DNA of 64,000 bases. Source: Actinomyces oris. Its GTDB lineage: Bacteria; Actinomycetota; Actinomycetes; Actinomycetales; Actinomycetaceae. Shown in pieces: positions 1-64,000 of the stretch (the first letter of the stretch is position 1; each line of letters starts with the position of its first letter). The position numbers were made by a program, and so were the translations under genes. The stretch lies in NCBI RefSeq assembly GCF_001937665.1, contig NZ_MSKL01000007.1, forward strand, positions 1 through 64,000. Direction: 5' to 3'. The notes beneath the pieces were generated by a model. It worked only from the letters and a program-made list of their open reading frames with translations. It had not been told where the DNA came from and did not search any database.

Positions 1-109
1 CAGTACACCTAAGGTACGACCGCGACGCTGGCGACCGGTGGGCTCACGGTGACCGCGGGCCCACCGGGATGGTAGGGTCTGTGCCTGTCGCGCCCGGAGG
101 GTGCGGCTT

Positions 110-198
110 GGAGAGGTGACAGAGCGGCCGAATGTGGCGGTCTTGAAAACCGCTGTGCGCCTAGCGCACCGGGGGTTCGAATCCCTCCCTCTCCGCCA
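110..198 (+). tRNA. tRNA-Ser (anticodon TGA)
   Basis: A long-variable-arm tRNA. The acceptor strands GGAGAGG and CCTCTCC pair, the anticodon loop CTTGAAA carries TGA, and the T arm reads GGTTCGAATCC. The 3' CCA is encoded. It decodes UCN serine codons. Confidence 0.96.
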
Positions 199-659
199 TG
201 TCATGCTTACTCGAACCCTCGGTAGCAATTCGGCTGCCGAGGGTTTGTTTGTGCTCGGATGCGGTCTCCCAAGTGGCTCTCGGCATCTTCTGGGCGCAAT
301 GCACGAAGGTCGGGGGTTACTGGCGGACGGTTGGGTGTAGTTCCCGGGGTGCGGGGGTTCGTGCAGTACGCACAACCCTTGGCCAGTAGTCCCCGAGGCT
401 CGTGGAGTAGTCGGCTGGAGCGAGGGGGTGCTTGGGTGGAGGTGCCGTTGGCAAGCCGCGGCGACGAGCGGGGAGTGTTTGGTTAGCATGCTCAGGCGTA
501 CCTGCCCTTGCTGCGTATGTCGTTCGCGAGAAACTATGTGATGCGCTCCAAGGCCCCTTGGATGGTGGCACCGCTCAAGTCATTGCTGAGTCTGTCGAGT
601 GGGTCATGTGGGCGCTACTCTAGGCTTCTGTCGCAAGGAGCGAGGGGAGGGTGCAGTTA
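199..659. other. Gene-free stretch after tRNA-Ser
   Basis: About 460 bp with no credible gene. It begins with the tRNA terminator at 214-250. An imperfect inverted repeat (GGGGTTACTGGC near 314 against GGCCAGTAGTCCCC near 390) is visible, with smaller GTGCG/CGCAC hairpins inside. I see nothing that identifies it as an integration site or an IS remnant. Confidence 0.5.
214..250 (+). terminator. Intrinsic terminator of tRNA-Ser(TGA)
   Basis: AACCCTCGG pairs with CCGAGGGTT across a short loop and is followed by TGTTTGT, directly downstream of the tRNA. Confidence 0.8.
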
Positions 660-1094
660 ATGCCCGAGTCCAGTACAGAGTTAGACGAATTACGTCGCCG
701 AATTGATGAGCAATCTCAACGTATTGAAGAGCTACAGGATGCCTTGCACACCTTATCTATAGCGGTCCAGTATCGAAAGGAAGAGCCCTACCTGGCCTTC
801 CAGGCCGAGCACGGTATCACCGGACGGCGAAGGATTGCTCTGAATGCGGCCATCAACGGAGTGCTTTCTCGAGCGCAGGGACATGTGCGCCCACTCAGTT
901 CCAGGGTTCATGAAGAACTCCTGGAAGACTATCCAGCCTTGGCCAAGGCATATGCGTCGGAGCCGATCGACTGGGATGAGGCCGTTCGCATCGTCGGCGA
1001 GGTGCTGGGTAGTGAGCATGTTGGTAGGCAGGCGCTGGAGGCGCATCGCGCCCGTGGCTTGGGGCAGGCAGGTCACCGGGCCCTCTCTAGCTGA
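660..1094 (+). CDS. Hypothetical protein with N-terminal coiled coil
   Basis: A 144-residue soluble protein I do not recognise. Residues 5-40 are a heptad-like, charged helix rich in Leu, Ile, Glu and Arg, predicted to form a coiled coil. The rest is Ala/Glu-rich and helical (LLEDYPALAKAY, DEAVRIVGEVLG). No signal peptide or membrane segment is visible. I chose the ATG at 660 rather than the GTG at 651 because the purine-rich site GAGGGGAGG at 642-650 would abut the GTG but sits about 9 nt before the ATG. Codon use is less GC-biased at the 5' end than in neighbouring genes. It stands alone. Confidence 0.55.
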   Translation: MPESSTELDELRRRIDEQSQRIEELQDALHTLSIAVQYRKEEPYLAFQAEHGITGRRRIALNAAINGVLSRAQGHVRPLSSRVHEELLEDYPALAKAYASEPIDWDEAVRIVGEVLGSEHVGRQALEAHRARGLGQAGHRALSS

Positions 1095-1239
1095 GCGATC
1101 TCCACACTGTGGGTGGGGCACGTCAACGCCGGCGGTGCCCCACCCGCACTTAGGCGACAGCAACTATCGTGATGAACTCAAGCGTTGCAGCGCATCGAGG
1201 CCTGCACCCGGTGACGGGCAGGGCGCCGAGGGTCTCGAG

Positions 1240-1626
1240 TCAGACGAAACTCGAGGTATCAGTGGCGCACACACGCAGGCGGTGCCCATCGGGGTCTGTT
1301 GCCACAAAGGTGTAGCCGAATTCGAGGACGGTCGGCTCCAGAACCATCGGAATGCCCAGCTTCTTCCATTGCGCGTGAAGACGATCGACGTCGGCACGCT
1401 CAACGTTGCTGAGACTCAGCTCGGTCCCGCCTACGTATGGCTCAGCAGCCGGTTCAATCTCGTCGGCTGCCTGCAGGCCGAGAGTGACGTCGTCGGACAA
1501 TGCGAAGACGCTGAATCCTGGATAGGTCTTGATCGGTTCATGACCGAGAATCCGGCGGTAGAAGGTGGTACTCGCCTCGACGTCGGAGACGTAGAGGATG
1601 ACGCTGTTGGGAACGAAGGTCGTCAT
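1240..1626 (-). CDS. VOC family (glyoxalase/bleomycin-resistance fold) protein
   Basis: A 128-residue protein with the paired beta-alpha-beta-beta-beta layout of vicinal-oxygen-chelate proteins. It opens with NSVILYVSDVEASTTFYRRIL, the usual first strand and helix, and ends with the second-module signature FGYTFVATDPDGHRLRV. Family members bind metal and act as dioxygenases, isomerases or drug-binding resistance proteins; the substrate cannot be read from the sequence. It is divergent from the WYL regulator that starts 104 bp away, which suggests the regulator controls it and that its ligand may also be the regulator's signal (inference). Confidence 0.85.
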   Translation of the reverse strand: MTTFVPNSVILYVSDVEASTTFYRRILGHEPIKTYPGFSVFALSDDVTLGLQAADEIEPAAEPYVGGTELSLSNVERADVDRLHAQWKKLGIPMVLEPTVLEFGYTFVATDPDGHRLRVCATDTSSFV

Positions 1627-1730
1627 GGTGATGCTCCTGAGACTCTCACGGGTATACGAGGTGGGCGGACGGCGTCGAGGTTAGAGACCATTGGTGCCAC
1701 CTTGTGTCACGTACGTGCGAGGATGAGCCG

Positions 1731-2735
1731 GTGCGTGCTGACCGCTTGCTGTCCATGATCTGGCTGCTGCGTACCCATGGTCGTCTGTCCGCCTCGGATC
1801 TGGCGCAGCGGCTGGAGGTCTCACGGCGCACCGTGCTGCGGGACGTTGAGGCGCTGTCGGCTGCGGGCGTGCCGGTATGGTGCGAGCGGGGACCTCATGG
1901 GGGAGTGAGAATCGACCCCGGCTTTCGCATTGACGTGACAGGACTGAACCGTGAGGAGAGCCGGGCTCTCTTCGCAGGTCTCACCAGCTGGGGTGCTGCG
2001 CCACTGGGCCTTGGTGACGCCCTCGTCTCCGCGTCTCGCAAACTGCTCGCCGCCGTGCCCGACAGCCATCGAAGCCGGTCCATGGGCATTGCCTCGCGCG
2101 TCGTGGTCGATCCTCAAGGGTGGCTTCCCCTTCCTGAGAGCGAGCGGGCCGACGCCGTCTTCCATGCTGTTCAGGAAGCGGTCTTGACGCGCCATCGACT
2201 GCGTATGGTCTTCCGTCACAAGTCGAGGACGACGACGCAGGACGTCGTCGATCCGCACGGAATAGTTGCCGCTGGTCGCAGCTGGTACCTGTGCGCCTCA
2301 CACGGCACCGAGGTTCGCTTCACCAGGCTCTCTCGGATCGAAGAGGCTGACGTACTCGCTGAGGAGTGTGCTGACGACTCCGGCTTCGATATGGCCGCGG
2401 CATGGCAGAAACAGCGGGAGGAGTTTCTTGAAAGGTTCGAGGCGATCACAGCCACTGTCTGGGTGCGGGACGAGCGTTGGAGCGATGTGCAGGAGTGGAC
2501 GTTGCGCGCAACGACGACCGATGCAGATGGCGAACCTCCCGGAGATGATGGATGGACCTGTCTCCAGCTGGAGTTCATGGATCACCTGCATGCCATGACG
2601 ATTCTGCTTCGGCTCGGTCCGGATGCCTGCGTCATCACCCCTATGCGACTGCGACAGGACCTCCTCGACTACGTGGACCGCATGCGTGAGCGGTACCGTG
2701 CCGATGGGGCGCGCGATCTGATGACTCACGGTTGA
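1731..2735 (+). CDS. YafY-type transcriptional regulator with HTH and WYL domains
   Basis: About 334 residues. The N-terminus VRADRLLSMIWLLRTHGRL followed by SASDLAQRLEVSRRTVLRDVEAL is an HTH_11/DeoR-like winged helix. The middle and C-terminal parts form a WYL sensor domain (RLRMVFRHKSRTTTQDVVDPHGIVAAGRSWYL is typical). These proteins bind DNA and sense ligands or nucleic acid through the WYL domain. The GTG at 1731 starts at the conserved family N-terminus with AGGA about 7 nt upstream; an ATG at 1704 would add nine unconserved residues. It is transcribed away from the VOC gene and probably controls it. Confidence 0.85.
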   Translation: MRADRLLSMIWLLRTHGRLSASDLAQRLEVSRRTVLRDVEALSAAGVPVWCERGPHGGVRIDPGFRIDVTGLNREESRALFAGLTSWGAAPLGLGDALVSASRKLLAAVPDSHRSRSMGIASRVVVDPQGWLPLPESERADAVFHAVQEAVLTRHRLRMVFRHKSRTTTQDVVDPHGIVAAGRSWYLCASHGTEVRFTRLSRIEEADVLAEECADDSGFDMAAAWQKQREEFLERFEAITATVWVRDERWSDVQEWTLRATTTDADGEPPGDDGWTCLQLEFMDHLHAMTILLRLGPDACVITPMRLRQDLLDYVDRMRERYRADGARDLMTHG

Positions 2736-2820
2736 GGCGGCACGGCTCGCGCGTGCTCCGACGGCGAGGAACGGCCAGCGGACTGCGCGGCCCTACCGCC
2801 TGCCGTGTCGCGCCCCGCTC

Positions 2821-3531
2821 CTACAGGCGCTTGACGGCCTCGCGTCGGCTGAGTGGGGACAGGTCCGGATGCGCCTGGACGAAGGCGCGCACCCAGTCGC
2901 CGTCCGTGCGTGCGTAGTCGCGCAGCGCCCAGCCGACGGCCTTGCGGATGAAGAACTCCGAGTCCTCCTGGTTGGCCTCGATGACGGCGGTGAGCAGGTC
3001 GAGGTCCGTGCCGGCCTTGTGCTGCAGCTGGCAGATGATGGCACTGCGCCGCACCCACACGTCCGGGTCGGTGGCCCACACGCGCATACGGGCCGCCGCA
3101 GCCGGATGCTCACGCACCACCAGCCCGACGGCGTGGGAGGTCTCATCCACCAGATCCCACCACTGCCCCGTGCGCAGAAAATGCTCGTAGAGGGCCAGGG
3201 ACTCCATGCGTCCAGCATGCGACGCGGACAGCTTGGAGCGGATGACGGCCAGCGCCGCGTAGCGCTCCTCGCGGTGAGTGGCCCCATCCCACAGGCACCG
3301 CAGCGCCGCCTCCCAGGTGGCGGCCTCAGTCCACAGGCCGCGATGGGCGACGGCGATCCGTTGCGAGAGGCGCCGCGTTTCCGGGACCCCGACGCCGTAC
3401 ATCGCCATCTCGGATTTCAGGTACGCCCGCTGCTGCTCGGCGCGGGCGGGGGCGCCCGCCTCCTCCAGGGCCTCACGCAGGGCAGTGATGAAATCCGTGA
3501 CCCGCGCACCCGTCTCCCCACTCACCGGCAT
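2821..3531 (-). CDS. DNA alkylation repair (AlkD-like HEAT-repeat) protein
   Basis: A 236-residue, all-helical protein matching the AlkD family of HEAT-repeat DNA glycosylases that remove alkylated bases. Recognisable pieces are QQRAYLKSEMAMYGV near the N-terminus, QWWDLVDETSHAVG in the middle (the conserved W and D region) and FFIRKAVGWALRDYARTD toward the C-terminus. The ATG at 3531 is preceded by GAGGAGGGGCGAGG in the minus strand; a longer frame to 3588 lacks such a site. It is a single gene, convergent with the WYL regulator. Family assignment is firm; the exact lesion is not. Confidence 0.85.
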   Translation of the reverse strand: MPVSGETGARVTDFITALREALEEAGAPARAEQQRAYLKSEMAMYGVGVPETRRLSQRIAVAHRGLWTEAATWEAALRCLWDGATHREERYAALAVIRSKLSASHAGRMESLALYEHFLRTGQWWDLVDETSHAVGLVVREHPAAAARMRVWATDPDVWVRRSAIICQLQHKAGTDLDLLTAVIEANQEDSEFFIRKAVGWALRDYARTDGDWVRAFVQAHPDLSPLSRREAVKRL

Positions 3532-3808
3532 CCTCGCCCCTCCTCGCAGTGCACCGCGCGCCCTCTCAACATGCTCGCGTCGCCTCATGACATGCTTTCA
3601 AGACCATTATGGTTCCGCACGGCACTGGCGCCCGGGTCAGGGAACCGGAGGTCTCGGGCTGCAAGTAGCGGCTGCGGGGCACCCGTGCGGCCGGCACTCG
3701 CGTCGCCTCATGCCGAGGCGCCTGCACCGTGTCTTCGGCGGTTTGCTCACGCGGCATCCTCCCGGTAGGCTGCCCGTGCATCCCGCGGTGGAGCCGTGGG
3801 AAGGCGAT

Positions 3809-3895
3809 GGAGATGTCGCATAGTGGCCTAGTGCGCCTCCCTGCTAAGGAGGTTGGGGTGGAAGCCCCTCGGGAGTTCGAATCTCCCCATCTCCG
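3809..3895 (+). tRNA. tRNA-Ser (anticodon GCT)
   Basis: A long-variable-arm tRNA with GGAGATG/CATCTCC acceptor strands, anticodon GCT in the loop CTGCTAA and a T arm with GTTCGAATC. CCA is not encoded (CCG follows the discriminator). It reads AGC/AGU serine codons. Confidence 0.95.
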
Positions 3896-3903
3896 CCGGA
3901 CTG

Positions 3904-3937
3904 AGAGCCCCGGTGCGCAGCAGCGCGCCGGGGCTTC
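3904..3937 (+). terminator. Terminator of tRNA-Ser(GCT)
   Basis: A GC-rich hairpin, AGCCCCGG...CCGGGGCTTC, starts within 10 nt of the tRNA 3' end. The T tract is very short. Confidence 0.65.
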
Positions 3938-4072
3938 GTCGTCGGCCCAGCCGTTGCCGCGGAGGGTGCTGTGCCTGGGCCGGCCTCCCTTCAACTGACC
4001 GAACGGTCGACGGCTCGCATCCTGCGGTCTATCCTGGCAGTAGTCCATCAATCGTGCTGGGAGTGAGCGGCT

Positions 4073-4426
4073 ATGACTGACATGGACAACCGAAGACAGG
4101 CCATCGGATACGCGCTCATTGGCGGTTTTGTCGCCCTCTTCATCGTCCTCAACTGGGCCGGCCCCGGGCGGGTCCTGTCGCTCGTGTCCGCAGTGGCCGT
4201 TGTGGTGACACTGCTGGCGATCAGAACTAGATCGCGTCTCGCCGTGATCGCAGCCGTCATCCTCCTGGCGACGCTACCGTTCGTCGCGCTGCGGACCCAC
4301 GCGGGCTCCGCCGCCGGCGCCATCGGTCCGCTGGTGATGTTCGTCGGGGTCGCTTGCTGGCAGCGCTGGAAGGCTCCGGCTGGATCGGGAGCCGGCGAGA
4401 CCTCTTCGGCGGCCACTCCCTGCTGA
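4073..4426 (+). CDS. Small integral membrane protein
   Basis: A 117-residue protein with three to four hydrophobic segments (about residues 10-28, 33-48, 53-70 and 79-94) separated by short charged turns such as RTRSR. There is no cleavable signal and no catalytic motif. The C-terminal 20 residues are polar and Ala/Gly/Ser-rich. The ATG at 4073 has GGGAG about 9 nt upstream. I do not recognise a family and no function is proposed. The next gene, a larger membrane protein, runs in the same direction after a 118-bp gap. Confidence 0.7.
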   Translation: MTDMDNRRQAIGYALIGGFVALFIVLNWAGPGRVLSLVSAVAVVVTLLAIRTRSRLAVIAAVILLATLPFVALRTHAGSAAGAIGPLVMFVGVACWQRWKAPAGSGAGETSSAATPC

Positions 4427-4544
4427 CTGGGCCCCGTGAAGCAGCCCCGGTCGGGGCGTTCGCCTCTGGCCGATCGGGGTGCCTGTGTGTCTTCCTGCGC
4501 CGATCCGGGATAGCGTGATGCTGTACTCGACTGAGAGGGACCTC

Positions 4545-5825
4545 ATGTCTGACCACGACGCAACCCAGCCGCCGGCCTCCGGCTCGCCCCGCCCCAATCA
4601 GGGTGACGAGTTCAACGCCCGGACCGTCCTCATCAACCAGGACCTGCTCGACGCCGCGCGCGCCGAGCAGCAGGCCACTGGGCAGGTGCCCGGCTCCGCT
4701 CCTGGGGCTGCGCCCGGCGCCCAGTCCGGCTCGTGGCGCCCAGTGCAGCCCGACCTGCCCGCCGGGCCACCCCCTGAGGAGCAGACGCGCGCCTACTCCA
4801 CACATGCCGCACAGGCGGCCGCCCAGCCCGGTGCGGCGTCGGCCGACCCCTACATCCAGGCCAACCCCTTCGCCCAGCAGAACGGGGTCGGTCAGCCGGG
4901 GCAGCCCGGCCAGCCCGACCCGGCCGGGGGTGGCGGATTCGGTGCCCCCTCGCCCTTCCAGCCCGGGCAGCCCCCCGCTCAGCAGGCAGCCCAGCCGGCG
5001 CCCTACAGTCAGCCGGCTCAGCCCGCCTGGGGCGGGCCCACGGCCGACGACGGCGCCGTAGCCGCGTCGTCGCCCTTCGCCCAGTCCGCCCCCGGCATCC
5101 CCTCAGCTCCGGGCACCTCCTCGGCCCCCGCAGCCGGTGCCGTTCCAGGGAGCGAGGCGAGTCGGGAGGCCCTGCAGTGGCAGGGGCAGCAGCCGCAGGC
5201 CCAGCCGGCAGGTCTGCAGGACCAGCAGCCCTTCGCCCAGCAGCCGGCCCCGCACTCGCACCCCTTCAGTGGGGGTCGCCAGGAGGGTGACGTCGGCATG
5301 TCCTCGGTCTTCCCCACGGCGACCGCGCGCGCTGAGGCCGAGCAGGCCACGGAGGCATTCGTCCCCGCTGCGACACAGGCGGTCGCCCAGTCCGCGCCGT
5401 CGTCGTCCTCAGCCTTCCCGTCGCAGGGCTCGGCGCCCCAGTGGGGCTCAGCCCCCTCCTCCGACGCCGCAGCCGGGCAGGCCCCGCCCTTCCCCGACAT
5501 GGCTCCTCCCGCGGCGGGCTCGCCGTTCGCGCGGCCGGCAGGAGGCGGAGCGCTGGCAGCGGCGCGGTCTGAGGAGTTTGAGAGCGCGGACTCCGTCGGC
5601 AGCTGGATGCTGACGCTGTTCCTCATGGCCATCCCCGTCGTCAACCTCGTCTGGCTGCTGATGCTCGCCTTCGGCAGCGGCCACTCCGCCAGCAAGAGGA
5701 ACTGGGCCAAGGCCACTCTCATCTGGGCGGTGATCGGTGTCGTCCTGAGCATCGCCTTCTCCTTTGTGCTTGGCATGCTCGGCTACTCGCTCTTCACTAT
5801 CAACCAGAGCGCCAGCGTCGGATAG
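4545..5825 (+). CDS. Pro/Gln/Ala-rich protein with C-terminal membrane anchor
   Basis: A 426-residue protein. Residues 1 to about 345 are low complexity, dominated by Pro, Gln, Ala, Gly and Ser with repeated QPGQP and PFAQ motifs. The last 80 residues hold two membrane helices, WMLTLFLMAIPVVNLVWLLMLAF and AKATLIWAVIGVVLSIAFSFVLGM, separated by a basic SASKRNWAK turn. The layout suggests a disordered cytoplasmic arm on a two-helix anchor (inference). Start at 4545 because GAGAGGGA lies just upstream; the frame stays open to 4479 without a site. A hairpin follows the stop. Function unknown. Confidence 0.75.
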   Translation: MSDHDATQPPASGSPRPNQGDEFNARTVLINQDLLDAARAEQQATGQVPGSAPGAAPGAQSGSWRPVQPDLPAGPPPEEQTRAYSTHAAQAAAQPGAASADPYIQANPFAQQNGVGQPGQPGQPDPAGGGGFGAPSPFQPGQPPAQQAAQPAPYSQPAQPAWGGPTADDGAVAASSPFAQSAPGIPSAPGTSSAPAAGAVPGSEASREALQWQGQQPQAQPAGLQDQQPFAQQPAPHSHPFSGGRQEGDVGMSSVFPTATARAEAEQATEAFVPAATQAVAQSAPSSSSAFPSQGSAPQWGSAPSSDAAAGQAPPFPDMAPPAAGSPFARPAGGGALAAARSEEFESADSVGSWMLTLFLMAIPVVNLVWLLMLAFGSGHSASKRNWAKATLIWAVIGVVLSIAFSFVLGMLGYSLFTINQSASVG

Positions 5826-5868
5826 CGCCCAGTGGTTCGCAGGTGCGCTGCTGTCACCGTGGCGCCGA

Positions 5869-5903
5869 GGGCCGGAGTGCCGCCAACGGCGGGACTCCGG
5901 CCC
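5869..5903 (+). terminator. Hairpin terminator candidate
   Basis: GGGCCGGAGT (5869-5878) pairs perfectly with ACTCCGGCCC (5894-5903), extended inside by GCCGCC/GGCGG. No T tract follows, as often in high-GC actinobacteria. Confidence 0.6.
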
Positions 5904-5979
5904 TGTGCCCATCCTCACGGGGACAGGATTTGTCCCCTGGGTGGACGCTGAGTAATGTTCTACCCGTCGGCAACGACAT

Positions 5980-6055
5980 GCGCCTGTAGCTCAACGGATA
6001 GAGCATCTGACTACGGATCAGAAGGTTGGGGGTTCGAATCCCTTCGGGCGCACCA
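5980..6055 (+). tRNA. tRNA-Arg (anticodon ACG)
   Basis: A 76-nt cloverleaf with acceptor GCGCCTG/CGGGCGC, D arm AGCTCAACGGATAGAGC, anticodon loop CTACGGA (ACG, expected to be edited to ICG), T arm GGTTCGAATCC and an encoded CCA. Confidence 0.97.
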
Positions 6056-6096
6056 ACACCCCGTCATCGGCTGAATAGTCGGAGCCGGGGTGTTTT
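6055..6096. terminator. Intrinsic terminator after tRNA-Arg
   Basis: AACACCCCG pairs with CGGGGTGTT and is followed by TTT. It lies between tRNA-Arg and the convergent hydrolase gene, so it could serve both strands. Confidence 0.8.
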
Positions 6097-6159
6097 CCAT
6101 TTCCGGTACTCCCCGGCTCCGACGGCGTCGCTCAGCGGGGTCGCTGCTGAATCTTCGCG

Positions 6160-7944
6160 TCAGCCTTTCTCACCACCTCCTGCCTGGGGCTCCGGGTCCG
6201 CCGCGCAGACCTCCCCGTCTGAAGGAAGCGTCCCGTTGACGAGGTAGTCGCTGATTCTCGCCATGGTGCAGCTGTTCTGACCCGTGGCGACATGACCGTA
6301 CATGTCCACGCTCAGCAGGTGACTGTTGCGGATCCTCGACACCAGCGCCTTGGACCACGGGTAGGGCGTGGCCGGGTCGTGCAGAATGCCGACGACGAGC
6401 ACCGGGTTTGTGGCCTCGACGTCGACGTCGACGGCCTCGGTCCTGCTGGTGTGTCCCCAGCCGTGGCAGAAGGCGTCCATCTGGGGGAGCGAGCTGTGGA
6501 AGACCGGGTAGTCGTGGCGGTAGGAGGCCAGTTCCGCATCCCAGCTCGACTCGTTCCCGGCGTCGGGGAAGTCGAGGCACCGGTTGGCCGAGAAGGCATA
6601 GCGGACGCGGAGCCGTTCGACCACCTGCTTCTCTGTCGTGGGAGGAGGCATGCTGTTGCTTGAGGCGGAGACAGAGGCGGCGTTCCTCACCAGGGCGGTG
6701 CCGTCATGTGCGTTCATGGCCTGGGCCAGTCCCTCGGTGAGCAGTGGCCACTTATCGGGCGAGGAGTTGGCGAGTGTGGAGATGCTGCTAACGGCCTTGG
6801 CCCGGTTCAGAGTCTCCCGGGAGTTGGAGACGGTCAGTGGGTTGGCGTCCAGGTCGTCGAGGAAGGTGGCGAGCCGGGTGACGGCCTCCTCCGTCGTACC
6901 GCTCAGGGGGAACCCCGCCTGGCCCTGCTGGGACTCGATATAGGTGCGCAATGACTGCTCCCAGGCTGCGGCACCATCCTCTGACGCCTCCTGCCGTGAC
7001 AGAGTGGGGTCCATGGCGCTGTCCAGGACGACGCGTCCAATGTTGTCGGGGAAGAGCTCGGTGTAGACCGCGCCCAGGTAGGTGCCGTAGGAGACGCCGA
7101 GGTAGTTGAGGTCCTTGTCTCCCACCAGCGCCCGCATGACATCCATGTCACGGGCCACCGAACGGGTGTCCGCATGGTCGAGGATCTCGGGAACCTCCGT
7201 GTACTTCTGGCAGGCCGCGGCCTCGCGTGAGCCCTGGGCGACGATATCGGCGGCGCTGCCTGATGTCGTGGGTTGGCCGGAAGAAGGCGCCTCAGCCTGC
7301 CCTGCCAGAATCGCCTGGACGTCCTCGGGGGACCAGCAGGTGATGGGGGTGGACTGGCCGACGCCGCGAGGGTCGAAGCCAATGATGTCGTAGCTCGCCA
7401 GGACCTCCGACATCTCCCCGTTCTTGAAGAGCTCGGCCCGCGACTCGATGGCGGAGATACCGCTTCCCCCGGGGCCTCCGGGATTGAGGAAGACCGAGCC
7501 CCGAGGGGAGGAGCTCGTCGAGGGCAGCTTCTTGAGGGCCACCGTGATGGTCTTGCCCTGCGGGTGGTCGTAGTCCAGGGGCACGGTCACGGTGGCGCAC
7601 TGGAAGGCGGTGCCGGTGGCGTCGTTGGTGCAGTCGGTCCAGGTGAGGTCCTGGTTGTAGAAGGACTCCAGCCCCTTGGGGGCACCCGCCCCCGTGGACC
7701 CGGTGGATCCTCCGGAACCGTTTGACGTGTTGCTACCGGTGGGCTGAGGCGTGCCTGCGTTGCTGTTCGAGTTCGTACCACGGTCCACCACGACGCCGGC
7801 CTCATGGGAGCCCGGCGCGGGCGGGCTGGCGGCGGCTGCGATATTCGCACCGAGCATGCTGCCGGCGGTGATCGTGCCGAGCAGGGTGAGGACGGCGAGG
7901 GCTGAGGTGGCGTGCGATGGCGGGGATGTTCGTAGGCGTCTCAT
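6160..7944 (-). CDS. Secreted alpha/beta hydrolase, tripeptidyl-aminopeptidase type
   Basis: A 594-residue protein. An N-terminal signal (basic MRRLRTS, then a hydrophobic run ending near AAAAS) leads to a Ser/Gly/Thr-rich linker and the mature enzyme. Features of the Streptomyces tripeptidyl-aminopeptidase/proline-iminopeptidase group (S33) are GGPGGSGI (oxyanion region), the nucleophile elbow GVSYG with Ser near residue 285, VVGILHDPATPY (acid) and MYGHVATGQNSC (catalytic His), the last in the family's C-terminal TAP-like domain. It probably trims tripeptides from exogenous proteins outside the cell. Start at 7944 because it begins the signal peptide; the frame is open further upstream without one. 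Confidence 0.88.
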   Translation of the reverse strand: MRRLRTSPPSHATSALAVLTLLGTITAGSMLGANIAAAASPPAPGSHEAGVVVDRGTNSNSNAGTPQPTGSNTSNGSGGSTGSTGAGAPKGLESFYNQDLTWTDCTNDATGTAFQCATVTVPLDYDHPQGKTITVALKKLPSTSSSPRGSVFLNPGGPGGSGISAIESRAELFKNGEMSEVLASYDIIGFDPRGVGQSTPITCWSPEDVQAILAGQAEAPSSGQPTTSGSAADIVAQGSREAAACQKYTEVPEILDHADTRSVARDMDVMRALVGDKDLNYLGVSYGTYLGAVYTELFPDNIGRVVLDSAMDPTLSRQEASEDGAAAWEQSLRTYIESQQGQAGFPLSGTTEEAVTRLATFLDDLDANPLTVSNSRETLNRAKAVSSISTLANSSPDKWPLLTEGLAQAMNAHDGTALVRNAASVSASSNSMPPPTTEKQVVERLRVRYAFSANRCLDFPDAGNESSWDAELASYRHDYPVFHSSLPQMDAFCHGWGHTSRTEAVDVDVEATNPVLVVGILHDPATPYPWSKALVSRIRNSHLLSVDMYGHVATGQNSCTMARISDYLVNGTLPSDGEVCAADPEPQAGGGEKG

Positions 7945-8056
7945 GGCAACAAGCCTTGTGTCTCCGACGAATATGAACCATCCGGCAGCCTGGCCGGCTG
8001 ATGTCGGGGTAGCCCGACCCGACAACCTCACCGTCGGCGTCCGGCTCAGTCCACGT

Positions 8057-9265
8057 TCAGGCGCCGGCGGCCTCGAATGCCTGGGCCAGGTCCGCGATGA
8101 GATCGTCGACGTGCTCGATCCCCACACTCAGGCGCATGAGCCGGTCGCTCAACCCGTAGGAGGCGCGCACCTCGACGGGCACGTCCGCATGCGTCTGCAC
8201 CGACGGGCACGTCACCAGCGACTCCACGCCCCCCAGGGACTCGGCGAAGGTGAACACCCGCACCGAGGCCAGGAAGCGGGCCACGTCCACCGACTCGGCC
8301 AGGTCGAAGCTCACCATGCCCGACCGCCCCGGGTAGAGCACGCGCGTCACATACCGGCTGGAGCGCAGGAACTCCGCGATCGCAGAGGCGTTGGCCTCGT
8401 GGCGCTCCATGCGCAGCGCCAGGGTCTTGAGCCCGCGCAGCAGCAGGAAGCAGTCGAAGGGCCCCAGCGTCGCGCCGGTCGTGTTGAGCCGGTAGTTCAG
8501 CTGCTCGGCCAGGACGTCGTCGGACACCACCGCCACACCCGCCATGACGTCGTTGTGCCCGCCCAGGTACTTCGTGCCCGAGTGAACGACGACGTCGGCA
8601 CCCAGCTCCAGGGGCCGCTGCACCACTGGGGTGCAGAAGGTGTTGTCCACCACCAGGCTCGCCCCGGCGGTATGGGCCAGCTCGGCCGCCTCAGGGATGG
8701 GGAGCTCCTCCATCATCGGGTTCGTGGGAGTCTCGATGATGACCAGGTCGGCCGGGTCGGCCAGCGCCCCGCGCAGGCCCTCGATGCCCAGGACGAAGTC
8801 GACTCGCGCCGCCCCCTCCTCGGCCAGGACCTCCAGGAAGCGGAAGGAGCCGCCGTACAGGTCGCGCAGCGCCACGATCCGGCTGCCGTGCGGGGCCAGT
8901 GTGCGGGTCACCAGCTCCAGGGCCGCCATCCCCGAGGACAGGGCGAAGGCGGCCGTCCCGCCCTCCAGGCGCGCCAGGGCGTCCTGCAGGACGTCACGGG
9001 TGGGGCTGGCTGTGCGCGTGTAGTCGTAGCCCGTCGACTCACCCAGGCCCGGGTGGCCGTATGCGGTCGACAGGTGGATCGGCGTCGTGATCGCACCCGT
9101 GGCCGGATCGGTCCCGGTGCCCGAACGCACCAGCAGCGTCTCCAGACGGAGCTGCGGGTCCGGGGATGACGACGTCGGGTGATGGTGGACGGGGAAGGTG
9201 CGAGCGGCCGGCGGCTGGGAACACTCGGTGTGAGCGGCGGGGCGGGGTGCGGACGGACTGGTCAT
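8057..9265 (-). CDS. Cys/Met metabolism PLP-dependent enzyme (cystathionine gamma-synthase/lyase-like)
   Basis: A 402-residue fold-type I PLP enzyme. The core TPIHLSTAYGHPG, YDYTRTASPTRDVLQDALARLEGG, the conserved DNTFCTPVVQRPLELGADVVVHSGTKYLGGHNDVMAG (Lys of SGTKY binds PLP) and the C-terminal SLGGVESLVTCPS are textbook for the family. The N-terminal 45 residues are a His/Pro/Ser-rich extension. Synthase (gamma-replacement), gamma-lyase and beta-lyase cannot be separated by eye. It lies 128 bp downstream of the MalY gene on the same strand, consistent with a transsulfuration unit. GAGGAG precedes the ATG at 9265. Confidence 0.9.
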   Translation of the reverse strand: MTSPSAPRPAAHTECSQPPAARTFPVHHHPTSSSPDPQLRLETLLVRSGTGTDPATGAITTPIHLSTAYGHPGLGESTGYDYTRTASPTRDVLQDALARLEGGTAAFALSSGMAALELVTRTLAPHGSRIVALRDLYGGSFRFLEVLAEEGAARVDFVLGIEGLRGALADPADLVIIETPTNPMMEELPIPEAAELAHTAGASLVVDNTFCTPVVQRPLELGADVVVHSGTKYLGGHNDVMAGVAVVSDDVLAEQLNYRLNTTGATLGPFDCFLLLRGLKTLALRMERHEANASAIAEFLRSSRYVTRVLYPGRSGMVSFDLAESVDVARFLASVRVFTFAESLGGVESLVTCPSVQTHADVPVEVRASYGLSDRLMRLSVGIEHVDDLIADLAQAFEAAGA

Positions 9266-9393
9266 GAGTGGTTTCTCCTCATGGGCGGGGGAGTGGCGGG
9301 AGGAAATGATGACTGACGGCCGACGGCGACGCCGGCGATGGCCGGTGAATGGACACCGGTCAGGGCGGTTCTGCGCGGCCCGGACGAACCGAC

Positions 9394-10770
9394 TCAGGCG
9401 GACAGGGCGGTGGGGCCCTGCCCGGCATGCCCTGCGGCGCGGGCGGTCACGGCGGCGACGGCAGCCTCCAACCGGTCCAGGGCGGCGTCGAGGGTGGCGC
9501 GGGGGCAGGCGACGTTGATCCGGGTGAAGCCCTCGCCGCCGGCCCCGAAGATCCGGCCGTCGTCGAGCCAGAGCTCGGCCTCTTTCAGCATGACCTCGTC
9601 GAGCCGCTCGGGCTCGAGCCCGGCGGCCCTCAGGAATCCCGAGCAGTCCAGCCACAGCAGGTAGGTGCCCTCGCAGGGGGCGGCCTCGATCCCCTCGATC
9701 CGCTCCAGGCGCGCCTCGACGTGGGCCCGGGCGGCCGCGATGTGCTCACGCAGGGCGTCCAGCCAGGCGTCACCGCCCTCGTAGGCGGCCCGGCAGGCCG
9801 TCAGACCCAGGACATTGGGCTGGGAGTAGCCGGTGGTGGCCAGCTCACGGCGGAAGGCCCTGCGCAGGCGGGCATCGGCGATGAGGATGTTGGCGACCTG
9901 CAGACCCGCCAGGTTGAAGGACTTCGACGGCGAGGTGCAGGTGATCGTGTGTGCGGCGGCCGTCTCGCTCACGGAGGCGAAGGGCGTCGTCGTGAAGCCA
10001 GGCAGGGCCAGGTCGGCGTGGATCTCATCGGCCACGACGACGACGCCGTGGCGGGCCGTGACCTCCTCCAGGGCCGTGAGCTCCTCCCGGCTCCAGACCC
10101 GGCCCACCGGGTTGTGCGGGTTGCACAGGAGCAGCAGGCGCGCACCGGTCGCCTCGATGGTCTCCTCCAGGGCGTCCAGGTCACGGCGGTAGACGCCGTC
10201 GGCGTCACGCACGAGGGGGACGGCGGCCACGGTGCGCCCGTTGACCTCGACGACGTCGCGGAAGGGGTAGTAGACGGGCTCCTCGATGAGGACCGCCTCG
10301 CCCGGCGCGGTCAGGGCACGCACCGCCAGGGCCAGGGCCGGGACGACGCCGGGGGTCACGGTGTTCCACTCGGCCTCCACCTGCCAGCCGTAGCGGCGGG
10401 AGAACCAGCCGGTCAGGGCCGCCTGGTAGGCGTCGTCGGGCTCGGAGTAGCCGAAGATGCCGTGGCGGGTGCGCCACAGCAGGGCGCTGGTGACCGCCGG
10501 TGCGGTGGCGTGGTCCATGTCCGCCACCCACAGGGGCAGGACGTCCTCGGGGCGGCCGCGCTTGACGGCGGAGTCCCACTTGAGGCTGGCCGTGCCGCGG
10601 CGGTCGGGGACCGCGTCGAAGACGGCCGGGTCAACGGCGGGGGCGGTGAAGAAGGCGGCCGCGGGGGAGGCGGCGGTAGGCGCGTGGGGGGCTGTGAGGT
10701 CAGGGCGGCCCGGACAGGTGGAGTCGGTGGAGTCGCTGGAGCTGCTGACGGGGGTGAGGTGGGCGTGCAT
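9394..10770 (-). CDS. MalY/PatB family cystathionine beta-lyase
   Basis: A 458-residue PLP aminotransferase-fold protein of the MalY/PatB type, which cleaves cystathionine to homocysteine, pyruvate and ammonia. Hallmarks are RRGTASLKWDS near the start of the domain, LPLWVADMDHATAPAV, EEPVYYPFRDVV, LLLLCNPHNPVGRVW, VVADEIHADLALPG and the PLP lysine in TSPSKSFNLAGLQVA. About 70 Ser/Thr/Pro-rich residues precede the domain. The start at 10770 has GAGAGGA upstream. A gene-free leader of about 570 bp precedes it, and the second sulfur-amino-acid enzyme follows, so co-regulation by sulfur or methionine status is likely (inference). Confidence 0.9.
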   Translation of the reverse strand: MHAHLTPVSSSSDSTDSTCPGRPDLTAPHAPTAASPAAAFFTAPAVDPAVFDAVPDRRGTASLKWDSAVKRGRPEDVLPLWVADMDHATAPAVTSALLWRTRHGIFGYSEPDDAYQAALTGWFSRRYGWQVEAEWNTVTPGVVPALALAVRALTAPGEAVLIEEPVYYPFRDVVEVNGRTVAAVPLVRDADGVYRRDLDALEETIEATGARLLLLCNPHNPVGRVWSREELTALEEVTARHGVVVVADEIHADLALPGFTTTPFASVSETAAAHTITCTSPSKSFNLAGLQVANILIADARLRRAFRRELATTGYSQPNVLGLTACRAAYEGGDAWLDALREHIAAARAHVEARLERIEGIEAAPCEGTYLLWLDCSGFLRAAGLEPERLDEVMLKEAELWLDDGRIFGAGGEGFTRINVACPRATLDAALDRLEAAVAAVTARAAGHAGQGPTALSA

Positions 10771-11339
10771 GACAGAAGGTCCTCTCGGGTCCCCTGGCGG
10801 CGGTAAGGCGCGCGAGCGCAAGGCGGCTGCTGCGGCAGATCGGGCTCAGGGGTTGGCCGGCGCGTGGCCCGGCCGAGGTGGCGGTTTGCTGGAGGGATGA
10901 ACACGGGGGCGGTGGGGCCTCCGCGGAGTGCGACGAGCCGGTCTCAAGCGGCTCGGACTCTCACCGTTACGTGTCAGACAGCGACGGCTGGCGCTGTCAG
11001 CGCATGCACATTCGACCCTCGCCAAGGGTGCGCACCATCATCGCGCGGGCCTGGGGCGAAAGAGTCGTCATGGCGGTGAGCATAGCGGGAGCGCCGCCGC
11101 CGGCGCCACCCGGCTGGTCGGCGCCGTGATCTCGCCCCGCCGGGCGACGCGTACCAGAGTGGGGCGTCTTATCCATAGCCATATTTTCTACCGATTAATA
11201 ACAGTAGGGTTGATGGTGGTCGTGCCGTCTTGGCAGGTTCACGGCCATCGCCGCAGCCATCACCCAGTGGATGCGGCCCCGGGGGAGGGGACCTCCCTCC
11301 TTCACCATCACCGACACAGCAAGGGGCTGTACATATCCC
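10771..11339. promoter_or_regulatory. Long divergent intergenic leader between malY-type gene and esterase
   Basis: About 570 bp with no credible gene. The half next to malY is GC-rich and can form several minus-strand hairpins. The half next to the esterase has an AT-rich patch (around 11172-11215, CATATTTTCTACCGATTAAT) that is a plausible promoter region. A sulfur-responsive leader would make sense here, but I could not match a known SAM riboswitch core. Confidence 0.4.
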
Positions 11340-12353
11340 ATGACTCAGAAACCTGACCACCCGATGACCCTGGAATCGCCTCGTCCTCCGGCCCGTCCCG
11401 CACGCAGCTCGGGGATCAGCCGACGCATCATGCTCAAGGGGGTGGGCGGGGTCGCCGCCCTCGCCGCCGTGGGCGCCGGTGCGTCCGTGGCCGGCGCGGC
11501 GCCCGCTCAGGCCGCGGGCCTGAGCGTTACCGAGCACCAGGACGGCGGCCGCATGCAGTACTACCGCTTCTCCACGCCGTCCATCGGCTGGAACCCGGCC
11601 GTCAACGTACTGCTGCCCGACGGATACAACCCGGCACGCCGCTACCCGGTGCTCTACCTCCTCCACGGAGGCGGCAAAGGCAACGACTTCCGGGTCTTCG
11701 ACAAGCTGGGCATTCGAAACTACACCGCGGGCCGCGAGCTCATCGTCGTCATGCCCGACGGCGGACTCGCCGGCTGGTACTCCAACCCGGTCTCCTCGAA
11801 CGTCGGCCCCCGGAACTGGGAGACCTTCCACATAGGCGAGCTCATCCCCTGGGTGGACGCCACCTTCAGCACCATCGCGGAGTTCTCCGGGCGAGCCGTC
11901 TCCGGCTTCTCCATGGGAGGCTTCGGGGCCCTGAAGTACACGGCCAAGTACTACGGGCACTTCGCCTCCGTCTCCTGCCACTCGGGACCCGCCGACCTGC
12001 GCGGGAAGGACGGCTCCACGATCACCCACTGGGCGAATCTGACCTCGATGGCCGAGCTCGGGGGCGGCATGGTCTACGGGGCGCCCTGGGACGAGGCGCG
12101 TGTGAGCGCCGACAACCCCATGGAGCACATCGAGAGGTACCGGGGCAAGCGCATCTTCCTCACCTGTGGAACGGATACTGTCGACCTGAACGAGCGTCAT
12201 GTCCTGCCGACCCAGAGAACCTTCGCAGGGGCACTGCAGGCCGCCGGCATTCCTCATGAGCACTATGAGGACGCAGGAGGCCACCTTGTGCGCCCGGAGC
12301 GGCTGCAGCAGGACATCGACGGCATGATCGCCCACCTGACCAAGGCCGGTTGA
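11340..12353 (+). CDS. Tat-exported esterase (esterase D / antigen 85-like)
   Basis: A 337-residue protein. The N-terminus carries a twin-arginine signal: SRRIMLK with the arginine pair at residues 28-29, then a GVGGVAALAAVGAGASVAGA hydrophobic core and an AQA cleavage site near residue 58. The mature part is a PF00756 esterase: YPVLYLLHGGGKG, nucleophile elbow GFSMGG with Ser near 191 and a C-terminal DAGGHLVRPERL histidine. Relatives include mycolyltransferases, feruloyl esterases and S-formylglutathione hydrolases; the substrate is unknown. The family acts as a serine acyl hydrolase or transferase, here outside the membrane after folded export. Confidence 0.87.
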   Translation: MTQKPDHPMTLESPRPPARPARSSGISRRIMLKGVGGVAALAAVGAGASVAGAAPAQAAGLSVTEHQDGGRMQYYRFSTPSIGWNPAVNVLLPDGYNPARRYPVLYLLHGGGKGNDFRVFDKLGIRNYTAGRELIVVMPDGGLAGWYSNPVSSNVGPRNWETFHIGELIPWVDATFSTIAEFSGRAVSGFSMGGFGALKYTAKYYGHFASVSCHSGPADLRGKDGSTITHWANLTSMAELGGGMVYGAPWDEARVSADNPMEHIERYRGKRIFLTCGTDTVDLNERHVLPTQRTFAGALQAAGIPHEHYEDAGGHLVRPERLQQDIDGMIAHLTKAG

Positions 12354-12414
12354 GGGCTTCCCCGTCGCTCTCCGGGCCCTGAGGCCCACCGGTGCGGAGC
12401 CGACGACCGGTCAA

Positions 12415-12463
12415 GAGCTCGGCGTCGAGAACCGTGAATTCAGCGGTTCCCGACGCCGAGCTC
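12415..12463. terminator. Bidirectional terminator between esterase and copA
   Basis: A 13-bp perfect stem, GAGCTCGGCGTCG with its complement at 12451-12463, extended inside by GAACCG/CGGTTC around a small loop. It sits between two convergent genes. Confidence 0.8.
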
Positions 12464-12494
12464 GGACGTGCTCCTCGGCTCCTCGGCCGGCTGG

Positions 12495-15266
12495 TCAGCC
12501 AGCGCGGCGCAGGCGCAGGGAGTTGGTGACCACGATGACGCTGGAGGCGGCCATGGCGGCCCCCGCGATCATCGGGTTGAGCAGTCCGGCGGCCGCCAGC
12601 GGGATCGCGGCCACGTTGTAGGCGAAGGCCCAGAACAGGTTCTGGCGGATGATCCGCAGGGTCGCTCGCGACACCCGCACCGCCGCCACCGCTGCATCCA
12701 GGTCCGTGCGCACCAGGGTGATGTCGGCGGCTTCAATGGCCACGTCCGCCCCCGAGCCCATGGCGAAACCCAGACCCTGTGTGCCGGCCTGGGCCAGGGC
12801 CGCGGCGTCATTGACCCCGTCACCCACCATGCCGACCACCGCGCCCTGGGCCTGCAGGTCGGCGACGACGTCGCGCTTGTCGGCGGGCAGCACCTCGGCG
12901 CGCACGTCAGCGGCGTCGATCCCCACCTGAGCCGCCACGTGCTCAGCGGCCCGGGTGTTGTCCCCGGTCAGCAGCACCGGGCGGATCCCCAGCTCGCGCA
13001 GCGCCGTCACCGCCGCCCGCGAGGAGGGCCGCACCGTGTCTCGCACCACGAGAACCGCCACCGCCTCCAGTGGCTGCACCTGCCTGGCATCGGAGGCGCC
13101 ATCCGCGGCGGCGTCGGTATCGGCCTCAGCGCTCGCGGTCTCACCGACGGCGTTGCCCACGGCCAGGACGACGGCGGTCGCCCCGGAGTCCTGGGCCTCC
13201 TCCACGGCGGAGCGCACCGCCTCGGGAACCTCGACGCCCATCTCATCGGCGAGCCAGCCCGGCCGGCCCACCGCCACCCGGCGCCCCTCCACCGTGGCGG
13301 ACACGCCCCGGCCCTCATGGTTGGAGAAGTCGGTCGGCGCCGGCAGGTCGCCCAGGCGCTCGCGGGCGGTTGCCGTGATGGCCACGGCAACCGGGTGCTC
13401 CGAGGCCGACTCGACCGCCCCCGCCAGACGCAGCGCCTCCTCCCCGAGCGGGGCCAGGCTTGCGAGGGCGTCCGCCTGGCCGCTTGCGCCGGCGCCGACC
13501 TCGCCACTGCCGGCCGAGTCCGGGGCCTGCGACAACATCGAATCCGCGCCGCTCACCTCCCGGCAGGCCTCGACCTCCAGGCTCATGCGCCCCTGGGTGA
13601 CCGTGCCGGTCTTGTCCATGACCATCGTGTCCAGGGCCCGCGTCGACTCCAGCACCTCGGGGCCCTTGATGACCACGCCCAGCTGGGCGGCCCGCCCCGA
13701 GCCGACCAGCAGCGCCGTCGGCGTGGCCAGCCCCAGCGCGCAGGGGCAGGCGATGACGAGCACGGCCACCGCCGCGGTGAAGGCCGCCTGCGGGCTGTGC
13801 CCGGTGAGCAGCCACCCCGCCAAGGTTGCGGCCGACAGCACCAGGACGATGGGCACGAACACCCCCGAGATCCGGTCAGCCAGGCGCTGGACGGGGGCCT
13901 TGCCCGCCTGCGCGGCCGTCACCATCCGGCCGATCCGCGCCAGCGTTGTCCCCTCACCCACGGCCGTGGCCCGCACCAGTAGCGCGCCGGAGGTGTTGAC
14001 GGTCGCCCCGGTGACGGCCTGCCCGGCCTCGACCTCGGTGGGCACGGACTCCCCGGTCAGCAGTGAGGCGTCCACGGCCGAGCGACCCTCGACGACGACA
14101 CCGTCGGCCGCCACCTTCTCACCCGGCCGCACGAGGAACAGGTCCCCGGCAGCCAGGTCCTCAATGCTGATGCGCTCCTCGGTGCGGGTGGTCTCCGCGC
14201 GGGGTGTGCCGTCCTCGTTGAGGACGTCGATGGTGTCGCGGCTGCCCGACGCTGAGGTGAGGACCACGCGGGTCACCTCCTTGGCGCCCAGCTCCAGCAG
14301 GGCGCGCAGGGCGTCGCCGGAGCGGTACTTGGCGCGGGCCTCCGCGTAGCGGCCCGCCAGGAGGAAGGTGGTCACCCAGGCGGCCGACTCGAAGTACATG
14401 TGGGCGGCGTGCCCCTGGGAGCGGGGCAGCAGCTCCATGCTCATGCGCATGCCGATGTGCCCGGCCCCGCCGAGCACCAGTGCCCACAGGCTCCAGCCGG
14501 TCGCGGCGATCACCCCCAGGGACACGAGCGTGTCCATGGTGAAGGCCCCGTGGCGCAGCGCCCGGAAGGCCGCCTTGTGGAAGGGCCAGGCCCCCCAGAC
14601 CGCCACCGGAAGCGCCATGAGCGCCACCGTCCACTGCCAACCGGGCATCTGGAGGGCCGGCACCATGGAGATCGCCATGATCGGCACCGACAGGATGAGG
14701 CAGTAGATGAGACGCAGCCGCAGGTCGGCGGCCCGCTCCATGTGCGAGGCGCCCAGGGAGGGTGCGCCCCGACCGGAGGCGGAGCGGGGGGACGCATCGC
14801 CGGTGCCGGCGGTGCTGGAATGCGTGGCCTGCCTGCCTGCTGCGGCGCTCGGCGCCGCCATGGACAGCGTCGCGCGGCCGCCCGTGCCCTTGGCACTGCG
14901 CCGGCCTTCGGTCGAGCCGGGTGCGGATGGTCCCGATGCTGATGCTGCCGATGCCGCCGACGTCGTCGACGTGGGCTCGCCGGCCGGTGACGCCTCCGAG
15001 GCTGCCGGCTCATCCGGCGAGGTGGTGCCCAGCGGGGCGCCGGTGTAGCCGGCGCGGGCGACCGTGGCCAGGAGGTCGTCGACGCTCACCGTGCTCGGGG
15101 CGGTGATACGGGCCGACTCGGTGGCGAGGTTGACCGAGGCACTCACGCCGTCGAGCTTGTTCAGCTTCTTCTCCACCCGGGCCACGCAGCTGGCGCAGGT
15201 CATGCCCCCGATGGAGAGGTTGACGGTGCGCAGCTGCTCGCCCGGTTCCTGGCTGGTCGTACTCAT
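12495..15266 (-). CDS. copA: Copper-exporting P1B-type ATPase
   Basis: A 923-residue heavy-metal ATPase that uses ATP to move Cu(I) out of the cytoplasm. Domains in order: HMA metal-binding domain with GGMTCASC (Cys 24 and 27); an unusually long Ser/Ala/Gly/Thr-rich linker (about 75-175); membrane helices; the TGES actuator motif; the intramembrane CPC site (about 507-509) in ACPCALGLATP; phosphorylation loop DKTGT with Asp near 551; HP-containing nucleotide domain; GDGVNDAAAL hinge; two final helices. An acidic, Ala-rich insert lies in the nucleotide domain. It is the last gene of the csoR-copZ-copA unit. Upstream reading-frame extension to 15536 overlaps copZ and has no start support. Confidence 0.95.
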   Translation of the reverse strand: MSTTSQEPGEQLRTVNLSIGGMTCASCVARVEKKLNKLDGVSASVNLATESARITAPSTVSVDDLLATVARAGYTGAPLGTTSPDEPAASEASPAGEPTSTTSAASAASASGPSAPGSTEGRRSAKGTGGRATLSMAAPSAAAGRQATHSSTAGTGDASPRSASGRGAPSLGASHMERAADLRLRLIYCLILSVPIMAISMVPALQMPGWQWTVALMALPVAVWGAWPFHKAAFRALRHGAFTMDTLVSLGVIAATGWSLWALVLGGAGHIGMRMSMELLPRSQGHAAHMYFESAAWVTTFLLAGRYAEARAKYRSGDALRALLELGAKEVTRVVLTSASGSRDTIDVLNEDGTPRAETTRTEERISIEDLAAGDLFLVRPGEKVAADGVVVEGRSAVDASLLTGESVPTEVEAGQAVTGATVNTSGALLVRATAVGEGTTLARIGRMVTAAQAGKAPVQRLADRISGVFVPIVLVLSAATLAGWLLTGHSPQAAFTAAVAVLVIACPCALGLATPTALLVGSGRAAQLGVVIKGPEVLESTRALDTMVMDKTGTVTQGRMSLEVEACREVSGADSMLSQAPDSAGSGEVGAGASGQADALASLAPLGEEALRLAGAVESASEHPVAVAITATARERLGDLPAPTDFSNHEGRGVSATVEGRRVAVGRPGWLADEMGVEVPEAVRSAVEEAQDSGATAVVLAVGNAVGETASAEADTDAAADGASDARQVQPLEAVAVLVVRDTVRPSSRAAVTALRELGIRPVLLTGDNTRAAEHVAAQVGIDAADVRAEVLPADKRDVVADLQAQGAVVGMVGDGVNDAAALAQAGTQGLGFAMGSGADVAIEAADITLVRTDLDAAVAAVRVSRATLRIIRQNLFWAFAYNVAAIPLAAAGLLNPMIAGAAMAASSVIVVTNSLRLRRAG

Positions 15267-15348
15267 AGGAGCCTTCCGTGTCCGTGTCGGTATGCGTGGC
15301 CGCCCGTCGACGTCCGGACCTCGGGCGACGGCGGTGAGACGTCCGGGC

Positions 15349-15618
15349 TCAGCGCTCGCGGACGTCGCGCTCGACGGCGTCGAGCGTGTAGTCCCCGGCC
15401 TCGTCGATGGCCTCGGCCAGGGCTGTGTCCTCCAAGCGGATGTCGGAGAGCACGGTGACGGTGGACTGTCCGTCCTTGTTGAGCAGGACGGAGACGTCCT
15501 TGACGCCCTCGAGCGCCTCGAGCTCCTCGGTGACATGGGCGACGCAGTGGCCGCAGGTGAGTCCGGAGACCTTGAGGGTGGTGGTGCGGTCGATGCCGTC
15601 GGCGGTGAACTCAGTCAT
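15349..15618 (-). CDS. Heavy-metal-associated (CopZ-like) copper chaperone
   Basis: An 89-residue single HMA domain with the copper-binding loop GLTCGHC (Cys 22 and 25) and the ferredoxin-like continuation VAHVTEELEALEGVKDVSVLL. It probably carries Cu(I) to the ATPase encoded 82 bp downstream. It sits between the repressor and the exporter genes, the usual order in actinobacterial copper operons. Its C-terminal 25 residues are acidic and longer than in minimal CopZ. Start at 15618 with GGAG-type sequence upstream. Confidence 0.92.
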   Translation of the reverse strand: MTEFTADGIDRTTTLKVSGLTCGHCVAHVTEELEALEGVKDVSVLLNKDGQSTVTVLSDIRLEDTALAEAIDEAGDYTLDAVERDVRER

Positions 15619-15702
15619 CTCTCACTCCTTGGGAAGTGTGTGCGGAAAACGGGTGGATCGGAACGGGAACAAGACGGTCCGGCACTGAGCGGACCGTGGT
15701 GC

Positions 15703-15984
15703 TCAGGACCGCACGAGTCGGGCGATGGCGTCGGAGGCCTCGCGGATCTTGGCGGTGCCCTCCTCGTCGCCGGCCTGGGCGGCGTGCAGGACGCAGTGGC
15801 TCATGTGGTCCTCCAGCAGGCCGAGGCTGACGGCCTGAAGGGCCTTGGTGGCGGCGGAGATCTGGGTGAGGACGTCGATGCAGTAGACGTCCTCCTCAAC
15901 CATGCGGGAGATGCCCCGGACCTGCCCCTCGATGCGGCGCAGGCGCTTGAGGTAGTCCTCCTTGGATCCGGTGTAGCCGGCCAT
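15703..15984 (-). CDS. csoR: CsoR-type copper-sensing repressor
   Basis: A 93-residue four-helix-bundle repressor of the CsoR/RcnR family. It has the Cu(I) ligand set of CsoR: Cys near 35 (DVYCIDV), His near 60 and Cys near 64 (LEDHMSHCVL). The N-terminal KRLRRIEGQVRGI helix is the family's DNA-contact and signature region. Copper binding releases it from operator DNA. I chose the ATG at 15984, preceded by GGAGGAGAG; the frame stays open to 16128 but that extension would run through the operators. Two palindromic operators lie 32-73 bp upstream. Confidence 0.94.
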   Translation of the reverse strand: MAGYTGSKEDYLKRLRRIEGQVRGISRMVEEDVYCIDVLTQISAATKALQAVSLGLLEDHMSHCVLHAAQAGDEEGTAKIREASDAIARLVRS

Positions 15985-16015
15985 CTCTCCTCCGTTGTCT
16001 CGGTCGGGATCGAAC

Positions 16016-16057
16016 ATACCCCTAGGGGGTAGAGCGGTCAAGTACCCCCAGGGGGTA
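16016..16057. promoter_or_regulatory. Tandem CsoR operators
   Basis: Two near-identical palindromes, ATACCCCTAGGGGGTA (16016-16031) and TACCCCCAGGGGGTA (16043-16057), match the known CsoR operator form with G/C tracts inside TA...TA. Their centres are about 27 bp apart. They precede csoR and also face the divergent gene at 16158. Confidence 0.88.
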
Positions 16058-16157
16058 TGTGGTCGTTGGTGGCCGCCCGGAGTGCGGTCGGGCCGGCCCG
16101 ATGGGCACGGAACCGGGAACCGGGACACGGGGAAGGGGGACGTGGGATGCTCGTGCC

Positions 16158-17108
16158 ATGACCGCCGTTGCCAATGCCGTCCCTGGCCCCGCCGACCCCG
16201 ACGCGGCGCCCCGGACCACAGATGACCCCGACCTCCAGCTCGCCCGAGACCCGAGGGCCGGCGCCGGACGGCTCATGGTGCTGGCCGGCAACCGTCCCGA
16301 CCTGCGCGGCGTCATCGTGGACAACCCGGGCTGCTCCCCGGAGCTGCGCGCCTGGGTGAGCCGCATGGGAGGCGCCTCCGCCGGCTCCGGCCGCGGCGGA
16401 CGTCCCGGCACCGATGCGGGAGCGGCCCGGCCGGACGGCTCTGGCGGCGTTGACGACGCTGGCGGCGTTGACGACTCCGTGTCGCTGGCACCCACGGGCT
16501 GGGAGCCCTCCGACATCGGCCTGGGCGACGACCCCTTCGGCTCCGTCCTGGGCGACCCGCTCATGGGCTCACCGCTCTTCGACGACGCCGGCGACCTGGG
16601 CCAGGAGCCCGCCTCCGCCGAGCCCGCCGGCGCAGCCGGTCGGAACGGGAAGGGAGGGCGGCGGCCGTCGTCGAGCCGGAGCACGGCCAAACCGCGTACC
16701 GGCCCCGCCCGCACCGCCTCGCGCACAGCCGCGGCCCGGGTCTCGCAGACACCCGCCCCGCCCCGACAGCGGCCGTCGGTGACGATGCCGCCGCAACCGG
16801 CTCCGGCGCCGCCTGGACGCTTCGCGCCACCAGCACCGTACCCGGGGCCGGGGGCCGCCGGGCCGGCCGGGGCTGCTCCGGGGCGAGTGGCGGACAACCC
16901 CTGGGCCGTGGAAGGCGCGCCGGCCGGCGGCCTGCCGCCCGTGACCTCCGGCGCCCCGTACGAGATGCGAGGCCACAAGGCCCCGCCCTCCCTGCGGACC
17001 GCCAGGAGGCCCGCGCCGTCCTCGCAGTCCAGCACGTCCCCGGCCAAGGTCGTGGGCTGGATCCTCTTCATCCTCCTGTTCATCATCATCCGGGCGTTCA
17101 ACGGCTGA
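16158..17108 (+). CDS. LRV-type N-terminal domain protein with C-terminal membrane anchor
   Basis: A 316-residue protein. Residues 20-60 (DLQLARDPRAGAGRLMVLAGNRPDLRGVIVDNPGCSPELRAWV) resemble the variant leucine-rich repeat found at the start of several actinobacterial envelope proteins. A Pro/Gly/Ala-rich disordered stretch fills residues 70-290, and a single membrane helix, VGWILFILLFIIIRAF, lies at the very C-terminus. Topology is likely cytoplasmic with a tail anchor. It faces the copper operon and its promoter could overlap the CsoR operators, but nothing in the protein suggests a copper role. Confidence 0.75.
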   Translation: MTAVANAVPGPADPDAAPRTTDDPDLQLARDPRAGAGRLMVLAGNRPDLRGVIVDNPGCSPELRAWVSRMGGASAGSGRGGRPGTDAGAARPDGSGGVDDAGGVDDSVSLAPTGWEPSDIGLGDDPFGSVLGDPLMGSPLFDDAGDLGQEPASAEPAGAAGRNGKGGRRPSSSRSTAKPRTGPARTASRTAAARVSQTPAPPRQRPSVTMPPQPAPAPPGRFAPPAPYPGPGAAGPAGAAPGRVADNPWAVEGAPAGGLPPVTSGAPYEMRGHKAPPSLRTARRPAPSSQSSTSPAKVVGWILFILLFIIIRAFNG

Positions 17109-17153
17109 GACGGGAGGGGGCCGGGGCCGACGCCATCAGGGGTCGGATGTGCC

Positions 17154-17879
17154 TCAGGGCGCGGCGGAGCCCGGGGTCGAGCCGCTCGGGGCGCTGGTGA
17201 CCGGGATGGTGATGGGGCTGTTGGAGGCGTAGCCGTGCTTGAAGGCCCACACCACGATCTCCAGGCGCGACGTCGTCCCGGTCTTGTGGAACAGGCCTGT
17301 GATGTGGGACTTGACCGTCGCCTCGGCGATGGCCAGCAGGGAGGCGATCTTGCGGTTCGAGGCCCCCTCGCACAGAAGGTGGAGCACGTCGCGCTCCCTC
17401 TCCGAGAGGTGGACGCTGCCGTCCGCGCCGCGCACGGAGGCCAGGGCGTAGTCGATCAGGCGCGTCGTCGGCGTCGGGGCCACGACCTTCGCCCCGGAGT
17501 GGACCGTGCGCACCGCCGCGATGATCTCCTCGGCCGGGGCGCTCTTGAGCAGGAAGCCGCTGGCGCCGGCCCCCAGACCCTGCAGGAGGTCCTCGTCGGT
17601 GTCCACCGTGGTCAGCAGAATGACCCGGGTCGACGGCGAGGTGCGAAGCACCTCCCTGGTCATCTCCACGCCGTCCATGTTCTCCATGTGGACGTCGGTG
17701 ATGAGGACGTCGACCTGGTGAGACTGCAGAAACCGCAGGACGGCGCGAGGTGAGCGTGTTGCGGTGAGGACCTTGAGGTCCTTGACGTCGGAGAAATAGG
17801 ACTCCAGATGGGCCAGGGCCATCGCGTCGTCGTCGACCAGGGCCAGGCCGACACAATCGGGAGAAATCTGGGAAGACAT
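17154..17879 (-). CDS. NarL/LuxR-type response regulator next to the RiPP cluster
   Basis: A 241-residue response regulator. The receiver (about 10-128) has the acidic pair in LALVDDDAM, phospho-acceptor Asp near 62 in ITDVHMENMDG and the conserved Lys near 112 in LLKSAPAEE. The output domain (about 155-215) is a LuxR helix-turn-helix: HLSERERDVLHLLCEG followed by SNRKIASLLAIAEATVKSHITGLF. It has a 25-residue Pro/Ser/Thr tail. No histidine kinase lies nearby. It is divergent from the YcaO gene across a 264-bp region, so it is the likely regulator of the cluster (inference). AAGGAG precedes the start. Confidence 0.88.
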   Translation of the reverse strand: MSSQISPDCVGLALVDDDAMALAHLESYFSDVKDLKVLTATRSPRAVLRFLQSHQVDVLITDVHMENMDGVEMTREVLRTSPSTRVILLTTVDTDEDLLQGLGAGASGFLLKSAPAEEIIAAVRTVHSGAKVVAPTPTTRLIDYALASVRGADGSVHLSERERDVLHLLCEGASNRKIASLLAIAEATVKSHITGLFHKTGTTSRLEIVVWAFKHGYASNSPITIPVTSAPSGSTPGSAAP

Positions 17880-18143
17880 GAGTCTCCTTGGGCAGATGTG
17901 TGCAGCCCGCGATCAGTGGGGGGCGCGGCCTGCTGGGAACAGTGAACAAACTACCTGAAAAAACAGATTCGCCGTGTAAACGCTCCGAGACGCGCCCCGA
18001 CGAAAGGCGGTTAGAGCTATCCAAACGGCGAAGAAAGCAATAGATCAAAGGCCGATGCGAGGCCCCGACGGATTCCGGCAGGCTCTTGGGCAGCGGCACT
18101 TCCCCAAGTGTGCCTCCTCTGTCGTTCCCAGGAAGGAGGGTCC
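17880..18143. promoter_or_regulatory. Divergent promoter region of regulator and RiPP operon
   Basis: A 264-bp gap containing the most AT-rich stretch for kilobases (about 17940-18050, with CTACCTGAAAAAACAGATTC and AAGAAAGCAATAGATCAAAG). It must hold both promoters. I see no clear operator palindrome. It ends with GGAAGGAGGG, the ribosome site of the YcaO gene. Confidence 0.55.
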
Positions 18144-19535
18144 GTGTACCGCTCTGCGCTCATTGAGGGCGTCGCCCCATCTTTGGCGCGCGCTGCGTCA
18201 CTCGAATCTCCCTTCGGCCTGGTTTCCCGTTCCACCGAGCTGCCCCAAGCGGCCGGAGAGCCGGTCTTCGCGATCTGGACCGGTCTTCTGGGTGATCCCT
18301 CTGAGGCGCTGAGGTCACAGCGCACCTGGAATCACCGTGCCGAGGCGGGCAACTTCGACGGGGCCGGCGGGGCCATCGACGCCGATCGCGCCAGACACAT
18401 CGCGATCGTGGAGACGATGGAACGCTACTCCAGCTGCTCATGGACGGAGGAGGAGCTGGTGTGGGACACCCCCGCCGGTCTCGGCGAGGCCGCGATCGGA
18501 CCGGAGCGCTGGCCGGCGTGCTCGGCCACCGAGCTGGCGGACCCGGACTGCGGGCTCATCGCCTCAGACCCCCGCGTCCCCCTGCGATGGGTGCGCGGCT
18601 GGTCCTTGACCCGCGGCCGTGAGGTCTTCGTCCCAGCGGTGCTGACATACCTCAACTTCCCGGTGCGCACCCCCTCCGAGCAGTTCGTCAACCCCATCTC
18701 CACCGGCACCGCCGCGCACTCCGACCTGCGCGAGGCCGTCCTGGGTGGCCTGCTCGAGGTCATCGAGCGCGACTCCATCGCCCTGACCTGGCTCCAGCGC
18801 CTGCGCCTGCCCGCGGTCGCCGTCGACCCCAGCACCCTGGGTGAGGAGGTCGCCGAGTACCACCGGGTGGGCACCTCCACCGAGCTGGAGACCCACCTGT
18901 TCGACGCCACCACCGACTACGGCGTCCCCACCCTCTACGCCGTCCAGACCTCGCAGGTCGATCCCGAGCTGGCCCAGGTGGTGGCCGCCACCTGCGACAT
19001 CGACCCGCAGCGGGCGCTGGCCAAGATCTACCGCGAGCTCGCCTCCCTGCGCATCGCCCTGCGCAGCCACGCCCGCGGCCCGCGCGCCCAGGAGATCAAG
19101 GGGCAGGACCTCACCGTGGTCGGTGGCGCCCTGGCCGACGCCGAGCTGTCCATGCGCCACGTCTTCGACTTCCTCCTGGAGGGGGAGCGGCCCGTCCACG
19201 CCCTCGACGGGATCGGCACCCTCACGGCACCGACGTCCAGCGCTGACGGCACCGACGGCAGCAGTGGCGGAGTCGGCCCCGACCCGCTCGAGCAGGTTGT
19301 CGCCAACCTGGAGAGGGCCGGCGCCGAGGCGATCGTCGTCGACATCACCACCGATGAGGCCCGTCAGGTCGGCATGCACGTCATCAAGGCCCTCATCCCC
19401 GAGGCCATGCCCCTGTCCTTCAGCCACCACGCCCGCTACCTCGCCACACCCCGCCTCTACCAGGCGCCCCGGGCGATGGGCCTGACCGTCCACGATGAGG
19501 AGGGGATCAACCCCGTCCGCCAGCCCTTCGCCTGA
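18144..19535 (+). CDS. YcaO-domain azoline synthase of a RiPP cluster
   Basis: About 463 residues. YcaO proteins use ATP to activate a peptide amide so that a Cys, Ser or Thr side chain cyclises to an azoline. Visible signatures are AEAGNFDGAGGAIDADRARHIAIVETMERYS (first ATP/Mg acidic cluster), NPISTGTAAHSDLREAVLGGLLEVIERDS (second cluster), RALAKIYRELASLRIALR and the Pro-rich C-terminus NPVRQPFA, whose position in the active site is conserved. It lacks a fused C-protein domain, so the downstream genes must supply it. Start at the GTG 18144 because GGAAGGAGGG lies just before it; an upstream ATG at 18108 has no site. First gene of the operon; the next starts 3 nt after its stop. Confidence 0.92.
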   Translation: MYRSALIEGVAPSLARAASLESPFGLVSRSTELPQAAGEPVFAIWTGLLGDPSEALRSQRTWNHRAEAGNFDGAGGAIDADRARHIAIVETMERYSSCSWTEEELVWDTPAGLGEAAIGPERWPACSATELADPDCGLIASDPRVPLRWVRGWSLTRGREVFVPAVLTYLNFPVRTPSEQFVNPISTGTAAHSDLREAVLGGLLEVIERDSIALTWLQRLRLPAVAVDPSTLGEEVAEYHRVGTSTELETHLFDATTDYGVPTLYAVQTSQVDPELAQVVAATCDIDPQRALAKIYRELASLRIALRSHARGPRAQEIKGQDLTVVGGALADAELSMRHVFDFLLEGERPVHALDGIGTLTAPTSSADGTDGSSGGVGPDPLEQVVANLERAGAEAIVVDITTDEARQVGMHVIKALIPEAMPLSFSHHARYLATPRLYQAPRAMGLTVHDEEGINPVRQPFA

Positions 19536-19538
19536 GCC

Positions 19539-20309
19539 ATGAGCCCGGCGTCCGCACCACCAGCCACCTCACCGACCGACTCCCAGGAGCCCCGACCCGA
19601 TATGAGCATGACGCCGCCCGCACCGGCCACGCAGCCGGCACCGCAGACCCCCACGGGGCCGGTGACGGCCTACCTGCCCCAGGGCGGGTTCGCGCGCGCC
19701 GTCGTCGGGCGCCTCGCCGGGCAGGGCGACCCCGTCATCCCGGTCGACCAGGGGCTGGTCAGCGCCTACATCCCCTACGCCGACCGCGCGGTTCTCATCG
19801 CCGACCCCGACCAGTCCGGCCTGCGCGAGGACCTCGACACCCTCTCCTTCACCCGGAGCATGCCCTCCCTGGGCCTGGAGCTCTTCCCCACCGAGCTGCG
19901 TTGCGGGCCGCTCGTGGTCCCCGGCCGCAGCGCCTGCTACCGCTGCTACGACCGGCGCCGCCGCCAGCACGGCTACCGCCCCCTGCCCCCCGAGGTCGCT
20001 TCTGAGCACGGCCCGCTGGAGCAGGCCTACGCCCACCACCACGTGCTCCTGGGGGCCGGCCTCATCTCCCTGGCCCTGCAGACCCTGGATGCCCTCGACC
20101 CCCAGGGCCCGACCACGGGAGGCGCCGACGACGTCGCGCCGATCGGCGGCCAGGTGTGGACCATCGACCTCGTCTCCGGCATCACCACCTGCTCGTCGAC
20201 CGTGGCCGTCGACCGCTGCGAGACCTGCTCGGGCCGCTACGCCGGCGGCCGCGACGGCCTGCCCGCGCTCGCGGCCCTCCTGCCCGAGCGACGTGGGGAG
20301 GTGGCCTGA
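19539..20309 (+). CDS. ThiF/C-protein-like cyclodehydratase partner
   Basis: A 256-residue protein. After a Pro/Ala/Thr-rich 40-residue lead, the body resembles the E1/ThiF-like part of azole-RiPP C proteins without a nucleotide-binding motif. Two zinc-type cysteine pairs are clear: CYRCYDRRR (about 130) and CETCSGRY (about 230). C proteins bind the leader peptide and present the substrate to YcaO. This one has no obvious N-terminal winged-helix RRE; that domain is carried by the next gene. It is packed 3 nt after YcaO and its stop lies 1 nt before the next ATG, so the products are probably translated together and form one complex (inference). Confidence 0.78.
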   Translation: MSPASAPPATSPTDSQEPRPDMSMTPPAPATQPAPQTPTGPVTAYLPQGGFARAVVGRLAGQGDPVIPVDQGLVSAYIPYADRAVLIADPDQSGLREDLDTLSFTRSMPSLGLELFPTELRCGPLVVPGRSACYRCYDRRRRQHGYRPLPPEVASEHGPLEQAYAHHHVLLGAGLISLALQTLDALDPQGPTTGGADDVAPIGGQVWTIDLVSGITTCSSTVAVDRCETCSGRYAGGRDGLPALAALLPERRGEVA

Positions 20310-20310
20310 G

Positions 20311-22104
20311 ATGGCCGCAGACGCCGGAAACTCCGTCATGCGAGCCGGCGACGTCGGCCGTGCCGCCCGCCGCGACCTGCAGTTCCGCATCCCCCGCAGG
20401 CCCGTGGTCCGGCTGGGGCTGCGCGCCCGCCCCGAGGAGAACGGCTGGATCATCGACGGCGCCCGCAAGAGCCAGGTCCTGGGCGGGGCCTTCGCCCGTG
20501 AGCACATGGGCCCCCTGCTCCAGGCCTGCGACGGCACTCGCACCCTCGACGAGATCGGCGCGGCCACCGGCATCGGCCCCCAGGCCGCCTTCGAGGCCGT
20601 CTCCCTGCTGTGGACCGGCGGCATCGTCGAGGAGGGTGACACCGAGCCGGCCCCCGGCGACCCGTCGCCCGAGCTGGCACGGTTCCTCTCCCGTCTGGGC
20701 GACTCCACCGGCGTCAACGACTCCTGGCAGGACGCCGCCCGCCGCCTGGCCGCGGCCCAGGTCGCCGTCGTCGGGGACAACGAGCTGGCCGGTGAGATGG
20801 TCGCCGCCCTGGAGCCCACCGTGCCCGAGGTCCGGCTCGACGGCGCACCCCGCCGGGGGGATACGCTCACCGTCCTGATCGAGACCGTCGACTGCACGGC
20901 CCGCTCCCAGGAGGTGGCGCGCCGCTGCCGGGAGGAGGGCATCGCGCTGCTGCGGGTGCGCGCCGAGCAGGAGGCGGTGACGGTCGGCCCCTACGTCGAC
21001 GAGGCCTTCTCGCCCTGCCTGGCCTGCGCGTGCGCCGATGAGCCCGAGATCGGCCCCCGCCCCGAGGCCGCCCGCCACGATGTCGTCGTCGGCCTGGCCG
21101 CCCGGGCCGTGGCCGCCATCATCGCCCGCGCCACCGTCACCCACCTTCCCGGGGACGCGCGGCGCACGGACCTGGCCACCTTCACCTACTCCGACCGCCC
21201 GGTCGTCTCCCGCCCCGGCTGCCCCGTCTGCTCGGTGGCCGGGCAGGGAGAGGAACCGGTGCCGGTGGCGCCCTCGGCCCCCGTGGGGGCCCGCTACGAG
21301 CAGTCCGTGGCCATCCCACCGGCCGCCTTCGTCGACTCCAAGGGCCACCAGCAGCACTACAAGCCCTCCAACCTGCGCCTTCAGCGCGAGTTCCGCGACT
21401 GGCCGGTCTGCCCGCGCACGCCTCTGCCGCCCGCCGACCTGGAGCGCCTCGACCAGCCCTGGCCCGTCGCGCACCCGCTCACCGATGACGGCTCCGACCC
21501 CGACCTCGTCACCCGCCCCACCCCGGCCGAGCTCGCCACGATCCTGGCGCTGTCGGTCGGCGTGCGCGAACCGCTCGGAGCCGAGCCCACCGGCCAGGGA
21601 CCGGCCGAGGCCGCCCAGAGTCCGCTGAGTGCCAAGCTGCGCCGCTGGACGGCCGCCGGCGGCAACATCGGCTCGGTGACCGCCTACGTCCTCGTGCCTG
21701 AAAGCGGGCAGGCCGGACATGAGGCGAAGGAGGCGGCCGGGCAGCGGCCGGCCCCGGGCACCTATGTCTACATCGAGCGCGACCACGCCCTGGCCCTCAT
21801 CGGTCCCGCCCCCGCTGCGGACGCGGAGACGGAGCCCCTGCCCGACGGCGTCGGCGCCCGGATCGTCCTGACCGGCAACGTGGACAAGGTGGCCCGCAAG
21901 TACTTCTCCTTCGCCCTGCGCATCGCCGTCCAGGACTGCGGCTGCTCCTTCGAGGTCATCCGCCTCGTCGCCGACGCCCTGGGAGTGCCGCTGCGCGCCC
22001 GGGCCCGCTGGGACGAGCAGCGCATCGCCCGGGCGCTGGGCACCGACCCGGCCCGGGAGCCGGCCTGCATCGTCGTCGACCTGGGAGGCCGCCGTGCGCA
22101 CTGA
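20311..22104 (+). CDS. Fused RRE + E1-like + SagB-type dehydrogenase
   Basis: A 597-residue, three-part protein. Residues 20-110 look like a PqqD-type RiPP recognition element (leader-binding winged helix; GWIIDGARKSQVLG, LLQACDGTRTLDEIGAATG). Residues 115-320 form a ThiF/E1-like fold with zinc-type cysteines CLACAC and CPVC. Residues 335-597 are a nitroreductase-fold azoline dehydrogenase of the SagB type: HQQHYKPSNLR near its start, GGNIGSVTAYVLV, GTYVYIERDHAL, KVARKYFSFALRIAVQDCG and VIRLVADALGVPLRARARWDE. SagB-type enzymes use FMN to oxidise azolines to azoles. The fusion ties leader binding, cyclisation and oxidation together. The next gene overlaps its end by 11 nt. The frame stays open to 20089, but the ATG at 20311 follows the previous stop directly. 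Confidence 0.82.
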   Translation: MAADAGNSVMRAGDVGRAARRDLQFRIPRRPVVRLGLRARPEENGWIIDGARKSQVLGGAFAREHMGPLLQACDGTRTLDEIGAATGIGPQAAFEAVSLLWTGGIVEEGDTEPAPGDPSPELARFLSRLGDSTGVNDSWQDAARRLAAAQVAVVGDNELAGEMVAALEPTVPEVRLDGAPRRGDTLTVLIETVDCTARSQEVARRCREEGIALLRVRAEQEAVTVGPYVDEAFSPCLACACADEPEIGPRPEAARHDVVVGLAARAVAAIIARATVTHLPGDARRTDLATFTYSDRPVVSRPGCPVCSVAGQGEEPVPVAPSAPVGARYEQSVAIPPAAFVDSKGHQQHYKPSNLRLQREFRDWPVCPRTPLPPADLERLDQPWPVAHPLTDDGSDPDLVTRPTPAELATILALSVGVREPLGAEPTGQGPAEAAQSPLSAKLRRWTAAGGNIGSVTAYVLVPESGQAGHEAKEAAGQRPAPGTYVYIERDHALALIGPAPAADAETEPLPDGVGARIVLTGNVDKVARKYFSFALRIAVQDCGCSFEVIRLVADALGVPLRARARWDEQRIARALGTDPAREPACIVVDLGGRRAH

Positions 22105-22831
22105 CTTCGAGACGCTGCGCGAGCTCGTCGCTGGCTTGTCCACCGGATCGGACACTCACCCCGCCGAGCCGACCTCCGACGGCCTGGCCACGCGCCGCCC
22201 GCGCCCGCCGCTGGACTGCCAGGTGCCGGACGCGCTCGTCCCCGGCCCCCAGGAGCCCTACCCCTACAGCCTGCACCAGACCTTCGAGCGCCGCTCATCA
22301 TCGACCACCTACGGTACCGAGCCGCTCGAGGCCGAGCCCCTCCTGGCCATGGTGCGCGACGCCCTGGCCGACGACGCGAGCACCTGGGGCCAGGACGCGG
22401 CGGCCTGCCCCCTGGAGCCCTTCGTCCTCCTCCTGCGCCCGAGTGGCGCTGAGCCGGGCATCTACCGGGTGAGGCTCGACGGCGTCGACCTCGTCCGCCC
22501 CCTGCCGCAGGCTGAGGAGATCGAGGGCATGGCGGTGCAGAAGGAGTTCGCCCGCGCCGGCGCCATCGTCTCGGTGGCCGCCAACCTCGATGAGGCCGAC
22601 GCCTGGGGCGGGGCGGCCGGCTACCGCTTCACCATGGGCCGCAGCGCCGCCCTCATCTACTCGCTGCACCTGCGCGCCGTCGCCCGGGGACTGGTGGGGA
22701 CGGTCTTCGCCGGCTTCGCCACCTCGGCGGTACGCCACCTGCTGGACTCCGACGGCGTCAGCCGCCACCAGATGTTCGCCGTCACCATCGCCAGTGCGCA
22801 GACGGCGCCGCCCGATGAGGCGGCCGGCTGA
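22094..22831 (+). CDS. Second nitroreductase-fold (SagB-type) dehydrogenase
   Basis: A 245-residue nitroreductase-fold protein. SLHQTFERRSSSTTYGTEPLEAEPLLAMV is the usual N-terminal FMN-binding Arg-Arg-Ser segment, and the core continues through EPGIYRVRLDGVDLVRPLP, GAGYRFTMGRSAALIYSLHLRAVARGLVGTVFAGF (dimer and flavin region) and the C-terminal MFAVTIASA. It starts at a GTG inside the end of the fused dehydrogenase gene. Nitroreductase-fold enzymes work as dimers, so this protein could pair with the dehydrogenase domain of its neighbour or act separately on a different ring (inference). Confidence 0.8.
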   Translation: MRTDFETLRELVAGLSTGSDTHPAEPTSDGLATRRPRPPLDCQVPDALVPGPQEPYPYSLHQTFERRSSSTTYGTEPLEAEPLLAMVRDALADDASTWGQDAAACPLEPFVLLLRPSGAEPGIYRVRLDGVDLVRPLPQAEEIEGMAVQKEFARAGAIVSVAANLDEADAWGGAAGYRFTMGRSAALIYSLHLRAVARGLVGTVFAGFATSAVRHLLDSDGVSRHQMFAVTIASAQTAPPDEAAG

Positions 22832-22940
22832 CCCAGTCACCAGTCGCGCGCTCCGGCGGCCCGCCGCCGGCACGACCGACCCAGAACTGCATACCGCGTC
22901 ACAGAAGTTCCACAGACCACCCCGTTCGCGGGGTTGGGGC

Positions 22941-22982
22941 CCGGTCCCGGCAGACCGGACCCCCGGGGCCCGAACGGGCCCC
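22941..22982 (+). promoter_or_regulatory. Structured leader of the precursor gene
   Basis: Two hairpins lie 40-85 nt before the precursor start: CCGGTC/GACCGG (22941-22946 with 22953-22958) and GGGGCCCG/CGGGCCCC (22965-22972 with 22975-22982). They could stabilise the precursor mRNA or end upstream transcription. The ribosome site GAAGGAGGTGA at 23007-23017 remains free. Confidence 0.5.
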
Positions 22983-23025
22983 GCTCCTGCCCACAAGACA
23001 TCTGAGAGAAGGAGGTGAACAGCAT

Positions 23026-23229
23026 ATGACGAACAGCTCGATTGATCTCACCCTCGCCGACAGTGACTTCGGTGTCGAGGAACTGCCCGAGGGCAACGCC
23101 CTGGGTTGCGCCTTCAGCCACGCCAGCGCGTCCTGCCCGGCCAGCGCCGCCTCGGCCTCGTGCCCGGCCAGCGCCGCCTCGGCCTCGTGCCCGGCCTGCG
23201 CCGCCAGCGCGTCGACGACGTCCTGCTGA
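23026..23229 (+). CDS. RiPP precursor peptide with repeated Ser-Cys-Pro core
   Basis: A 67-residue peptide. Residues 1-27 are an acidic leader (DLTLADSDFGVEELPEGNALG) of the thiazolylpeptide type. Residues 28-67 are almost only Ala, Ser, Cys, Pro and Thr, with six Cys (28, 37, 46, 55, 58, 67). Three tandem nine-residue units (36-44, 45-53, 54-62) read SCPASAASA twice and then SCPACAASA, followed by STTSC. Cys are expected to become thiazoles and many Ser dehydroalanines. The ATG at 23026 has a near-perfect ribosome site, much the strongest in the cluster, as expected for a precursor. The exact leader cleavage point cannot be read. Confidence 0.88.
   Translation: MTNSSIDLTLADSDFGVEELPEGNALGCAFSHASASCPASAASASCPASAASASCPACAASASTTSC
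23131..23211 (+). repeat. Three 27-bp tandem repeats in the precursor core
   Basis: Units at 23131-23157, 23158-23184 and 23185-23211. Units 1 and 2 differ at one base (TCC or TCG at the first Ser); unit 3 differs by an AGC-to-TGC change (Ser to Cys) and by its last two codons. The near identity at DNA level points to recent duplication. Confidence 0.95.
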
Positions 23230-23239
23230 CGACCCCATG

Positions 23240-23275
23240 GTGGCGGGTAGGGGACCGGGGTCCCCTACCCGCCAC
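23240..23275 (+). terminator. Perfect 17-bp hairpin after the precursor gene
   Basis: GTGGCGGGTAGGGGACC (23240-23256) pairs with its exact complement at 23259-23275 over a GG loop, 10 nt after the precursor stop and 52 nt before the protease start. There is no T tract. It probably works as a partial terminator or 3' stabiliser, giving more precursor mRNA than enzyme mRNA. Confidence 0.8.
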
Positions 23276-23327
23276 TGGCGGTACCCCGGAGCCCCGAGAA
23301 CCGACCTGAGGGAGCCAAGAGCCCACG

Positions 23328-24545
23328 ATGAGCACGGTGATGAGTACGGCGACGAGAACGCCGACGATCCCTGGTAGCCCCCCGACGTCTCCGATCCCGC
23401 GCCTGCGCCGCGGCGTGAGCCTCATCGTCGGGATGGACAACCAGCCGATGCTGTTCGACTCCGACTCGGGCAAGTACCACCGGCTCGGCGCGGCCGCCGC
23501 CTTCATCGTCAACCAGTTCGACGGGGTGCGCCCCCTGCCGACCATCATCGAGGAGCTGCCCCAGGACATCGACGAGGCGGGCGCCCAGCGCATCACGAGC
23601 CTGGTCGACAACCTGCGCGACAAGGGCCTCCTGTCGGGGAGCGAACCCGCCCCCGCCGTCCCCGAGGCCCCGGTGCGCACCCGGCGCACCCGCGGACGCC
23701 ACACCGCCCAGCCCCGCCGGGCCCGCCACCTCAAGGTCGAGAGGCCCCGCCGCAGCGGGGGCTGGTGGCTGCCCCGCATCATCATCGCCCGCAAGTACCA
23801 CCGGATCGTCGCCCCGGTCGTCACCCTGCTCCAGCGCCTGCCGGCTCCCGCACTCAGCTGGGTCTTCCTGGCGCTGGCCGCCTGCGGGTACGCGGCCGGG
23901 GCCATGGCGCTCAGCTCCCTGGCCGGCGGCCCCCGCCCCGGCGTCCTCGTCTTCGTCACGGCGGTGGCGATCCAGCTGGTGAGCATCCTGCTCCACGAGT
24001 CCTGGCACGCCATCGTCGCCGGCTACCTGGGCACCCCGATCCGGGGACTGGGGGTGGCGCTCATGTTCTGGGCGATCCCCATCGCCTACGTCGACCGCAC
24101 CGACTCCTACCGGGTGCGCTCCCGGCGCGGGCTGACCATGCTGGCCCTGGCCGGCATCTTCTCCGACGGCGTCGTCTGCGGCCTGGAGGCGGCCATCGCC
24201 TGGGCCTCGACGGGAACGGTGCGCCAGGTGGCCCTGACCCTGTGTGCCTTCCAGCTCACGATGCTCGTGACCAACCTCAACCCCCTCACCCAGTCCGACG
24301 GCGTCGCCGCGGTCGAGGCGGCCACCGGCTCGGTCAACCTGCGCGGGCGCTCCATGTTCGTGCTGCGCTGCGTCCTGGCCCGCCAGCCCCTGCCTCCCGC
24401 CCTGGCCGTCATGCGGCCCGCGGTGCGCTGGGGCTACTTCATCTACGGGCTGCTGTGCTCTCTTCTCGGACTGCTGGCCTTCGTGATGAGCATTGTATGG
24501 ATAGGCTACTGGCTGTACGTCCTCGTGAAAGGTTTCCTCCTATGA
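23328..24545 (+). CDS. RRE-fused M50 (site-2-protease-like) membrane metalloprotease
   Basis: A 405-residue protein. Residues 25-105 resemble a PqqD-like RiPP recognition element (RLRRGVSLIVGMDNQPMLFDSDSGKYHRLG, then FIVNQFDGVRPLPTIIEELP). A basic linker (115-145) leads to about six membrane helices. The zinc site HESWH is at 223-227 inside a hydrophobic helix, and the second M50 motif NPLTQSDG is at 318-325, giving the third ligand Asp near 324. Site-2 proteases cut peptides within the membrane. Here the RRE would bring the modified precursor to the protease for leader removal, possibly coupled to release (inference). The next gene overlaps by 4 nt (ATGA). Confidence 0.87.
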   Translation: MSTVMSTATRTPTIPGSPPTSPIPRLRRGVSLIVGMDNQPMLFDSDSGKYHRLGAAAAFIVNQFDGVRPLPTIIEELPQDIDEAGAQRITSLVDNLRDKGLLSGSEPAPAVPEAPVRTRRTRGRHTAQPRRARHLKVERPRRSGGWWLPRIIIARKYHRIVAPVVTLLQRLPAPALSWVFLALAACGYAAGAMALSSLAGGPRPGVLVFVTAVAIQLVSILLHESWHAIVAGYLGTPIRGLGVALMFWAIPIAYVDRTDSYRVRSRRGLTMLALAGIFSDGVVCGLEAAIAWASTGTVRQVALTLCAFQLTMLVTNLNPLTQSDGVAAVEAATGSVNLRGRSMFVLRCVLARQPLPPALAVMRPAVRWGYFIYGLLCSLLGLLAFVMSIVWIGYWLYVLVKGFLL

Positions 24546-27184
24546 CGCAGCCGGTTCTCTCTCGTGCCGGTGCCTCCCCCTCCCGACAGCCACAGCCGCA
24601 GCCCGTATCCGCCGTGACCCCCGGGGAGCCCATCCCGTCCGCTCCGTCCTCCGCCGTACCAGCGTCGGTACCGGCATCGGAGCCGGAGCCCCCGGCCCTG
24701 GCCCAGCCCGCCGTGGCCCTGCCGACCCTCGTGCGCCTGGGCGGGCTCCCGGTGCGGGCCGTCCCCGAGACCAGCGCCGCCGTCATCGGCACCCTGGACT
24801 ACCTGCGCCGGCTCGACGAGGTGCTCGACGGCGCCGCGGAGCAGCTGCTCGACCCGCTCTACGAGATCGTCCCCACCCTGGACAAGACCGAGCGCCGCCC
24901 GGTCCTGCGCGCCAAGCGCTGCGTCTTCCAGGGGCGTGCCACCGACCTGTCCGAGGAGGTCCTGGCCGTCCTGCCCGCTGAGCTGCGCGCACTGCTGGAG
25001 CGCTGGGACGCCCTGGTGGCCCGCAAGGACGAGACCCGCGCGCGCCTGGCCGTCCTGGTCGACGTCGACCTGGACCGCAGCCGCGAGCTGCTGGCGGCCG
25101 GCCTCGACGAGCCCGGCTACCAGGAGGCCCTGGCGATCGCCGCCCCGGCCCTCATCTCCACCCTGGCCGCCCGCGGCCGCAGGCTCGAGGACCCCCGCGT
25201 CCTGCGCACCCTCTACACCCTGGCCACCCGGGCCGCCCTCAAGACCAGCCCCTTCTCGGGACTGACCACCGTCAACGAGGCGGGCCGGCCGTCCACCGGG
25301 CGCAGCCACCGCATGGTGGCCACCCACCTGGCCTACCGCATCCTGAGCGCCACCGCCCAGGACCTGGCCCCCGACAGCGCCCTCTACCTCGAGCCCGCCC
25401 CTGTGCGCCGGGCCTTCAGCGCCGCTCCCGGCGCAGGCGTGGCCGGCGCCTACGGCCAGTACCCGCCCAGTGAGGCCGAGGCGGAGGCGCTGAGCGTCCT
25501 CGGCGAGCACGAGTACGGCAACGGCATGGTCTTCCGCCAGGAGACCGTCCAGCCCGCCCGCTGGCTCCAGGAGACCCACGACGCCCTGACCGGCGGCGGC
25601 ATGCACGCCGTGCTCAGCGTGCGTGACGCCTGCGAGCGCGTGGGTGGCACCGACCCGCGCCTGCGCCTGGAGCGGCTGCTGGCCTCCGGCGCCATCGTGC
25701 CGCACGTGCCCTGGTACCGCGGGGAGAACCCCTTCCCGCTGCTGGCCGCCTCACTCTCACCGGAGCAGCAGCGCCAGTGGGGCAAGGACCTGGCCTGGCT
25801 GGCCCGGCTCGACGACGCCGTCGGCGCCGCCGACGGGCCCGGCCGTGCCGAGCTCCTCAACCGCACGGTGCGCCTGGCCGAGCGCGTCTTCCCCGACGGC
25901 GAGCTCGGCGAGCGCCCCAGCGGCTTCCTCTACGAGGACCGCGAGTCGACCCGCAGCTGGGTCGATCCCCTCGAGGACGCCCCCTTCGAGCAGGACGTCA
26001 AGACCCTGGGCGATCTCGCCGACCCCTGGGTGACCCGCTCCCACATCTACGACCTCATGGTGGCCCGGTTCGTCTCGCTGTTCGGCAACGGTGGGGTGTG
26101 CAAGGACCCGCTCGCCTTCTTCATGACCATCGCCCACGCCCCCGACGGCGACCAGGAGATGCTGCGCGCCGCCGGGCTCGACTACGCCGCCGGCCCCGAC
26201 ACGGAGCGTGCCGCCCTGTCCGGCGGGCTCTCCGGCTCGCCGAGGCACCTGGGCGCCTTCCTCCAGCCGGTGGCCCCCAGCGCCCGGACCTACGCCGCCG
26301 GCGGGGGGCTGACCGTCGTCAACGCCTTCACCAACGCCAACGGCTCCCTCCAGGCCCGCTTCCACCGGCTCCTGGGCTCCGGCTTCCGGGAGCGCCTGGC
26401 CACACGGATCCGCACCGCCTGGGGCACCGAGCGGGTCCTGGAGATCCAGGCCAGCACCGAGTGCAACACCGGTCAGGCCGTCTCCTGCGGGCTTCTGCCG
26501 CCGCTGGGCCTGCCCGGTGAGCCGGGGGCGCCGGACGCGGTCCCCCTCAGCTCCCTGCGGCTCGTCCACGACCCGGCCACGAGCACCCTGTTCCTGGCCG
26601 ACGACGCCGGGCCCGTGGGACTGGCCTACCTGGGCCTGACCCCCCAGTACCTCCTGGGCGGCTACCTGTCCTGGCTGGTGCTGCTGAGCGACCCGTGGTC
26701 CCGGCTGCCCCCGTTCGCGGATCACTGGACCAGCCGCCGTCGGGACCTGGGCGGGCCCCTGCCCGACGAGGTGATGCACTCCGAGCGGACCGTGGCCGGC
26801 CGGTTGGTGACCCGGCGCGAGTCCTGGACCTTCCCGGCCGACCAGATCGCCCCGCTCATGGACCGCGACCTGACCACGACCCTGCTGCACATGGACGACC
26901 TGCGCAAGCAGTGGGACATACCGACGGAGGTGTTCGTCCACCAGCACATGCCCTCCCAGGGCGCCACCTTCGACCAGCACAAGCCCCGCTACGTGGACCT
27001 CACCTCGCCGGTCTCGCTGTTGGCGCTGCGCGGCTGGATCGACCCCGGCGCCGCCCACATCAGCTTCGTCGAGGCCCTCCCGGCCCGCGGCCAGGCCCTG
27101 GGGCTCACCCAGGACGGTGAGCCGACGGTGGCCGAGTACCTGGTGGGACTCCAGTGGCCCAAGAACCTGGGAGGCATGGCATGA
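24542..27184 (+). CDS. LanB-type dehydratase, glutamylation domain
   Basis: An 880-residue protein matching the N-terminal (Lant_dehydr_N) part of class I lantibiotic dehydratases as found split in thiopeptide and goadsporin clusters. It transfers glutamate from glutamyl-tRNA to Ser/Thr hydroxyls of the precursor. The family signature RAALKTSPFSGLTTV is at about 230-244. Later landmarks are SHIYDLMVARFVSLFGNGG, VNAFTNANGSLQARFHRLLGSGF and RYVDLTSPVSLLALRGWI. The first 60 residues are a Pro/Ser/Ala-rich extension. Start at 24542 because it overlaps the previous stop (ATGA); the frame is open far upstream. The elimination domain is absent and is encoded by the next gene. Confidence 0.88.
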   Translation: MTQPVLSRAGASPSRQPQPQPVSAVTPGEPIPSAPSSAVPASVPASEPEPPALAQPAVALPTLVRLGGLPVRAVPETSAAVIGTLDYLRRLDEVLDGAAEQLLDPLYEIVPTLDKTERRPVLRAKRCVFQGRATDLSEEVLAVLPAELRALLERWDALVARKDETRARLAVLVDVDLDRSRELLAAGLDEPGYQEALAIAAPALISTLAARGRRLEDPRVLRTLYTLATRAALKTSPFSGLTTVNEAGRPSTGRSHRMVATHLAYRILSATAQDLAPDSALYLEPAPVRRAFSAAPGAGVAGAYGQYPPSEAEAEALSVLGEHEYGNGMVFRQETVQPARWLQETHDALTGGGMHAVLSVRDACERVGGTDPRLRLERLLASGAIVPHVPWYRGENPFPLLAASLSPEQQRQWGKDLAWLARLDDAVGAADGPGRAELLNRTVRLAERVFPDGELGERPSGFLYEDRESTRSWVDPLEDAPFEQDVKTLGDLADPWVTRSHIYDLMVARFVSLFGNGGVCKDPLAFFMTIAHAPDGDQEMLRAAGLDYAAGPDTERAALSGGLSGSPRHLGAFLQPVAPSARTYAAGGGLTVVNAFTNANGSLQARFHRLLGSGFRERLATRIRTAWGTERVLEIQASTECNTGQAVSCGLLPPLGLPGEPGAPDAVPLSSLRLVHDPATSTLFLADDAGPVGLAYLGLTPQYLLGGYLSWLVLLSDPWSRLPPFADHWTSRRRDLGGPLPDEVMHSERTVAGRLVTRRESWTFPADQIAPLMDRDLTTTLLHMDDLRKQWDIPTEVFVHQHMPSQGATFDQHKPRYVDLTSPVSLLALRGWIDPGAAHISFVEALPARGQALGLTQDGEPTVAEYLVGLQWPKNLGGMA

Positions 27185-28341
27185 GCACCTACGACGACGC
27201 CCAGCCCAACCGGCGGGAGCAGCGCAACCAGCCCAGCCGGCTCATCCGCTCCCGGAGGCTGCGCTGGCTCGGCGGGCGCTCGCGGGCCGGTGAGCAGGCG
27301 GAGCGCTCCGAGGCCGGTCAGCCCGGTCAGGGCGCCTCGACCCCGCAGGTGGGTGGATCGATCCCGGGGATCCAGCCCCTGGAGATGGCGGCCGCCGACT
27401 TCGGCAACCTGCGCGCCCAGCACAGCTCGATGCGTCAGCGGGGGGCGGCGCTGGCCAACCAGCATGAGAGCGTCGGCTGGCTGTACGCGCGGATCTACTG
27501 CGCCGGCGGGGACGACACCGACGCCCTGCTGCCCGAGATCGCCCAGTGGCTGGCCCGGGCCCGCGGACAGTGGGACATCCGCTCGGCACACTTCCTGCGC
27601 TTCGTCGACCTGCGCGGGCACCACATCCGGCTGCGGCTCAAGGCCGTTGAGGGTGTCCTGGACGACGCCTACGCGAGCATGAGCGAGCTGGGGGCCGTGG
27701 CCCAGCGCACCGAGGTGCGCACGGTCGAGCGCCTCGTCACCGACCCGATGACCGGCGGGATCGGTGCCAGCCGGCCCGGCATCACCTTCGGTGTCTACGG
27801 CCCCGAGTACGACAAGTACGGGGGAGTGGCCGGCGTCGAGGAGGCCGAGCGGCACTTCTACGTCTCCAGCCGATGGTGCCTGGACCACCAGGTCTGGCAG
27901 ATCCCGCGGCCGGTGCCGCGGGCGGCTCTGGCGGCGCGGTTCCTGGCTCTGGCGGCCCGCAGCGCGCCGCTGCCCGAGGCCGAGCTGCTCTCCGCCCACC
28001 TGCGGATGTGGGGCTCGCGGCTTCCCGCGCACCTGCGTGACGGCAGCGCCCTGGGGCCGATCGTCCAGCAGCTGCTGGAGGTCATCGAGTTCCAGTTCGA
28101 TGAGATCCCGTCCTGGAGTCAGGCGGCCGCTGCCGTCGGCGAGCTGGCAGACGACGCCGGACGCGCCATCGGGGTCATGGGGGCGGGCACCGGCGGCCGT
28201 CGGGCCCTGGACCTGCTGCACATCGACGTCAACCGGCTCGGCCTCAACCCGGCCGAGGAGTGCATCGCCGGGCTGTGCGCCCGTCAGCTCCTGACCGGGG
28301 GCGCCGTGCCCCCGGCCCAGCCTTCAGTCGCCGTCGGGTAG
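27181..28341 (+). CDS. SpaB_C-type protein (glutamate eliminase or pyridine synthase)
   Basis: A 386-residue protein with the thiopeptide-type biosynthesis (SpaB_C) domain from about residue 98: GWLYARIYCAGGDDTDALLPEI, then RFVDLRGHHIRLRL (146-153) and FGVYGPEYDKYGGVAGVEEAERHFYVSS (203-230). In split class I systems such a protein removes glutamate to form dehydroalanine; a homologous version closes the pyridine ring of thiopeptides. With only one copy here, elimination is the safer assignment. The first 95 residues are a basic, polar extension. ATG 27181 overlaps the LanB stop. It is the last gene of the operon. Confidence 0.85.
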   Translation: MSTYDDAQPNRREQRNQPSRLIRSRRLRWLGGRSRAGEQAERSEAGQPGQGASTPQVGGSIPGIQPLEMAAADFGNLRAQHSSMRQRGAALANQHESVGWLYARIYCAGGDDTDALLPEIAQWLARARGQWDIRSAHFLRFVDLRGHHIRLRLKAVEGVLDDAYASMSELGAVAQRTEVRTVERLVTDPMTGGIGASRPGITFGVYGPEYDKYGGVAGVEEAERHFYVSSRWCLDHQVWQIPRPVPRAALAARFLALAARSAPLPEAELLSAHLRMWGSRLPAHLRDGSALGPIVQQLLEVIEFQFDEIPSWSQAAAAVGELADDAGRAIGVMGAGTGGRRALDLLHIDVNRLGLNPAEECIAGLCARQLLTGGAVPPAQPSVAVG

Positions 28342-28379
28342 CCGCGCGCCGCCCTGCCGGAACCCTGAAACGCGCCGAG

Positions 28380-28492
28380 GTGTCCATGAGATGGGGCCCT
28401 GAGTGTCGATGAAGGGCTGGAAGTGTCCATGAAGTGTCGATGAAGTGTTCATGAAGGGCCGCAGAGTGTCGATGAAGGGCTGGAAGTGTCCA
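28380..28492 (+). repeat. Array of GTGTC(G/C)ATGAAG direct repeats
   Basis: At least six copies of an approximately 11-nt unit GTGTC(G/C)ATGA(A)G occur between 28380 and 28477. One 29-bp block (28401-28429) is repeated exactly at 28464-28492. The array lies in the 297-bp gap between the RiPP operon and the convergent purB gene, which holds no gene. Confidence 0.85.
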
Positions 28493-28607
28493 CGGTGCTG
28501 ACATCAACACTGCGCTGACCTCCCAGCCTGAGAAGAAACCCCGGGATTCCAACGTTCTGTGTCAGGTGCTTCGAGGGTCGGCGCGCTGATGTCAGCACCG
28601 TGGACAC
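28486..28607. repeat. 21-bp perfect inverted repeat flanking 80 bp
   Basis: Positions 28486-28506 (core CCACGGTGCTGAC) and 28587-28607 are exact reverse complements. The 80 bp between them have no reading frame of interest. It could form a long stem-loop ending the operon, or be the ends of a decayed small mobile element. Confidence 0.85.
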
Positions 28608-28637
28608 CCGGCCATTGCCGGACCCGCCGGCGCGCCC

Positions 28638-30092
28638 TCAGTCGTCCAGGTGGGAGACGAGCTCGGCGGCCAGACCCGTGTAGGTGGCGGGCGTCAGGGC
28701 GAGCAGTCGCGCCTCGACGTCGTCGGGCATGCCGAGCCCGGAGATGAACTCGCGCATCCCCTCGGGCGTGACCTTCTTGCCGCGGGTGAGCTCCTTGAGG
28801 CGCTCGTAGGGGTCGGCCATGCCGGTCGCCCCGGCGACAGCGGCCGCCCGCATGGCCTGCTGGACGGGTTCGCCGAGCACCTCCCAGGTGGCGTCGAGGT
28901 CCTCCTCCAGGCGGGCGCGGTCGACGTCGAGCCCGGCCAGGCCCCGGCGGATGTTGTCCACGGCCAGCAGCGAGTGCCCCAGGGCCACGCCCACGTTGCG
29001 CTGCGTGGTGGAGTCGGTGAGGTCCCGCTGGAGGCGGGAGGTGACGAGCGTGGCGGCCAGCGTGTCCAGCAGCGAGCAGGAGATCTCCAGGTTGGCCTCG
29101 CCGTTCTCGAAGCGGATCGGGTTGACCTTGTGCGGCATGGTCGACGAGCCGGTGGAGCCCTGCGCGCTCAGGCGCTGGTGGAAGTAGCCCAGGGAGATGT
29201 AGGTCCACACATCCGTGGCCAGGTTGTGGGCGATCCGGTTGAAGCGGGCGACGTCGGAGTAGAGCTCGGCCTGCCAGTCGTGGGACTCGATCTGCGTGGT
29301 CAGCGGGTTCCAGGTCAGGCCCAGGTGCTCCACGAAGCCGCGACCCACGGCCTGCCAGTCGGCGCCGGGAACGGAGACGACGTGCGCGCCGAAGGTGCCG
29401 GTGGCGCCATTGATCTTGCCCAGGTACTCGGTGGACTCGACGCGGCGCACCTGACGGCGCAGCCGGTGGGCCAGGACCGCCAGCTCCTTGCCGAGCGTGG
29501 TGGGGGTGGCCGGCTGGCCGTGCGTGCGCGCCAGCATGGCGGCGTCGCCGTACTCGTGGGCCATGGCGGCCAGGTCCTCGACCAGCCCGCACGCGGCCGG
29601 CAGCCACACCTGCTCGATGGCGGCGCGGATCGTCAGGGCGTAGGAGAGGTTGTTGATGTCCTCGCTGGTGCAGAAGATGTGGACGATCTCGCCGACCGTG
29701 GGCAGCACGGTGGGGCCGCCGTCGGCGCCGACGACGCCGGGGGCCTGGGCGGCCGCGGTCAGGCGCCGTTTGAGGAGGTACTCGACGGCCTTGACGTCGT
29801 GGCGGGTCTCGGCCTCGATGACGCCGAGCTCGGCGATCTCCTGGGCCCCGAAGTCCTCGACGACACCGCGCAGGTAGGCCTTCTCCGTCTCACTCAGGCG
29901 AGGGGCGCCGGGCAGGACGCCGCCGTCGGTGAGGTGGATGAGCCACTCGACCTCGACCTGCAGGCGGGCCCGGTTGAGCGCGGCCTCGGAGAGGTGATTG
30001 ACCAGTGGGGCGGCGACGGCGCGGTAGCGGCCGTCCAGGGGGCCCAGAGCGATGGCGGGGGAGATGGTGGAGAGATCGGCCATGCCGCTCAT
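28638..30092 (-). CDS. purB: Adenylosuccinate lyase
   Basis: A 484-residue fumarase/aspartase-superfamily enzyme that cleaves SAICAR and adenylosuccinate in purine synthesis. It opens with the PurB hallmark ALGPLDGRY and carries HIFCTSEDINNLSYAL, MLARTHGQPATPTTLGKEL (catalytic His region) and the signature GSSTMPHKVNPIRFEN, whose mobile loop holds the catalytic Ser. Length and the N-terminal motif match the longer E. coli-type PurB rather than the short Bacillus type. The ATG at 30092 overlaps the stop of the upstream small membrane protein gene (ATGA), so the two are translationally coupled. Confidence 0.97.
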   Translation of the reverse strand: MSGMADLSTISPAIALGPLDGRYRAVAAPLVNHLSEAALNRARLQVEVEWLIHLTDGGVLPGAPRLSETEKAYLRGVVEDFGAQEIAELGVIEAETRHDVKAVEYLLKRRLTAAAQAPGVVGADGGPTVLPTVGEIVHIFCTSEDINNLSYALTIRAAIEQVWLPAACGLVEDLAAMAHEYGDAAMLARTHGQPATPTTLGKELAVLAHRLRRQVRRVESTEYLGKINGATGTFGAHVVSVPGADWQAVGRGFVEHLGLTWNPLTTQIESHDWQAELYSDVARFNRIAHNLATDVWTYISLGYFHQRLSAQGSTGSSTMPHKVNPIRFENGEANLEISCSLLDTLAATLVTSRLQRDLTDSTTQRNVGVALGHSLLAVDNIRRGLAGLDVDRARLEEDLDATWEVLGEPVQQAMRAAAVAGATGMADPYERLKELTRGKKVTPEGMREFISGLGMPDDVEARLLALTPATYTGLAAELVSHLDD

Positions 30093-30499
30093 TGTGGCAG
30101 GTTGCCACCGATCTCTGCGAGCGGGGCGTCCTGGGCGGTGACGAGGACGGGCTGCGCCTCGGGCCGGCGGTGGCGGTAGGCGTTCACGATGACATAGAGC
30201 AGGATGCCGGCCGACGGCAGGTTGATGGCGGCAGCGGGCTCATGGCTGTAGAAGCCGTGACCGAGCAGAGCGGTCGCCAGCCCCAGGCCGATGACGGCCA
30301 GCGCGAGGACCGAGGGGCCCGGGATGCGCTGCGACGGCTCGGCACGCTGAACGTGCTGGGCCTGGAGAAGGATGAGACTGACCGTCAGCAGGCTCAGAGG
30401 GGTCAGGAGGGAGGTTTGCCAACCGAACAGGCCGCCACCGACGGTCAGGGCCAGGACGGTGGTGGCAAGCGTGAAGACGACTGGAGGGAGGAGTCGCAT
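30089..30499 (-). CDS. Small membrane protein A (paralogue of 31350-31721)
   Basis: A 136-residue membrane protein with four hydrophobic segments: LLPPVVFTLATTVLALTVGGGLFGWQ, LTPLSLLTVSLILLQAQ, VLALAVIGLGLATALLGHGFY and INLPSAGILLYVIVNAYRHRR. The pattern MRLLPP...GWQ...SLLTVSLILLQAQ is shared with the protein at 31350-31721, so the two are paralogues on either side of an acetyltransferase gene. No catalytic motif is seen. It is coupled to purB through a 4-nt overlap. The start at 30499 has GAGG about 9 nt upstream; the open frame extends to 30598 without a better site. Confidence 0.75.
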   Translation of the reverse strand: MRLLPPVVFTLATTVLALTVGGGLFGWQTSLLTPLSLLTVSLILLQAQHVQRAEPSQRIPGPSVLALAVIGLGLATALLGHGFYSHEPAAAINLPSAGILLYVIVNAYRHRRPEAQPVLVTAQDAPLAEIGGNLPQ

Positions 30500-30735
30500 G
30501 ATAGATGACCTCGTAGGGCGGACATGGTGGGGAATGGTATGACCGGGCAAAATCCTGCCGGATTCTTGTGGCATTTTCAACAAGTGGTCCATCGTCATTG
30601 GTGGGGAGCACTACCCAGTTGCCGTCACCCTATACGGCATGCCGTCCCTGGAACTGTGAAATCAGCCCTGACCAGGGAGAATGCAATGTGTCCGTGACGC
30701 CATAGGTGCCGTGCGGGTCAGTGGATAATGCGGTT

Positions 30736-31212
30736 ATGACGACGGACCGGGTCCAGCACGGAGCGGCAGTCAGAGTTCTGGTGGAGCAGGACCTGGCCAG
30801 TGAGCAGATGCTGGCTCTTATGCGCGAGGCCGCGGGACTGCCCGACGCCGAGCTGCGCAGGATCATTGCTGAGGAGCTAGTGCTCATGGAGGTCGTGGGT
30901 ACGGGCCCGCGGGGCGCGCCCACGTCGGTAGCTGCCTACGTGTCTCGACCCGATGGCGTCGTGTTGGAGTACATTGCCGTGGCTCCGGGGCTACGTGGCG
31001 ACGGAATCGGGCGGGCGCTCGTTGATGCCCTTGCCAGTGCGTCGGGGCAGGTCGTCGCCGAGACCGACGACGACGCCGTCGGCTTCTACCGGGCGCTCGA
31101 CTTCGATATCGACTCTGCGCCGTTGGACCCGCGCTGGCCGGGGCGCCGCCGCTACCGATGCGTGCGGCGGCCCCTCCCCCGAACGGCACGTGCCGAGAAC
31201 TGCGATTCCTGA
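30736..31212 (+). CDS. GNAT-family acetyltransferase
   Basis: A 158-residue protein with the GNAT acetyl-CoA core: VVLEYIAVAPGLRGDGIGRALVDAL, where RGDGIG is the Q/RxxGxG/A pyrophosphate-binding loop, followed by a C-terminal VGFYRALDFDID that is the usual last strand-helix unit. The N-terminal half is helical and acidic. The substrate is unknown. ATG 30736 was chosen over one at 30706 because the earlier start adds only a non-conserved MPCGSVDNAV. It is flanked by the two paralogous membrane protein genes on the other strand. Confidence 0.85.
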   Translation: MTTDRVQHGAAVRVLVEQDLASEQMLALMREAAGLPDAELRRIIAEELVLMEVVGTGPRGAPTSVAAYVSRPDGVVLEYIAVAPGLRGDGIGRALVDALASASGQVVAETDDDAVGFYRALDFDIDSAPLDPRWPGRRRYRCVRRPLPRTARAENCDS

Positions 31213-31349
31213 CGACGACGTACTTCTCCCACGGATGACTGCGGTCCGTCCCCAGTCATCTGCGGGAGAACGCAGTCCTCGCGGCGCAAGTACGTTCTCG
31301 ATCGACCTCGTCGAGGAGTCTGGTGGCCGAGGCCGGCGGGTGACGGGGC

Positions 31350-31721
31350 CTATCGGGGCGAGGGCTTGCTTGCGGCGACCTCACGGGGCCGCCGGTCCCT
31401 CAGGCTGCGCACCAGGACGTAACCCAGCAGAACCAGTTCGGGCAGGATGAGGAGCGCGACGACGTCGGACCGGTAGAGGCCGCGCGCGAGAACGAGCCCG
31501 GAGAGGACGAGTCCGGCGATCCCCAGCAACCGGATTCCCGACGGCGACAGGTTGCGCTCGCCCGGATCTGAGGTCTGGGCTTGCAGCAGAACCAGGCCGA
31601 GCAGGAGCAAGCACAGCGATGTGTTGAGGCTGCTGAACTGCCACCCGAGAAACAGGTTCCCGATCGAGGTGACCAGGACAGTGAGGGCGAGGACAACGAT
31701 GGCGGGCTTGATGAGTCGCAT
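31350..31721 (-). CDS. Small membrane protein B (paralogue of 30089-30499)
   Basis: A 123-residue protein with four hydrophobic segments and the same plan as the gene at 30089-30499: MRLIKPAIVVLALTVLVTSIGNLFLGWQ, then LCLLLLGLVLLQAQ, a third helix around LLGIAGLVLSGLVLARGLY and a last one, LLILPELVLLGYVLVRSLRDRR, ending in a basic tail. The shared GWQ and LLQAQ motifs and loop lengths make common descent clear. Function unknown. A frame extension to 31781 is possible but adds a polar stretch out of character with the paralogue. Confidence 0.75.
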   Translation of the reverse strand: MRLIKPAIVVLALTVLVTSIGNLFLGWQFSSLNTSLCLLLLGLVLLQAQTSDPGERNLSPSGIRLLGIAGLVLSGLVLARGLYRSDVVALLILPELVLLGYVLVRSLRDRRPREVAASKPSPR

Positions 31722-31799
31722 GGAGAGCACCCCGGTGAACAGATCGCGACGATGAACGGCCTCAGGATACGTCCGCTTCACGTCCGGTGGGGCTTTGGG

Positions 31800-32561
31800 T
31801 CAGGCCTCAGGGGCTGCTGTGCCCATGGAGCGGCCGCGGATCCAGTAGGCCTGGTGCTGGATGCTGCGCCGGCTCATGCCCGAGGCGATCAGGTGGCGCC
31901 GTACCGCCTTGGTGGCGCTGCTCTCCAAGGCGATGAAGACCCAATCCAGGGCCAGGTCCCCGGTGTCCGCCCACAGGGTGCGGTCGACGGCGGCCAACAG
32001 CTTCTCCTCAGAGACCTCGGGGTTCACGCGGATGAGCCGATGGTCGCGCGCGGCCAGGGGAAGGAAGCCGGCCTCGGGCGCCAGCATGACGACGGTGGCC
32101 GGGCTGCTCGTCGGGGAGGCGGCCACGGCGTCGGCGAGTGCGGGAGCGGAGGCCTGGTCGCCCACCAGCAGCATCCGGTCGCCGGGGGACGGTGGGCGGT
32201 AGCTGGTGCCGCCCATCATCTGGACGGATACGGTGGCTCCCGGCTTGACCCGCTTCGCCCACCGCGACGCCGGGCCGCTGGGCTCATGGTGCAGGACCAG
32301 GATGATGGCGGTGGCGTGTTCGCGGTTGATGCGGGTGAGGGTGTAGGCGCGCTGGTGCTGGCGGCCACCCTGATGGATCCACATCCGCGCCCAGGCGGTG
32401 GGCGGCAGTATGGCGGTGTTGGCGCCCAGCAGGCTCGGGCAGTGGACGGTCAGCTCCGTGTAGGGTGCCAGCTCGCGCACCCCGGTCACCGTGAGCTTGT
32501 GCTCCGGCACCCGCAGTGCCTTGAGTACTGTGCCTTGAAATCCCCTCCCACCACGTGCCAT
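31800..32561 (-). CDS. Siderophore-interacting protein (FAD-binding ferric-siderophore reductase)
   Basis: A 253-residue member of the ViuB/SIP family, which uses flavin and NAD(P)H to reduce ferric siderophores in the cytoplasm and release iron. The FAD-binding motif is RAYTLTR at 71-77, preceded by PPTAWARMWIHQGGRQHQ. The NAD(P)H-binding half follows with MLLVGDQASAPALADAV, TVVMLAPEAGFLPL and ALDWVFIALESSATKAVRRHLI, and it ends with the family's YWIRGRS. A candidate iron-regulator box lies 42-60 bp upstream. It stands alone, with no siderophore transporter next to it. Confidence 0.9.
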   Translation of the reverse strand: MARGGRGFQGTVLKALRVPEHKLTVTGVRELAPYTELTVHCPSLLGANTAILPPTAWARMWIHQGGRQHQRAYTLTRINREHATAIILVLHHEPSGPASRWAKRVKPGATVSVQMMGGTSYRPPSPGDRMLLVGDQASAPALADAVAASPTSSPATVVMLAPEAGFLPLAARDHRLIRVNPEVSEEKLLAAVDRTLWADTGDLALDWVFIALESSATKAVRRHLIASGMSRRSIQHQAYWIRGRSMGTAAPEA

Positions 32562-32602
32562 CTGCGTGCTCGCCTCCCGGTCGTCTGATCTCGCGTGATC
32601 TC

Positions 32603-32621
32603 ACGCTAAGGCGAACCATAA
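32603..32621 (-). promoter_or_regulatory. Candidate DtxR/IdeR-type iron box
   Basis: Read on the minus strand, TTATGGTTCGCCTTAGCGT keeps the GGTT-GCCT-A core of the 19-bp DtxR/IdeR operator but is degenerate at its ends. Its place just upstream of an iron-release gene is what makes it plausible. Confidence 0.45.
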
Positions 32622-32763
32622 CCGGAATGGATGTGGGATTCCTTAGGGACCCCTGCCGAGAACAGCGGAGAAAATGCCGAAAGAATTCCGGTAGCGCCCG
32701 GGGTGGAGGAGGTGACATACCGGGGTGCCGTCGCCGGAGGGCCTGTGCCGGTGAGCCGCCGCC

Positions 32764-34068
32764 TCAGGCCATCGGGTCCCAGCTGGGCAGCATGATGGGC
32801 TCGGTCTTCAGGGCGGCGCGGACCTTCTCCGGCAGGCGGCTTGCGCGCACGACGACCTCGAAGACGTACTCGTCGAACCAGGAGTCGCTCATCGTGTGAA
32901 AGCCCTTGTCCCCGAGCTTGTCGCCCCAGGAGTTCTCCACCCGCCAGCGCCGCGGGACGCCGTCGACCAGGTCGACGCCGGTCAGGCACATGGCGTGCGT
33001 GAGCGCCGACTCGCGCGCCACCAGCCGCTCGGCCTTCGTCATCGACAGCTCCACCCCGTACAGGCCCTCGTAGTCGTGCAGGGCGGCGTCCCAGATTCCG
33101 GCCTTCTTGTCCCGCTGCCTGGCGACGTCGCAGGCGAACCACACCGGCTCACCGTCCTGGATCGCGGCGATCGCGGCGGCCTTGAGCACCTCGAGCTCGG
33201 CGGTGACGTGGTCCTGGACCGGTTCCCCCACCATGACGTCACTGCGGCCCATGCCGTAACGCGTGTTGACCGCGATCTCGGGGCGCGGGTCGTGGGCCAG
33301 GACCACGAACTCCTCCACCCCGGTGACGTAGCGCTGCGCGAACTCTCGTGGTGTGAGCGTCCCGACCCGGTGAAATTCCTTGTTCTTATCGCGGTACTGC
33401 CACACGAACTCGTCGGGCGGGGTGCCCAGGTGGATGCACAGCATCCGGTGAACCTGCTCCAGGGCCGTGCGCCGCAGAGGCTCGGGGTCGACGCCGTCAG
33501 CCACCGCGGTCCGCAGGCGCAGGGCCGTGCGCCGCAGCAGCGTGGCCAGGTGCTCATTCATCGCCTCGGAGTCACCGGCCGAGACCGTGTCCGGCATGGC
33601 GTAGGCCGGCACGATCCCGTACTTGGCCACCAGGCGCGCGAACTCCGGCCACCAGCCGCCGTCGGGAATGGGGGAGTACAGGGAGGCGACGACCTCGCGG
33701 TCGTCCAGGGGACGGTCGGCCTCGGCGATGACGCGGGTCAGGAAGGCGTTGGCCTTCTCCAGCTTGTCGTAGAAGAAGGGGAAGGACTGGCTCAGCTCCA
33801 AGGAGTCGAGCTCGAGCTCCTTGATCATGGAGGCACGCAGCACATTGAGGCCGGCGAAGGCCCAGCAGCGCCCCGACTGCTTCTGGTCGGTGATCGAGGC
33901 GTCCGGGACGAGGTCGGACACGGAGGTGTCGATGGAGGTCACCACGGCCCGATCCAGGGAGACCTGCTCCACGTCCGTGGTGGCGACGGCGTTCCCGGCC
34001 AGGCGGGCGGCGGGGTCGGCGAGGAAGGCGGTATTGCGCTGGGCGACCCAGGAGGTGTCGATCGTCAT
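32764..34068 (-). CDS. pepC: C1-family aminopeptidase (bleomycin hydrolase / PepC type)
   Basis: A 434-residue cytoplasmic cysteine aminopeptidase. The papain-like triad is intact: Cys near 68 in DQKQSGRCWAFAGLN, His in ESALTHAMCLTGVD and Asn in WRVENSWGDK. The bleomycin-hydrolase family features QSFPFFYDKLEKANAFL and a full-length C-terminus ending in PSWDPMA are present; the C-terminus reaches the active site and limits the enzyme to exopeptidase action. It degrades peptides for amino-acid supply. The ATG at 34068 is the natural family start, MTIDTSWV. It is divergent from a methyltransferase gene 106 bp away. Confidence 0.93.
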   Translation of the reverse strand: MTIDTSWVAQRNTAFLADPAARLAGNAVATTDVEQVSLDRAVVTSIDTSVSDLVPDASITDQKQSGRCWAFAGLNVLRASMIKELELDSLELSQSFPFFYDKLEKANAFLTRVIAEADRPLDDREVVASLYSPIPDGGWWPEFARLVAKYGIVPAYAMPDTVSAGDSEAMNEHLATLLRRTALRLRTAVADGVDPEPLRRTALEQVHRMLCIHLGTPPDEFVWQYRDKNKEFHRVGTLTPREFAQRYVTGVEEFVVLAHDPRPEIAVNTRYGMGRSDVMVGEPVQDHVTAELEVLKAAAIAAIQDGEPVWFACDVARQRDKKAGIWDAALHDYEGLYGVELSMTKAERLVARESALTHAMCLTGVDLVDGVPRRWRVENSWGDKLGDKGFHTMSDSWFDEYVFEVVVRASRLPEKVRAALKTEPIMLPSWDPMA

Positions 34069-34174
34069 GAGGCAGAGGATAGATAGATCGGCGGCGCGCT
34101 CGCGTCCCTGCCCGGCCGCTGGGCGCCGTCACCGGATGGCCTGCCGGGTGACCCGACGCCGCTAGGATCGCGGC

Positions 34175-34846
34175 ATGACGCAGCCCCGCCAGCAGCACTC
34201 CGACCCGCGGTCCGACGCCGCTCACTCCGCTTCCCGCTGGGAGGAGCGCTACGCCTCGGTCGAGCAGCTCTGGTCGGGCCGCCCCAATGACTGGCTACCG
34301 GAGCTCGCCACCGACTGGAGCCCCGGGACCGCCCTGGAGATCGGCTGCGGCGAGGGCGCCGACGTCCTGTGGCTGGCCGAGCGCGGCTGGCAGGTGGTCG
34401 GGCTGGACCTGTCCGCCACCGCCATCGGGCGTCTGACCGGGCAGGCCGAGCGGCTCGGGGTCGCCTCGCGCGTGACCGGTCGTGTGCACGACGCCGGAGA
34501 CGGCCTGCCGGCGGGGCCCTTCGACCTGGTGACGAGCTTCTACGTCCACGGCGGGCACGAGCCGGGCTCCCTGGACCTCGTGGCCCTCCTGTCCGACGCC
34601 GCCGCCCGCGTCGCCCCCGGCGGGCACCTGCTCACGGCGGTGCACGCCGTCAATCCGCCCTGGCACACCCACCACGCCCGGACCTACACGGCCGCCGAGC
34701 TCCTCGAGGGCCTGGCCGGGGCGACGGCCGGCTGGCAGGTCGTCGTCGGCGAGGAGCGCCAGCGGCAGGCGACGGGGCCCGAAGGCCAGGAGGGGTGCCG
34801 GGCCGACGCCGTCGTGTGCCTGCGCAGGCCGCCGGCCTCGGTTTGA
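34175..34846 (+). CDS. Class I SAM-dependent methyltransferase
   Basis: A 223-residue Rossmann-fold methyltransferase. RWEERYASVEQLWSGRPNDWL leads into motif I ALEIGCGEGADVLWLAERGW, then VVGLDLSATAIGRLTGQAERLG (motif II with the acidic Asp), FDLVTSFYVHG (motif IV) and VAPGGHLLTAVH (post-motif). The layout is that of the TehB/thiopurine-type group that methylates small molecules or metalloid ions; the substrate is not identifiable. It is divergent from the pepC gene and has its own promoter. Confidence 0.87.
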   Translation: MTQPRQQHSDPRSDAAHSASRWEERYASVEQLWSGRPNDWLPELATDWSPGTALEIGCGEGADVLWLAERGWQVVGLDLSATAIGRLTGQAERLGVASRVTGRVHDAGDGLPAGPFDLVTSFYVHGGHEPGSLDLVALLSDAAARVAPGGHLLTAVHAVNPPWHTHHARTYTAAELLEGLAGATAGWQVVVGEERQRQATGPEGQEGCRADAVVCLRRPPASV

Positions 34847-34989
34847 TGAACAAGCCGTGGGAACGGCCCTGAAGAAGTGCCGGAATATTCTGGGTAATCG
34901 CCAGAATGTGGTGCACACTACGTAGAAATGGCGGAATGGCGCCTATTTCTCAGCATGTTCATAGGGGAACTCGGGGGGTCCGCTCAGGA

Positions 34990-35208
34990 TCGGTGGGTTA
35001 CATAGTTACTGCCGCCGGACGGAACCGGTCACGAGGGTTGGGGAGCCCGATGACTGGCAGGTCTCCGAGTCTGGAACGGGTCTTAGGGAGCCCGGACCGG
35101 ACGTTCTGGTGAAGGAGGCTCCGCCTCCCCGGCCTTATGGGAAGCCGGGTAGCAGGAGGACCTCGCGAGGCTTGGGCCCGCGGTCCGGGAGACCGGACCG
35201 CGGGCCGA
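34990..35208 (+). ncRNA. Candidate structured RNA with terminator
   Basis: The 418-bp gap 34847-35264 has no gene but contains a run of hairpins: GGAGGC/GCCTCC near 35115, CCGGC/GCCGG near 35130-35150, CCTCGCGAGG near 35162, and a perfect 14-bp stem GGCCCGCGGTCCGG with its complement over a GAGA loop at 35174-35205, shortly before TCCTTT. This could be a small RNA or a leader remnant ending in a terminator. I could not match a named family. Confidence 0.4.
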
Positions 35209-35264
35209 GTCCTTTACTGAGCGGATGTGGTGTCGAGGCCGGGCTGCTGGGGGTCGGCTGTCAG

Positions 35265-35636
35265 TCAGTGCGGTGAGCCCCTCTCCGCCTCCCGGAGCGC
35301 TGTCCACCAGTTCTCGAGCATGAGCCTGCCCCAGGGGGTGGTGTCGTAGAAGAGCCATCTGTCATCGGGGCCGTCCATGGTCCAGAGCCTGTCGGTGCGG
35401 ATGAGGTCGGTGCCCGTCGGGTCGCCATCGCGGGGATCGGGCTCATACGTGAACGGATCGCCCAGGAACAGGTCGATCATGTTGCTGGAGGCCAGCCAGG
35501 CCAGAATCGCGTGAGCCCGTTCGACGGCGGCCTCGGCGTCGAGGCTCTCCATCTCTCGCACGGTGTTGAAGGCCTCGATGCCACTGGTCTCGCACTCCGT
35601 GCCCATGAAGAGAAGCTCCACCGTCGTGGGATCCAT
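35265..35636 (-). CDS. Hypothetical acidic protein
   Basis: A 123-residue acidic soluble protein I do not recognise. It is rich in Asp, Glu, Trp and Met, with a helical start (MDPTTVELLFMGTECETSG, then EAAVERAHAILAWLASSNMIDLFLGDPF) and a beta-like, tryptophan-rich end (LWTMDGPDDRWLFYDTTPWGRLMLENWWTALREAE). Small acidic Trp-rich proteins next to secreted effectors can be immunity proteins, and the WXG/hydrolase pair lies divergently 182 bp away, but this link is inference only. GGAAGGAG lies about 8 nt before the ATG at 35636. Confidence 0.65.
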   Translation of the reverse strand: MDPTTVELLFMGTECETSGIEAFNTVREMESLDAEAAVERAHAILAWLASSNMIDLFLGDPFTYEPDPRDGDPTGTDLIRTDRLWTMDGPDDRWLFYDTTPWGRLMLENWWTALREAERGSPH

Positions 35637-35817
35637 GTGCGGGTCTCCTTCCCCGGGGATGCAGCGAGTGGGCGTCGCCGCTGATCCTCCCATCTGGTCC
35701 CTGGTCGCGCTGCCGCGTGGCGGTCCACCGGGGGCCACAGGTACCTGAATGCAGGACTGATCCACAGGGCTGAAAGCGGGCGCTGCGGTCGCCTCGGGGG
35801 CGCCCTACCGTCGAGTC

Positions 35818-36045
35818 ATGTCTTTCTCACTGTCACGCTCCAGGTCGGACTATGACCACGCCGTCGCCCTGTTCCCCACGTCGGTCCCCGCGAGCTGGGT
35901 GGGGGCGGACTCCACCGCCTGCCAGACGGCGCTCACCAAGGCCTCCGGGCTCTTGAGCGCGTTGGCGGCGCGTTATGACACGGCCTTCTCCAAGCTCAGT
36001 GTCATCGAGTCACGCAACTCGTCGATTGGAACGAGTCCGTCATGA
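35818..36045 (+). CDS. Short WXG100-like protein
   Basis: A 75-residue helical protein resembling the first half of a WXG100 protein. The tight turn WVGAD (Trp near 27, Gly near 29) sits between a short N-terminal helix and the long helix STACQTALTKASGLLSALAARYDTAFSKLSVIESRN. WXG100 proteins are secreted as helical hairpin dimers by type VII secretion, often with a partner effector. Its stop overlaps the ATG of the 701-residue hydrolase gene (ATGA), so the two are coupled. It is shorter than a standard WXG100 protein. No type VII machinery is in the window. Confidence 0.65.
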   Translation: MSFSLSRSRSDYDHAVALFPTSVPASWVGADSTACQTALTKASGLLSALAARYDTAFSKLSVIESRNSSIGTSPS

Positions 36046-38147
36046 GCCCGGTCGCCATGGATGGCTCCAGTGGTCCGTACCCCGCCTGGAAGCAGGACCC
36101 CCATGCGACGGAATCGCCGGCCTCCAAGTCGTCGCGCCCGAAGCCCAAGACTTCCCACGCCCCGTACACCGGGCCGGCCCCGGAGGATACCGGCCACACC
36201 TGGACCATATGGGGTGGGGGCGCCGCCGTCGTGGTGGCGGGCGGAGCCGTCTCCGTGAACACGAGTGACCTCGACTCCCTGGCCAGCAGCCTCACCTCGG
36301 CCGCCGGATCCCTCGATGACGCACGAACACTCATTGCCAACGCGGTCACCGAAGTGAATGCGGTGCCGCCTCCGCCTTCACCACCACTTCAATTCGACCC
36401 TCTTGACTCGAACCTTCTTTCCCCTCCGGGTAGAAGGTGGAAGGATGTTAATGGTCAGTGCGTTCCTATTCAGGACGACGGGGATCCTTCTGATATTCGT
36501 CGTCTCATCCGCGATGGGGGTAGTGACGCACGTGTCCATACCGGTCTCGATGTCGATCTGGAAAAGTCCGAAGCGCTTGAGGCTCTGGATGCGTTGAGCA
36601 CGGGGGCGGGGTCGCTCCAAGACGTCGCCAACACCCTGCGCGGCATCGCCTCCGACGTCACCGCCTGCTCCCAGGCCCACACCCTGGCCGAGGGGAAAGC
36701 CACTCCCGTGAATGGTCTTGTGGGGCCTGTGGACGTTCGGGCCTTCGACCCCGGCCTCCTCCAGCTGGCGCTGGGCCCCTCCATCGCCGCTCAGTTCCCC
36801 ACGATCTCAGCTTTGCTGGCGTCGTCACCGGTGGCGGGCAGAATGCTCTACGAGCTGTTGGAGGACAACGAGGACGGCCAGGCCGTCGTCGAGGCCCTCA
36901 CGCTCCTGCTCAGCGACCCGACCACCGAGCAGTGGGTCAAGGAGGACCTCGTCAGGATCGTCCTGCTGACGCGCTGGCTCAAGAACGCCAAGACCGGGCG
37001 GGAGGCCGCCACGGTCCAGACCTACCTCCAGCAGGTCTCTCAGCGCCTGGACCCCTGGGCGAAGCAGCGCCTGCCCGGACAGGTCACCGTGGGGACGCAG
37101 ACCGTCGACACCAAGAGCCTCACACCCATGCAGCGCGTCGCCATGACCCTGGGGGTGAACGCCGCCGCGCTGGGGGCGGGAATCTACGGGACCCAGAGCG
37201 GCATCACGGTCACCCCCGTCGGTGGAAACGGAGCCACCGTGCTCCCGCCCGCCGCCAAGGACCCCTTCGGGCTCGCCAGCGCCGTGAAGCCCGGCATGAC
37301 CGGCAAGGGCAAGGAGACCAAGTCCCCGCAGAACATCTCCGAGACCATCACCCACTGCCAGGAGGTGCAGTCCTCCAGGCGCTCCCTCGGTCAGGGCTAC
37401 GAGGAGGCCGGGGTCATCTCCATCCAGCGGGTCGAGCATGCCGACGGCCGCGTCTCCTGGGTCGTCTACGTCCCCGGCACCACAGACTGGACCGTCGGTG
37501 ACGGCGAACCGCAGGACCTGCTCACCAACCTCGAGGGCGTGGGAGGCACACCCACGGCCATGGAGAGCGGCGTCGTCACCGCCATGCGCCAGGCCGGTAT
37601 CAAACCGGGGGAGGAGATCGCCCTCTACGGCCACTCCCAGGGCGGAATCACCGTCTCCAACATCGCCGCCGACCCGGCGATCCAGGACCGCTACAACATC
37701 ACCACGGTCCTCACCGCCGGCTCCCCCACCGCAGGAGCCGACATCCCCGACGACGTCCGCGCCCTCCACCTGGAGAACACCGGTGACGCCGTCCCCGGGC
37801 TCGACGCCGCCCCCACACCCACCGGCCCCCACCGGCAGGTCGCCATGCTCGACACCCATCAGACGAGCACGAACGGCTACCCCCACGCCTCCACTGCCTA
37901 CGCCCAGGCCACTGAGGGTCTGGAGGACAAGGCCCCCGAGCTGGCCGACTGGAACAAGTCCTTCTCGCACGCCTCGGGAGCCGGCGAGCAGGGGACGACC
38001 ACCACCGAGTACACCTTCGCGATCCAGCGCAATACCGACCCCAACGGGGTCTACAAGGGCGGCACCACCTACCGGGGTGCAGTGCCGTCGGCGAAGCCTT
38101 CCTACCCGCTGCCCACCCCGGCCCCGCAGCCGACGGGCCAGCACTAG
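36042..38147 (+). CDS. Large lipase-like alpha/beta hydrolase, probable type VII-type effector
   Basis: A 701-residue protein with no signal peptide. Residues 1-50 are Pro/Ser-rich, then one Gly/Ala/Val hydrophobic segment (about 52-68). Helical segments DLDSLASSLTSAAGSLDDARTLIANAVTEV (72-105) and ALDALSTGAGSLQDVANTLRGIASDV (190-220) look like WXG/LXG-type secretion helices. A less GC-rich, Pro-rich junction lies at 105-170. The C-terminal third is an alpha/beta hydrolase: WVVYVPGTTDW, nucleophile elbow YGHSQGG with Ser near 532, VLTAGSPTAG and a late His. A GxSxG enzyme of this form is likely a lipase or esterase acting outside the cell. It is translationally coupled to the WXG100-like gene. 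Confidence 0.75.
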   Translation: MSPVAMDGSSGPYPAWKQDPHATESPASKSSRPKPKTSHAPYTGPAPEDTGHTWTIWGGGAAVVVAGGAVSVNTSDLDSLASSLTSAAGSLDDARTLIANAVTEVNAVPPPPSPPLQFDPLDSNLLSPPGRRWKDVNGQCVPIQDDGDPSDIRRLIRDGGSDARVHTGLDVDLEKSEALEALDALSTGAGSLQDVANTLRGIASDVTACSQAHTLAEGKATPVNGLVGPVDVRAFDPGLLQLALGPSIAAQFPTISALLASSPVAGRMLYELLEDNEDGQAVVEALTLLLSDPTTEQWVKEDLVRIVLLTRWLKNAKTGREAATVQTYLQQVSQRLDPWAKQRLPGQVTVGTQTVDTKSLTPMQRVAMTLGVNAAALGAGIYGTQSGITVTPVGGNGATVLPPAAKDPFGLASAVKPGMTGKGKETKSPQNISETITHCQEVQSSRRSLGQGYEEAGVISIQRVEHADGRVSWVVYVPGTTDWTVGDGEPQDLLTNLEGVGGTPTAMESGVVTAMRQAGIKPGEEIALYGHSQGGITVSNIAADPAIQDRYNITTVLTAGSPTAGADIPDDVRALHLENTGDAVPGLDAAPTPTGPHRQVAMLDTHQTSTNGYPHASTAYAQATEGLEDKAPELADWNKSFSHASGAGEQGTTTTEYTFAIQRNTDPNGVYKGGTTYRGAVPSAKPSYPLPTPAPQPTGQH

Positions 38148-38268
38148 GTGTTGTGGGTCATGAGGTTGCAGGCGCGCGCCGAGTCGACGATGACCGACCC
38201 GTGGGTGATGCCCACCGGCGCCGGGAGGTGCTAGTCGGTATCAGCTGGAGCGGCCGACGTCGTCGGCG

Positions 38269-38675
38269 TCAGTCCTCGCGGCGCACGAGTATCGCGGCGA
38301 TGATCGAGGAGATCACCGAGATGATGATCGAGCCGGCCACCGCCGAGCCGAAGGAGGAGACCTCCAGCCCCAGCGGCACCGAGCCGCCGGTACCAGTGCC
38401 GCGATGTGGTCGGTGAGCCGGCCCGTCAGCGAGAGCATCGCACCGTTGATCACCAGGGCGAACAGTCCGAAGGTGATGATGTAGAGCGGAAAGGTCAGGA
38501 ACTTCGCCACCGGCTTGACGAGCGAGTTCACCAGCGCCAGCACCAGGCCCAGGACCAGCAGGTTCAGCCACATCTGGGAGGTGCCCACCCCCTCGGGCAC
38601 ACTCAGCCCGGACAGGAGGCGCGTGGCCAGCCACAGACCGGCCGCGTTTCCAATGGTTCGTGCCACGATCTCCAT
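38269..38675 (-). pseudogene. Phage-holin-family (YvlD-like) membrane protein, frameshifted
   Basis: From the ATG at 38675 the frame encodes MEIVARTIGNAAGLWLATRLLSGLSV, LNLLVLGLVLALVNSLVKPVAKFLTFPLYIITFGLFALVINGAMLSLTGRL, which matches the four-helix PF04020 family. Around 38390-38410 the match moves to the -1 frame, where GGSVPLGLEVSSFGSAVAGSIIISVISSIIAAILVRRED forms the expected last helix and ends at 38269. The break equals one missing base. It may be a real inactivating change, a sequencing error in a GC-rich run, or (least likely) programmed slippage. Confidence 0.75.
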
Positions 38676-38721
38676 GGGCCCATTCTGCCTGGGCAACCTG
38701 TGCCGGTGCCAAGATGGGGTC

Positions 38722-39876
38722 ATGACTCCTGAAGCGACCCCAGTGCCCGGCGGACCCGAGCCGGCGACCCCCGCCGCGGCCTCGGAGGACGGCCCCTCGA
38801 CGACGGTCCGCATCCGCCCCGACGTCGCCGCACTGCCCGCCTACGTGCCCGGGGCCCGGCCCGACGCCGCCGCGGCGCAGATCGCCAAGCTCTCCTCCAA
38901 CGAGCTGCCCTACCCGCCGCAGGACGCGGTCGTCGAGGCCATCACCCGCGCCGCCACCGGGGTCAACCGCTACCCGGAGATGACCGGGGAGACCCTGACG
39001 CAGGCCCTCGCCCGCCGCTGGGGCGTGGAGGCCGAGCAGGTCGTCGTCGGCAACGGCTCAGTCGCCCTCATCCAGCACCTGCTCGACGCCGTCTGCCAGC
39101 CCGGCGACGAGGTCGTCGTCCCCTGGCGCTCCTTCGAGGCCTACCCGATCTGCGTTGCCGTCGCCGGGGCCCGGGCCGTGCGCGTCCCGCTGACCCCCGA
39201 CGCCCGCCACGACGTGCCCGCCATGCTGGCGGCCATCACCCCGCGCACACGCGTGGTCATGGCCTGCACCCCCAACAACCCCACCGGGACGATCCTGACC
39301 GCCGACGAGCTGGCCGAGCTCGTGGCCGGCGTGCCGCGCGACGTCGTCGTCCTCGTCGACGAGGCCTACCTCGACTTCGTCACCGACCCGCGGGCCGGCT
39401 ACGCCCTCACCCTCCTGGCCGGGGCGCCCAACCTCGTGGTCTCTCGGACCTTCTCCAAGGCCCACGCCCTGGCCGGGATGCGCGTGGGCTACCTCGTGTG
39501 CGAGCCGGGCCTGGCCGCCGCCATCCGCTCCGTGGCCACGCCCTTCGGGGTCAACCTGCCCGCGCAGGCCGCCGCCACCGCCGCCCTGGGGGAGGCCGAG
39601 CTGGCCCGCACCGCCGAGCGCTCGGCCGCCGTCGCCGTCGAACGCGACCGGGTCGTGGACGCCCTGCGCACCCAGGGCTGGCAGGTGCCCGAGGCCCAGG
39701 GCAACTTCTTCTGGCTCGGTGTGGGTGAGGAGACGACGGCGCTGGCCGAGCACTTCCGCGCCGCCGGCATTCTCGTGCGGCCCTTCGCCGGTGAGGGGGT
39801 GCGGGTCTCCATCGGGACGACGTCGGACAACGAGAGGGTCCTGGCCGCCGCGGCCGCCTGGCGCACCGAGCGCTGA
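38722..39876 (+). CDS. hisC: Histidinol-phosphate / aromatic aminotransferase
   Basis: A 384-residue fold-type I PLP aminotransferase of the HisC group. LSSNELPYPPQDAV, NRYPEMTGETLTQALARRWGV, VVVGNGSVALIQHL, ACTPNNPTGTILT, VLVDEAYLDF and the PLP lysine near 246 in SRTFSKAHALAGMRVGYLV are all present, with the C-terminal VRVSIGTTSDNERVL. HisC makes histidinol phosphate; actinobacterial homologues outside the his operon often transaminate phenylpyruvate instead. No other his genes are nearby, so an aromatic-aminotransferase role is possible. The ATG at 38722 follows a weak GGGG site. Confidence 0.9.
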   Translation: MTPEATPVPGGPEPATPAAASEDGPSTTVRIRPDVAALPAYVPGARPDAAAAQIAKLSSNELPYPPQDAVVEAITRAATGVNRYPEMTGETLTQALARRWGVEAEQVVVGNGSVALIQHLLDAVCQPGDEVVVPWRSFEAYPICVAVAGARAVRVPLTPDARHDVPAMLAAITPRTRVVMACTPNNPTGTILTADELAELVAGVPRDVVVLVDEAYLDFVTDPRAGYALTLLAGAPNLVVSRTFSKAHALAGMRVGYLVCEPGLAAAIRSVATPFGVNLPAQAAATAALGEAELARTAERSAAVAVERDRVVDALRTQGWQVPEAQGNFFWLGVGEETTALAEHFRAAGILVRPFAGEGVRVSIGTTSDNERVLAAAAAWRTER

Positions 39877-39908
39877 GACCTGCCGGAGCGGGGTGGGCTA
39901 CGGCGTCG

Positions 39909-41084
39909 TCATACCGAGATGGTCACCAGGAAGGCCACGCACATGACGACCTCCACGATGCCCATCGTCCCCGGGCGCAGTGGGCGGTGGCGCGTGCGCA
40001 CCAGCTGCCACTGCCACAGCGGCATGACCAGCGACCGCACGGTCAGCACCACCCACAGGACGGCATGTCCCCACGGCAGCATCCCCGACGACGCCAGCCA
40101 CCACGTCACCACCGCCACCGCCGCGTGCGCCGCCACCGTGCCGGCCAGCAGCACGTAGTTGAAGCGCTCGCGGATCATCGACTTGATGTAGGGCACGGTC
40201 CCGCAGAAGTAGGCGGCCGTCAGAGCGGTGACCAGCCACATCCAGGACCAGCCGGTCAGGGCGCCGCTGGGGGAAGCCCCCGGTAGGGGGGAGCTCGGCG
40301 TTCCCAGGCCCAGGAACCCGCCGTCGCCGCGCACCGCCAGACTGTAGGTGACGGCCGCCATGAGGGAGGCGGCCGTCGTCGTCGACAGCCCCGAGAGCAG
40401 CGAGCGCTCGTGACCGCGCCACACCTGGTGCAACGCGATGGCGAACAGTGGCAGCAATGGCACCGCCCATTGGATGAGGTAGGGCGCCACGAGCAGGGTG
40501 ATGAGCGCCAGCGAGGCCGTCCAGCCGGTGTAGACCAGGAGCGGCAGCATGATGAGGGCGCGCTTGCGGGCCGAGCGGGTGCGCAGCCACTGCGACCAGG
40601 ACCAGTAGGTGAGGTAGCTGCCCCACCACGTGGGCAGGAACAGGAGGTTCACCCAGCTGAAGCCGCCCACCACCCAGCCGACGATCGGCGGCAGCACCAG
40701 CATCGACCAGGCCCCGTGCTGGTTGGGCACCCAGGCCTTGCGGCCGGGCTGGTTGCGGATCTGCTCCTGGGTGGGGGGCTTGGGGCGCTCGGCCTGCCGG
40801 GGGCGGCCGGTGGCCAGCATGATGTCGTCCTGCGGGCCGGGCCGGGACTGCTGAGATGGGGCCCGGCGCGGCGTGGTGGTGCCGGATGGTGCCGAGGGGA
40901 CTCCCGGCGGTGTCAAGGCCTGGTCGGCCGATGCGGCCGCAGGGCTCGTCGGGGAGTCGGTGGGTGCGGAAGACGCGGGGGAGCCCGCCGATCCGGCGGT
41001 CTGCGTGGAACGTGCAGGATCGGTGTGCGTGGAGGAGTGCTCGACGTGGTTCTTGGACGGCCTCGACGGGCGGGACTGACTCAC
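39909..41084 (-). CDS. YwiC-like integral membrane protein
   Basis: A 391-residue protein. Residues 1-115 are Ser/Pro/Thr-rich and disordered. The membrane domain starts with the YwiC hallmark WVPNQHGAWSMLVLPPIVGWV and continues through about nine helices, with the conserved WGSYLTYWSWSQWLRTR and KSMIRERFNY cytoplasmic motifs. The function of YwiC-like proteins is not established; the fold recalls prenyltransferase-like membrane enzymes. The extended N-terminus is odd for the family, and a start closer to the domain cannot be excluded. Repeat elements occupy the 313 bp upstream. Confidence 0.85.
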   Translation of the reverse strand: MSQSRPSRPSKNHVEHSSTHTDPARSTQTAGSAGSPASSAPTDSPTSPAAASADQALTPPGVPSAPSGTTTPRRAPSQQSRPGPQDDIMLATGRPRQAERPKPPTQEQIRNQPGRKAWVPNQHGAWSMLVLPPIVGWVVGGFSWVNLLFLPTWWGSYLTYWSWSQWLRTRSARKRALIMLPLLVYTGWTASLALITLLVAPYLIQWAVPLLPLFAIALHQVWRGHERSLLSGLSTTTAASLMAAVTYSLAVRGDGGFLGLGTPSSPLPGASPSGALTGWSWMWLVTALTAAYFCGTVPYIKSMIRERFNYVLLAGTVAAHAAVAVVTWWLASSGMLPWGHAVLWVVLTVRSLVMPLWQWQLVRTRHRPLRPGTMGIVEVVMCVAFLVTISV

Positions 41085-41134
41085 ACCCTCACCCTAATCG
41101 CTCGCCCCCGGAAGTGGCCGGGGACTTTCTGCGC

Positions 41135-41279
41135 GTGCGGGGACCTGTGCTCGCGGCCGGGGACTTTTGCTGACGGCCGGGGACATACCACGTGTCCGGG
41201 GACGGGATTCCTGTCCCCGACGGCGTCGAAGGTCCTCGTACGGGGTGGCACGCACCTGGCCGCGCGGAATGTCCCCGCC
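41135..41279. repeat. GGGGAC intergenic repeat, copy A
   Basis: 145 bp identical to copy B at 42479-42623. Contains several GGGGAC boxes, the hairpin GGGGACGGGATTCCTGTCCCC, the block GACGGCGTCGAA and the terminal GCGCGGAATGTCCCCG shared by all copies. No reading frame of interest. Confidence 0.9.
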
Positions 41280-41324
41280 AGCGAGCGGTACATGTGCCCG
41301 CTGACCCCTGCCCCACTCAACACC

Positions 41325-41389
41325 GAGCCGGGCACTTTCCGCGGCCCTCAACAGAATTTCTGCAGTGCTACGCGAACGATGCCCGGCTC
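41325..41389. repeat. 65-bp palindromic element, copy 1
   Basis: Ends GAGCCGGGCA and TGCCCGGCTC are perfect inverted repeats. A second palindrome, CAGAATTTCTG, lies at 41352-41362. A homologous element is at 43433-43497. Confidence 0.85.
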
Positions 41390-41397
41390 AGTGGTTG

Positions 41398-42357
41398 TCA
41401 CCAGCGCACGCCGGTGGGGTGGATGCCGTGTCGGGCGAGTTCGCGGCACATGGCGGAGGCGTCGGCAGGCCAGGCGTCCTCCCAGGTCCAGCGGGCGACG
41501 TCGTAGCCGGCGCGGGTGAGGATGAGCTCGCGGCGGCGCTCGCTGAGGACGGTGTCTTCCGCGTCCTTGCCGTAGCTGTTCTTGCGGTACTTGATGCGGC
41601 CGTCGAACTCGCCGGCCACCATGGTGTGGGGCCAGAGGAAGTCGAGGCGGTAGGTCTGGCCGTCGATATGAACCTCATGCTGGAGATCGGGGCGGGGCAG
41701 GGTGGCCTGCCACATGCGTACGCGGGAGAGGGACTCTCCGGGGGACTCGGAGTGCTCATCGGTCAGGTGGATGGTGGTGCGGGCACTGCGGATGCCGTGG
41801 GCGCCGGTGGCCAGGCGGTCGACGGCGTCGGTCAGCTCGGTGCGGGTGCACAGGTGGGCGGCCAGGGCGGCGTCCATGGCACAGACCCCCTGAGTGAGCC
41901 CGCCCCACCGGGCCAGATCAACGAGTGTGTCGGCGACGGATGAGGTGTGGGCGCCGGATGCGTTCAGCAGGTCGCCCAGGCCGGGGCGGCGGTGGCGTTG
42001 AAGCAGTGCTGTGCGCGCACGGGCCTCGCTGACTCGGAGGCACTGAACTCGCCCGGGGAGGCGGCCCACCAGGGGCAGCCCGAGCCACACGGCCGCTGAT
42101 GGGCCGAGCAGGACGATGTCGCCATGAGTCTTGGTCATGGCGGCCCGGATGAGGGTCGTGTGCCTCAGGTCGGGTCTGGCCTCCTTCCACTCCTGGGAGG
42201 GCACGTAGGTCCCCGGGGCGATCCGGGTGAGTCCCGGGCCGGTGAACAGTCGGGATGCCCCGGCCATGACCGGATCAGAGGTGAGGAGCAACGGCAGCGA
42301 CGGTGCTGTGCTGAGAGTGTGGGAGACGGTGGTGCGTTCGAGTGCGGTGATACTCAT
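41398..42357 (-). CDS. AbiEi-like / Vsr-fold-like hypothetical protein
   Basis: A 319-residue protein. The N-terminal half (SRLFTGPGLTRIAPGTYVPSQEW, LIRAAMTKTHGDIVLLGPSAAVWLGLPLVGRLPGRVQ) resembles the AbiEi-type winged-helix antitoxin regions common in actinobacteria. The C-terminal 100 residues (YRLDFLWPHTMVAGEFDGRIKYRKNS, then RRELILTRAGYDVARWTWEDAW) look like a Vsr/DUF559-type restriction-endonuclease fold with a D...ExD pattern. No toxin partner gene is adjacent, so an antitoxin role is unproven. Start is uncertain: ATG codons at 42357, 42366 and 42381 are all in frame. It is bounded on both sides by repeat elements. Confidence 0.6.
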   Translation of the reverse strand: MSITALERTTVSHTLSTAPSLPLLLTSDPVMAGASRLFTGPGLTRIAPGTYVPSQEWKEARPDLRHTTLIRAAMTKTHGDIVLLGPSAAVWLGLPLVGRLPGRVQCLRVSEARARTALLQRHRRPGLGDLLNASGAHTSSVADTLVDLARWGGLTQGVCAMDAALAAHLCTRTELTDAVDRLATGAHGIRSARTTIHLTDEHSESPGESLSRVRMWQATLPRPDLQHEVHIDGQTYRLDFLWPHTMVAGEFDGRIKYRKNSYGKDAEDTVLSERRRELILTRAGYDVARWTWEDAWPADASAMCRELARHGIHPTGVRW

Positions 42358-42478
42358 GCCCCTCATCGTGGGGCGAAGCACGGGAGGAGGCGCCCGACGT
42401 CGTCGGCCTTGTGGAGGCGGCTTGCATCAGGTGACCTGTGGCGCCCGGCGAGTCGCCATCTGTGGGGACTTTTCGCGT

Positions 42479-42623
42479 GTGCGGGGACCTGTGCTCGCGG
42501 CCGGGGACTTTTGCTGACGGCCGGGGACATACCACGTGTCCGGGGACGGGATTCCTGTCCCCGACGGCGTCGAAGGTCCTCGTACGGGGTGGCACGCACC
42601 TGGCCGCGCGGAATGTCCCCGCC
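42479..42623. repeat. GGGGAC intergenic repeat, copy B
   Basis: Exact 145-bp copy of 41135-41279, in the same orientation, in the gap between the AbiEi-like gene and the acetyltransferase gene. A further GGGGACTTTTCGCG box lies just outside it at about 42466. Confidence 0.9.
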
Positions 42624-42646
42624 CGGAGCCGTGTGCGGTGGGGCGC

Positions 42647-43183
42647 TCAGGCCAGGGTGAGCCGCATCTGGTGCCAGGGCGCGCCGCCGTGGTGGGAGGC
42701 GGACAGGCCCTCGTCGACGAACCCCAGGCGCGCGTAGAAGGGCACGAGGTCGTCGAGGCAGGTGAGCACCAGGCCCTGGCGGCCGTGGGCGCGCGTCGTC
42801 TCGATGACGGTGCGCAGCAGGCGGGTGGCCAGCCCCTGCCCCTGTGCGGCGGGCGCCGTGGCAACGCCGAGGAGCATCTGCCAGGCCCCGTCGGGGTCGT
42901 GCATCGCGGGGGCCTCATACATCTCGTCGCTCAGATCGCGCTCGTCGGTGCACGGTCCGTTGACCAGTGCCAGCAGCATGCCGCCCTCATCCTCGATGAG
43001 CCAGAAGTGGTCGGCATAGGTCGCCATCCGCTTGGCGATCGTGGCCGGACTGGCCGCATGCTCGGGTGGGAAGCAGATGGCTTCCAGGGCGGCGGCCATA
43101 GCTGCGTCCTGCGCCTGCTCCGCACGGGCCGTCCGGGTCGTGCGGATGTGGAGAACCGGGGAGTCGGTGGTGCCCATACCCAT
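42647..43183 (-). CDS. GNAT-family acetyltransferase
   Basis: A 178-residue GNAT protein. The acetyl-CoA-binding core is WQMLLGVATAPAAQGQGLATRLLRTVIETTRAHG, where QGQGLA is the pyrophosphate loop, followed by LVLTCLDDLVPFYARLGFVDEG, the usual C-terminal strand and tyrosine. The N-terminal FPPEHAASPATIAKRMATYADHFWLIEDE is typical of the arylalkylamine-N-acetyltransferase-like subgroup (inference). Starts at 43183 or 43177 are both possible; neither has a strong ribosome site. Its 3' end is 23 bp from repeat copy B and its 5' end is 61 bp from copy C. Confidence 0.85.
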   Translation of the reverse strand: MGMGTTDSPVLHIRTTRTARAEQAQDAAMAAALEAICFPPEHAASPATIAKRMATYADHFWLIEDEGGMLLALVNGPCTDERDLSDEMYEAPAMHDPDGAWQMLLGVATAPAAQGQGLATRLLRTVIETTRAHGRQGLVLTCLDDLVPFYARLGFVDEGLSASHHGGAPWHQMRLTLA

Positions 43184-43244
43184 ATTTTCACCAGTCGGTA
43201 GCCGGGCGTCGAGTATTCGCCAGCGTCTCCGCGCGCCCCGAGGT

Positions 43245-43390
43245 CACGGCCGGGGACATACCGCGCATGCGGGGACATTCTTCTGCGGCCGGGGGCACAT
43301 TGCGTGTTCGGGGACAGGCATCCCGTCTCCGACGGCGTCGAATGCCCCCGCCCGGAACGGCGCGCACCCGGCCGCGCGGAATGTCCCCGT
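43245..43390. repeat. GGGGAC intergenic repeat, copy C
   Basis: A diverged copy of about 146 bp: starts GGCCGGGGACATACCGCGC, contains GACGGCGTCGAATGCCCC and ends GCGCGGAATGTCCCCG. Confidence 0.85.
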
Positions 43391-43432
43391 GAGCAGGGAG
43401 GGGGGTGCCAGGGAGGGAGGCAGACAGACGCC

Positions 43433-43497
43433 GAGCCGGGCATTTCCCGCGGCCCCCGACAGAATTTCTGTGGGGCTGCGCGAGACATGCCCGGCTT
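43433..43497. repeat. 65-bp palindromic element, copy 2
   Basis: Same length, ends (GAGCCGGGCA / TGCCCGGCT) and central CAGAATTTCTG (43460-43470) as the element at 41325-41389. It lies 36 bp downstream of the pgm stop codon. Confidence 0.85.
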
Positions 43498-43533
43498 GGT
43501 GGGGTGGTGCGAGGCAGGAAGGCGCCTCCGCCG

Positions 43534-45216
43534 TCAGCCGCCCAGGGCTGCGGCGACCACCTTCTTGGCCTCCTCCTGCACCTGCGCCAGGTGCTCGGCG
43601 CCCTGGAAGGACTCGGCGTAGATCTTGTAGACGTCCTCCGTGCCCGAGGGGCGTGCGGCGAACCAGGCGTCCTCGGTGGTGACCTTGAGCCCGCCGATGG
43701 CGGCGCCGTTGCCGGGCGCGTTGACCAGTCGGGCGGTGATCTCCTGGCCGGCCAGCTCGGTGGCCGTCACGTCCTCGGCGGCCAGGGCGGCGAGCTTGGC
43801 CTTCTCCTCCTTGGAGGCGGCGGCGTCGATGCGGGCGTAGGCGCTGGCGCCGAAGCGCTCCACCTGCTCCTCGTGCAGCTGGGAGGGGGACTTGCCGGTG
43901 ACGGCGATGATCTCGCTGGCCAGCAGAGCCAGGATGATGCCGTCCTTGTCCGTGGTCCACACGGTGCCGTCCTTGCGCAGGAAGGAGGCTCCCGCGCTCT
44001 CCTCGCCGCCGAAGCCGATCGAGCCGTCGAGCAGACCGGGCACGAAGTGCTTGAAGCCCACCGGTACCTCGATGAGGGTGCGTCCGATCGCGGCGGCCAC
44101 CCGGTCGATGAGGCTGGAGGAGACCAGCGTCTTACCGACGGCGGCGTTGGCGGGCCAGCCGGGCCGGTGGGTGAACAGGTACTCGATGGCCACGGCCAGG
44201 AAGTGGTTGGGGTTCATGAGTCCGCCGTCGGGGGTGACGATGCCGTGGCGGTCGGAGTCGGCGTCGTTCCCGGTGGCGACGTCGTAGGGGGTCTTGCCCT
44301 CGGCGTCGGGCGTCATCGTGGAGCGCAGCGAGGCCATGGCGTTGGGGGAGGAGCAGTCCATACGGATCTTGCCGTCCCAGTCCAGGGTCATGAAGTGCCA
44401 GGCCGGGTCCACCTCGGGGTTGACCACCGTGAGCTCCAGGCCGTAGCGCTCACCGATCGCGCCCCAGTAGTCCACCGAGGCGCCACCCAGCGGGTCGGCA
44501 CCGATGCGCACGCCGGCCTTGCGGATCGCCTCGAGGTCGATGACGCTCTCCAGGTCGGCGACGTAGGTCTCCAGGTAGTCGTGCTTGATGATGTGGGGGC
44601 CGTCGAGCGCCTCGGTGACCGGGACCCGCGGGACGTCCTGCCACCCGGAGGCGAGTAGCTCGTTGGCGCGGTTGGCGATCCACGTGGTGGCCTCTGAGCC
44701 GGCCGGGCCGCCGGTGGGCGGGTTGTACTTGAAGCCGCCGTCGCGCGGCGGGTTGTGGGAGGGGGTCACCACGATGCCGTCGGCCAGGCCGGGCCCGCTC
44801 GTGCGCACCCCCGCCTTGGTCCCGGCGCCGTTGGCCAGAAGGATGGAGTGCGAGACGGCCGGGGTGGGCGTGTAGGCGCCGCGGGCGTCGACGGCGGTGG
44901 TGACCCCGGCCCCGGCGAGCACCTCGACGGCGGTGCGCCAGGCGGGCTCGGACAGGGCGTGCGTGTCTCGGCCCAGGTAGAGGGTGCCGTCGGTGCCCTG
45001 GGAGCGGCGGTACTCCACGATGGCGGCGGTCGTGGCCACGATATGGGCCTCATTGAAGGCGGTGTCCAGAGAGGATCCGCGGTGCCCGGAGGTACCGAAG
45101 ACGACCTTCTGAGCCGGGACGGCGGAGTCGGGGACGAGGTCGTAGTAGGCGGAGACGACCTCGTCGACGTCGATGAGGTCTTCGGGCTGTGCTGGCTGTC
45201 CTGCGCGTGCGTGCAT
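43534..45216 (-). CDS. pgm: Phosphoglucomutase (alpha-D-glucose phosphate-specific)
   Basis: A 560-residue enzyme interconverting glucose 1-phosphate and glucose 6-phosphate, linking glycogen and cell-wall sugar synthesis to glycolysis. All four active-site regions are visible: substrate loop [10 protein letters not shown], phosphoserine loop [11 protein letters not shown] with Ser near 153, metal-binding [10 protein letters not shown] (Asp 318, 320, 322), sugar-binding GGEESAG and the phosphate-binding [15 protein letters not shown] near the C-terminus. Length and motifs match the bacterial Pgm rather than the PgmB or ManB types. A 17-bp palindrome lies 39 bp upstream of the start. Confidence 0.96.
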
Positions 45217-45254
45217 GGGCTCAGTGTGTCACGTGCCACTGACTGGATCAGCCC

Positions 45255-45271
45255 GTTTCGCTGTGCGAAAC
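45255..45271. promoter_or_regulatory. Palindrome upstream of pgm
   Basis: GTTTCGC-TGT-GCGAAAC, perfect 7-bp arms with a 3-bp spacer, 39 bp before the pgm start. It could be a repressor site. I cannot name the protein. The rest of 45217-45597 shows no gene. Confidence 0.45.
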
Positions 45272-45597
45272 ACTGGTCGTTCCGAGGCTGGGACGCGGTG
45301 GCCGGCGAGGTCGGGATGCCGCACGACGTCGTCGTAGGAGGCCCCGCTGCGAGGGTCTGGGAGGGGCGCGGAAGGGCCCGAGAGACGGGACGAGCCCGAT
45401 CGGCTCACGTCGGATCCGGTGTCGGACCCCGACGGCGAATCCGTTGCGGTTGCCCGGTGCACTCCCTGAAAACCGGCTTGTCCTCGGGGCATGGGTAGTC
45501 TGGTCCGGGCGCCGGCGCCACTGCGCTGCCACCCGGGCCGCCGCTCCGCTCACCAGGGACGCGGCCGAACTCCAGTGTCCAGCAGGAACGAGGAACC

Positions 45598-45996
45598 ATG
45601 ACCGTCAGCCGTATCGCCACGACCAACGCCCCCGCCGCCGTCGGCCCCTACTCCCAGGGCGTCTCCACCGGTCAGGAGGCCGGCTCGCTCGTCTTCGTCT
45701 CCGGGCAGGTGCCGCTCGACCCGGTCACCGGCGCGCTCGTCGAGGGCGACATCCAGGCCCAGGCCGAGCAGGTCCTCAAGAACGTGGGCGCCATCCTGGC
45801 CGAGGCCGGGCTCGGGTACGACGACGTCGTCAAGACCACGGTCCTGCTCGCCGACATCGCCGACTTCGCCGCCGTCAACGAGGTCTACTCCCGCTACTTC
45901 ACCGGCGAGACCCTCCCGGCCCGGGCCGCCTTCGGGGTGGCCGCCCTGCCGCTGGGGGCGGGCGTCGAGATCGAGGCCATCGCCGCCAGGTCCTGA
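45598..45996 (+). CDS. ridA: RidA family reactive-intermediate deaminase
   Basis: A 132-residue protein of the RidA/YjgF family, which hydrolyses reactive enamine/imine intermediates made by PLP enzymes and so protects other PLP enzymes. Clear motifs are [12 protein letters not shown] at the N-terminus, [18 protein letters not shown], the helix [43 protein letters not shown], and [24 protein letters not shown] with the conserved active-site Arg. It forms trimers in the cytoplasm. AGGAACGAGGA precedes the ATG. The several PLP enzymes in the window are fitting company, but the gene stands alone. Confidence 0.94.
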
Positions 45997-46320
45997 GTCG
46001 GCCCGATCGAGAGCCATCCCCGAAGTCACGGCGCCACTCCTGAGACTGGCGCCGGTCGTACGGGTGCGAACTGGGATCGGCCGCGTCAGATGGGGCGCTG
46101 CCTTGCCCAGCACGGGGTGTTCGACCCTGCCGGTGGGGCGACCCGTTCACTAGGCTCTTTCCCGGTTCCACTTCCACGGGGTGCCCCTTGTCGGGGGCGC
46201 CCCGTGTTGCTCTCCCCATGGCAGATGACCGGACTGATGGGAAGGATGAGGCCCGGCAGGCGGGCACACGACCGCCGGTTGGCCAGCCCCCCCCTTCGAG
46301 ACGCGACGAGAGGACGACGG

Positions 46321-47322
46321 ATGCCGCCCACGCACCTTCCTCTCGTTGTCCGCCTCGGTGGGATCCGCTCGCTGCTGGCCTTCTGCGTCATCATGACTGT
46401 GGGCCTGGCGGTCGTGCTGTCACCGGTGGTCGTGGCGGTATGGGAGCCCTTCCTCGCCGCCGTCATGCTGCTGCCGGCCCTCATGGGCGCCGGCGGGATC
46501 GCCTACTACCTGTGGCGCGGCCTGTCCGCGCGCCGAATGGCCCGGGAGGCTCGGCGTGCCTACTCCCGGGTCACTTACGACTACGAGGCCACCGAGCTCC
46601 AGGCGCGCCTCGTCCCGGAGGGGGAGGTGCGCGGCGCCCGGGTCATGGCCGACTACCGATGGTTGCGCGACGAGTACGAGAACCTGACCCGCTCCTGGCA
46701 GGACCTCGGCAGCCCGCGCGGCGCCCAGTGGTTCGAGCTGGGGATGCTCGGGAGGGTCACCGAGCTCGAGCGGCGCTCGGCCGCACTGGACTCGACCGAG
46801 GACGTCATCGTCGGCCGTGCCGCCTTCCTGACCCTGTCCTCCCGCTGGGAGCGGATCTGGCATGACGAGCAGCGTCCAGTCCTGGAGGACCTCGGCCTGC
46901 TCCTGGACCTGTGCCAGTGGATCGACTCCTGTGCATTCACACCCGGCGGCACGGTGGAGGCGCGGGAGCTGGTCCGTGCACACCATCAGCGCCTCAGTGA
47001 GATGACCGCTGAGCTGTCGGCCGGCCTGCTGCAGCCCTCGGCGGCGCTCGATGAGCTCGCCTGGATCGCGGCCGACGTCCGTCGCGCGACGAACGCTCTG
47101 GGGTGGACGGCGGCCGCAGGTGTGGACTCTCCTCTCGGTCCTCCCGACCTCGACGTCCAGCACTGGGTGAACGCCTCGGAATGGCTGGACGTCGTCGAGC
47201 CCGGAGGTGACGCCGGGAGCCTGTACGACGCCGACGCCTACGCCGTGGCCGGTGCGAGGATCGGTCCCCATGCGCCGTTGCGCAGGGGATTCCTCGGGGA
47301 CGGGACCTTCCCGGGGCGGTGA
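46321..47322 (+). CDS. TPM-family paralogue 1, lacking the extracytoplasmic domain
   Basis: A 333-residue membrane protein. It begins like the next two proteins (VVRLGGIRSLLAFCV) and its C-terminal two thirds align with paralogues 2 and 4: IAYYLWRGLSARRMAREARRAYSRVTYDYEATELQARLVPEG, then YRWLRDEYENLTRSWQDLGSPRGAQWFELGML. But the first and second membrane helices are almost directly joined; the approximately 140-residue TPM-like domain found between them in the paralogues is missing. The C-terminal half is a helical cytoplasmic domain. ATG 46321 has GAGAGGA upstream. GC content here is normal, unlike paralogues 3 and 4. Function unknown. Confidence 0.75.
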   Translation: MPPTHLPLVVRLGGIRSLLAFCVIMTVGLAVVLSPVVVAVWEPFLAAVMLLPALMGAGGIAYYLWRGLSARRMAREARRAYSRVTYDYEATELQARLVPEGEVRGARVMADYRWLRDEYENLTRSWQDLGSPRGAQWFELGMLGRVTELERRSAALDSTEDVIVGRAAFLTLSSRWERIWHDEQRPVLEDLGLLLDLCQWIDSCAFTPGGTVEARELVRAHHQRLSEMTAELSAGLLQPSAALDELAWIAADVRRATNALGWTAAAGVDSPLGPPDLDVQHWVNASEWLDVVEPGGDAGSLYDADAYAVAGARIGPHAPLRRGFLGDGTFPGR

Positions 47323-47467
47323 CGCCGGTACGGCTGACGTCGGCCGCTCGACGACGAACTAAATACACACGGTTTAAGACGGACAATTAATACTGTTAAC
47401 CTCGACCAGTGAGAGCAGACGCAGCGCGTCGTTCGGGGCCGGCTCGATTGTCAACAAGGAATGTCAC

Positions 47468-48448
47468 ATGAAGCAATCTGCGATTGTCCGTCTTGGGGGT
47501 ATTCGAGCAGTCGCAATCTTCCTCCTGAATATAGCTGGGGCGTTGATCTCGATCCTGCTTCTACCGGCGGCGCTCCTGTATCCAATTGCATCCGGGCATC
47601 GTCCTGTCGTGGAAGTTCGTGATGAGGCCGGTATCTATCACGAGCAGGCTCTTCGCCATGGGCTGGAGGAGCAGGTCTACGATCGTGAGGTTCGCATCGC
47701 GGTGCTCTCAGTTCCCGGATCGGGCATTAGCAATATTGATGAGGAGATTATCAAGTACGCGAGTGATGGCACACAAGGCTCGTCTTGGTTCAAGGATTCC
47801 GACGTCGATAGCCCAGTGAATGGAACGATCCTCTTCGTGGTAGCGCCCGAGTCTCACTGGGTACGTTGCTACGCGGCGAAGGACCTGCAGCTGTCAGCCG
47901 ACAAACGGACGGCCATCGAGAACGCGGCGGGAAGCCACTACGCTCAGAGCGACTGGGATGACGGGACCGTGGCGATGGGGCGGCAGCTGGCGACCTACAT
48001 CGGTTCAAGCGATGGAAGCAGCATGATTGTGCGGGTCGTCGGCGGAGTCCTCGCCTTCCCTGTGGGAACCGGATGGCTTGTTTACTACTTGTGGCGGGGC
48101 ATGACTGCTCGGCGGCGTGCTCAAGGGGCACGCCATGAGATGATGCGGATCGTCTACACCTACGATCTCACCGAGCTGCAGGCGGGAACCCTGCCGGAGG
48201 GGTCCCGCCAGAGCCGGGACGTTGGTTCCGACTACCGACGATTCCGCGACGAGTACGACACCGTCAGCCAGCAGTGGAAGGACTTCGGGGAGCCTCGTGG
48301 TGCTCAGTGGTTCGGCCGCGGTGTTCTCGCTCAGGCCACTCGTCTCGCCGAGAGGACGGCCAGTTTGGCCGAGCTCGACGCCGCTGTGAATGTCGGCGCC
48401 GCGGCCCGGGCGGACGCGGCCCCGAATCCTGGGGGTGCAGTGCTGTGA
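47468..48448 (+). CDS. TPM-domain membrane protein, paralogue 2
   Basis: A 326-residue protein. Membrane helix at about 12-38, then an extracytoplasmic TPM-like domain (about 46-183): PVVEVRDEAGIYHEQALRHGLEEQ, REVRIAVLSVPGSG, GTILFVVAPESHWVRCYAAKDL, NAAGSHYAQSDWDDGTVAMGRQL. A second helix (about 187-207) and the shared cytoplasmic motif YYLWRGMTARRRAQ...YDLTELQAGTLPEGS follow. It ends soon after AERTASLAELDAAV with an Ala/Gly tail and so lacks the last 100 residues of its paralogues. TPM domains occur in photosystem-repair and assorted membrane proteins; the role here is unknown. Its stop overlaps the next GTG. Confidence 0.75.
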   Translation: MKQSAIVRLGGIRAVAIFLLNIAGALISILLLPAALLYPIASGHRPVVEVRDEAGIYHEQALRHGLEEQVYDREVRIAVLSVPGSGISNIDEEIIKYASDGTQGSSWFKDSDVDSPVNGTILFVVAPESHWVRCYAAKDLQLSADKRTAIENAAGSHYAQSDWDDGTVAMGRQLATYIGSSDGSSMIVRVVGGVLAFPVGTGWLVYYLWRGMTARRRAQGARHEMMRIVYTYDLTELQAGTLPEGSRQSRDVGSDYRRFRDEYDTVSQQWKDFGEPRGAQWFGRGVLAQATRLAERTASLAELDAAVNVGAAARADAAPNPGGAVL

Positions 48449-50097
48449 AGAAGCTGCCAACGGTATCTGAGCTCGGTGGGATGAGAGCGATCCTCGGCTA
48501 CGTGGGCAATCTCCTCATTGGTGTGGCTCTTGTTGCTGCTCCATTCATCATCAATGGTGGACAATCACCCTTCTACCCCTCGAAGCAGTTCCACCCGACG
48601 GTCGAGATTCATGATGAGCCCGGTGTTCTTCCTCAGGACTTCATTGAGTCCGACCTTAAGAAGCTCACCTTCCGGCAGCCGACTCATATCGCTGTGGTTG
48701 ATGTGAGCAACTCGAAAGTTCAAAACCTTGAGCAGGAGGTTCAGAACTACGCCCGCACCCACGCCACTGACGTCCCTTGGATATCATGGACGGATTCTGA
48801 ACGTTGGGCCGACAATGTGTTCGTGATCGCTGCTGCACCCAACGCCAATTATGATGAAAGGCTGGAGGGGCAGGTAGCGGGATACTACTACGGTTCCCGG
48901 CTGCAGATCAGCGAAGAGGGAAGGGAGGAAGTATGGGGCGTCACGGAGTTGAAAATGATAGAACGCGACGAGGTCGGGCGTGTTCTAGAATCCGCCAAAG
49001 TTGCATCTGACTACATTGGTGCTCAGTTAAATCCTGTCAGGGTGTGTGCTCAAATCACGTTATTCTTCATCTTCTTCATCGCTGCGAGCAAGTGGATTCG
49101 ATATTATTTAGGTCGAGGGAAACGGGCGATGTCTGGCATTCAAGAAGCGCGTGAGGCATACTCTCAGGCGATGGCCGGGCGCGCAGCTGTCAGTGACTAC
49201 CTTCGACTCATCCCTGCCGGTGACATCTACGGCATTCAAGTGATCGCCCGGTATAAGGTGCTGCAGCGGCACTATCGCCGACTTGATCGCGCCTGGAAGA
49301 TCATAGGGAACCCCATTGGCCTTCAGTGGTATGGAATGAGGCGTGGTCGTCTTGCTGAGTATGTCAAGGTCTACTCCGTGCAGCTCCGCGCCATGCAGCA
49401 GACGGTTGTCAACTGTGCTCAGCTCTTGACGAGGAGAGGGACCTGGCAGGAGTCATGGGAAAACGAGTATGAGCTCGTGCAGCGAGATATTGCGGCAGTA
49501 GCACGTATCTTCTCATATGTCCCGAAGGATCATCAATCGTTCTCGAGGGAGGCGCTGAACTGGGTGAATCTAAAGCGGGCTGAGCTTGATTCTACTGCCA
49601 CGAAGGTATTAACCGGAATAATGCTCCCGTCCGATGCGCTTCGTGAACTGAGCCGCCTCTCCACTGAGGCGAAAAAGTTCGCTGAAGAGGCAGTTGACAA
49701 ATTATTCCACGGCCCCCTCAAGCGAGCGCATTATAAAGATTTTAGGGAATACCTGACGAGCTACGGGCAGGAATTCCCGAAGTGCGCGAAAGATGTTCTG
49801 AGATTTTCTTCCAAGCCTCAGTTCAGAGTCGGTGCTCATGGCGTTTATCTTGTGAAATTCTCAGACTCTCCTGATGACCAGCAGATCTTCTCCAACGTTT
49901 CCACGACTGTTCGTATGACCCCCCACTCTCCGGCCGCTTCCTATGTTGCCTTGAGGGCGGAGGTTCCGGGCCCCATGTCTATTTATCCGCCAGTCCGAGA
50001 CATATCGGATGCCTATTTTTATGCCATAGCGGCGCCGGCAGTGGAAGACAAGTCTAAGGTCAAGAAGAATCGAAAGTGTAGGTTGAGGCTCGCATGA
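48445..50097 (+). CDS. TPM-domain membrane protein, paralogue 3 (long)
   Basis: A 550-residue protein with the same plan: helix (about 13-32), TPM-like extracytoplasmic domain (about 45-190, FHPTVEIHDEPGVLPQDFIESDLKKL, IAVVDVSNSKVQNLEQEVQNYARTH, WADNVFVIAAAPNANYDERL), helix (about 196-215) and a long helical cytoplasmic part (KWIRYYLGRGKRAMSGIQEAREAYSQAM, YKVLQRHYRRLDRAWKIIGNPIGLQWYG). A unique C-terminal extension of about 130 residues ends in a basic KSKVKKNRKCRLRL tail. Base composition is clearly less GC-rich than in flanking genes. Start is the GTG at 48445, overlapping the previous stop. Confidence 0.75.
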   Translation: MKKLPTVSELGGMRAILGYVGNLLIGVALVAAPFIINGGQSPFYPSKQFHPTVEIHDEPGVLPQDFIESDLKKLTFRQPTHIAVVDVSNSKVQNLEQEVQNYARTHATDVPWISWTDSERWADNVFVIAAAPNANYDERLEGQVAGYYYGSRLQISEEGREEVWGVTELKMIERDEVGRVLESAKVASDYIGAQLNPVRVCAQITLFFIFFIAASKWIRYYLGRGKRAMSGIQEAREAYSQAMAGRAAVSDYLRLIPAGDIYGIQVIARYKVLQRHYRRLDRAWKIIGNPIGLQWYGMRRGRLAEYVKVYSVQLRAMQQTVVNCAQLLTRRGTWQESWENEYELVQRDIAAVARIFSYVPKDHQSFSREALNWVNLKRAELDSTATKVLTGIMLPSDALRELSRLSTEAKKFAEEAVDKLFHGPLKRAHYKDFREYLTSYGQEFPKCAKDVLRFSSKPQFRVGAHGVYLVKFSDSPDDQQIFSNVSTTVRMTPHSPAASYVALRAEVPGPMSIYPPVRDISDAYFYAIAAPAVEDKSKVKKNRKCRLRLA

Positions 50098-51362
50098 CTC
50101 AAGAAAATCATAAACGTGAAGGAGGTGGGTCGTCGAGTGCGATCTCATTTGCGGCAAATGTACTGCTGCGCGCGGCTATGATTCTTACACTGCCGGTCAT
50201 GATGTTTTTCTCCCCAATGCTGGGTTATGTTCCGACTGTCAGTGTGCATGACCAAGCGGGAGTGTTTGATCGTGAGTTGTTGGAGCGCGAGCTGGGGGAG
50301 CTGAGGCTCCGTCAGGACATTCGTTTTGAGGTCATTTCTCTGTCCGGATGGGGAATTAAGAATCTGGATGCGGCTGTGGCGTCCTTCGCAGACCAGGAGT
50401 TGGAGTACAAGAACGATATTAGAACGGTCGACTATAGGAACTGGAAGAAAGGAGTCGTCATCATCGCGGTGGCGCCCCGCGCACATCAGGTCGGCGTGTA
50501 TCCGGGTGCCGATGTATCGCTTAAACGTTCGGAGCAGGTTGCCATTCAGGATGCTGCGGAGACCCAGTTCTCTAATCAGGACTGGAATGGTGGCGTTCTG
50601 GCTATAGGAAATAAAACCGAGACGTACTTGGGTGCCTACGGTAGCGGACGTGCGCGTACAGGTGTCGCTATTGCTGCTGTCGTGAGCCTCTGGGGTGCAA
50701 TAAAACTGTTTCTTTATCTTCGTCGCGGTATTATTTCTCACCGCATGGCAAGACTTGCTGCCAGTTCATATGGACAAGTGACCTATGATTATGACTCGAC
50801 TGCTCTGCGAGTAGGCACCCTTGACTCAAGTGCTCCCGAATCGCGAGAGCTCGCAGCGCGCTATGAACGGTTTGAGCAGGACTACCGTAATGTGACGCTT
50901 GCCTGGCAGGAATTCGGTGACCCTCAAGGTCTCGACTGGTTCGGTAAAAACGTGTATGACAGCGCGAAGAGCCTGCAGGAGCGTTCGGCGGCACTCGACG
51001 ATGGTGATGACGTCATTGTGGATACGGTTTCAATATTGACGATGTCGCCCACATGGTCGCGATCCTGGGAGAAGCAGCAGGAGCCGGTCCTGGAGAAATT
51101 GAGAGCAGTCATGCGAATGGCCGGATCGGTGCGTCGGCGTAGTGCTGTCGACCGTGAGAGCATCGCAAGATGGGTGGCTCAGCAGAATCGGAGGCTCGGA
51201 GAGCTGACCGTTGAGCTCGACAAGCGTGAGCTAGCCCCGGTTGAGGCGTTGGCTGAGTTGGATGGGATGTCGAGAATTATTGATCTGGTGGTTGCGGCAC
51301 TTGAGCAGCGACGAGAGGCGGTTGTTGAGGCAGTCGTGACATCCAGCGTGTCGGTGTGTTGA
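50094..51362 (+). CDS. TPM-domain membrane protein, paralogue 4
   Basis: A 422-residue protein. Helix (about 20-42), TPM-like domain (about 48-180: VPTVSVHDQAGVFDRELLERELGELRLRQDIRFEVISLSGWGI, KGVVIIAVAPRAHQVGVYPGADV, QDWNGGVLAIGNKTETYL), helix (about 190-208), then the shared YLRRGIISHRMARLAASSYGQVTYDYDSTALRVGTLDSS and FEQDYRNVTLAWQEFGDPQGLDWFGKNVYDSAKSLQERSAALDDGDDVIVDT. This C-terminal part aligns best with paralogue 1. Overlaps paralogue 3 by ATGA. AT-richer than the chromosome around it. Function unknown. Confidence 0.75.
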   Translation: MTQENHKREGGGSSSAISFAANVLLRAAMILTLPVMMFFSPMLGYVPTVSVHDQAGVFDRELLERELGELRLRQDIRFEVISLSGWGIKNLDAAVASFADQELEYKNDIRTVDYRNWKKGVVIIAVAPRAHQVGVYPGADVSLKRSEQVAIQDAAETQFSNQDWNGGVLAIGNKTETYLGAYGSGRARTGVAIAAVVSLWGAIKLFLYLRRGIISHRMARLAASSYGQVTYDYDSTALRVGTLDSSAPESRELAARYERFEQDYRNVTLAWQEFGDPQGLDWFGKNVYDSAKSLQERSAALDDGDDVIVDTVSILTMSPTWSRSWEKQQEPVLEKLRAVMRMAGSVRRRSAVDRESIARWVAQQNRRLGELTVELDKRELAPVEALAELDGMSRIIDLVVAALEQRREAVVEAVVTSSVSVC

Positions 51363-51363
51363 T

Positions 51364-52776
51364 TCAGCTATGTTTCGGTGTGTATCCAACGATCTCAGCT
51401 CCTTGAATACCTACCAAAAGTCCTGAGTCGCCCAAGCTCGTGATGATGTGTGATGAGGAAGTAGGGGGTGTGATGACGCGCGCGGTCTGCGTATCAATGA
51501 CAAGAGATGTTTTGTTGTTCACCTCTTGACCTGCGCCGCTTATTGTGTAGGTTGAGACGGCCAGGACTTGTTGATCGCTGGACAGGTTCCAGTGGATCTG
51601 GAGTTCTCCTCGCCCTGGAGGATAGACGAAGGACCGTTCAAAGGGCAGGGTTACTGGCGTTCCATTGAATGTACATGCGTCTTTCGTGGTGCATTCGATG
51701 ACGTATTTTGCCCAGGATGTGTCTCCTGACTCGTAGGCCTTCTGGAACTGTTCCAGAGTCGGGATCCCGGACTCAGAAATGAGAAGTGGTGCATTGCTTC
51801 CCGACAGCGGGAACGTTCCAATGCGCTCACCTTGGAGAGAGTAGGTCTCAGCGGTGCCGGATTTTTTGGGTATGCGGATCCAGCCGTCTCGGGCCGGTAT
51901 GTAGTCGGCTCGTTCGCCTGGAAAGAGTTCGTCGGGAAGTGCGGTTACCGTTCCATCGGATAAGTTCATGATGCCGGTTCCGACAGATTCCCATCCATTT
52001 CCCTTCGGCTGAGATAATTCGACGAGGGGGCTCGGTGCGGAGGTGTCTCCTGCGACTCCGAAGGCGACAGGTTCGACTTGTTTGTCGTATTGGCGCTCCC
52101 ACCGTTGCTTCGGTGCGCCGTTGTTCCACTCCCAGGCTGCGCAGTGGTTGGTGTGTCCATACATGTTGCATGTCAGGACGAGATCGGGAGACATGATGTA
52201 GGGGTAGTCGTTGGTCGACCAGGGGGCTTTTTCGATAGTTCCAGTCGCGGGATTGAGGATCTCGTGTTTAAGAAGCATATGCCCGCCCCACCATGGATTG
52301 CTGCCCCAGGTGTGAATGATCTTGGGAGGTGCTTTCCATAGCTCTTTGAGGTGGCCGTTTTCGAGGACGTATCCTTTCAAAATGCTGGGAGAATCATATG
52401 TGGCTGATTGAACGACAAAATATTTCCCGCATCTTGAGACGTGCGGAAAACTAATTTGCATGTCCTGGGTTGTGTCAGTTGTCAAGCGCCATGCCTCGCG
52501 CCACGTCGCCCCGGCCGGAGGGCGCGTGTCGGTGGAGGGACCGCAGGAGATGGTCTCGTTCGTCTCGGCCGGCGCCTGCCATGTTGAGAAGGCCGGCGCC
52601 TTCGGCTCGGTGAGGGATGAGGCCATGACGGGGCCCTGTCGTGCCCACGCCTGAGCGAGGGATAGGGACGCGGTCACCATGATGAGGACGAGCGCGGCGG
52701 TGAGTGAACGACTTCGGAAGATCGTTCGAGCAAGACGCACACACAGGTGCCGAAGGTTCGCCGCACTGAATCGCAT
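51364..52776 (-). CDS. Exported or membrane-anchored propeller-like protein
   Basis: About 470 residues. A basic start (MRFSAANLRHLCVRLARTIFRSR) is followed by one hydrophobic helix (SLTAALVLIMVTASLSLAQAWA), which is either an uncleaved anchor or a signal. The rest is extracytoplasmic and beta-rich, with repeating short strands and polar turns (SCGKYFVVQSATYD, YIMSPDLVLTCNMYGHTNHCAAWEW, LQIHWNLSSDQQVLAVSTYTISG), suggesting a WD/PQQ-like propeller of uncertain family. Several Cys could form disulfides. It is convergent with TPM paralogue 4, only 1 nt apart, and shares its lower GC content. A GTG at 52794 is an alternative start. Confidence 0.65.
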   Translation of the reverse strand: MRFSAANLRHLCVRLARTIFRSRSLTAALVLIMVTASLSLAQAWARQGPVMASSLTEPKAPAFSTWQAPAETNETISCGPSTDTRPPAGATWREAWRLTTDTTQDMQISFPHVSRCGKYFVVQSATYDSPSILKGYVLENGHLKELWKAPPKIIHTWGSNPWWGGHMLLKHEILNPATGTIEKAPWSTNDYPYIMSPDLVLTCNMYGHTNHCAAWEWNNGAPKQRWERQYDKQVEPVAFGVAGDTSAPSPLVELSQPKGNGWESVGTGIMNLSDGTVTALPDELFPGERADYIPARDGWIRIPKKSGTAETYSLQGERIGTFPLSGSNAPLLISESGIPTLEQFQKAYESGDTSWAKYVIECTTKDACTFNGTPVTLPFERSFVYPPGRGELQIHWNLSSDQQVLAVSTYTISGAGQEVNNKTSLVIDTQTARVITPPTSSSHIITSLGDSGLLVGIQGAEIVGYTPKHS

Positions 52777-52932
52777 GGGAGTAGCATTCCCCACTTCATG
52801 CGTCGGCGGGACTGTTCTCCCTGTGACGTCGGGGGAAACCGATGGGGAGAACTGCCGTGAACCGCATCATGGGGCGCCGACGGGCCGCCGTCGGCCTGGG
52901 AGGGGCGCGGGGTGGCCGGTAGGCTGACGGGC

Positions 52933-53823
52933 ATGTCGAAGAAGAAGCGCCATGGGCGCCGTCCGGCCGCCGCATCGGCCAAGCCCCGCAAGCAGAGCAT
53001 CGAGTTCGTTGCCCGCCCCTTCGCCGGTCTGCCGGCCGAGGAGGACCTCGTGGCGATGGCCCAGATCATCCCGGCCGCCACGACTACTGTGCGCCTGACC
53101 GAGGAGTACGGCGGTCAGCAGGTCCAGCTCGTCACGCTTCTTCCCGAGTTCGTTCAGGGGCTCAAGCGCTCCGACGGCGAGGTCCTGGTGGCCATGCAGA
53201 CCTCCATGCACTCCGGGGACGCCTCCCGCGACGTCGCCGCCGCCATCCTGGCCACCCTCGAGCTGCCCGAGGGCCAGGCTCTGCGCGCCGACGGCCTGCC
53301 CGAGCCCGGCCCGCGCCTCCAGGACGTCCTCGACACCAGTGAGCCGCCGGCCGTCTCCGTGCGCGAGACCTTCGACTTCTGGGTCGACCCCCAGGCTGCC
53401 GGCGAGAACGCGCAAGCCCGCCAGATCGTCGAGGAGGCCATCGATCGCGCCAAGGAGGAGATCGCCCCGACCCGGCCTGTGCCCGGCGTCGAGCACGCCT
53501 ACTGGTGCCGGCTGGGTGCCAAGGAGTTCGTGCGCTGGGTGCGCGGGGAGGACGAGGACGAGTTCTTCAACGCCTTCGCCCGCATCTACGCCGCGCGCGA
53601 GTCCGACCTGGAGGAGGGTGCGCGCTTCGTCGGCGCCTTCCGGGCCAACGGTCTGGCCATCCCCGTGTGGGAGCTCGTGCCCGGCACGGAGGCTGAGGAG
53701 CTCACCAAGCCGCTGCAGGCCATGGGCAAGCGCCTGGACGCCGCACTGGCCGACTCCAGCCCCCTGAGTCCCGAGGTCCGCCGCGCCAAGGCCGGCATCA
53801 TCTCCCGCCAGGTCAACCTCTGA
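52933..53823 (+). CDS. DUF5926 family protein
   Basis: A 296-residue soluble protein matching the actinobacterial DUF5926 family. It starts with a basic MSKKKRHGRRPAAASAKPRK tail, then IEFVARPFAGLPAEEDLVAMAQIIPAATTTVRL, the most conserved block, and later ETFDFWVDPQAAGENAQARQIVEEAI, EHAYWCRLGAKEFVRWVRGEDED and IPVWELVPGTEAEELTKPL. No membrane segment or catalytic motif is known. The basic N-terminus suggests nucleic-acid contact (inference). ATG 52933 is favoured because the family begins at the Lys/Arg run. Confidence 0.85.
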   Translation: MSKKKRHGRRPAAASAKPRKQSIEFVARPFAGLPAEEDLVAMAQIIPAATTTVRLTEEYGGQQVQLVTLLPEFVQGLKRSDGEVLVAMQTSMHSGDASRDVAAAILATLELPEGQALRADGLPEPGPRLQDVLDTSEPPAVSVRETFDFWVDPQAAGENAQARQIVEEAIDRAKEEIAPTRPVPGVEHAYWCRLGAKEFVRWVRGEDEDEFFNAFARIYAARESDLEEGARFVGAFRANGLAIPVWELVPGTEAEELTKPLQAMGKRLDAALADSSPLSPEVRRAKAGIISRQVNL

Positions 53824-53848
53824 CCGCTCTCCTCACGGACATCTCCGC

Positions 53849-53992
53849 CCGGCCGGGGACATTCTGCGCGTTCAGGTACCTTTCCGCGCAGCCGGGGACG
53901 TTCTGCGCGTACGGGGACAGGATTCTGGTTCCCGACGGCGTCGAATGCCCCTGGTCGGAAGGGCACGCACCCGGCCGCGCGGAATGTCCCCG
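53849..53992. repeat. GGGGAC intergenic repeat, copy D, with terminal inverted repeats
   Basis: CGGGGACATTCTGCGCG at 53854-53870 and CGCGCGGAATGTCCCCG at 53976-53992 are inverted repeats with one mismatch. Inside are GGGGACAGGATTCTGGTTCCC and GACGGCGTCGAATGCCCC. It lies between convergent DUF5926 and DUF817 genes. Confidence 0.88.
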
Positions 53993-54082
53993 TCAGTGTT
54001 GGTGACGGGCTGGGGAGACGGCCGGGAGGCGGTGGGGAAGTGACGAGGGCGTGGTGACGGGCCGGGGTGCACAGTGCGCGAC

Positions 54083-54940
54083 TCAGGTATCGGTGATGTG
54101 CAGGCGCCGGCGCGTCACGCGCGGCAGGCCGCGTCCGTAGAGGGTGCCCTCCTTCGCCTTGACGGCGGCGACGAGCACGAAGCTCAGTGAGATGAGCAGC
54201 GCCCAGCTGCCGAACTTGCCGGCGTGCACCAGGTGCCAGCCGTCGGCCTGGTCGGGGTAGCGCCAGGCGCTCAACGCTGTGGCCAGGTTCTCCGCCAGCC
54301 ACAGGAATCCCCCAATGAGGATGAAGGCCACCGTCGTCGGCATCCAGTAGCGCTCCCCGCCGACAGTGAAGTGGACGGCGCTTCCCCACAGGGTGATGAG
54401 GAAACCGGCGGCAATGACCCAGCGCAGGTCGATGATGACGTGGTGGGTGAAGAAGTTGAGGTAGGCCGCCACGGCCAGCAGACTCACCGGCCACCACCGA
54501 AAGCCGCCCACGTGCAGGTCGAGGCGCCGGAAGGCCTGGCAGATGTAGGAGCCGACGGAGGCGTACATGAAGCCGGAGAAGACCGGTACCCCGCCGACGC
54601 GCACCACCCCGGCATCCGGATAGGCCCAGGAGCCGGTGTGGACCTTGAACACCTCCAGCGCCAGCCCGATGAGGTGGAAGGCGCAGATGACGCCGAGCTC
54701 GCGCCAGGTCTCCTGCTTCAGGGCCACGAAGGCGATCTGCACAACGACGACGTAGATCAGCAGGGCGTCGTAGCGGGCAATCGGCGGATCCGTGTAGCTC
54801 CAGATCAGGGCACTCGCCGCGAGCCCAACGAAGATGGCGATGGCGAAGGCGCAGCAGGCCAGCTCCAGGAGGGCGAACTGGACCAGGCGGCGGGGGAGTA
54901 GGCGCCACCGACTCAGGGGAAGACGCGCGGTGTCGGGCAC
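54083..54940 (-). CDS. DUF817 family integral membrane protein
   Basis: A 285-residue protein with about eight membrane helices and the DUF817 signature ELGVICAFHLIGLALEVFKVHTGSWAYPD, followed by VFSGFMYASVGSYICQAFRRLDL and FFTHHVIIDLRWVIAAGFLITLWGSAVHFTVGGERYWMP. The conserved His, Glu and Tyr residues in and between helices suggest a catalytic or transport role, but none is established for the family. The GTG at 54940 gives the short basic N-terminus before the first helix. It has repeat copies D and E on either side. Confidence 0.88.
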   Translation of the reverse strand: MPDTARLPLSRWRLLPRRLVQFALLELACCAFAIAIFVGLAASALIWSYTDPPIARYDALLIYVVVVQIAFVALKQETWRELGVICAFHLIGLALEVFKVHTGSWAYPDAGVVRVGGVPVFSGFMYASVGSYICQAFRRLDLHVGGFRWWPVSLLAVAAYLNFFTHHVIIDLRWVIAAGFLITLWGSAVHFTVGGERYWMPTTVAFILIGGFLWLAENLATALSAWRYPDQADGWHLVHAGKFGSWALLISLSFVLVAAVKAKEGTLYGRGLPRVTRRRLHITDT

Positions 54941-55004
54941 GACCGAAGTATGCCGTGCCTTGACGTCGCCCTGATACGTACCGGCCCCTCCGGGGCTCTC
55001 GTTG

Positions 55005-55126
55005 GCGGGGACTTTTCTTCACGGCCGGGGACATCTCGCGCGTTCGGGGACGGGAATCCGGTCCCCGACGGCGTCGAATGCCCCCGGCTGGAAGGACACG
55101 TACCCGGCCGCGCGGAATGTCCCCGT
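55005..55126. repeat. GGGGAC intergenic repeat, copy E
   Basis: A shorter copy of about 122 bp: GGGGACTTTTCTTCACGG, GGGGACATCTCGCGCG, the hairpin GGGGACGGGAATCCGGTCCCC, GACGGCGTCGAATGCCCC and the terminal GCGCGGAATGTCCCCG. Confidence 0.88.
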
Positions 55127-55192
55127 CGAGGTCGCACGTGACTCCCGAGAGGGTGGTCCTGGCCAGACTCGATGACCATCTGGCCGACACCA

Positions 55193-55945
55193 TCACCGGA
55201 TCGAGCGCAGTGCTCGCTTGATGATCCGTTCAGTGGCCGGGGTGGGCGACTCCTCCTGCCAACGCTCGCAGAGCTCCCTGGCCCAGGCGGGCTGGGTCTT
55301 GGCGGCGTCGTTGACCCAGTTCGCCACGGAGTCCTGCACATAGCGGGAGGAGTCGGCACGCAGCGGCTCGAGCAGTGGAAGGCCCCGCTCGGGCTCCTTC
55401 TTGAGCTCGGGGATGTGCCGTGCCCACACACCCCGTGGACGTAGCGCCTCGCTGGCGAAGCGCCGAATGCGCTCCGAGGGTTCTGAGGTCCATGGCCGCA
55501 GCGCGCGGATGGCCTCGTCAAGCTGGGGCACCAAGTGCGGGCGCACTGCCATCCATGACCACTCGCGCACCCCGAAGTGCGGGTCGTCCGCGGCCGGTCT
55601 TGCCAGGGTCAACAGCGTGTCGACGTCGGCGTCCTTCTCCTGGGAGACCAGGGCGAAGACTGCCCAGCCCCGGACGGTGTCGGCCGCGTGATTAGCGAGA
55701 TCCAGGCAGGCGGAGCGACCAAGGTGCGTATACAGCGCTTCTCCCATGGTCTGCATACGAGCCAGGATGCCGAGTGAGTCGGCGTGCTTGGCCGCTTCAA
55801 CCAGCTCCTCTGGGGCCGCCGGCACCACCTGTGTCAGAAGGGTGGAGTGGGTGATGGCCAGGATCTCTGCCAGTGTTCGGGACTCGTCTCGTCCCGAGTT
55901 CAGGTCGGCTTGGCGCTCTGCGGCGATACTCGCGGCGGGGCTCAT
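55193..55945 (-). CDS. HEAT-repeat DNA alkylation repair-like protein
   Basis: A 250-residue all-helical protein of the AlkC/AlkD-like HEAT-repeat type. Landmarks are DTVRGWAVFALVSQEKDADVDTLLTLARPAADDPHFGVREWSWMAVRPHL, WTSEPSERIRRFASEALRPRGVWARHI and SRYVQDSVANWVNDAAKTQPAWARELCERW, the W-rich helices that line the DNA groove in the family. It differs from the AlkD-like protein at 2821-3531 and is closer to the AlkC group by its RPRGVW motif (inference). It starts 3 nt after the stop of the oxidoreductase gene, so it is probably the third gene of the TetR operon. Confidence 0.8.
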   Translation of the reverse strand: MSPAASIAAERQADLNSGRDESRTLAEILAITHSTLLTQVVPAAPEELVEAAKHADSLGILARMQTMGEALYTHLGRSACLDLANHAADTVRGWAVFALVSQEKDADVDTLLTLARPAADDPHFGVREWSWMAVRPHLVPQLDEAIRALRPWTSEPSERIRRFASEALRPRGVWARHIPELKKEPERGLPLLEPLRADSSRYVQDSVANWVNDAAKTQPAWARELCERWQEESPTPATERIIKRALRSIR

Positions 55946-55948
55946 ATG

Positions 55949-56560
55949 TCACTTCACCACGAGGCGGGCCACGCGCTTGAGGTGCTTCTTGTGCTGGCCG
56001 CGGCTGGCCTTACCGACCTTGCCGAAGTTGACCCATGACCGTCCGCGCATGCCCAGCTGCTTGAGGGCGGCGCCCAGGAACACCGAGCTGACGTAGTTGC
56101 CGCAGAACCGGCGCAGGAACCACGTCGGGGCGGTCGAGGTAGTGAGTACCAGCACCTGCTGGATGTGGGTGAGGTGGCCCTTCACCCCGGAGGCCGTCGC
56201 ATGGTAGGCCCAGCTCTGCTTCATGACCTTGTCCACGAATCCCTTGACGATGGCCGGCACGTCACTCCACCAGATCGGGCAGATGACAATGATGCGCGAG
56301 GCCCCCTCGATGAGCTTCTGGTAGTGGCTCACCAGCGGGTCCAGCGTGCCGCCCTCGCTGAACAGGGCCAGCTCCTCGGCGGTGTAGCGCGGGTCGAAGC
56401 CGTCGGCGTAGAGGTCGACGACGTCGTAGGGCCTTCCCGCCTTGTCCAGGGCGGAGGTGGCGGCCTCGAGTACGGCGTGGTTGAAGGAGCCGTCGTAGGG
56501 GTGGGCGTAGACGATGAGGGTGCGGTCGCCCGTCTTCTTGAGGGGCTTCTTGGCTGTCAT
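55949..56560 (-). CDS. Flavodoxin-fold NAD(P)H oxidoreductase (KefF/MdaB-like)
   Basis: A 203-residue flavodoxin-like quinone/azo reductase. After a basic lead comes TLIVYAHPYDGSFNHAVLEAATSALDKAGRPYDVVDLYADGFDP, the FMN phosphate-binding region, then EGASRIIVICPIWWSDVPAIVKGFVDKVM, the conserved ...P.WW...PAI.KG..D binding loop. Such enzymes reduce quinones or other electrophiles with FMN and NAD(P)H. The gene overlaps the TetR stop by 1 nt (TGATG) and precedes the HEAT protein gene by 3 nt, so the three form one operon under the repressor's likely control. Confidence 0.9.
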   Translation of the reverse strand: MTAKKPLKKTGDRTLIVYAHPYDGSFNHAVLEAATSALDKAGRPYDVVDLYADGFDPRYTAEELALFSEGGTLDPLVSHYQKLIEGASRIIVICPIWWSDVPAIVKGFVDKVMKQSWAYHATASGVKGHLTHIQQVLVLTTSTAPTWFLRRFCGNYVSSVFLGAALKQLGMRGRSWVNFGKVGKASRGQHKKHLKRVARLVVK

Positions 56561-57111
56561 CAGCTGTCTCCAATCGTGACGATGGCGCGCAGGGCTGCGC
56601 GGATGAAGGTGGTGTCGGCGGTGGTGGCGCCGACGGCGATGAGCTGGGTGTAGCCCTGCAGGCAGGACCACACCAGGAGGTGAAGCGGCGTCGGATCGGT
56701 TCCCTGCTGTGCAGCCAGACGCTCCACCTCGCCGCGGGTCAGTGCCAGCAGTGGGTGGTCGTCGAGGCGGTCGAGTGCCGTGATGGCCGCGGGGCTGATC
56801 TGATTGAACTCGAAGAGACGCGGGTGCTCTGCGGCCAGATCGACCAGAAGAGTCCCGATGCCGACGAGTGACTCGAGCGGATCGTCCTGGATGAGGGCGT
56901 CCGCGCGCTCGCCCAGTGAGGCCGACAGCCGGCGCGCCGCGGCCTCGAAGAGGCTCGTCTTGGACGGGAAGTGCTTGTAGCACGCGGGCGTGGTCACTCC
57001 GCAGGCGCGGGCCACCCCGCTCAGTGTCACCGCATGCCACCCGTTGGAGTCAATGAGGTCCAGGGTGGTGTCGATGAGCCGCTGACGGGTGTCCGTACTG
57101 CGTCGGTCCAT
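56560..57111 (-). CDS. TetR-family repressor
   Basis: A 183-residue regulator. The N-terminal helix-turn-helix (about 8-55) is standard: TRQRLIDTTLDLIDSNGWHAVTLSGVARACGVTTPACYKHFPSKTSLFEAA. The C-terminal ligand domain is helical (EHPRLFEFNQISPAAITALD, LLVWSCLQGYTQLIAVG) in the TetR_C_25/WHG-like style. ATG 57111 starts MDRRSTDTRQRL; an in-frame ATG at 57141 lies within the probable operator. It probably represses itself and the downstream oxidoreductase and HEAT protein genes in response to an electrophile or quinone (inference). Confidence 0.9.
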   Translation of the reverse strand: MDRRSTDTRQRLIDTTLDLIDSNGWHAVTLSGVARACGVTTPACYKHFPSKTSLFEAAARRLSASLGERADALIQDDPLESLVGIGTLLVDLAAEHPRLFEFNQISPAAITALDRLDDHPLLALTRGEVERLAAQQGTDPTPLHLLVWSCLQGYTQLIAVGATTADTTFIRAALRAIVTIGDS

Positions 57112-57123
57112 CTTCACACTAGA

Positions 57124-57144
57124 TAGGTTAATCAAGTTCACCTA
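57124..57144. promoter_or_regulatory. Probable TetR operator
   Basis: TAGGTTAA-TCAAG-TTCACCTA: 8-bp arms with one mismatch around a 5-bp spacer, 12 bp upstream of the repressor start, in an AT-rich patch. Placement and symmetry fit autoregulation. Confidence 0.6.
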
Positions 57145-57924
57145 CCTGTCAAGGAGGTGGGTGGGGCTGTGCTCGCCCGGCCCTCTCTGTCAATCATGAG
57201 TGACCACGATGTGGTCAGGCCGGATCCGGTGGGTGCGACTCGGAGGTGGGGGCCGCTCGCCTGTGAGCGCTGCCAACGGCGGCAGCGCAGCGATGTCAGA
57301 GGGACACTGAGATGCCCCTGACCAGCGCGGATATCGGTACGGGTGAACCGCGGCCGTAGATCCTTGACACTGTCGGCGCGGCGTCCTTCAATCGTGCCAC
57401 GTCCATCACAGCACAACGACAGCACGACGAAGGACCTCAACGCCGGGGCGACCCGGCCCGTCCAGAATGAGAGGAGCGCTGATGACTCGTACTGTTTGCG
57501 GCTCTGCACCGCGGTCGACGGCCATGTGTGTCAGCCTGCTGCGCTCCTGCTCATCGACCGGCTGGCGCCATCGATGCCCCTCGATCGCTACCTAGTAGCC
57601 ACCTGCTGATCGCCGGCAGTCATCTTCGGGTGCTTGCGCCGGCTGGAGGGGTGGAGAGTCTCGGCTCCCCGCGTCCACTGCCGATGCCTCGGTCCGGGCT
57701 CGTCGTTGAGTCTCGCACCTCGGGATCAGATCAGTACCAGTTCCCACTCCGCGTCCGCCGCCTTCAAGCCGAGCAGGGACGCCCGCCAATTCATCCAACT
57801 TTCTTCGCCGTCAGATCCACGATGCCTATGGACCTTTGTTTCGGTTCCTGGCACCCTGGTGAAACGGCAATGTCGCCGCCGGGCCCGCACGCCATGCGGC
57901 GAGTGAAGCGAAAGGCCTGATGTC
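57145..57924. other. Gene-free stretch upstream of the DUF885 gene
   Basis: About 780 bp with only short, unconvincing reading frames on both strands. Base composition is more even than in flanking genes. I see no tRNA, repeat copy or clear hairpin. It may contain a decayed gene. Confidence 0.4.
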
Positions 57925-59949
57925 ATGACCGACGACCCCTCGAAGCACTCTCCATCCGGCCCCGCCGTACCTCCGGCCGGCTCCCACACGCAGGACGCCC
58001 CCACCGGCACGGCGGACGCCACGCCTGCGCCCGTCACCAGCCCGGTGAGCACCGGGCCGCCCGAGCGGCCACCGGTCCACCCGCAGCATCCGAGCTCAGG
58101 GACCTGGCGGGCCGTCCGCACGGCCGGCGCCCCCTTGAGCGTGCGCGAGGTCGAGGCAGCATCCTCCGCGGCGCCCGCCGCTCACACCTCCGCCCAGGCC
58201 GCCACCCGCTCCTCGGTCCGCTCCCCCTCGGAGACCGCGGCCGCCGGCGTCGTCCTGCGCGACCTTGCCGACGAGTACGCCCAGCTCCTGTGTGCCCACG
58301 ATCCCGAGGCGGCTGCCCGCACCGGACTGCCCGGCGGGACCATCCTGCCCGACTACTCGCCCGCGGGACTGGCCGAGCGTCTCAGTGCCGAGCGCTCCCT
58401 GCGTCACCGCGTGGCCGCCGTCGACCACTCGACCGGCTCCGACGAGCTCCTGCGCCGCCACCTCCTGGAGCGTCTGGAGACCTCCATCCAGTTCATCTCC
58501 GCCGGGGAGGAGGGCGGCAACCTCGGTTTCCTCTCCTCGCCGTTCCAGCAGATCGCCCGTCAGCTGCAGCGGCCCCCTGAGGCGCCCGACCGCGCCGGCT
58601 CCGACGAGGCGGACCTCGCCGAGGCCGAGGCCAAGTGGGAGGACGCCTGGAACCTGCACCGCACCCGTCTGGAGGCGCTGCCCGCCGCCCTGGAGGGGCT
58701 GGCCGCCTCCCTGTCCGCCTCCGCCGAGGCCGGTGCGATCGCCCCGCTCAGTCAGGTCGACGTCGTCGCCGGGCAGGCACGTGACCTCGCCCGACGCCGG
58801 ACCCAGGGACTGCCCGAGGACCTGCCGGCCACTCTGCACGTCCAGCTCCAGGAGGCGGACATCGTCGCCCGCCGCGCCGCGCTGGACTTCGCCTCGCACC
58901 TGCGCACGACGCTCTCGCCGCGGGCGCCCCAGGCCGAGGGCGTCGGCCCTCAGCGCCACGCCCTGTGGATGCGCCGCGTCCTGGGCACCCGGGTGGACCC
59001 CGAGGAGACCTACGCCTGGGCCACTGAGGAGCTGGGGCGGGTCATCGCCGAGCAGGACGCCATCGCCGTCGACATCCTGGGGCCCGGCGCCGATGCCGGC
59101 AGCCTCAACCGGCACCTGCGCGCCGACCCGACCCACGCCCTGCGTGCGGAGGACTACACGACCTGGGCGCAGGAGGTGGCCGATGAGGCCTGGGACGCCG
59201 TGGTCGGCCGGGTCCTTGACCCGCCCGACGGTCTGGGCCGCCCCCGGGTGCGCCTCGGGGAGCTCGGAGACGGCGCCGTCCACTACGAGGAGCCGCGCGG
59301 TACCGGCGGAGAGCGTCGGCCCGGCATCGTCATGCGCTCCCTGGCCGACGGCGAGCAGCTGGTGTGGCCGTGGATGGAGCGGACCACGGTGCTGCACGAG
59401 TCGGTCCCGGGCCACCACGTCCACGTCGGTGCCCACGCCACCAGCACGCGCCTGACCGCCTGGCAGCGCTATCTGGGGTCCGTACCCGGATGCGACGAGG
59501 GGTGGGGCCTGTACGCCGAGTCCCTCGCCGACGAGCTCGGGCTCATGCCCACGCCCGAGGACCGCTTCGGTCGCCTGGCGGCACGCCGCTGGCGCCTGGC
59601 CCGGGTCCTCGTGGACCTGGGTGTCCACTCCCGGCTCCCCGTGCCCGACGACGTCGTGGCCCTTCCGGGGGCCTGCCGTGAGTGGAACCGGGCGACCGTC
59701 ACCGCCGTGCTGCGCCACCACACCGTGATCTCTGAGGGGCGCCTGCGCTTCGAGGTCTCCCGGCACCTGGGGTGGCCGGCCCAGCCGCTGGCCTACGCGG
59801 TGGGTGAGCGGGTCTGGCGGGCCGGTCGGCGCAGCGCCCAGGCGCAGGCCCGCGCCGAGGGCGGCGAGCTGGACCTGCGCGCCTTCCACAACCGGGGCAT
59901 CGACCTGGGCAGCGTGGGACTCGATCTGCTCGTAAGCGCCTTGCACTGA
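57925..59949 (+). CDS. DUF885 family metallopeptidase-like protein
   Basis: A 674-residue protein of the DUF885 family, zinc-peptidase-like proteins with distant links to thermolysin-type carboxypeptidases. The first 110 residues are a Pro/Ser/Thr-rich disordered tail. The domain has YSPAGLAERLSAERSL, TSIQFISAGEEGG and the zinc motif TTVLHESVPGHHVHVG (His near 491, Glu 492, His 497), then GCDEGWGLYAESLADELG, which supplies the second Glu near 532. The C-terminal SEGRLRFEVSRHLGWPAQPLAYAVGERVW is also typical. No signal peptide is seen, so it is probably cytoplasmic; the substrate is unknown. Confidence 0.87.
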   Translation: MTDDPSKHSPSGPAVPPAGSHTQDAPTGTADATPAPVTSPVSTGPPERPPVHPQHPSSGTWRAVRTAGAPLSVREVEAASSAAPAAHTSAQAATRSSVRSPSETAAAGVVLRDLADEYAQLLCAHDPEAAARTGLPGGTILPDYSPAGLAERLSAERSLRHRVAAVDHSTGSDELLRRHLLERLETSIQFISAGEEGGNLGFLSSPFQQIARQLQRPPEAPDRAGSDEADLAEAEAKWEDAWNLHRTRLEALPAALEGLAASLSASAEAGAIAPLSQVDVVAGQARDLARRRTQGLPEDLPATLHVQLQEADIVARRAALDFASHLRTTLSPRAPQAEGVGPQRHALWMRRVLGTRVDPEETYAWATEELGRVIAEQDAIAVDILGPGADAGSLNRHLRADPTHALRAEDYTTWAQEVADEAWDAVVGRVLDPPDGLGRPRVRLGELGDGAVHYEEPRGTGGERRPGIVMRSLADGEQLVWPWMERTTVLHESVPGHHVHVGAHATSTRLTAWQRYLGSVPGCDEGWGLYAESLADELGLMPTPEDRFGRLAARRWRLARVLVDLGVHSRLPVPDDVVALPGACREWNRATVTAVLRHHTVISEGRLRFEVSRHLGWPAQPLAYAVGERVWRAGRRSAQAQARAEGGELDLRAFHNRGIDLGSVGLDLLVSALH

Positions 59950-60623
59950 CCTGCATGAAGGATGCAGAGGCGGTGCGCCGGGGTCTGGTCGTTCGTCGGC
60001 CGGACCCCGGGCTCATGTGTGGCCCGGTCTCTTCTCCGTCGCGCCTGTGGGGAACTGCCGGAGAGCGGGGGCGCAGGCGGCGTGAATGCCCCGCCGCCTG
60101 CGCCGATGAGTCGGGCGGCGAGTGCCCTGGGGCTGGGCGGTCGGTGGTGAGGGCCAAGGCGTGCCGGGGCGGCAGGGGAGTCGCCCCGGCACACGGAAGG
60201 ACGCGAAATGCGCCGGCGGAACCCGGCTCCATTGACGGGCTCCTTGCCTCCACTGTGCCACGAGAACCGGGCGTGACGTGCCCAAACGGGTAACTTTAGT
60301 GTCTGAATGACGAAATGTGACTCATTGCAGCAACTTTTCTCAGTTTCTCCGGGGACCGTGGTCCCATGCTGAAGGTTTGACACAAATTCACCGAGGAGAG
60401 CCTGGGAAGGGCGGTCGTCGCCTCCTCCCGGCGCGTCGGCGTGTCGCGGCGACCGGCAGGACGTGCTGGGCATGGCCGGTACGTGTCCGCTGTGCGTGGA
60501 GCCTGAGGATTCCGCGCAGCATAGTACGAGAGCAGAGAACTTGATGGGCCTCACAAAAAAGGCGCGCGATAACGGGGTGCTCAGGTATCGGCTGGAGGCA
60601 GCGAGTCTGGATACCCTGGGGGC
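59950..60623. other. Gene-free stretch with terminator hairpin and AT-rich promoter zone
   Basis: About 670 bp. CCGGGGTC/GGACCCCGG (about 59977-60009) forms a terminator-like hairpin after the DUF885 stop. An AT-rich zone (about 60290-60355) and TTGACACAAATTC near 60378 are possible promoter pieces for the downstream glycosyltransferase. No credible gene is seen. Confidence 0.45.
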
Positions 60624-61508
60624 GTGAGTTCCACCAAGCGGCCCGACCAGCGCGTTGCCGTGGTCATCCCTGCCAAGGATGAGGCTGAGCGCATCGCCAC
60701 CACTGTTCGGGCCTGCCGCTCCATTCCGCGGGTGGACCTCGTCATCGTCGTCGACGACGGCTCGACCGACGGAACCCAGGACCACGCCCGCGCCGCCGGC
60801 GCCGTGACGGTCCGCCACTCCGTCTCACGCGGGAAGGCCTCCGCCATGGAGACCGGGGCCTCGGTGGTCGCCATGCGCGACTACTCCGACGGTCCCGCCC
60901 GGCTGCTGCTGTTCATCGACGCCGACCTGGGGGATTCGGCCGCCTCCTGCGCCGAGCTGGTGCCCCCGGTCGTCGACGGCGTCGCCGACATGTCCATCGC
61001 GGTGCCCCCCAAGCAGTCCGGGGCCGGTGGCCGCGGCCGGGTCGTGCGCGCCGCCAGGCGGGCCATCTCGCTGTCCACCGGGTGGCTGCCGGTGGCGCCG
61101 CTGTCCGGTCAGCGATGTCTGAGCCGTGAGGCCTATGAGAAGGCGGTGCCCCTGGCCGACGGCTGGGGGGTGGAGGTCGGTCTGACCATCGACGTCCTCG
61201 TGGCCGGGCTCGCCGTCATCGAGGTCCCCTGCGACATCACGCACCGTGTCACCGGTAACGACCGGGCCGGCACGATGCACCGCGCCTCCCAGTACAAGGA
61301 CGTCCTGCGGGCCGTGACCCGGCGCAAGCTGCGTCGCCACCGCGTGCCGCGCGCCTCCTTCGAGAAGGCGGCCGCCGAGCAGGACCACTTCTTCGCCTAC
61401 CGTGCCGTGCCGCAGCCCCCCAAGGCCGACGACGACGTCGAGACCGCCGAGAAGCCGCACGATGGCGAGGACTCACAGACCACTGCCTCGGAGACGGCCG
61501 AGCGCTAG
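60624..61508 (+). CDS. Family 2 glycosyltransferase
   Basis: A 294-residue GT-A fold enzyme. VAVVIPAKDEAERIATTVRAC is the nucleotide-sugar-binding start, LVIVVDDGSTDGTQDHARAAGA is the conserved DDGSTD motif, and LLLFIDADLGDSAAS is the DXD metal site. PLSGQRCLSREAYEKAVPLADGWGVEVGLTIDVL resembles the acceptor region of glucosyl-3-phosphoglycerate synthases and related enzymes, but no membrane segment follows, unlike polyprenyl-phosphate GTs. The C-terminal 35 residues are acidic and disordered. The GTG at 60624 starts the conserved domain. It overlaps the stop of the convergent membrane protein gene by 4 nt. Confidence 0.87.
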   Translation: MSSTKRPDQRVAVVIPAKDEAERIATTVRACRSIPRVDLVIVVDDGSTDGTQDHARAAGAVTVRHSVSRGKASAMETGASVVAMRDYSDGPARLLLFIDADLGDSAASCAELVPPVVDGVADMSIAVPPKQSGAGGRGRVVRAARRAISLSTGWLPVAPLSGQRCLSREAYEKAVPLADGWGVEVGLTIDVLVAGLAVIEVPCDITHRVTGNDRAGTMHRASQYKDVLRAVTRRKLRRHRVPRASFEKAAAEQDHFFAYRAVPQPPKADDDVETAEKPHDGEDSQTTASETAER

Positions 61509-63934
61509 CGCACCGAATCGCTCCCGGCCAGCGTCAGCGCCAGCAGGGTGGGGGCGGCGGACGCCAGGATGAAACCGGCCATCGTGACGCCGGAGTCGTT
61601 GACCAGGACGGCCACGAGCGTCAGCACCCCCAGAGACTTCAGCGCCGTCGTCCCCCATTGCGCGGACAGGGACGTTCCACGCGTGGGGGGACAGGGATCC
61701 GGTCCCCCCTCGCGTCGAATGTCCCCGTGGGCGGCGGGGGCGAGCCAGACGTAGGGGCTCGTGCCGGAGTGCCAGGCCCGCACCTGCCTGCGCCCCCACC
61801 ACGAGGCCGCGGCCACGAGGACCACGACGCAGGCCAGGGCGATCGCCATGACCGGCTTCGTGACGAAGGGCCCGACCAGTGCATACGCCTTGCGTCCCAG
61901 CACGCCGGCGGCCGAACCGTCCACCACCTGACGGGCGAAGCGCCCCAGGTGCGTGGGCCCACCGGGGCGGAGGAGGTCGACGACGGCGAACCCGCCCACC
62001 ACCAGGACCGTCGTGGCCCCAATGACCAGCCAGCGCCGCCAGCTCAGGCGCAGACCCGCCAGGCCCGCACCGAGGAAGGCCAGCGTCGGCACCAGAGTCA
62101 GGGCGCCACCCACGTCCGCGCCCAGCTGCGGGGCTCCATCGACGAGCAGTGCCGCCCCGCCCAGCAGGGCCGTCGCAAGCAGCGCGGTCCGCCGGCCGCC
62201 GCCCAGCGCCACCCAGGCGCCGGCGATGACGACGACGAGCGCGCCGGCCACCAGCGCGAAGGCCGTATTCGACACCCCGTAGAACCGGCCCGCCACCACC
62301 GCGTTCATGCCCAGTGGGTTGTTGAAGGCCAGGGGTGCGCCCGCAGCGGCGTCGACCAACCAGGTCAGCGGGATCGCCGCCGCCACCAGCAGGGCCGTCA
62401 GGCTCGCCCCGCTGGAGGACGGAGACGACGAGGAGGGCATGGGGCTGCCCGCCTCGTCCTGATGCGGCTCGGCCGCGACGTCCCCGGAGAGGGCCTCGGC
62501 CGATCCGGCTGCCTCAGCGGCTGCCGTGGCGCCGAGTGCTGAAGGCGGAGGGATCGGGGAGGAGGTGGAGCGGGGTCGCCGGCGTCGCCGCACCAGCGCC
62601 ACGGTCCCGGCGGCCAACCCCCCGATGCCGGCCGCGACCAGCACGGCCGCGGCCACAGCGACGACCGAGGCCCACACCGAGGGGGAGCCGGCCCGGGCCC
62701 CCACACGCCACCAGGGGACGGTATTGACCAGCAGCAACGCCGTCGGCAGGCCGCTGAGGTAGACGGCCACCCGGGTGACCCGGCGGCGCAGAGCCGTGCG
62801 CCGGCTCGCCTCCGGGTCGCGCAGCACGACGGCGGCCCAGACCAGGAGCGCCACGGCCAGCCCCATGAGCAGGGCGCCGGCCCGCATCACTGTGGCCTGA
62901 GAGGCACGGGCGTGCAGGGCGTCGTCGGCGAGCCGCGAGATGCGGGCGTCCCCGGTGGCGGCGGTGTCGGCTGTTGCGCCGCCCTCGCTGCCGGTCTGGG
63001 GCAGCGTGAGCGCCTGGCCGTCGAAGGCCGGGTCGCGGCGGTCGGCCAGGGCGGCCACGAGAGTCGGGGTGAGGTCGGTCAGCTGGGCCAGGCCGGGCTG
63101 GTGCGTGGAGTCGCCGACGACAAGGCCATCGGAGGAGCCGAGCGCGCTGGTCGTGCCCGCGGGCAGGACCGCCATCTGAGGGCCGGGGGCCTCGTCGTCG
63201 GCCAGGGAGACGACGACGAGGCGGGTGCCGGGGCGCGCCTGCTCCTGGACCCTGCGCAGGGCGTCGTCGAGGGCGGCGATCCGCTCGGCGTCGGAGGAGG
63301 CTTCCCGGGCGGTGTCGACGACGGTCAGATCCGCGCCGGCGGCCAGGGCCTCGGCCACGGAAGGGGCCAAGGCCGGCCTGTTCGCCGAGCCCCCCGGTGC
63401 GCCCATGGTCAGCTGCGTCCCGGGACCGACGGCCTGGATCGAGACGTCACGCCCGAGCGCCCCGACCAGGGGAGTGCTGTCGGGGATCGCGGTGGTGGGG
63501 CCGGCACAGGAAGCGGCCGGCTTGATGGCGCTTGCGCGCTTGCCCCGGCCCAGGGTGAGCCAGCCGTCGGCCGGGCAGGTGCGGTCCGCCGGAGTGCGCA
63601 CGGACAGGTTCATCGGCTCGCCCTGGGAGGCGAAGGCCAGCAGGTGGGCGGCCGCCGAGTCGACGCCGGGAGAACCGGAATCCTCACCGGCGGGCGCGCG
63701 GGAGGCCTGTGCCCGCAGATCCGCCCAGGTGAGATTGTTCGTCCCCAGGACGACCACCGGCGCCGGCCGCGAGGCCGAGGCGGCATCGGGGGCCGACTGG
63801 GACGTCGACGTCGTAGGAACCGCGGCGGCCAGTGCCGAGCCCACCATCGTCAGGATCATGCCGATGACCACCAGCAGCACGAGGACGTACACGACCGCGC
63901 GCACCAGGCGCTGTTGACGTCGTCGAGGTCTCAC
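61505..63934 (-). CDS. Large actinobacterial membrane protein with alkaline-phosphatase-like N-terminal domain
   Basis: An 809-residue protein. Basic start and signal-anchor helix (about 12-36), then an extracytoplasmic domain to about 345 resembling proteins with a degenerate alkaline-phosphatase/sulfatase fold (PVVVLGTNNLTWADL, DLTVVDTA, RLVVVSLADDE, LTDLTPTLVAAL). About 12 membrane helices follow, with a Ser/Pro/Glu-rich loop near 455-515. Near residues 738-760 the loop AAHGDIRREGGPDPCPPTRGT is encoded by a repeat-derived insert, between W-L-AP and the last two helices. The protein may belong to cell-envelope polymer assembly with the adjacent GT2 (inference). The GTG at 63934 is the likely start. 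Confidence 0.75.
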   Translation of the reverse strand: MRPRRRQQRLVRAVVYVLVLLVVIGMILTMVGSALAAAVPTTSTSQSAPDAASASRPAPVVVLGTNNLTWADLRAQASRAPAGEDSGSPGVDSAAAHLLAFASQGEPMNLSVRTPADRTCPADGWLTLGRGKRASAIKPAASCAGPTTAIPDSTPLVGALGRDVSIQAVGPGTQLTMGAPGGSANRPALAPSVAEALAAGADLTVVDTAREASSDAERIAALDDALRRVQEQARPGTRLVVVSLADDEAPGPQMAVLPAGTTSALGSSDGLVVGDSTHQPGLAQLTDLTPTLVAALADRRDPAFDGQALTLPQTGSEGGATADTAATGDARISRLADDALHARASQATVMRAGALLMGLAVALLVWAAVVLRDPEASRRTALRRRVTRVAVYLSGLPTALLLVNTVPWWRVGARAGSPSVWASVVAVAAAVLVAAGIGGLAAGTVALVRRRRRPRSTSSPIPPPSALGATAAAEAAGSAEALSGDVAAEPHQDEAGSPMPSSSSPSSSGASLTALLVAAAIPLTWLVDAAAGAPLAFNNPLGMNAVVAGRFYGVSNTAFALVAGALVVVIAGAWVALGGGRRTALLATALLGGAALLVDGAPQLGADVGGALTLVPTLAFLGAGLAGLRLSWRRWLVIGATTVLVVGGFAVVDLLRPGGPTHLGRFARQVVDGSAAGVLGRKAYALVGPFVTKPVMAIALACVVVLVAAASWWGRRQVRAWHSGTSPYVWLAPAAHGDIRREGGPDPCPPTRGTSLSAQWGTTALKSLGVLTLVAVLVNDSGVTMAGFILASAAPTLLALTLAGSDSVR
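61661..61729. repeat. GGGGAC repeat derivative inside a coding sequence
   Basis: A 69-bp stretch with GGACAGGGACGTTCC, the palindrome GGGGGACAGGGATCCGGTCC and CGCGTCGAATGTCCCCG, all hallmarks of the intergenic family. It sits in frame in a loop of the membrane protein gene 61505-63934. Confidence 0.8.
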
Positions 63935-63960
63935 CCTGCCAGCCTACGGGGCCTGGTCGC

Positions 63961-64000
63961 TCACAGGTACTGGCGGGCCACAGCGACCGCCTCCCCGCCG
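63961..64000 (-). CDS. Partial CDS at the window edge
   Basis: The minus strand ends with ...GGEAVAVARQYL and a TGA at 63961-63963. Codon use fits a gene whose body lies beyond the window, upstream of the large membrane protein gene in the same direction. The family cannot be told from 12 residues. Confidence 0.5.
   Translation of the reverse strand, partial: GGEAVAVARQYL

Follow-up and report, generated by a model that had tools for sequence, protein, structure and literature searches.

An Actinomyces oris operon predicted to make a linear azole- and dehydroalanine-containing peptide of goadsporin type

Goadsporin, from Streptomyces sp. TP-A0584, has a core of 19 residues that carries six azoles and two dehydroalanines (Dha). 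Its synthetase needs the motif X1-(S/T/C)-X2, with azoles at T2, T5 and C8, and rejected large or charged residues at X1 (E, R, Y, W); the substitution V3E blocked azole formation, and the Dha at S4 and S14 depend on the azoles at T5 and S15, i.e., on an azole at the next position (PMC5303826). Components of its own are the fused cyclodehydratase GodD, the ABC transporter-peptidase GodB for leader removal and the acetyltransferase GodH. Tripeptide blocks are described for goadsporin as well as for nostatin A, phazolicin and the spongiicolazolicins (PMC11583998). Spongiicolazolicins A and B, from Streptomyces sp. CWH03, are linear azole peptides, 29 and 28 residues long, for which assays showed no antibacterial activity (PMC8838263, a review). 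Coryneazolisins have a core of 10 C/S/T residues, an Ile and 5-7 more C/S/T (PMC4603692), and dehydrazoles such as carnazolamide, for which no activity was found, use a LanM-like dehydratase and an NHLP-type leader (PMC10676384).

Here we analysed a 64-kb stretch of Actinomyces oris contig NZ_MSKL01000007.1, hereafter the window, from a genome of 3.12 Mb in 46 contigs. An earlier note on this DNA had described a compact one-strand azole and Dha cluster with a divergent response regulator, and this layout held: the operon occupies positions 18144-28341 of the plus strand, its genes are joined by overlaps or short gaps, and all of its frames are open (Table 1). The boundaries of the YcaO, fusion, LanB and SpaB_C genes were refined, and for YcaO a start at 18108 is possible as well. 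Upstream lie a copper-ATPase-like gene and an LRV_2 gene and downstream lies purB, the first and last named by reading their translations; no histidine kinase is encoded in the operon. Elsewhere in the window, G+C is about 0.54-0.56 at 48000-52000, compared with 0.66 to 0.75 over most of its length.

Table 1. Features of the operon and its divergent regulator, with positions in the window and the matches on which each name is based.
Feature	Position	Strand	Evidence
LuxR/NarL-type response regulator	17154..17879	-	PF00072 81 bits; PF00196 57.5 bits
YcaO cyclodehydratase (D protein)	18144..19535	+	TIGR03604 418 bits; PF02624 209 bits
Small E1-like partner (C-like)	19539..20309	+	Paired Cys motifs; TIGR03882 30.8 bits (below cut-off, 36.9)
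E1-like/SagB fusion	20311..22104	+	TIGR03882 34.0 bits; TIGR03605 38.9 bits (both under cut-off)
Second SagB-like protein	22094..22831	+	TIGR03605 E 0.026; PF00881 E 0.0055 (both weak)
Precursor	23026..23229	+	NF033482 38.2 bits (cut-off 25); triplet register
16-bp hairpin between precursor and protease genes	23240..23275	+	No U tract
PqqD-M50 membrane metalloprotease	23328..24545	+	HESWH motif; PF05402 26.6 bits (cut-off 23.4); PF02163 weak
LanB, putative Ser/Thr glutamylation enzyme, GodF type	24542..27184	+	9jhq match; Pfam blank
SpaB_C, putative glutamate-elimination enzyme	27181..28341	+	PF14028 94 bits

As with goadsporin in the descriptions of PMC5303826 and PMC4603692, the operon combines a GodF-type LanB with a separate eliminase and no [4+2] enzyme, and its precursor offers X1-(S/T/C)-X2 motifs with Ser directly before predicted azole positions, a likeness of sequence register only. 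Unlike goadsporin, it has a discrete YcaO, two E1-like proteins, a split dehydrogenase and a PqqD-M50 protease, and the scan of operon proteins and neighbours returned no fused cyclodehydratase, peptidase-ABC transporter or acetyltransferase. Lanthipeptide-type dehydratases together with YcaO, and no [4+2] protein, are features it has in common with the coryneazolisins as PMC4603692 presents them, whereas the Actinomyces core follows a triplet register. The predicted placing of Dha before azoles recalls the dehydrazoles (PMC10676384), but no LanM-like DUF4135 dehydratase domain occurs among the operon proteins.

The YcaO protein is the single YcaO match in the window's genome (E<=0.001), and the solved structures that come nearest to it by sequence are those of LynD, MusD and TruD, two further YcaO chains ranking below them. 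In the small E1-like protein, C133, C136, C227 and C230 are invariant across 22 sequences, and it and the fusion both match the TOMM leader-binding model TIGR03882. A profile of the fusion matched the SagB-type dehydrogenases 8pz5/5lq4 at 4e-12 and, more weakly, MusD/TruD (3e-4/6e-4), and the fusion carries an invariant Lys-Tyr pair, K530-Y531; a catalytic KY is mentioned for McbC in PMC8442711. This pair is missing from the second SagB-like protein in an alignment of nine. Against the two-domain nitroreductase 3eo7, the second protein matches residues 325-494 (E 1.9e-5) and the E1 fusion the half at 72-238, and in an Acidobacteria locus (L076) both SagB parts lie within one ORF. As the second protein matches the other half of 3eo7, we read the dehydrogenase as one enzyme on two chains, of which the second SagB-like protein is probably the C-terminal half, with the N-terminal half carried by the fusion. 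The second SagB of the earlier note is refined in this way. Of its fused RRE-E1-SagB protein, the E1 and SagB parts stand at matches below cut-offs, while the RRE is unconfirmed, the Pfam search having given no match at the N-terminus of the fusion.

Domain searches for the families named in the earlier note returned YcaO and SpaB_C, SagB weakly, and no Pfam domain at all for LanB, although the solved GodF structure 9jhq matches this protein over query residues 57-851 (phmmer 1.4e-31; profile 2.1e-60); together these matches bear out a machinery for azoles and Dha. The SpaB_C protein keeps the motifs HxRxR, YxPExxKYGG and HxxxNR. A reading in which azoles are made but LanB and SpaB_C do not dehydrate, and instead add an amino acid as the PEARLs class does, could draw on the invisibility of LanB to Pfam and on a Lys, in 10 of 10 aligned SpaB_C sequences, at the position that we take to be the elimination Arg of NisB. 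The same Lys, however, stands in other SpaB_C proteins too (L058, L077), and with the near full-length GodF match, the dedicated SpaB_C partner and Ser at X1 before azole sites, like the Dha of goadsporin (PMC5303826), this reading is improbable, though it is the alternative that survives best.

A pyridine ([4+2]) synthase, the hallmark of thiopeptides, was not found in the window's genome by PF14028, by motif or by direct query. The genome has one PF14028 match. Four Nocardiopsis thiopeptide loci have two SpaB_C-type genes side by side, the second member lacking HxRxR and HxxxNR in all four pairs and the first keeping both, like the window protein. Because PF14028 misses the ring enzyme of berninamycin-like loci, we added a direct protein query with that enzyme, which at E<=0.1 drew a blank in the window's genome and in two genomes with linear clusters but recovered the enzyme in the genome that the query came from and in one further genome. 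Seven linear loci of the genus of L151 (probably Streptomyces) have one SpaB_C each within the stretch examined, a count for which PF14028 alone is insufficient. Since the eliminase motifs are kept and the ring-enzyme searches were blank, the product is most likely linear, and we rejected the thiopeptide reading on both grounds.

That reading, in which the NCBIfam name of the precursor is right and a pyridine synthase encoded elsewhere joins two Dha into a macrocycle, is less probable still, with each operon gene already assigned and the LanB grouping away from thiopeptide LanBs. What speaks for it is that NF033482 ('thiocillin family') is over its cut-off for every family precursor scanned (the window's, seven in one set and one in another) and that berninamycin-like loci carry the same azole module. 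Three Nocardiopsis thiopeptide precursors scanned gave no NF033482 match, however, and so the family name is a weak guide; YcaO clades of this sort are likewise coloured thiocillin-like in PMC8442711.

The leader of the precursor runs to ...EGNAL, and its core of 41 residues, GCAFSH...STTSC, is a series of 14 X1-Z-X2 triplets, the last without X2, which read from NAL|G as GCA FSH ASA SCP ASA ASA SCP ASA ASA SCP ACA ASA STT SC. Across the 22 close-clade loci, window included, triplet middles are C, S or T at 294 of 294 positions (266 of 266 over the 20 distinct cores); the same count off-register gives 118/267 at X1 and 36/247 at X2. Every close-clade core beats its shuffles, with a highest p of 0.0034, and the cores have 11 triplets in four loci, 13 in three, 14 in 14 and 15 in one. 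The units rest on a DNA repeat of 27 nt (23134-23205 in the window). At the middles C, S and T interchange between cores, which would fit azole sites, and Ser at X1 precedes C 97 times, T 25 times and S five times. Two features count against this fit by analogy with goadsporin: Glu stands at X2 in 6 of 273 triplets, though V3E blocked an azole there, and Phe stands at X1 once in each core, where that synthetase rejected the large or charged residues E, R, Y and W (PMC5303826). From the register, the window product is predicted to carry as many as 14 azoles and five Dha (M 3209.99).

The precursors of distant relatives (13 loci; 35 of the 36 peptides bear a [SA][CT]P anchor) can be divided into five triplets, a single hinge residue and four further triplets. 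Upstream offsets agree at 105/105 positions, or at 138/140 when -12 is included. Downstream, the hinge frame gives 140/140, compared with 89/140 and 8/140 in the other frames, and shuffles never reached it (p<5e-5); these counts belong to a partly post hoc model, noticed on 16 peptides and counted on a set that includes them along with newer ones, all chosen for C/S/T richness and not for register. A hinge-free period of three was rejected for those 16, where it accounted for only 127/166 positions in a count that had the L056_1 core cut at the wrong motif. Among the 36, L055_3 has no anchor, the starts in L186 are uncertain and one core is repeated (L184_2 = L151_3); outside them stand the first precursor of L184 (core = L151_2), an L190 peptide with a TFEISDYSD leader and, from the remote locus L152, two precursors without the SCP anchor. 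The spacing of goadsporin can be written as 3+1+3 triplets. The 29 and 28 residues of the spongiicolazolicins, likewise of tripeptide blocks (PMC11583998), equal the length of the 5+1+4 core with and without a last residue, a likeness of descriptions and length; the core in the window exceeds both in length and is hinge-free. The genome G044 (A. timonensis) holds both a hinge-type (L054) and a hinge-less (L048) cluster.

The earlier call of an RRE-M50 protease was confirmed by the PqqD match over cut-off and the HESWH motif. This protein also matches the daptide metalloprotease model NF041824 (8e-25, 87.7 bits, cut-off 300). For M50 enzymes such as EpeP, both cleavage and export of epipeptides are proposed (PMC10885120), and by analogy an export role for the M50 protein here is possible. 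The hairpin (folding z -3.58 for 23228-23325) folded in 24 of 25 precursor-protease gaps, the gap in L055 being too long. Across 11 close relatives, eight cells changed on both sides (0/500 shuffles as high) and two pairs covaried, a number reached by 120/500 shuffles, and the kinship of the sequences inflates such counts. The hairpin is possibly an attenuator or processing site and may set precursor excess.

The operon revealed no gene for export or immunity. In L054 an ABC ATPase and permease adjoin SpaB_C (Pfam), and of 15 family loci checked beyond the close clade 12 have both partners (L054-L056, L075, L076, L150, L151, L184-L186, L200 and L201), the pair not being found in the other three (L189, L190, L202). 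None of the 21 close-clade loci has the pair, nor does the 64-kb window; L046 and L047 match the ATPase only, and elsewhere in the window's genome we found one weak permease match at 31% identity. With the pair absent from all 21 loci and the window, the hinge-less clade is, by these searches, without a local exporter.

Turning to distribution, the LanB protein is 96% identical to that of the A. oris type strain, 94% to that of A. naeslundii and 91% to that of A. johnsonii, and of 213 family genomes 27 have a LanB match, 24 of these within the genus (window included); the three matches from other genera are weak and come with YcaO proteins that fall outside this cluster family. Besides the window we compared 24 genus loci, 21 from the close clade and three distant. 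The gene order that the earlier note suggested seeking in other Actinomyces was found, nine genes with the regulator included and divergent, in 20 of the 21 close-clade loci, and L036, the remaining one, starts inside the operon and is cut by a contig end. Because the order is kept in these relatives, the nine-gene arrangement is not chance. Between SpaB_C and purB, five loci (L033, L038, L039, L044, L051) have a minus-strand gene of about 570 aa that the window lacks, whose L033 copy is SLFN_AlbA_2/HATPase_c_4 by Pfam, and this gap is possibly an insertion hotspot.

All eight biosynthetic genes are kept in the three distant genus loci (L054-L056; LanB identity about 40%). The 3.4 kb or so upstream of them showed no divergent regulator, but a regulator match of 40% lies in L055, 3.3 kb past SpaB_C. 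This eight-gene set recurs with its order unchanged in Streptomyces sp. ISL-43, in L150 (same order of bacteria, another family) and in L151 (same class). In two Acidobacteria MAGs the locus begins with SpaB_C and the search for a precursor identified none; in one of them, L077, the second SagB was without a match. In the genus of L151, YcaO relatives (1e-20) are present in 111 of 392 genomes, and 19 neighbourhoods drawn from these comprise seven with the full enzyme set, two berninamycin-like, two cut short and eight without a LanB match. Of 396 order genomes, a search with the fusion returned full-length members in 5, and of 396 phylum genomes in 2, the window's own being counted both times. 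Six further loci (L080, L084, L085, L090, L057, L059) are azole clusters with one SpaB_C each and several precursors that combine a TFEV/TFEI-type leader with near-continuous C/S/T cores. More distant YcaO relatives (L192-L199) have no LanB match in the stretch examined, and L192 and L198 have Cys/Gly-rich candidate precursors.

In every gene dN is below dS for three pairs, the highest ratio, about 0.48, being that of the small E1-like protein. Frames are broken in two of the 21 close-clade loci, LanB being split in L044 and the E1 genes (C/E1-SagB) frame-merged in L035, and these breaks may be real or sequencing errors. A decaying locus whose product is no longer made, which such breaks and the lack of a local exporter would suit, is the least probable alternative of all given the open frames of the window, dN < dS throughout, a register unbroken in 22 of 22 loci and the kept hairpin.

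Two loci, L187 and L188, connect this family to thiopeptides. We call them berninamycin-like on the basis of what we take to be a berninamycin core and of an extra enzyme that matches the thiostrepton-named chain TsrE (7cww, 7e-9) and, weakly, a pyridine-synthase profile (21 and 35 bits). Their azole module (YcaO, C, E1-SagB, SagB2) is the one found in Actinomyces, whereas LanB, eliminase and precursor differ and no M50 gene lies in the stretch examined; PMC4603692 assigns berninamycin a discrete cyclodehydratase. In the YcaO (100/100) and E1-SagB (100/98) trees they fall in one clade with Actinomyces inside a larger linear-cluster set, a placement at the level of the clade and not of an exact sister. 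In contrast, in the LanB tree, which has some long branches and a midpoint root, their LanBs join those of the Nocardiopsis thiopeptide and of other azole clusters (94/96) and stand apart from the linear family (100/99). As the azole genes group with Actinomyces while LanB groups elsewhere, the berninamycin-like loci look like chimeras, whose azole module would have been captured from the linear family.

Taken together, the operon very probably makes a linear azole and Dha RiPP of the goadsporin/spongiicolazolicin type, and not a thiopeptide. As we picture it, the leader would recruit YcaO and the two E1-like proteins, which would close a ring at the middle position of each X1-(C/S/T)-X2 triplet, and the split two-domain SagB would oxidise the azolines to azoles. 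The GodF-like LanB would then glutamylate Ser at X1, directly before an azole, SpaB_C would eliminate the glutamate to give Dha, and the PqqD-M50 protease would remove the leader, probably at NAL|G, with no [4+2] ring closed; the released peptide might have an antibacterial or signalling role. Besides the Glu and Phe residues noted above, we count against this reading the missing Pfam match of LanB, the SagB/E1 matches under curated cut-offs, the lack of an exporter or immunity gene in the operon, the thiocillin family name, the frame breaks in L044 and L035, the Lys in SpaB_C and the two anchorless L152 precursors.

The suggestion of a new class or a new branch stands in its second half. A GodF-like dehydratase, the goadsporin triplet and published tripeptide blocks argue against a new class, and the chemistry would be of a known kind, the triplet corresponding to the experimentally defined azole motif of goadsporin; a distinct branch of the goadsporin kind is what remains. 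New are the gene set, the hinge-less cores of 11-15 triplets and the strictness of the register across loci. The cluster is not described in the passages covered on Actinomyces azole RiPPs and oral biosynthetic gene clusters; the 31 gingiva-enriched Actinomyces RiPP clusters of PMC8549736 may include it.

We also put forward, tentatively and as something short of an even bet, a wider picture of a hidden family across Actinomycetota and Acidobacteriota, misfiled as thiocillin-like and governed by a strict three-residue code, X1-azole-X2, in which Ser at X1 would stand for Dha. Its Actinomyces branch would have lost the hinge and the local exporter and would grow by 27-nt repeats into a regular rod of 11 to 15 azoles. 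Berninamycin-like macrocyclic thiopeptides would have come about through capture of the azole module, from beside the Actinomyces branch, by a thiopeptide set for dehydration and ring closure. A practical caution is that the family name in public libraries may file linear peptides under thiopeptides.

For human oral Actinomyces, whose inhibitory metabolites are described as largely uncharacterised in PMC8549736, a predicted azole and Dha peptide is now attributable. Its precursor code is strict enough to predict each modification along with exact masses, and the boundary of leader and core is testable. Beyond the genus, the proposed module swap would link linear azole peptides with macrocyclic thiopeptides.
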